Assembly: GCA_022566355.1 (NCBI GenBank)
Contig: JADFJB010000088.1
Location: 1-20,400, forward strand
Reading direction: 5' to 3'
DNA: 20,400 nucleotides
From: a candidate division KSB1 bacterium
GTDB taxonomy: Bacteria; Zhuqueibacterota; JdFR-76; DREG01
A model generated the notes under the pieces. The model ran no database searches, had not been told where the DNA came from, and was given only the letters and a program-made list of their open reading frames with translations. The position numbers were made by a program, and so were the translations under genes. This document shows, piece by piece, positions 1 through 20,400 of this stretch (position 1 is its first letter; every line of letters starts with the position of its first letter).

Positions 1-855
1 AAAGGCCATATCCGGTTTTCGCTGGTAACCATTCCGGTTCGGATTTATAATGCCATCGAATCACAGCAAACCGTACGTTTCAATCAACTTCACAAAGATT
101 GTAATGGTCGAATCAAATATGAAAAAAAATGTAAAAAATGCGAGCAGGTTGCGAAACCCGAGGATATTGTCAAAGGTTACGAGTACGAACCGGACCAATA
201 TGTTATCGTCGAACCGAGTGATTTTGATAATTTGAAATTGAAAAGTACAAAAGTGATCGACATTGAGGGATTTGTTGATGCATCGGAAGTTCACCCGACT
301 TTATTTGATGCTCCATATTTTGTCGGTCCGGATGGAGAAGTTGCTGCAAAAGCTTATGCGCTATTAACTGAAACACTCAGGGATAGCAATAAACTCGGAA
401 TAGGTAAAGTTGTGCTTCGTGAACGTGAAGATATCGTTCTTATTGCACCTCATGAAAAAGGCATATTGCTTTATAAATTACGCTACCCAAGTGAAGTTCG
501 AAATATGAATGATGTGCCGCAATTGGATGAAGTTGAAGCGGATAAAACTCAACTTAAATTGGCGCAAACTCTCGTTGATTCAATGACAAAATCCTTTTCT
601 GATATCGTGCTTAAAGATAATTACAATGATTCACTTCGTGAAATGATCCAGGCGAAGATTGACGGCCAGGAAATCATAACTGTCGAAGAAGAAGAACAAC
701 CGGTGGTTGATATAATGACGGCGCTGAAACAAAGCATCGAACAAGCCAAAGAACAAAAGAAACCGATGGTGAAAGCCACTGGCAAAGCCAAGAAAGCAGA
801 AGTTGCCAAAGTCGAAGAGAAATCAACCAAAAGTCGAAAGCGCAAATCTGCATAA
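1..855 (+). CDS. ku: Ku protein, DNA-end binding (5' partial)
   Basis: Frame 1 is open from the first base to the TAA at 853-855. The window begins with KGHIRFSLVTIPVRIYNA, which matches the bacterial Ku start (usually M-R-x-I-W-K-G-H-I), so only about five residues are missing. Other Ku hallmarks follow: a C-x-x-C pair near residues 51-54, KGYEYEPDQYV near 66-76, and the conserved DASEVHPTLFDAPYFVGPDG stretch near 95-114. Bacterial Ku is a homodimeric ring that binds double-strand ends and recruits the ligase LigD in non-homologous end joining. The present length, 284 residues plus the missing start, is normal. The last 40 or so residues are Lys-rich, as in many Ku C-terminal tails that contact DNA. 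No ligD lies downstream; it may be upstream of the window. The TTG at 232 is an internal codon, not the start. Confidence 0.95.
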   Translation, partial: KGHIRFSLVTIPVRIYNAIESQQTVRFNQLHKDCNGRIKYEKKCKKCEQVAKPEDIVKGYEYEPDQYVIVEPSDFDNLKLKSTKVIDIEGFVDASEVHPTLFDAPYFVGPDGEVAAKAYALLTETLRDSNKLGIGKVVLREREDIVLIAPHEKGILLYKLRYPSEVRNMNDVPQLDEVEADKTQLKLAQTLVDSMTKSFSDIVLKDNYNDSLREMIQAKIDGQEIITVEEEEQPVVDIMTALKQSIEQAKEQKKPMVKATGKAKKAEVAKVEEKSTKSRKRKSA

Positions 856-870
856 ATTATGAACATTAAC

Positions 871-944
871 ACCCTTCGACTCCGCTCAGGGTACTGTTTA
901 TTGTAAACCTGTAAATGAAGCGCCCTGAACGGATTCGAAGGGCG
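871..944. repeat. Paired REP-like hairpins
   Basis: Two small palindromes face each other in the 170-bp gap between Ku and the TPR gene. The first (871-892) has arms ACCC/GGGT around the core TTCGACTCCGCTCA. The second (921-944) has arms CGCCC/GGGCG around the core TGAACGGATTCGAA, which is nearly the reverse complement of the first core. They are 28 bases apart and could also pair with each other into a longer stem of about 20 bp. A second copy of the same two-unit arrangement lies at 8953-9012. This is the layout of REP/BIME-type intergenic repeats. No poly-T follows, so a terminator is not claimed. Confidence 0.7.
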
Positions 945-1041
945 TACGAGTTATTTCCATCAGATTTAATTGAAACCTCAATCATGCATACTCTTTTGCT
1001 TGAATTAAATATAGAACAATACAAAAATGCGTGGGGTAATG

Positions 1042-1656
1042 ATGGGTAAAATTCTTCAATTTCCGACCAAGTCGCCATCCAAGTTTGGTTTCCAGCGTGT
1101 CAAAAAAACAAAGAAGCCTGATCCGAAGAGAAAACCCGGTCAACTGAACTTATTTGCTAAACCGGATGCCCAGATTATTGCTTTACCCTTGTCTTTGAGT
1201 CCTTTTGAGGAAGCTTTGCTTTTGGATGAAAGGGATGAAGAAAAAGCAAAAAGTGCGTACAAGAAGGCTATTTCCAGCAGTGATTGTGTGGCCGATGCAT
1301 ATTGTAACCTGGGAATATTAGAATCGAAAAGTGGAGACACTTTCAAAGCATTTGATTGTTTCACGCATTCTTTGAAACATGATTCCCGGCATTTGGAATC
1401 CCATTATAACCTGGCGAATTTATATTTTGATTCCGGCGATCTAAGAATGGCCTGTCTTCATTATCAATTAGCTGGTGAGATCGAGCCTGGTTTCCCGAAT
1501 GTTTATTTCAACCTTGGCTTGGTTCATGCTATGAATGATAATTTTACCGAAGCTGCCATCGCTTTGGACAAATACAAAGAATTAACATCCGATGAGGAAG
1601 GTAGCAAAGCGGACGAATTGCTAAAGAGTATCAAATTGACGATGACCGGCCAATAA
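1042..1656 (+). CDS. TPR repeat protein
   Basis: A 204-residue protein with a basic, proline-rich N-terminus (MGKILQFP, then a KKTKKPDPKRKPGQ stretch) and a QLNLF motif. At least three tetratricopeptide repeats follow in the C-terminal two-thirds (units around CVADAYCNLGILESKSGDTF, HLESHYNLANLYFDSGDLRM and FPNVYFNLGLVHAMNDNF). TPRs form helical scaffolds for protein contacts. There is no signal peptide or membrane segment, so it should be cytoplasmic. The start is set at 1042 because GGGG at 1032-1035 is a plausible ribosome-binding site and M-x-K-I-x-x-F-P is a reasonable N-terminus. In-frame ATGs at 1039 and 1027 are possible, the latter adding five residues. The partner is unknown. It stands alone between Ku and a pseudogene, so context gives little. 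Confidence 0.85.
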   Translation: MGKILQFPTKSPSKFGFQRVKKTKKPDPKRKPGQLNLFAKPDAQIIALPLSLSPFEEALLLDERDEEKAKSAYKKAISSSDCVADAYCNLGILESKSGDTFKAFDCFTHSLKHDSRHLESHYNLANLYFDSGDLRMACLHYQLAGEIEPGFPNVYFNLGLVHAMNDNFTEAAIALDKYKELTSDEEGSKADELLKSIKLTMTGQ

Positions 1657-1713
1657 CCATACATTAGAAAAAATCCGTATACTATTTTACCCCGAATTTA
1701 ATCCTCCTAAGAA

Positions 1714-2060
1714 TCAAACAAACTGATCATAAAAATCTTCTAAAGAATCAATGGATATTTTTCCCATCTCATAATAAGTTGGTTCTGAAAATCTTTCATG
1801 GGATTCGACTATCGAATACCCTAGGGGGCTAATAAATTCGCATTCCCAAAGTCACTCTGTCGTACCCTGCCAAAATAGTAGCTTCTTCAACATAACCAAT
1901 CAGACTTTTTGCAATTCCTTTACTTTGGTACTCCGGGTAAAACAGCAAGCCTGTAGAAATAGACATCCAGCTCTCATTTTATAAATAGAACGCAGCCGCC
2001 AATTCTTCTTTAACTTCCGCAACTTCTAATGGTATCTCTTTTGGCCTATGAACTGAATAA
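1714..2060 (-). pseudogene. GNAT acetyltransferase remnant
   Basis: Reading the minus strand, an acetyltransferase can be followed in pieces. The upstream piece ends EVKEELAAAFYL at a TAA (1979-1981). The same frame then continues with the acetyl-CoA-binding region LLFYPEYQSKGIAKSLIGYV and RVTLGMRIY, ending at TAG (1829-1831). The protein then resumes one frame away with GYSIVESHERF and EPTYYEMGKI, ending at TGA (1714-1716). The Q-S-K-G-I-A motif corresponds to the Q/R-x-x-G-x-G/A loop of GNAT enzymes, and the PTYYEM ending is common in small GNATs. Between MRIY and GYSIVES about ten residues are missing. An internal stop, a deletion and a frameshift together mean the gene is dead. The N-terminal limit is uncertain, and 2060 marks only where the resemblance fades. 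Confidence 0.65.
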
Positions 2061-2154
2061 GAAAAGATGCTAATTATGCCGATAATATAATTTATTACAT
2101 AAGCTTTTTCTAAACTTGAGTTTATAAAACAAATGAGTTTTTCAAAGTAGCAAA

Positions 2155-3315
2155 ATGATATTCTCAAAATTTAAAAAAAAACAGGTCCAAATACAAAAAA
2201 ATAGTAACAATGGATTAGTGAATAAAACTAATGGGGGAAATGGGTCTTCAAATAGTAATCTAAGCCAGGCCGACTATGATAGGGTCATTGATGCCACAGG
2301 AGAAATATTAAGAATATTTGGCGAGTATTCCTTTGATTTATATGAGATAGATTCAAAAGAAATAAACCAACTATTTCAGGATTGGTCACGACATATTCTT
2401 ATCGGTGCACCAAAACCCAGTGGACAAATAATTGAAGATAAATCTTCAAGAATCAAACGGGATTGGCTCGGCATGCTTAAGTTTGTCTCTAAACATCGTC
2501 AAACCGAGAACAAATTTGTAAACCAAACTGTTGGTGATTTTAGAGACGTTATCTGGTCGTTTATTCATTCTTTTAGTTATGCAATCCATGAGGATCAAAT
2601 TACAGACTCAGAATGTTTAGTTCAATTAGACCGGCTTAAATCAGTGTTGGAAAGAAATTCCATCCAAGAGATTAAACGGGAAACATATGCTGTCGTTGAA
2701 ATATTAAATAAAAATATTGAAAATCGTAAACAGCGTCAAAATAAAGAAATTAAATCATTAGGTGAACAACTTATTTTGTTACGCGATCAACTAAATCGGG
2801 CAAAAGAAGAAAATTCATTTGATCCATTGACAAAACTATACAACAGAAAATCATTTGATGATCATTTATCTCGAACATTTGAATTGAATATGTTTTCCGG
2901 TGAAGAGGCCTGCATATTAATGGTAGATGTGGATCATTTTAAAAACATTAATGATACGTATGGACACCAGGCTGGGGACTCAGTTTTAAGACAACTAGCA
3001 GATTGTATCATCAGAGTTTTTCCTCGCAAAAGTGATTTTGTGGCTCGTTATGGTGGTGAAGAGTTTTGTATTATCTTGCGCCAAGAAAATCTAAACGCTT
3101 CAAAAATGCTTGCTAACAGATTACTAAAAGCAGTGAGAATACTTTGTTTTGAGCATGAAGATATTGAATTGAAGCTGACAGTTTCTATTGGTATTGCATG
3201 CTTACAACCCGGGGATTCAAAAGAGTACTGGCTTGAACGGTCAGACATGGCTCTCTACCAAGCTAAACAAAATGGCAGAGACAGAATAGAAATAGATGAC
3301 CATGGTGTAACTTGA
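2155..3315 (+). CDS. Diguanylate cyclase (GGDEF domain)
   Basis: A 386-residue protein. The C-terminal GGDEF domain starts at DPLTKLYNR (223-231), contains the metal/GTP-binding MVDVDHFKNINDTYGHQAGD stretch, and has an intact GGEEF signature at 300-304. It should therefore make cyclic di-GMP from two GTP. An inhibitory I-site RxxD (R291-K-S-D294) lies five residues before GGEEF, so product feedback is expected. The first 40 residues are Asn/Ser-rich and low-complexity. Residues about 40-175 are a helical region I cannot assign to a named sensor family, and residues about 185-220 look like a coiled coil leading into the cyclase, as in dimerising DGCs. There is no signal peptide or TM segment, so it is cytoplasmic. 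No EAL domain is present. It appears monocistronic, with a gene-free gap after it. Confidence 0.93.
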   Translation: MIFSKFKKKQVQIQKNSNNGLVNKTNGGNGSSNSNLSQADYDRVIDATGEILRIFGEYSFDLYEIDSKEINQLFQDWSRHILIGAPKPSGQIIEDKSSRIKRDWLGMLKFVSKHRQTENKFVNQTVGDFRDVIWSFIHSFSYAIHEDQITDSECLVQLDRLKSVLERNSIQEIKRETYAVVEILNKNIENRKQRQNKEIKSLGEQLILLRDQLNRAKEENSFDPLTKLYNRKSFDDHLSRTFELNMFSGEEACILMVDVDHFKNINDTYGHQAGDSVLRQLADCIIRVFPRKSDFVARYGGEEFCIILRQENLNASKMLANRLLKAVRILCFEHEDIELKLTVSIGIACLQPGDSKEYWLERSDMALYQAKQNGRDRIEIDDHGVT

Positions 3316-3656
3316 GCTTTTTGTTCTTGTTTTGGTAATACCTAATTTTCACAATAAAGCGTTCATAATTAAACTTATATTCGTATTATCCGTAATCTCT
3401 ACAATTATTTGCCCAATTTAAAATGCAGTTTAATAAAAGTTTTTATGTTCTTTTCATTAATGGAACAGAAGTGCCAATCAAGGTGTTTTAAAGATTATCT
3501 TAAAATTATTTTCTCATTTTAAAGTTTAAAATTTGTAATGTTCTTTACTTTTTTATAACACCTCCAAGCTTACTGGCAAATATCAAGACTTATTCATAAT
3601 TTTTAAAAACTTTCAGATATTGGAATCAATGTGTCATTAAATATTCCAAATTAGCG
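3316..3656. other. AT-rich intergenic gap before the large locus
   Basis: There are 341 bases with no credible coding frame, no strong hairpin and no repeat that I can see. It is very AT-rich and precedes the first gene of the long co-directional block, so the main promoter of that block probably lies here. I could not pick a convincing -35/-10 pair and do not assign one. Confidence 0.5.
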
Positions 3657-4403
3657 ATGACCTTAAAAAAAACTATTTTTCAAATTCTTCCGTTGGTGCT
3701 GATTTTAACTGATCCAAATATTGTGTTACCCCAGGATGATTTTGGATTTCGTTTTGTTCGGGTCAAATATGATGATAACCAAAACAGGGGCGGCAGAGGT
3801 TGGGGGCGATATGGCCGGGGAGCATGGAGCACAGATTGGCCAACTTCAGATTATAACTTGCACGAAGCGATCGAGCGTACCACCGGCCTAACCTTAATGG
3901 GCGATCCTTTGGTGTTTACATTTCTGGATGAAGAGATTTTTGAGTACCCGGTGCTTTACCTTACCGAACCTGGCTTTTGGATGACCAATGAAGAAGAAGT
4001 TAAAAATATGCGAAAGTATTTCCTGCGCGGCGGCTTCTTAATCATCGATGATTTCCACGACTATGGCGGTTTTGGTTGGCAATGGTATAATATGTATAAC
4101 AATATCAAGCAGGTGTTCCCTGATAAAGAACCTGTATTATTGCCCAACGATCATCCGATTTGGTCGATTTATTATGACATTGATCCTGTTGAGGCTGCAT
4201 CAACCAAATGGGATTTTAGCAGATACGATGATGCCTATTTTGGTATCTTTGACGATGACGGACGTTTGATGATCGTGATTTGCTATAATCAGGATATTGG
4301 CGATGGTTGGGAGCATCCATTTGGCAGGCGTATTTTAGCTGAAGCTTCAACGGTTAGTTTTCAAATGGCCATTAACTTTATCATGTATGCTTTAACACAC
4401 TAG
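3657..4403 (+). CDS. DUF4159 family secreted protein A
   Basis: A 248-residue protein with a Sec-type signal peptide (MTLKKTIFQILPLVLILTD; likely cleavage near residue 26), so it is expected in the periplasm or at the envelope. The mature part fits DUF4159: FRFVRVKYDD, then DYNLHEAIERTTG, then a GATase/ThuA-like strand-turn YFLRGGFLIIDDF (121-133), and a conserved end with GDGWEHPFGRR. DUF4159 proteins are often found beside MoxR/vWA genes, but their biochemical role is unknown. An Arg/Gly-rich insert (about residues 42-56, NRGGRGWGRYGRG) lies between the first strand and the rest. A paralogue, about two-thirds identical by eye, lies at 7052-7789. Only four bases separate this gene from the next, so they are almost certainly co-transcribed. 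Confidence 0.9.
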   Translation: MTLKKTIFQILPLVLILTDPNIVLPQDDFGFRFVRVKYDDNQNRGGRGWGRYGRGAWSTDWPTSDYNLHEAIERTTGLTLMGDPLVFTFLDEEIFEYPVLYLTEPGFWMTNEEEVKNMRKYFLRGGFLIIDDFHDYGGFGWQWYNMYNNIKQVFPDKEPVLLPNDHPIWSIYYDIDPVEAASTKWDFSRYDDAYFGIFDDDGRLMIVICYNQDIGDGWEHPFGRRILAEASTVSFQMAINFIMYALTH

Positions 4404-4407
4404 TCAC

Positions 4408-7047
4408 ATGACCAAAAAAATCACACAATTTTTCTTCACAATTCTTATTAGCCTGTATGTCTGTGTCTTGGCATATGCCCAGGAATCCGATAATCAGTTT
4501 ACTATTGCCAATCAAGCCTTCCAAAGCGGCAAGTATTTAGATGCCCGTAATCTTTTTGAACCGCTAATAGAGACTACTGATGAAAACCATAGTGCTATCA
4601 TAAAAATCTATTTTGAAACCTATCTCAACCTCGGTGAATATGAGAATGGCTTAAATCGTGTTGAAGGATTATTAAATAATTCTCCGGAAGATGCATCCCT
4701 TCTTTACATAAAAGGACGCTTTTTAGTCGCTATTGGAAAGTTAAGTAAAGCGGAGCAGGTTTTCATTAATACTCAGAATATTGATGACGGATACTTGCCC
4801 AATTTATTGGAAATCGCAAATCTACTGGAAATTACAGGGAGAAAAAATCAGGCATACGGGTATTATCGAACGATCGCTTTGGAATATCGCCGGGGTCGAT
4901 TGAAAGATGCTCAATCTATTGCCATTGCCGGCAGAGCCTTCGCAAAGCTTGAGGATTTTCATGAAGCGAACCAGGTTTATAAATTGGCACACCAGGTGGA
5001 CCCTAAAGATATACAAAATTTAGCCTGGTGGGCCGAGCTGTTTGCATCAAAGTATAATACTGCCGATGCCAAGAGAACTTATGAAGAAGCGATTTCATTA
5101 AATCCTCACAACGCTGATTTGTATGTTGGATTTGCGCGATCCTCCCAAGGATTAACCATACAAGGGGAATTAGCCAATAAAGCGCTAAAAGAAAATCCGA
5201 ATCATATTGATGCGTTGAACCTGTTGGCGGAATTACAAATCCTGGATGCCGATTATGAAAAAGCGGAACAAACGCTTGCGGAAGCGCTTAAAATCAATCC
5301 GGTTTATGAGCCGTCGTTGGCGTATTTAGCTACAATATTTCATTTACAAGGTGATAAGTCCGGTTATTCGAAAATTGAAAACCAGGTCTTGGAAATAAAT
5401 CGCTATTGCAGTAATTTCTATACAATATTGGCAGAAAATTGTGTCCGTCGGTTTCGCTATAAAGATGTGGTGGAATTTTGCTTCAAAGCAATTTCGAAAG
5501 ATCAAAGAAATTGGCAAGCTTACGCATTAATCGGTGCGAATCTACTAAGGATTGGAGAAATTGACAATGCCCGCTATTATCTTGAGAGAGGTTTTAAAGG
5601 AGATCCTTTTAATGTGTTTGCACGGAATACACTGGAACTCCTGGACGAATATGCCAATTTTGAGAACCTTGAAAGCGAACATTTCAGCCTAATGATCCAT
5701 AAGTCTGAAAGCGATATCCTTGGCAAACCGATTCTCGCCTTCGCTGAAGAGTGTTTCGATTCATTGGCAAAAAGATATCCATACCAGGCAGAGAAGAAAA
5801 TTCGCATTGAAGCCTACAATGACCACGATGATTTTGCCGTGCGGATTAGCGGGCTACCCGGTATTAGTTTGTTGGGTGTTTGTTTTGGAGATGTATTGGC
5901 ATTGGATACACCCAGGGCACAGCCAAATAGTGAATATAATTGGGCCCGGACCCTCTGGCACGAACTGGCGCATGTGATGGCGCTGGGTTTATCGAATAAT
6001 AGGGTGCCAAGATGGTTCACTGAAGGATTGTCGGTTTATGAGGAAATGCGGGCTCGTAGATATTGGCACAGAAAAATGGATATGGAATTTTACTCGGCAA
6101 GGGATCAGGGTTTACTCCTGTCGTTGAGGGATATTAATGAAGGATTTACCAGGCCAAAATATCCTGAACAGATCATGCTGACCTATTATCAATCCGGGAA
6201 ATTCATCCAATATTTAACAAAGAGATACGGGTTCAAAGCGATTGTCGAGATGTTAGAGGGATTTGGGAACGGATACGACCTTGAGAAAACTTTTCAAATT
6301 GTCCTTAATTTGAATATAGATGAGGTCGAAAAATTACTCTGGCAGGACATTGAAGCTGAAAGAGAAATATTTGGTCCTGTATTTACAAACATACCACCGG
6401 TTATTAATTCTGTTGAAAAAGAAAAGTCACATTTCAAAAATTTATTTATAGAATCAAAAAATCCTTTTTTTGAAAATCTCGTAAAAGCTAATGAACTTGT
6501 AAAAGAAAACAAATATCAACAAGCTGAAGAAAAATTCTTAAAAGCGCTTGAGATTTATCCTTATTACACACGATCCGGCAATCCGTACCTGGGCTTGGCG
6601 CATATTTATCGTGAAGAAAGTGATAGTTCAAAGTTGCAAAGCATTCTAGAGAAGTATTTAACAGTATCAGAATTTGGCGCGAAGGAAGCAAGGGAGCTGG
6701 GCCACATATATGAATACCAGGGAAAGAATGAAAGCGCAAAATCTTACTATCTCCGCTCGATGCAGGTAGAACCGTATGATCTGAATACTCACATCCGTTT
6801 GGCCGATTTATTCAAAGAGTCACAAAACTTTCATACTGAGGCGCAAGAACGCAAGGCTATATTGGCGTTGGATCCACTTGACCGATCGAATGCATATTAT
6901 CAACTTGCATTGAGTTATTATAACTTCGGCAATACACTTGATGCAAAAAGACAAGTCTTAAAATCACTGGAATCGGCGCCTGGTTATCGCGATGCGCAGA
7001 AATTGCTTCTTAAATGTGTGGATAACTTAAATGAGAATATGCAGTAA
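4408..7047 (+). CDS. Secreted TPR protein with gluzincin metallopeptidase domain
   Basis: An 879-residue protein with a clear signal peptide (MTKKITQFFFTILISLYVCV, AYAQ cleavage near residue 25). Residues about 30-440 are a long run of TPR-like repeats. Residues about 450-690 form a peptidase MA-like domain with the zinc motif H518-E-L-A-H522 and the likely third ligand E539 in WFTEGLSVYEE, the HExxH-16-E spacing typical of gluzincins. Residues about 700-865 are further TPR repeats. All catalytic residues are present, so an active periplasmic metallopeptidase held in a TPR scaffold is expected; its substrate is unknown. It lies between two DUF4159 paralogues, four bases after the first and abutting or overlapping the second, which suggests they work together. 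HELAH plus the downstream Glu make the peptidase call firm; the family name is less certain. Confidence 0.9.
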   Translation: MTKKITQFFFTILISLYVCVLAYAQESDNQFTIANQAFQSGKYLDARNLFEPLIETTDENHSAIIKIYFETYLNLGEYENGLNRVEGLLNNSPEDASLLYIKGRFLVAIGKLSKAEQVFINTQNIDDGYLPNLLEIANLLEITGRKNQAYGYYRTIALEYRRGRLKDAQSIAIAGRAFAKLEDFHEANQVYKLAHQVDPKDIQNLAWWAELFASKYNTADAKRTYEEAISLNPHNADLYVGFARSSQGLTIQGELANKALKENPNHIDALNLLAELQILDADYEKAEQTLAEALKINPVYEPSLAYLATIFHLQGDKSGYSKIENQVLEINRYCSNFYTILAENCVRRFRYKDVVEFCFKAISKDQRNWQAYALIGANLLRIGEIDNARYYLERGFKGDPFNVFARNTLELLDEYANFENLESEHFSLMIHKSESDILGKPILAFAEECFDSLAKRYPYQAEKKIRIEAYNDHDDFAVRISGLPGISLLGVCFGDVLALDTPRAQPNSEYNWARTLWHELAHVMALGLSNNRVPRWFTEGLSVYEEMRARRYWHRKMDMEFYSARDQGLLLSLRDINEGFTRPKYPEQIMLTYYQSGKFIQYLTKRYGFKAIVEMLEGFGNGYDLEKTFQIVLNLNIDEVEKLLWQDIEAEREIFGPVFTNIPPVINSVEKEKSHFKNLFIESKNPFFENLVKANELVKENKYQQAEEKFLKALEIYPYYTRSGNPYLGLAHIYREESDSSKLQSILEKYLTVSEFGAKEARELGHIYEYQGKNESAKSYYLRSMQVEPYDLNTHIRLADLFKESQNFHTEAQERKAILALDPLDRSNAYYQLALSYYNFGNTLDAKRQVLKSLESAPGYRDAQKLLLKCVDNLNENMQ

Positions 7048-7051
7048 CAAG

Positions 7052-7789
7052 ATGAGGAAATTCATCCTGATCTTTTCAGTACCTCTATTTTATTTCCTGC
7101 TTCCGGAACAGGCGGCTGCTCAATATGATCATGGCTTTAGATTTATCCGTATAAAATATACCGATACACCCAGTGAATGGAGTGGTCGTGGATTTGGAAG
7201 GGGGCGTGGTGGCCGTGGTGGATTCTGGAGTCATGATTACCCAACTGCTGAATATAATTTACTGGAGGCTATTGAAAGAACAACAGGTTTACGGGTCAAT
7301 GACCAACCGCTCATTCTTACCTTAACAGATGAAAGAATTTTTGAATACCCGATCCTTTATTTGTGTGAACCCGGACACTGGGCCCTGGATGCTGAGGAAG
7401 CCAAGAATCTTCGAAAATATCTACATCGTGGCGGATTTATACTATTTGATGATTTTGCAGGCAGGGATTGGAATAATTTTTATTTCAATATTAAACAGGT
7501 TTTCCCGAATAAAGAGCCTGTAATGCTACAACCGGATCATGCTGTCTGGTCCATTTTTTACGATATCGATCCGATTGAAGCTGCTTCAGCAAAATGGGGA
7601 TTAAGTAGATACGACGACGAATATTACGGCATCTTTGACGATAAAGGTCGGTTGATGTGCATAATCTGCTATAACCAGGACATTGGAGACGGTTGGGAGC
7701 ATCCTTTTGGCCGGCGGGTCCTGGCAGAAGCTTCAACTGTTAGCTTTCAAATGGGAATCAATTTTATTATCTACGCATTGACACATTAA
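7052..7789 (+). CDS. DUF4159 family secreted protein B
   Basis: A 245-residue paralogue of the protein at 3657. The signal peptide is MRKFILIFSVPLFYFLL with an AAAQ cleavage site near residue 24. The start at 7052 is chosen because it gives a leader of the same length as the paralogue. An upstream in-frame ATG at 7031 would add seven residues and overlap the preceding gene by 17 bases. The mature protein has FRFIRIKYTD, an Arg/Gly-rich stretch (about residues 40-54), EYNLLEAIERTTG, the strand-turn YLHRGGFILFDDF (123-135), and a C-terminal 60 residues nearly identical to protein A. The two genes differ at many synonymous sites, so the duplication is old and selected rather than a recent copy. 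The function of DUF4159 is unknown. Confidence 0.9.
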   Translation: MRKFILIFSVPLFYFLLPEQAAAQYDHGFRFIRIKYTDTPSEWSGRGFGRGRGGRGGFWSHDYPTAEYNLLEAIERTTGLRVNDQPLILTLTDERIFEYPILYLCEPGHWALDAEEAKNLRKYLHRGGFILFDDFAGRDWNNFYFNIKQVFPNKEPVMLQPDHAVWSIFYDIDPIEAASAKWGLSRYDDEYYGIFDDKGRLMCIICYNQDIGDGWEHPFGRRVLAEASTVSFQMGINFIIYALTH

Positions 7790-7862
7790 AAGTACCTAAA
7801 GTGAAAGAAAACGCCTAACGTATTATAAGTTAAATCTATCTATATAAAGAAAGGGATATGAT

Positions 7863-8906
7863 TTGGAAAATTTGGAAACAGTTCAGGAAGTCCAGGGATC
7901 TGAAACCATAACTCAGGAAGCTTTTGAAAAATTACAAGAAGGTAAAAGCAAAATATTAGATCAATTGCGCCAGGTCATCATCGGACAGGATGAAGTGATA
8001 GAGCTTGTCTTGATCGCTTTGTTTGCCGGTGGCCATTGTCTGATCACCGGGGTACCGGGATTGGCGAAAACCCTATTGGTAAAATCCTTTGGGGAAATAT
8101 TGGATTTAACCTATAAACGAATTCAATTTACACCGGATTTAATGCCTGCAGATATTACCGGTATTGATGTTCTAGAAGAGGATACTTCGACCGGTAAACG
8201 GTCTATTAAGTTTGTTAAAGGTCCCATATTTGCGAATATCATTCTGGCTGATGAAATCAACCGAACACCGCCTAAAACCCAGGCTGCACTTTTGGAAGCC
8301 ATGCAGGAATACCAGGTAACTGCAGGTGGTGAACTCTTTGAACTGGAACGGCCATTTTTTGTAATGGCAACTCAAAATCCCATTGAGTTGGAAGGAACAT
8401 ATCCACTTCCTGAAGCCCAGCTGGATCGTTTTATGTTTAATATTATCATTGATTATCTTTCGGAAGATGATGAATTGAACGTGGCTTTACAGACGACTTC
8501 TCAGGATCAGGAACAACTCAAAACCGTATTAACCGGCAAGGATGTGTTGGGTTTCCAACATATTATCAAAAAGATATTTGTTCCTAATAATGTTGCTCAA
8601 TATGCTGTTAAGCTTGTGCGTAATTCCCGGCCAACCGAAAGCGGGGGACCGGAATTTGTTTCAAAATGGGTAAGTTGGGGCGCAGGGTTACGAGCCGTTC
8701 AATACTTGCTGCTTGGCGGTAAAGTTCGGGCTGTATTTCATGGGCGATATAATGTTGCCATCGAAGATATTAAAACGCTGGCAAAACCGGTTTTACGTCA
8801 CAGGATCATAACAAATTTCTATGCTGAATCGGAAAATATTGATTCGGATAAAGTCATCGAGATGCTTCTTGAAGAAGTTAGCGAACCCATATCAGGATTG
8901 GATTAA
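7863..8906 (+). CDS. MoxR-family AAA+ ATPase
   Basis: A 347-residue MoxR ATPase. The Walker A motif GVPGLAKT is at 63-70, Walker B LADE at 128-131 followed by INRTPPKTQ, sensor-1 ATQNP at 169-173, and the family signature LPEAQLDRF at 182-190. All ATPase motifs look intact. MoxR proteins form hexamers that work with vWA-domain partners as chaperones in the assembly or activation of protein complexes; here the partners are probably the DUF58 and BatA-like products downstream. It has no TM segment and is cytoplasmic. The start is TTG at 7863, supported by a GAAAGGG ribosome-binding site at 7849-7855. An ATG at 7858 is in another frame and soon meets a stop. Confidence 0.95.
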   Translation: MENLETVQEVQGSETITQEAFEKLQEGKSKILDQLRQVIIGQDEVIELVLIALFAGGHCLITGVPGLAKTLLVKSFGEILDLTYKRIQFTPDLMPADITGIDVLEEDTSTGKRSIKFVKGPIFANIILADEINRTPPKTQAALLEAMQEYQVTAGGELFELERPFFVMATQNPIELEGTYPLPEAQLDRFMFNIIIDYLSEDDELNVALQTTSQDQEQLKTVLTGKDVLGFQHIIKKIFVPNNVAQYAVKLVRNSRPTESGGPEFVSKWVSWGAGLRAVQYLLLGGKVRAVFHGRYNVAIEDIKTLAKPVLRHRIITNFYAESENIDSDKVIEMLLEEVSEPISGLD

Positions 8907-8952
8907 ATAGAAAACAAATGATTGAACAACGTGAGATCGACATAAGTGAATT

Positions 8953-9012
8953 CATGGTTCGATTCTGCTCACCATGGCTTAACTTCAACAGCCTGAATGG
9001 AGTCGAAGGCTG
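8953..9012. repeat. Paired REP-like hairpins, second copy
   Basis: Two palindromes lie in the gap between MoxR and DUF58. The first (8953-8976) has arms CATGG/CCATG around TTCGATTCTGCTCA. The second (8989-9012) has arms CAGCC/GGCTG around TGAATGGAGTCGAA. The cores match those at 871-944 while the arms differ completely yet stay self-complementary, so the stems have changed on both sides together. The two units are in the same order as at 871-944 and are 12 bases apart. Confidence 0.7.
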
Positions 9013-9066
9013 ATAATTGTGCATATTTTCCCTAAAATTTATTATGTCGAACTTATAAAAATATAG

Positions 9067-9171
9067 TTAACCTGGATAATTTCATGAATCAGCTTTTAAG
9101 CTTAAAGTTTCCTAATGTCATCCCGTCGTGACGGGATGACAGTGATAAGGTTTATGAATAGGTCAGGTTAA
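9067..9171. repeat. MITE-like palindromic element
   Basis: A stretch of about 105 bases is bounded by TTAACCTG (9067-9074) and its exact inverse CAGGTTAA (9164-9171), with imperfect inverted similarity continuing inward for about 20 bases (AATTTCATGAA against TTTATGAATA). Inside is a perfect 12-bp stem with a 2-base loop (9116-9141, TGTCATCCCGTC paired with GACGGGATGACA). No poly-T follows the hairpin. The element ends 9 bases before the DUF58 start, so it forms most of that gene's leader. It has no coding capacity. A small non-autonomous element is the best reading. Confidence 0.55.
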
Positions 9172-9180
9172 TTAAATATA

Positions 9181-10095
9181 ATGATGAGCGAAGTTAACCA
9201 GAAAAGTAGCCCGACACGATTAATAGATCCTAGTATTCTGTCAAGAATATCAAATTTGGATCTACTCGCTCGTGGAGTAGTCGAAGGATTCGTGGGTGGC
9301 CTGCATAAAAGTCCATACAAAGGCTTTAGTGTCGAATTTCTCGAATACAGGCCTTATTCTCCTGGTGACGATCCTATGAGGATTGACTGGAAGTTGTTTA
9401 TGCGTTCTGACAGATTGTACATAAAACAATTCGAGGATGAAACCAATACGAATTGCAGCATTTTGTTGGATACCAGTAAGTCTATGGATTATTCCTCGAC
9501 ACACATTTCAAAATTGCAATATAGTATTTATCTCGCAGCATCCCTTGCCTATTTTATGATTCGCCAGAGAGATAGCGCCGGCTTATGTCTTTTTGATCAC
9601 AAAATCAAAGAAAATATTCCGGCCAAAAGTGGTAAGGGCCACCTTCATACCCTTTTGAATATTTTAAATACAGTCCAGCCCGATGCCAGTACGAACATGA
9701 GTAAACCATTTCATGAATTAGCTGATAATTTGAAAAAGCGAGGTATCGTAATAATCATCTCTGACCTCCTCGATAGTCTCGATCATATCCTTGCAGGGTT
9801 AAAACATTTTCGCTTTAACGGCAATAATGTCATCGTCTTTCATATTATGGATCCGCTCGAATTGTCATTTGAATACGATGGTATTCTGGAATTAGAGGAT
9901 ATGGAAACCGGTGAAAAAATGGTTTTGGCAGCAGATCAAGCAAAAGAAACTTACCAACATAATTTGGATGAATTTAAATCATCATTAACTGTGAATTGCG
10001 GTTTACTCAATATTGATTATACGGTTTTGACCACCGATCAGCCGTTGGATCATGCACTTTTTAAATACTTGTCAAAAAGAAGTTCAATAAAATAA
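9181..10095 (+). CDS. DUF58 protein with vWA domain
   Basis: A 304-residue cytoplasmic protein without TM segments. The DUF58 signature EYRPYSPGDDPMRIDWK is at 55-71. A von Willebrand A-like domain follows, with the metal-binding motif D97-T-S-K-S101, a later Thr (in ASTNMSKPF) and Asp (in IIISDLLDS), so the metal site looks complete. DUF58 genes typically follow moxR, and their products are thought to be adaptors or substrates of the ATPase. Here it lies 274 bases after MoxR, the gap being filled by repeats, and 10 bases before the BatA-like gene. The start is the first of two ATGs (9181, 9184); the second is equally possible. Confidence 0.93.
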   Translation: MMSEVNQKSSPTRLIDPSILSRISNLDLLARGVVEGFVGGLHKSPYKGFSVEFLEYRPYSPGDDPMRIDWKLFMRSDRLYIKQFEDETNTNCSILLDTSKSMDYSSTHISKLQYSIYLAASLAYFMIRQRDSAGLCLFDHKIKENIPAKSGKGHLHTLLNILNTVQPDASTNMSKPFHELADNLKKRGIVIIISDLLDSLDHILAGLKHFRFNGNNVIVFHIMDPLELSFEYDGILELEDMETGEKMVLAADQAKETYQHNLDEFKSSLTVNCGLLNIDYTVLTTDQPLDHALFKYLSKRSSIK

Positions 10096-10105
10096 GTGAG
10101 TAACC

Positions 10106-12139
10106 TTGTCATTCATTAATCCAATTTTTCTTTTTGCAGCTGCAACCGCATTGCTTCCCATTCTTTATCATTTGATAAGGAATAAACGAGCTCGAAAAGT
10201 AAAGTTTAGTTCCCTGTTGTTTTTTAAAGCAACTCCCAAAGAAGTCATTCGAAGAAGGAGGTTGCAGGATTTATTATTATTGATTATCCGATGCGCTATC
10301 CTTGGCATTCTGGCTCTTGTTTTTGCTCGACCCTTTATCCCGAAAGAGGCTATCCCATTCATCTCTCAAATTCAAAATAAATCAGTTGTTTTTCTAGTTG
10401 ATAATTCTTACAGCATGCAATATGCCAATCTATTCGAACAAGCAAAGCAAGAAATAGAAGACAGGTTGAATGAAGCAAATGAAGCAGATGAATTTTCAAT
10501 TGTAGTTTTTTCTGATGAACCCCGGCAATTATCAGAGCTGTCCACAGATGTGTCGATGCATAAAAATATAGTAAAGAGTTCACTCAAGCCGAGTAATAGA
10601 ACTACAGATTTCTACAAGCCGGTTAGGCTGGCGGAAGATATCCTTAAGGATGCTAAACATAAGGACAAACAAATCATTTTGATTTCAGATTTGCAGAAAA
10701 ACGGTTTAAGCAATCAATTCGAAAATTGGAATATTGATCCTGCAATCCATTTTATCCCGATCCAAATCGGTGGAGAATACCCCGTTAATGCATACATAGA
10801 AAAATTTACCCTGAACAAAAAGCGACGTGGAGAGAAAGTTGCTACCCGGTATGGACTTCAGATTGTAATTCCGGAAGAAGAAACCTCGAACAAAGTTACA
10901 CTAATAGTCAATGGGAAACAGGTAGATGCTCAAAAGACCGGTGTTGGAATTTCAAGCCAGGTTTACTTTCAACAGGAAAACTTGAGAAAAGGGTTATACC
11001 AGGGGAATTTAAGATTGAATGAAGATAAGCTTCCAATTGACAATGTTTATTATTTTGGTTTTGAGGTTGACGAAAGACCCTCTATTTTATGTATTGACAA
11101 TTCTCCGCAATATTCTAATAGCAGTGCTTTTTATCTTGAGAAATGTATAAATATGGGTGATCAGTCATTATACCGGTTTTCGAGAGGGAGGACAAGCAAA
11201 TTAAGTACAAGACAGTTAGTTGGTATTCAAGTTCTTTTTCTTTCAAATGTAAGATCGCTCTCAAAAACACAGTTGAGTACATTAGAAAATTATGTGCAAA
11301 AAGGGGGTACATTGATAATCTCTTTTGGAGATATTGTTAACCAAAGTAGGTTTTCAAACAACCTAAAGGATTTGGGTGTTGGAGTCATAACAGAGAAAGT
11401 CAGGGTTCGCAAGATTCAATCTGCAAGCGCAATCATAGGCGAAGTTGATTTCAAACATCCTGTCTTTTCGGTTTTTGCGCAATCCAAAACCGGTGATATT
11501 TTTAATCCGAAGTTTCAACAATATTTTAAAATTACTCCGGATTCCAACGCAATGGTAATCGGAAGGTATGATACCGGTGACCCGTTTTTGATCGAACGAA
11601 TTTTAGGTGATGGAAAAATAATCGTATTTACTTCGACATTTAACACAGAGTGGGGTGATTTTCCCGTTAATGAAATTTATTTACCTTTTGTTTATCAATT
11701 GGTAAAATATGCCACCTTATCATCCGCAAAGAGAAATTCATTCTTTGTTGCCGATGCTATTCTCCTGGAAGGAAATAGTGGAGACGTTTGGGAAATTAGT
11801 GCACCTGGAGACAAAATATTCAAAGTTGAAATTGATCAATCCGGGTTAGGTTATTTTCGCGATACGGAAATCCCGGGAAATTATCAGGCAGTTCTAAATA
11901 GCCAGAAATATTATTTTTCAGTCAATGTTAATGCTAGTGAATCGGATTTATCAGTGCGAGATCCTGAAGAAGTTTACGCGGCTGTTACAGGTCCTAGGAC
12001 AGCGGAACAGGAAATCCAAACAGCCGATCTTACGGGTATGAACCAGGACGAGAAAAACCAAAAAATGTGGCGATACATACTGTTTTTTATTGTTGTATTG
12101 TTTTTACTTGAAACCTTTTTGGCGAATCGCCGGGCTTGA
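10106..12139 (+). CDS. BatA-like membrane protein with vWA domain
   Basis: A 677-residue protein. Its N-terminus, MSFINPIFLFAAATALLPIL, is the double-transmembrane BatA N-terminal type (helices about 3-24 and 54-76, with a basic cytoplasmic loop). A vWA domain follows with D99-N-S-Y-S103, Thr in NRTTDFYKP and Asp in LISDLQKNG, so the metal site is complete. The central region carries a GATase-like strand-turn YVQKGGTLIISFGD (396-409). A final TM helix is near 652-671 (YILFFIVVLFLLETFLANRR), so most of the protein should be periplasmic. The start is TTG at 10106, chosen because family members begin M-S-F-x-N-P exactly there; no strong ribosome-binding site is seen. BatA-type proteins are linked to MoxR in the Bacteroides aerotolerance loci; the function here is inferred from that. 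Confidence 0.9.
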   Translation: MSFINPIFLFAAATALLPILYHLIRNKRARKVKFSSLLFFKATPKEVIRRRRLQDLLLLIIRCAILGILALVFARPFIPKEAIPFISQIQNKSVVFLVDNSYSMQYANLFEQAKQEIEDRLNEANEADEFSIVVFSDEPRQLSELSTDVSMHKNIVKSSLKPSNRTTDFYKPVRLAEDILKDAKHKDKQIILISDLQKNGLSNQFENWNIDPAIHFIPIQIGGEYPVNAYIEKFTLNKKRRGEKVATRYGLQIVIPEEETSNKVTLIVNGKQVDAQKTGVGISSQVYFQQENLRKGLYQGNLRLNEDKLPIDNVYYFGFEVDERPSILCIDNSPQYSNSSAFYLEKCINMGDQSLYRFSRGRTSKLSTRQLVGIQVLFLSNVRSLSKTQLSTLENYVQKGGTLIISFGDIVNQSRFSNNLKDLGVGVITEKVRVRKIQSASAIIGEVDFKHPVFSVFAQSKTGDIFNPKFQQYFKITPDSNAMVIGRYDTGDPFLIERILGDGKIIVFTSTFNTEWGDFPVNEIYLPFVYQLVKYATLSSAKRNSFFVADAILLEGNSGDVWEISAPGDKIFKVEIDQSGLGYFRDTEIPGNYQAVLNSQKYYFSVNVNASESDLSVRDPEEVYAAVTGPRTAEQEIQTADLTGMNQDEKNQKMWRYILFFIVVLFLLETFLANRRA

Positions 12140-12194
12140 ACAAATGAAAATAATAATCAATCATTTTTGTCATAAACAATAGAAGGTTTTTGTT

Positions 12195-15100
12195 ATGCGA
12201 ACTTCGCCCAAGAAAATCGACCAGTTAATCAAAGAAATAAAAAAACGATTAAAGCTCAGAACGCTGCAGCATGGGATTTCCATAACTCTGCTAACTTTTG
12301 TCGGGTTTGCTTGTTTTTATTTTATTGGTTTAGCCTCTTTTGAGATTTCATCTCTTATTCAAACTTTGATCATAACCATATTTGTTGTAGCGCTGGTTAT
12401 TGAAATAGGATGGTATATTATCCGACCTGCATTTTCTACCATCGAAGATCACAAGATTGCGTTGTTTATTGAAGAGAGATTTCCGGATATGGAGGATCGA
12501 ATCAACAGCGCCGTAGAACTTAAAGGCCATCCTGTAGAAGGAAAAGAAGAGAACTTGATTATTGACAGGCTTATAGATGATGCAACACTCAAAATTAAAG
12601 AAATTCGATTCACAACAATTATAGATCGTAAGAAGGAAAGAAAACTTGCCTTTGTTGCCTATGGTTTATTTTTCCTCTTTCTATTAATAACTTTTTCCTA
12701 TATGGAAGACATACGTCGAATTTCATCCAACATGGAATTCTCTTTAAATCCGAAAACCCACTTTGGACAGGAAATTATCAACATTACACCGGGCAATATT
12801 CAAATTGAAAAGGGAGAGTCGGTTGACATAATTGCTGAACTTAAAGCCGCAACAGATGAGGAACTATTCTTACATTACAAAATGGCTGATGATGTTTGGG
12901 CAAAAGAAAAAATGAATAAAAGTATAGACGGGAAAAAGTCTATTTTTCGATTGATCAGTGTTCAAGAACCTGCAGTGTATTATGTGGAGCTTCAGGAAAT
13001 CCGTTCCACAGAATTCAATATTGATATCTATGAGTTTCCAAAAGTCACTCAAATCGACTTAAAATACCATTATCCCGCTTACACAGGTTTGCCGGATCGG
13101 GTCGAGGTAAATACCGGAATCATCCGCGGATTACAAGGATCGCAAGTAACATTAACTATCAAAACTTCAGGTGCGCCAATTATAGGGGAGTTGGTGCTGA
13201 ATGACGTTGAGACTATTAAACTGACTTCCCAGGTGAACGGTATATTCCAGGGTAAAATGAACCTGCGTGAATCCGGGGTATATCATATCAAATTGGCAGA
13301 TGGACAGGAGAAGAATAATAAATTCCCGATCGAATATCAAATTACTGCTGTTGAAGATGCATTGCCGATTATTTCGATAAACGATCCACAAAAGGACGTT
13401 CGTGTTAATGCTGTTGAGGAAGTGTTAATCGATGTTTCCATTTCCGATGATTTTGGCGTGAAAAGTGCGAAAATCTGGTTTTCAGTGAATGGCGAAGAGG
13501 AAGAGTCCGTCCTGTTATTTAGGGCAAATAAGTCACGAGAAACAGAAATAACAGGTGATCACATTTTCTATTTAGAAGATTATTTCCTTGAGCCTGGAGA
13601 CGTTATTTCTTATTACGTAGAAGCGGAAGATAATTTTCTTGAAACGGAAGCCATTCAATCTGATATGTATTTTATCGAAGTAATTCCCTTTGATTCAAAA
13701 TTTACCCAGCTCAATAATCGGGGTGGCGGAGGGGGAGGTGGTCAACAGGGAAGCCAAATGGTGATCAATCAACAAACCATCATTAGTGCAACCTGGAATC
13801 TGTTACGCAAAAAAAATGAGATGCAACAAAACGAGTTTGATGAGTCTGTGGATGCAATTAAACAATCCCAATCAAATCTAAAAGATAATATCAATGAGCG
13901 GATTAACACGACCGCATTCTCCGTAGAAATGGCAGTCGATGATGAGAACAAAGAGATTGCAGATTTACTACGCAAATCCGTTGAACAGATGGATCAAGCA
14001 GTAAAAGTTCTGTCTGAAAAAGATTTGAAGAAGGCTTTAACACCGGAGCGTAAGGCGCTCACATTTTTATTACGTGCGGATGCTAAAAATAAAGAGAAAC
14101 TCATCCAGAGAGGACAAATGGCAGGAGGCGGGGGTGGTGGTAATAGTGAAGATCGAATGACAGAATTAATGGATCTGGAGCTTGATATTTCGAAGGATAA
14201 ATATGAAATCCAGCAACAAAACCAGCAGCAACAGAATCAACAGCTTGATGACACTTTGCGGAAGCTTAGAGAACTGGCAAAGAAGCAGCAATTGCTAGCG
14301 CAGCAAAGCCGGGAAATTCTTCAAGAACAGAATAACAGGAGAGAGCTGGATCGCCTGAAAAGGGACCAGGAACAATTACGTAATGATGCCGAAAATCTTG
14401 CCAGCCAGTTTCGGGAGCAGGCCAGAAATAATGACAAAATTTCCCGGCAAATGCAAAATCGTATTGATGAAATCACAAAGAATTTACGCAATGCTGAGCA
14501 GGATTTGAAAAATAATAATTTTCAGCAAGCTATGGCGCGCCAGAGCCAGGCTATTAATGAGCTGAACAGGCTTCAGAATGATTTGAGACTGTCGCTGTCA
14601 GATGATGTTCGGGATATGCTGGATGAATTTACTGATAATTTCAGAGAGTTTGATGAGCAAGAACGTCAATTAGCGAATGATATCAGCGAAGAGTATAAAA
14701 GAAATCAAGAAAATGAGGGGATTGTTAATACCAACCGGTTAAAAAACCTGGTTCAGAAAAGAGAGGAATTGATCGGCAAACTGAATAGTCTGGAAGATCA
14801 GGCTCGTGCAATAGAAGAATCATCCCGGCAAGAAAACCCGAAAATTGCCACCAGTTTAAGAAATATCCAAAATACCATACAACGTGAAAATATTGAAAAA
14901 AATATGCGTGGTTCAAAAGAGCTGCTGGAAAGAGGTTGGTTAACCTATGCGAATATGCTTGAAGAGGAAATCAAAGCGGGAATCAGCATGGTGGAAGACC
15001 AGGTCAAACAATTGCAAGGTGGGTTGCCTGTAACCGAAGAGCAGAGGTTGAATCGATCACTTGAAGATACAAGGGATTTGATGCGACGTTTTCAAGAGAC

Positions 15101-15563
15101 CATGGCACAAAATCAAAGACAATCCCAGGAGCAGACTCAAGGGCAGCCACAACCGGGAAATAATAATCAACAAGAAGCTCAAGAAGGTGATCAGTCGCGA
15201 GGAGGAAATAGAGGACGCGCTGGCCGCAACGAAGCTGCACGTATGAGGAACCTTTTTGAACGAGCCCGGGAAACCTTGGAGCGAATGGAACGAGAATATC
15301 AAGATGACACTGATTTTCGCCAGCAACTGAACAATACCCGCAGAATGTTTTCACAGGGTAATGTTGGCACGTTACTCGGAGGAAAGGCAAAAGAATATTT
15401 TAAGAACAAAGTTTATGATCCCTTGTCACAATTGGAGACCTATTTGTTAAATCGCCTGGATCGAATTGAGTTAGAGAAAAAACTGTACAGTTTGCGGAAA
15501 GAAGAAGTTCCGCCTGAATACAAAAAAATGGTTGATAAGTATTTTGAGTCAATTTCAAAGTGA
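12195..15563 (+). CDS. DUF4175-like large membrane protein with coiled coils
   Basis: A 1122-residue protein, by resemblance and position a DUF4175-type member of MoxR/vWA loci; I am moderately sure of the family. TM helices are at about 27-48, 52-76 and 149-170. Residues about 190-500 are beta-rich, with segments like the Ig/CARDB type (KYHYPAYTGLPDRVEV). A seven-Gly linker (510-516) and a six-Gly linker (644-649) divide the chain. Residues about 660-980 are heptad-rich coiled coil with Gln tracts (QQQNQQQQNQQ). Residues about 985-1030 are a disordered Gln/Gly/Arg segment, and a helical C-terminus follows. AGAAGG upstream of the ATG is a plausible ribosome-binding site. With its long coiled coil outside the membrane it could act as a structural spacer or scaffold for the vWA proteins; this is inference. 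Confidence 0.85.
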   Translation: MRTSPKKIDQLIKEIKKRLKLRTLQHGISITLLTFVGFACFYFIGLASFEISSLIQTLIITIFVVALVIEIGWYIIRPAFSTIEDHKIALFIEERFPDMEDRINSAVELKGHPVEGKEENLIIDRLIDDATLKIKEIRFTTIIDRKKERKLAFVAYGLFFLFLLITFSYMEDIRRISSNMEFSLNPKTHFGQEIINITPGNIQIEKGESVDIIAELKAATDEELFLHYKMADDVWAKEKMNKSIDGKKSIFRLISVQEPAVYYVELQEIRSTEFNIDIYEFPKVTQIDLKYHYPAYTGLPDRVEVNTGIIRGLQGSQVTLTIKTSGAPIIGELVLNDVETIKLTSQVNGIFQGKMNLRESGVYHIKLADGQEKNNKFPIEYQITAVEDALPIISINDPQKDVRVNAVEEVLIDVSISDDFGVKSAKIWFSVNGEEEESVLLFRANKSRETEITGDHIFYLEDYFLEPGDVISYYVEAEDNFLETEAIQSDMYFIEVIPFDSKFTQLNNRGGGGGGGQQGSQMVINQQTIISATWNLLRKKNEMQQNEFDESVDAIKQSQSNLKDNINERINTTAFSVEMAVDDENKEIADLLRKSVEQMDQAVKVLSEKDLKKALTPERKALTFLLRADAKNKEKLIQRGQMAGGGGGGNSEDRMTELMDLELDISKDKYEIQQQNQQQQNQQLDDTLRKLRELAKKQQLLAQQSREILQEQNNRRELDRLKRDQEQLRNDAENLASQFREQARNNDKISRQMQNRIDEITKNLRNAEQDLKNNNFQQAMARQSQAINELNRLQNDLRLSLSDDVRDMLDEFTDNFREFDEQERQLANDISEEYKRNQENEGIVNTNRLKNLVQKREELIGKLNSLEDQARAIEESSRQENPKIATSLRNIQNTIQRENIEKNMRGSKELLERGWLTYANMLEEEIKAGISMVEDQVKQLQGGLPVTEEQRLNRSLEDTRDLMRRFQETMAQNQRQSQEQTQGQPQPGNNNQQEAQEGDQSRGGNRGRAGRNEAARMRNLFERARETLERMEREYQDDTDFRQQLNNTRRMFSQGNVGTLLGGKAKEYFKNKVYDPLSQLETYLLNRLDRIELEKKLYSLRKEEVPPEYKKMVDKYFESISK

Positions 15564-15576
15564 TTTTGATTATTTC

Positions 15577-15653
15577 ACCACAAAGGCACAGAGACACAGA
15601 GGATCAAATTAACAGAGATGTCTGCAAGCATTTTTTCTCTGTGCCTCTGTGGT
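15577..15653. repeat. CACAGAG-type inverted repeat
   Basis: ACCACAAAGGCACAGAG at 15577-15593 pairs with CTCTGTGCCTCTGTGGT at 15637-15653, 16 of 17 positions, around a 43-base loop. It fills most of the 119-bp gap between the DUF4175-like and vWA/GATase-like genes. Closely similar CACAGAG-rich inverted repeats are familiar dispersed intergenic sequences in many bacterial genomes. A short T-run (15659-15663) follows the stem, so weak termination or attenuation is possible, but the long loop argues against a classical terminator. Confidence 0.65.
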
Positions 15654-15682
15654 AAGGCTTTTTAAAAAAATAACATTATAAC

Positions 15683-17998
15683 ATGCCGGATACCTGGATC
15701 GAAATTCTTCTAAAATTCAAGCCCATTCAACTTGAAGAGGGTAGTATCGTTTTTCAAACGGTGAACTCGCCGTTCTTGTTCTGGGGACTATTGACATTTT
15801 TGATCCTTGGCCTTATTACTTTTTATTACCTGTCAAGAATCTATTCCTCAAATCGATTTAAAGCGATTTCATTGGGTATTCGAATCGTTGCTTTATGTTT
15901 GGTGTTTCTGCCGTTTTTTGAACCTTCTTTGCTAAGCCCGGATGTTATTCCTAATGAGAATTTTATTGCCGTGATGGTGGATCATTCTGCCAGTATGGGC
16001 ATACCGGATGGTTATTTTGGCGATAGCCGTTATGAGGATGTCAGAAAAATTCTTTATCACGAAGATAACGAAATACTGTCGGAATTGGAGCGAGATTTCA
16101 AAATCAGATATTATGCTTTCAGTGGTAGTGCTACACGAATAGATAGTTTATCAAATCTAACACCACAAGGAATTGAAACCAATTTAACAGCCTCGTTTCA
16201 GCGGGTTTTGTCCGATTTCAAAGGATTGCCTTTGGCCGGTATCGTTCTGTTTACCGATGGCGGTGATAACAGCTTAGAGAATCCCAGACGAATTGCGGAA
16301 GAGCTAAAATTTTCAAACACACCGCTTCACATTGTGGGTTTGGGCAAAGAACATTTAGAACAGGATCGGGAGCTGCTGGAGGTGAAAACGAATAGAGGTA
16401 TCCAACCGGGTTCAGGCGCCGAAATTGAAGTAAAAGTCAGGAGTTGGATCGAAGAAAGTGAACCAGCGGTATTCAATATTTATAGCGGTGAAAAACTGGT
16501 ATTTACAAAGCAGGTGAATCTAAAAGGAAATGGCAAAATCGATCACTTCTCATTCTTTTTCGATCCGGAAGAGGAAGAATCGGTTGAATACACGGTGCAA
16601 ATCTCTCCGCTGCCAAATGAGGTGAATACAGAGAATAATTCATTGAATATTTTAATTGATTCAAAAAAAGATACCATCCGGGTTTTGTACTTTGAAGGAC
16701 ATCTTCGCACGGAATTTAAATTTATAAAAAGAGCCCTGGAGGAAGATCAAATTGTAGATTTTACCTCAATATCCCAAACTGGAACAGGGAAATATTATCG
16801 TCAGGGCATTAAAAATCCGGAAGAACTTAAGGGTGGATTCCCGAGCGATGAAGAAGAATTATATCAATATAAAGCGATCATTTTCGGCGACATCGATGCA
16901 AGCTCTTTCTCCATCGAACAGCTTGAAATGATTGAAAAATTTGTCCGGAAACGCGGGGGAGGATTCCTGATGCTGGGAGGAAAAAATTCCTTTGCCGAAG
17001 GTGATTATTGGAATACACCTATTGCAGATATTTTACCGGTAGAGATTGATCCGCAACGAAAAACGGTCATAAGTCCCAATTTTAATGATCCAAATATTCC
17101 GAAGGAGGAGCGTGGTTTTCAATTTGTTCCAACTCAGGAAGGATTGGAAAATCCAATTCTAAAGCTTGTACCTGATCCGATAAAAAATAGGCGGGTTTGG
17201 AACACGATGCCAAGGCTGTTCAGCATCAATTATTTTGGTGCGAAAAAACCAGCTGCTACAATACTTGCAGAAAAGCCCCAGGATCGGTTTGGGAATTCAG
17301 AACCATTATTTGTAGTGCAGCGCTATGGCAGGGGCAGGACAGCCGTGCTTGCTACCGCCAGCACCTGGAGATGGCAGATGTTATTGGAAGCAAACGATAC
17401 CAAACATGAGCGATTCTGGCGGCAATTTATTCGTTGGCTAGGAGACGGCGCACCGAATCATGTAAGTTTAAGCCTTGCCCATGATCGCGTGGAACCAAAT
17501 GTCGAAATTCCGATTCGCGTAAGTTTATTTGACGAAAACTTTGATCCGTTATCGGAAGTAGAAGTAACCGGCATAATGACTGATCCAAATAAAAATCTTA
17601 GCCAGATGCAATTTTTACCCGAGCTGAATGAAGAAGGTGAGTATACCTTTAACTTTGTCCCGAAGACTACGGGTATGTATTCCATCGAAGTAGAATCGAA
17701 ATTAAATGGCAAGATAATTGGCAAACAATATCAGAGTATCATTAGCCGGCCATCGAAAAAAGAGTTTTACAATGCCACGCTAAAAAAAGGATTTTTGAAG
17801 AATATGGCTGCCCTGGCGAATGGATATTATTATGAGCCCGCAGAAGTTGGCAATATTCCAGTAAATCTGAAATCCAGGAAATCCAGCACATCGATCATAC
17901 GTTCCGAATATATTTGGGATATGCCACTATTGTTTTTATTGATTGTAATCCTGCTTTCCGCGGAATGGATTTATAGGAGATATAAAGGATTACCTTAA
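15683..17998 (+). CDS. Membrane vWA protein with GATase-like domain
   Basis: A 771-residue protein with two N-terminal TM helices (about 30-50 and 62-80). A vWA domain follows with metal motif D100-H-S-A-S104, Thr in ETNLTASF and Asp in VLFTDGGDNS, so the site is complete. A class I glutamine amidotransferase-like domain comes next: YKAIIFGDIDAS, then FVRKRGGGFLMLGGKNSF (420-437) and a conserved YGRGRTAVLATASTWRWQM stretch near 550-568. Such domains in this family usually lack amidotransferase chemistry. A beta-sandwich-like region follows, and a last TM helix is near 744-762. The large middle should be periplasmic. It is a second, more elaborate relative of the BatA-like protein upstream and probably shares the MoxR machinery. 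The start ATG at 15683 has no clear ribosome-binding site. Confidence 0.9.
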   Translation: MPDTWIEILLKFKPIQLEEGSIVFQTVNSPFLFWGLLTFLILGLITFYYLSRIYSSNRFKAISLGIRIVALCLVFLPFFEPSLLSPDVIPNENFIAVMVDHSASMGIPDGYFGDSRYEDVRKILYHEDNEILSELERDFKIRYYAFSGSATRIDSLSNLTPQGIETNLTASFQRVLSDFKGLPLAGIVLFTDGGDNSLENPRRIAEELKFSNTPLHIVGLGKEHLEQDRELLEVKTNRGIQPGSGAEIEVKVRSWIEESEPAVFNIYSGEKLVFTKQVNLKGNGKIDHFSFFFDPEEEESVEYTVQISPLPNEVNTENNSLNILIDSKKDTIRVLYFEGHLRTEFKFIKRALEEDQIVDFTSISQTGTGKYYRQGIKNPEELKGGFPSDEEELYQYKAIIFGDIDASSFSIEQLEMIEKFVRKRGGGFLMLGGKNSFAEGDYWNTPIADILPVEIDPQRKTVISPNFNDPNIPKEERGFQFVPTQEGLENPILKLVPDPIKNRRVWNTMPRLFSINYFGAKKPAATILAEKPQDRFGNSEPLFVVQRYGRGRTAVLATASTWRWQMLLEANDTKHERFWRQFIRWLGDGAPNHVSLSLAHDRVEPNVEIPIRVSLFDENFDPLSEVEVTGIMTDPNKNLSQMQFLPELNEEGEYTFNFVPKTTGMYSIEVESKLNGKIIGKQYQSIISRPSKKEFYNATLKKGFLKNMAALANGYYYEPAEVGNIPVNLKSRKSSTSIIRSEYIWDMPLLFLLIVILLSAEWIYRRYKGLP

Positions 17999-18000
17999 GA

Positions 18001-18042
18001 GTAAAAAGTAAAAAGTAAAAAGGAAAAAGGAAAAAGGAAAAT
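18001..18042. repeat. 7-bp tandem repeat (GTAAAAA/GGAAAAA)
   Basis: Six 7-base units run in tandem directly after the stop of the vWA/GATase-like gene: three GTAAAAA followed by two GGAAAAA and one GGAAAAT. The switch from GT to GG halfway suggests two rounds of slippage expansion. It lies in a gap, so a length change would not alter a protein. Confidence 0.85.
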
Positions 18043-18217
18043 TAAGACAGGATTAACAAGATAAAATAAGAATTGCCAAATGAAATTTCAAACGCCGAAA
18101 CATGTCATTCAGAAGGAATCTATTTTGACCTATGTAAAGCGCTGGTTTTTCCTGAATGCCAGTGTCAGCGATTTTTATTCCGTGATAAATCCGCAATCCA
18201 TGGCTAAAATATTGCTT

Positions 18218-19270
18218 ATGAAACCTCCAACAAAAACTCAATTACCTGCTAAGTTAGTGTTAATACTTGTTTTTACTTGCATTTCTTTGGTATCAACAAC
18301 TCAACCTATCCATGCCCAAATAAACCAGCAACGTTATGCCTTACTCATCGCAGGAATCGGTGGCAGCAAAGAATATGAAGAAAAATTTCATGCTTATCTA
18401 TTCGATACCAGGAAAGCCTTGGTCGATCGATTCCAATTTTCGGAAGCAAATATAATTGTACTGGCCGCCTCTCGTGCGGATGGTGAAGATTTTATCGATG
18501 ACATTTCCAATGCTGAAAATATCAAATCCCAATTCACGACTCTTTCTTCTACAATTACACCGAATGATGATTTATACATTATCCTTTTTGGCCACGGCAG
18601 TTACAATGGCAAAAATGCAGTGCTCAATATCCCGCGACGGGATTTGAAAGACATCGATTATGCGGATCTGGTCAAGACTATTAACGCCAAGAAAATCATT
18701 TTCATCAATACCGCCAGTTGCAGCGGCCCGTTTGTGAAATCTTTGAGCGGCGCAAACAGAATCATCATCTCAGCCACCAAAAGCGGCAGGGAGCGCAATG
18801 AAACCTTATTCCCGCAATATTTGATCGAAGCCATGAATAACCCCGGCTCGGATCTGGATAAAGATGGCAATCTCGACATCGCCGAGATTTTTCTTTCTGC
18901 TTCCGAATTAACCCAGAGATGGTATGCAGATAACAACCATATCGCCACAGAACATGCCTTGCTGGACGATACCGGCGACGGCGTTGGTTACCGCGGCGAT
19001 GACCTCATGGCCCAGGGTGAGGGCATTCTCGCCAGCCAAACCTATCTAAAACGCGAACAAATCCTTCTGTTTACTGCGACTGGAATTTCTGATACCGTTT
19101 TGGTTAAGCTGGTGCAAGACCAGGATCAAGTCGAAGAAGAAATCTCCTTGCTAAAAGTGAACAAAACCAATTATTCAGAAGATGAATATTATGGTATGCT
19201 GGAGCCTCTATTTATTCGTTTGGCGATTATTAATGTTCGATTGGATGAGTTGAAGGGTGGGGGGAAATAA
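18218..19270 (+). CDS. Secreted caspase/legumain-like cysteine peptidase (clan CD)
   Basis: Translated from 18218, the protein is 350 residues, with a signal peptide ending PIHAQ near residue 34. The peptidase core starts at QRYALLIAGIGG. Caspase-fold features follow: LYIILFGHGSYNG with the catalytic His at 126, and INTASCSGPFVKSLSG with the catalytic Cys at 168, then an ISATKSGRERNETLFP strand. The H-G-S and A-S-C-S-G pattern fits clan CD peptidases (C13 legumain or C14 caspase type); which one is uncertain. An Asp-rich DLDKDGNLDIAEIF loop (about 211-224) resembles an EF-hand-like calcium site. The frame is open back to an ATG at 18080, but 18080-18217 looks like dispersed intergenic repeat sequence and would bury the signal peptide, so 18218 (or the ATG at 18200) is preferred. 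It is co-directional with the MoxR/vWA block, about 220 bases after it. Confidence 0.85.
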   Translation: MKPPTKTQLPAKLVLILVFTCISLVSTTQPIHAQINQQRYALLIAGIGGSKEYEEKFHAYLFDTRKALVDRFQFSEANIIVLAASRADGEDFIDDISNAENIKSQFTTLSSTITPNDDLYIILFGHGSYNGKNAVLNIPRRDLKDIDYADLVKTINAKKIIFINTASCSGPFVKSLSGANRIIISATKSGRERNETLFPQYLIEAMNNPGSDLDKDGNLDIAEIFLSASELTQRWYADNNHIATEHALLDDTGDGVGYRGDDLMAQGEGILASQTYLKREQILLFTATGISDTVLVKLVQDQDQVEEEISLLKVNKTNYSEDEYYGMLEPLFIRLAIINVRLDELKGGGK

Positions 19271-19635
19271 GAAAGACATAATGATAAGGAAGGTATTTTG
19301 TAAATAAAATTTGATTGTTAATTCTATCCAATTTATTTTTGGGAAATTTTTCTTTCTATATTAATAATATTAGCATACATTTGAGAATCATAATTCCAAA
19401 CAAGTAATTCAATCTTTACTATTTGCTGTTTATGAAAATATCAAAATTATACTTGATAATATGCGAGATTCAAAAAACTTGAACTTGTAAAAAAAGTAGA
19501 GTAAAAGTTTTTTAGAATTGCTATTAATAATAACACAAATTCGGGATAACAGTTATTTTAAGGAACATCACTAAAGTCAAAATGCGAATAATCTGGTACC
19601 TTTAAGTTTAATAGGATTTTAATTAGGATATTAAG
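19271..19635. other. AT-rich intergenic gap
   Basis: There are 365 bases with no credible coding frame and no strong hairpin. The composition is clearly more AT-rich than the genes before it. A possible sigma-70-type promoter is TTGAAC (19479-19484), 17 bases, TAAAAG (19502-19507), upstream of the ATPase gene; this is weak. Otherwise I see nothing in it. Confidence 0.4.
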
Positions 19636-20400
19636 ATGTTTTTAATAAAGCGCGTGAAATTTATTAACATTAGAGGATTTAAAGAACTAATTATTGACTT
19701 TAATTCAAACGAAAATAATATAGTTAATAATAAGTTGATAATTGGCAAGAATGGTACGTGCAAAACAACTATTCTGAGATGCTTGGCCATTGGATTATGT
19801 GATCAAGCTGATGGGAACGGTCTCTTAGCAGAGAATTTTGGTGAGCTAATTTTAGAAGATAAAAAGGAGGGCTGGATATACATAGATTTATTTGATCAAA
19901 AAAATCCTTTGAATAAAATAAAAATCACTACACAAATAAAAAAGATTGAGGGGAAGGAAGAAGTAGGTGAAAAAACACAAATAAATGGTGCCATATTTGT
20001 CTGCGGTTATGGAGCAGCAAGAGCCCTTGAAGGAGCCCCTCAAGTTAGACGCTATCGAATAGCCGATTCAGTTTATTCTTTATTTCGATATGATGCCGAC
20101 TTTTGGCCCAGAGAATTAGTAATAAGACGCTTAAAAGATTACCTTGGATCTAGTTTTTATGCAAGCACCATTAGAAATATAAAGAAAATCATGGGATTAG
20201 CTCCAATGGATAAGATTTACATAGAAAAGGGAGGTGGGGTTTATATATCTGGACCTAAGATCGGGAAAAAAATTCCTATTGAAGGTTGGGCTGATGGATT
20301 CCAAATGACACTTTTGTGGATACTTGATTTATTTGGTTGGGCACTTATAGCACAAAATCTATCAAATGACGGTCAAATTTCCGGAATTCTTTTGGTCGAT
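19636..20400 (+). CDS. AAA ATPase, RecF/SMC-like type (3' partial)
   Basis: The frame from ATG 19636 is open for 255 codons to the window end. The N-terminus MFLIKRVKFINIRGFKELII is the typical opening of AAA_15/AAA_23/AAA_21 ATPases, with the P-loop at 37-45 reading G-K-N-G-T-C-K-T-T. The position before the Lys, normally Gly, is Cys. Near residues 147-153 there is a CGYGAAR motif, and the segment EGWADGFQMTLLWILDLFGW near 221-240 corresponds to the signature region before Walker B. The window stops at GILLVD, which would be the Walker B strand. An AGGA (19625-19628) is a plausible ribosome-binding site. Proteins of this type occur in DNA repair and in many anti-phage systems with a nuclease partner; the partner would be outside the window. 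The role is unknown. Confidence 0.85.
   Translation, partial: MFLIKRVKFINIRGFKELIIDFNSNENNIVNNKLIIGKNGTCKTTILRCLAIGLCDQADGNGLLAENFGELILEDKKEGWIYIDLFDQKNPLNKIKITTQIKKIEGKEEVGEKTQINGAIFVCGYGAARALEGAPQVRRYRIADSVYSLFRYDADFWPRELVIRRLKDYLGSSFYASTIRNIKKIMGLAPMDKIYIEKGGGVYISGPKIGKKIPIEGWADGFQMTLLWILDLFGWALIAQNLSNDGQISGILLVD

Follow-up and report, generated by a model that had tools for sequence, protein, structure and literature searches.

Loci that pair a MoxR-type AAA+ ATPase with VWA proteins are widespread, and the function of most of them is unknown. In the NorQD, CoxDE and RavA-ViaA systems, the ATPase works with a single VWA partner and its client is known, and the known MoxR/VWA pairs are usually encoded next to the gene of that client. 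The NorQ/NorD pair provides a view of such machinery at work, in which the MoxR ring can twist and stretch its VWA partner (PMC13036017). Two further parallels, both drawn from published descriptions rather than from sequence comparison, concern the bacterial envelope. In Rhizobium leguminosarum, the cmdA-D genes (RL3499-RL3502) form a conserved operon that, in the available parts of the reports, resembles the MoxR/DUF58/VWA genes of Borrelia, Bacteroides and Leptospira (PMC5700661; PMC5118466), and its mutants show defects of envelope and shape (PMC5700661). For CenR, the essential envelope regulator of Rhodobacter, binding sites lie at both a MoxR gene and a TIGR02302 gene (PMC9275681). DUF4175/TIGR02302 comes up in three of the 5.39 million papers searched, outside which most subscription papers fell, and DUF4159 in none of them. 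TIGR02302 is taken here to be the same family as DUF4175, and the cmdA-D operon presumably also holds DUF4159 and GATase-VWA parts.

The window analysed here is an entire contig of 20.4 kb from a genome of 4.6 Mb that is 98.5% complete. Nine genes, every one on the + strand, occupy positions 3657-19270, exactly where an earlier note on this DNA had placed them, and Pfam confirms the family that the note had named for each of the nine proteins. The nine-gene set recurs, with its form unchanged, across six or more bacterial phyla. The reading preferred here, to which we give a probability of roughly 55%, is that these genes constitute one co-selected module whose products make an ATP-driven, trans-envelope protein-remodelling machine for the maturation or quality control of envelope proteins. 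In the window, the gene order is DUF4159, TPR-gluzincin, DUF4159, MoxR, DUF58, BatA-like VWA, DUF4175-like, VWA/GATase-like and legumain-like, with the following features:

3657..4403, + strand: DUF4159 protein a, predicted to be secreted (Pfam PF13709, 3.5e-43; hydrophobic N-terminus)
4408..7047, + strand: periplasmic TPR-gluzincin, as predicted (Pfam TPRs and Peptidase_MA_2, 1.1e-13, above the cut-off)
7031..7789, + strand: DUF4159 protein b, predicted to be secreted (Pfam PF13709, 2.1e-46; hydrophobic N-terminus)
7863..8906, + strand: MoxR AAA+ ATPase with a TTG start (Pfam AAA_3, 1.9e-61; Walker A/B intact)
8907..9180: MoxR-DUF58 gap of 274 bp that contains a perfect palindrome of 24 bp (9117-9140)
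9181..10095, + strand: DUF58 protein, a cytoplasmic VWA protein with the MIDAS motif DxSxS (Pfam PF01882, 4.7e-47)
10106..12139, + strand: BatA-like membrane VWA protein with a C-terminal GATase1-like region (Pfam BatA, VWA_2 and GATase1_like; three TM segments)
12195..15563, + strand: DUF4175-like membrane protein (Pfam PF13779, 3.1e-9; three N-terminal TM segments)
15683..17998, + strand: membrane VWA/GATase1-like protein (Pfam GATase1_like, 8.7e-14; three TM segments)
18221..19270 (ORF opens at 18080), + strand: secreted protein of legumain/metacaspase fold, probably a pseudopeptidase (Pfam Peptidase_C13, 9.7e-6; AlphaFold model)

Upstream of the module, a Ku-like DNA end-binding protein (1-855) and a GGDEF-like protein (2155-3315) were recognised by eye. 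At the other end of the window (19636-20400) lies a PtuA-like AAA ATPase (PADLOC, 1.3e-20), ended by the contig edge, that could belong to an anti-phage system. A different contig of the same genome (G000:C84; L193, 14457-17123) carries a truncated DUF4159 gene with an internal stop and then, where the contig stops, MoxR and DUF58 genes; this may be a second copy of a related locus, either degraded or cut.

The domain assignments are accompanied by strong conservation of functional motifs. The two DUF4159 proteins score 147.9 and 158.5 bits against a Pfam cut-off of 25.9, and the family profile matches the solved structure 4i66. The Walker A/B motifs of MoxR are conserved in approximately 100% of 85 homologues, the MIDAS of DUF58 in 100% of 72, and the DxSxS and DG motifs of the VWA/GATase protein in 98% of 55; the VWA domain of this last protein (15683-17998) falls below the Pfam cut-off, yet DxSxS and TDG are kept in it, and the MIDAS of all three VWA proteins is at or near 100% conservation. 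The locus contains a MoxR-type AAA+ protein with Walker A/B motifs linked to a MIDAS-bearing DUF58 protein, and the combination of MoxR, DUF58 and BatA is of a known kind, as the earlier note had recognised for the core. Topology and signal peptides were judged from a hydropathy scan, in which the gluzincin and the legumain-like protein share the hydrophobic N-terminus of both DUF4159 proteins, and the BatA-like, DUF4175-like and VWA/GATase proteins have three TM segments each. By the positive-inside rule, the bulk of these three membrane proteins would be periplasmic; the VWA domain of the BatA-like protein is predicted to lie on that side, and the long C-terminal region of the DUF4175-like protein is predicted to be a periplasmic coiled coil.

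The spacing of the genes gives some indication of how they may be transcribed. Between DUF4159a and the gluzincin there are 4 bp, the gluzincin and DUF4159b genes overlap by 17 bp, and the largest intergenic space of the module is the 274 bp from MoxR to DUF58, the palindrome of which occurs in two copies genome-wide. The module of a Rhodothermales genome lies in two pieces, gluzincin-DUF4159-MoxR (L088) and DUF58-BatA-DUF4175-VWA/GATase-legumain-like (L210), that are split at the same MoxR/DUF58 boundary. Together, the gap and the split suggest two transcription units, a point against the preferred reading.

The coupling of these genes, which the earlier note had drawn from order and strand only, is strengthened by a comparison of neighbourhoods, in which the members are found together across phyla. 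Among 119 relatives searched for the gluzincin domain and the legumain-like protein, 25 gave a strong gluzincin-domain match and 20 a legumain-like match, all 20 of the latter being inside the 25. The five gluzincin genomes without a legumain-like match are each less than 84% complete, and all 19 gluzincin genomes that are at least 89% complete carry the legumain-like gene too. In families f10, f12 and f16, 12 related genomes carry the entire set on a single contig, in the nearly fixed order gluzincin-DUF4159-DUF4159-MoxR-DUF58-BatA-DUF4175-VWA/GATase-legumain-like, from which the window and G001, a member of its family, depart by the placement of one DUF4159 gene before the gluzincin. Genus g29 retains the legumain-like gene, relocated to a different contig.

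When named genomes were scanned with the gluzincin alignment, at least 344 relatives came up, and the best 80 of these, which were kept, span Acidobacteriota, Gemmatimonadota, Rhodothermota/Bacteroidota, KSB1/Calditrichota, Latescibacterota, Zixibacteria and MAGs titled Gammaproteobacteria, the phylum names being those of record titles, some of which are probably wrong. The usual order in Acidobacteriota and Gemmatimonadota, DUF4159-VWA/GATase-legumain-like-gluzincin-DUF4159-MoxR-DUF58-BatA-DUF4175, is a circular permutation of that in the 12 related genomes. A Zixibacteria locus (L112, 18532-20463) also encodes an M61-type gluzincin with a PDZ domain some 6 kb downstream of the gluzincin. Relatives in which the peptidases are absent or unlinked, which the earlier note had held would speak against the coupling, were sought. 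Thirty genomes have no intact legumain-like gene beside the gluzincin (none, a fragment or a contig end), and in 28 of the 30 the gene is found elsewhere in the genome, one of the 28 (G146) having a partial match only.

The loci of these comparisons had been picked by their gluzincin; searches of Acidobacteriota were run independently of that choice. In a sample of 197 genomes (90% completeness requested; best few candidates per genome scored), the gluzincin is present in 51, strong matches to the legumain-like profile fall in the identical 51, with weak partial matches near 1e-11 in two further genomes, and matches to the VWA/GATase profile at E <1e-140 fall in the identical 51 once more, outside which there are one distant match (G330, 2.9e-63) and weak generic ones. 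Two random sets of this size would coincide exactly with a probability of about 10^-48, a figure that kinship among the genomes makes less extreme. The all-or-none pattern of gluzincin, legumain-like and VWA/GATase genes in Acidobacteriota is clear. Hitchhiking of the peptidases was considered and is rejected because the genes co-occur even where they are unlinked. More divergent loci of other phyla (G112 and G095) have the arrangement DUF4175-gluzincin-MoxR-DUF58-BatA-DUF4159-VWA/GATase; their gluzincin is shorter, and the legumain-like gene is missing from them. The link between gluzincin and MoxR therefore looks older than the legumain-like part, and the divergent form (L206 and L207) may reflect an earlier stage of the module.

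The earlier note spoke of two different peptidases, and here the evidence leads elsewhere, with a catalytic site kept in only one of them. The gluzincin has the zinc motif HELAH at residues 518-522 and a downstream Glu ligand, Glu539, as expected of clan MA (PF13485), and HExxH...EG is intact in 102 of 102 homologues. In its AlphaFold model (pLDDT 94), helical-repeat (TPR) arrays flank the peptidase domain on both sides; the assignment of the peptidase-domain fold itself rests on sequence, since the Foldseek matches listed for the whole model are TPR proteins. On these motifs, the gluzincin is the one member that keeps its catalytic site, and it is a predicted metallopeptidase. In the gluzincin tree, the window copy groups with SM23_31/CSMAG/Rhodothermota, apart from f10, f12 and f16 of the same phylum, for which horizontal transfer and an ancient split are equally possible explanations.

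The legumain-like protein more likely starts at 18221, directly before the signal peptide, than at 18080, from which its residues are numbered here. The earlier note had called it a secreted caspase-like peptidase, and the fold is as proposed: its AlphaFold model (pLDDT 92) matches legumain with Z 22.7 and an rmsd of 2.3 Å over 203 residues and metacaspase-4 with Z 21.8, which places it in the legumain/caspase fold of clan CD (Peptidase C13). A phmmer search of PDB with the single sequence gave no matches. The catalytic dyad of clan CD is incomplete, in that the His (His172) is invariant in 92 of 92 homologues and the Cys is absent from all of them. In an HMM alignment to wild-type metacaspase-4, the catalytic Cys of the latter aligns to window residue 213, at which the 92 homologues have Ser (71), Ala (7), Pro (7), Thr (2), Asn (2), Gly (2) or Glu (1). 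An equal-length match to Pfam C13 agrees with this residue if the His-Cys spacing of legumain, which we take to be 41, is applied. The window does have a cysteine at 214, a residue that is Cys in 5 of the 92 homologues and Ala in 70, and its occurrence requires at least three separate changes on the tree; Cys214 was considered as a legumain-type nucleophile and set aside, the metacaspase-4 alignment placing the Cys at 213. The protein is probably a pseudopeptidase, because the catalytic position is never Cys and Cys214 is rare. The AAA+, MIDAS and zinc motifs of the module are nearly invariant, whereas the legumain Cys position drifts. A loop near residues 256-269, DLDKDGNLDIAE, resembles an EF-hand loop; its D258 is invariant in the 92 homologues and E269 in the first 19 aligned, and Pfam EF-hand_5 gives weak matches in two family members. 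The resemblance suggests that the protein may bind Ca2+.

An envelope role for the module is suggested by its parts, most of which are membrane proteins or secreted, by the ECF sigma context, by a SurA-linked paralogous trio and by the Rhizobium and Rhodobacter literature. Ten loci from families f12 and f16 (L049, L051, L052, L054, L055, L057, L059, L063, L065 and L066; domains checked on L065) have an ECF sigma factor, a zf-HC2 anti-sigma factor and a conserved protein that lacks a Pfam match ahead of the gluzincin; the sigma/anti-sigma pair is limited to some lineages and is absent upstream of the module in the window, which speaks against the reading. The f10 loci and some f16 loci have a PDZ protein gene divergently upstream. 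The genome of the window also has a paralogous DUF4159-DUF4175-TPR trio that follows genes for Mfd and SurA-type PPIases (G000:C2:58000-77999, L194; also L197-L200), an arrangement kept in families f1, f4, f10 and f16, and after the trio comes a highly conserved 447-aa protein without Pfam match that is 66-74% identical across families. This paralogous locus has neither MoxR nor HExxH, which counts against using its context for the module. A DUF4159 locus found throughout the phylum was also considered as a peptidase-less core module and rejected, as it has no MoxR, DUF58 or VWA gene alongside in the KSB1 genomes examined; the 'gluzincin' matches at this locus are to TPRs alone. The envelope machine for maturation or quality control that the earlier note had proposed thus gains support from genomic context and the literature, and stands as plausible rather than demonstrated; a point against it is that the locus has no client protein linked to it.

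If the products of the module do assemble physically, they would be distributed over three compartments. In the cytosol, the MoxR ring would act on the DUF58 protein as its VWA co-chaperone; the inner membrane would hold the two VWA/GATase-like proteins and the DUF4175 protein, with their bulk in the periplasm; and the periplasm would contain the two DUF4159 proteins, the catalytic TPR-gluzincin and the legumain-fold pseudopeptidase. Conformational work by MoxR and DUF58, relayed outward by the membrane VWA proteins, would present or remodel envelope proteins as the putative substrates, and the gluzincin would trim or degrade those presented. The pseudopeptidase could serve as a non-catalytic adaptor or regulator, perhaps a Ca2+-dependent one. 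A bolder and rather unlikely version, offered tentatively, is that of a previously undescribed ATP-powered envelope protease, in which the MoxR ring would gate the periplasmic TPR-gluzincin through the VWA proteins and a dedicated, Ca2+-binding pseudo-legumain would be an obligate regulatory or substrate-binding subunit.

Other explanations differ in what they take the ATPase to be working for. A dedicated maturation chaperone of the NorQD/CoxDE type would insert a metal cofactor into, or assemble, one envelope enzyme, with the gluzincin removing a propeptide last. Pairs of known function do work in this way, for example NorQ/NorD in metal insertion (PMC13036017), and a gluzincin in single copy within a gene set that is all-or-none would suit one dedicated task; however, no recurrent client gene was found near the module loci, and four secreted parts are much for cofactor insertion, so this explanation is judged unlikely, if still a serious contender. 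It is quite improbable that the locus is a Bat operon (Bacteroides aerotolerance) carrying accessory genes and acting in oxidative stress: a BatD match is absent by Pfam among the nine proteins, and the DUF4159, DUF4175, GATase-VWA, gluzincin and legumain-like parts lie outside the Bat gene sets in the available part of the published account (PMC5700661), even though MoxR, DUF58 and BatA-like proteins are held in common.

A MoxR-vWA conflict system, acting in defence with peptidase effectors, draws its appeal from ternary systems that likewise combine MoxR, vWA and often inactive caspase-like domains (PMC7159879). It is very improbable here, as Pfam finds no VMAP, iSTAND, FtsH or beta-propeller third component among the nine module proteins, PADLOC models do not match the six that were tested, the parts are for the most part secreted or held in the membrane, and the genes form a fixed set, with no swapping of effectors. 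The legumain-like protein might instead be an active protease that uses Cys214 in the window, or Ser213, which would be compatible with an envelope machine and would let the two peptidases of the earlier note stand in this lineage. The invariance of His172 fits such activity, as does the sharing of Cys214 by the window and its nearest relative (G119), but the next relative (G121) has Leu at 214, where Ala prevails, and the aligned catalytic position is without Cys throughout; activity is accordingly held to be improbable.

The locus offers a testable handle on MoxR/VWA loci in general, namely a conserved protease with a near-obligate pseudoprotease partner that is all-or-none in the sampled genomes. 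Should the energy of cytosolic ATP indeed reach periplasmic proteolysis, the module would show how some bacteria power protein quality control in an ATP-free compartment. In the literature searched, nothing relevant was found on MoxR together with a gluzincin or legumain, an earlier description in subscription papers being possible, and no functional description of the nine-gene set was found.

Comparison with described systems brings out both what is shared and what sets the module apart. The NorQD, CoxDE and RavA-ViaA systems, like the module, use a MoxR ATPase and a VWA co-chaperone for conformational work, whereas the module has three VWA proteins together with periplasmic proteolytic parts. 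The cmdA-D operon, compared here by description and not by sequence, is not reported with a TPR-gluzincin or legumain-like gene in the available parts of its publications. With the Bat operons of Bacteroides, Leptospira and Borrelia, as far as the available text describes them, the module has in common MoxR, DUF58 and a BatA-type membrane VWA protein (PMC5700661); in place of BatD it has DUF4159, DUF4175, gluzincin and pseudo-legumain parts. The MoxR-vWA ternary conflict systems (Kaur et al., 2020, PMC7159879) resemble it in joining MoxR and vWA to caspase-like domains that are often inactive, but the module is without their defining third components, is mostly membrane-bound or secreted, and is a fixed set. 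With legumain and metacaspase of clan CD, the legumain-like protein shares the fold and the catalytic His, and differs from them in the catalytic Cys, missing in 92 of 92 homologues.
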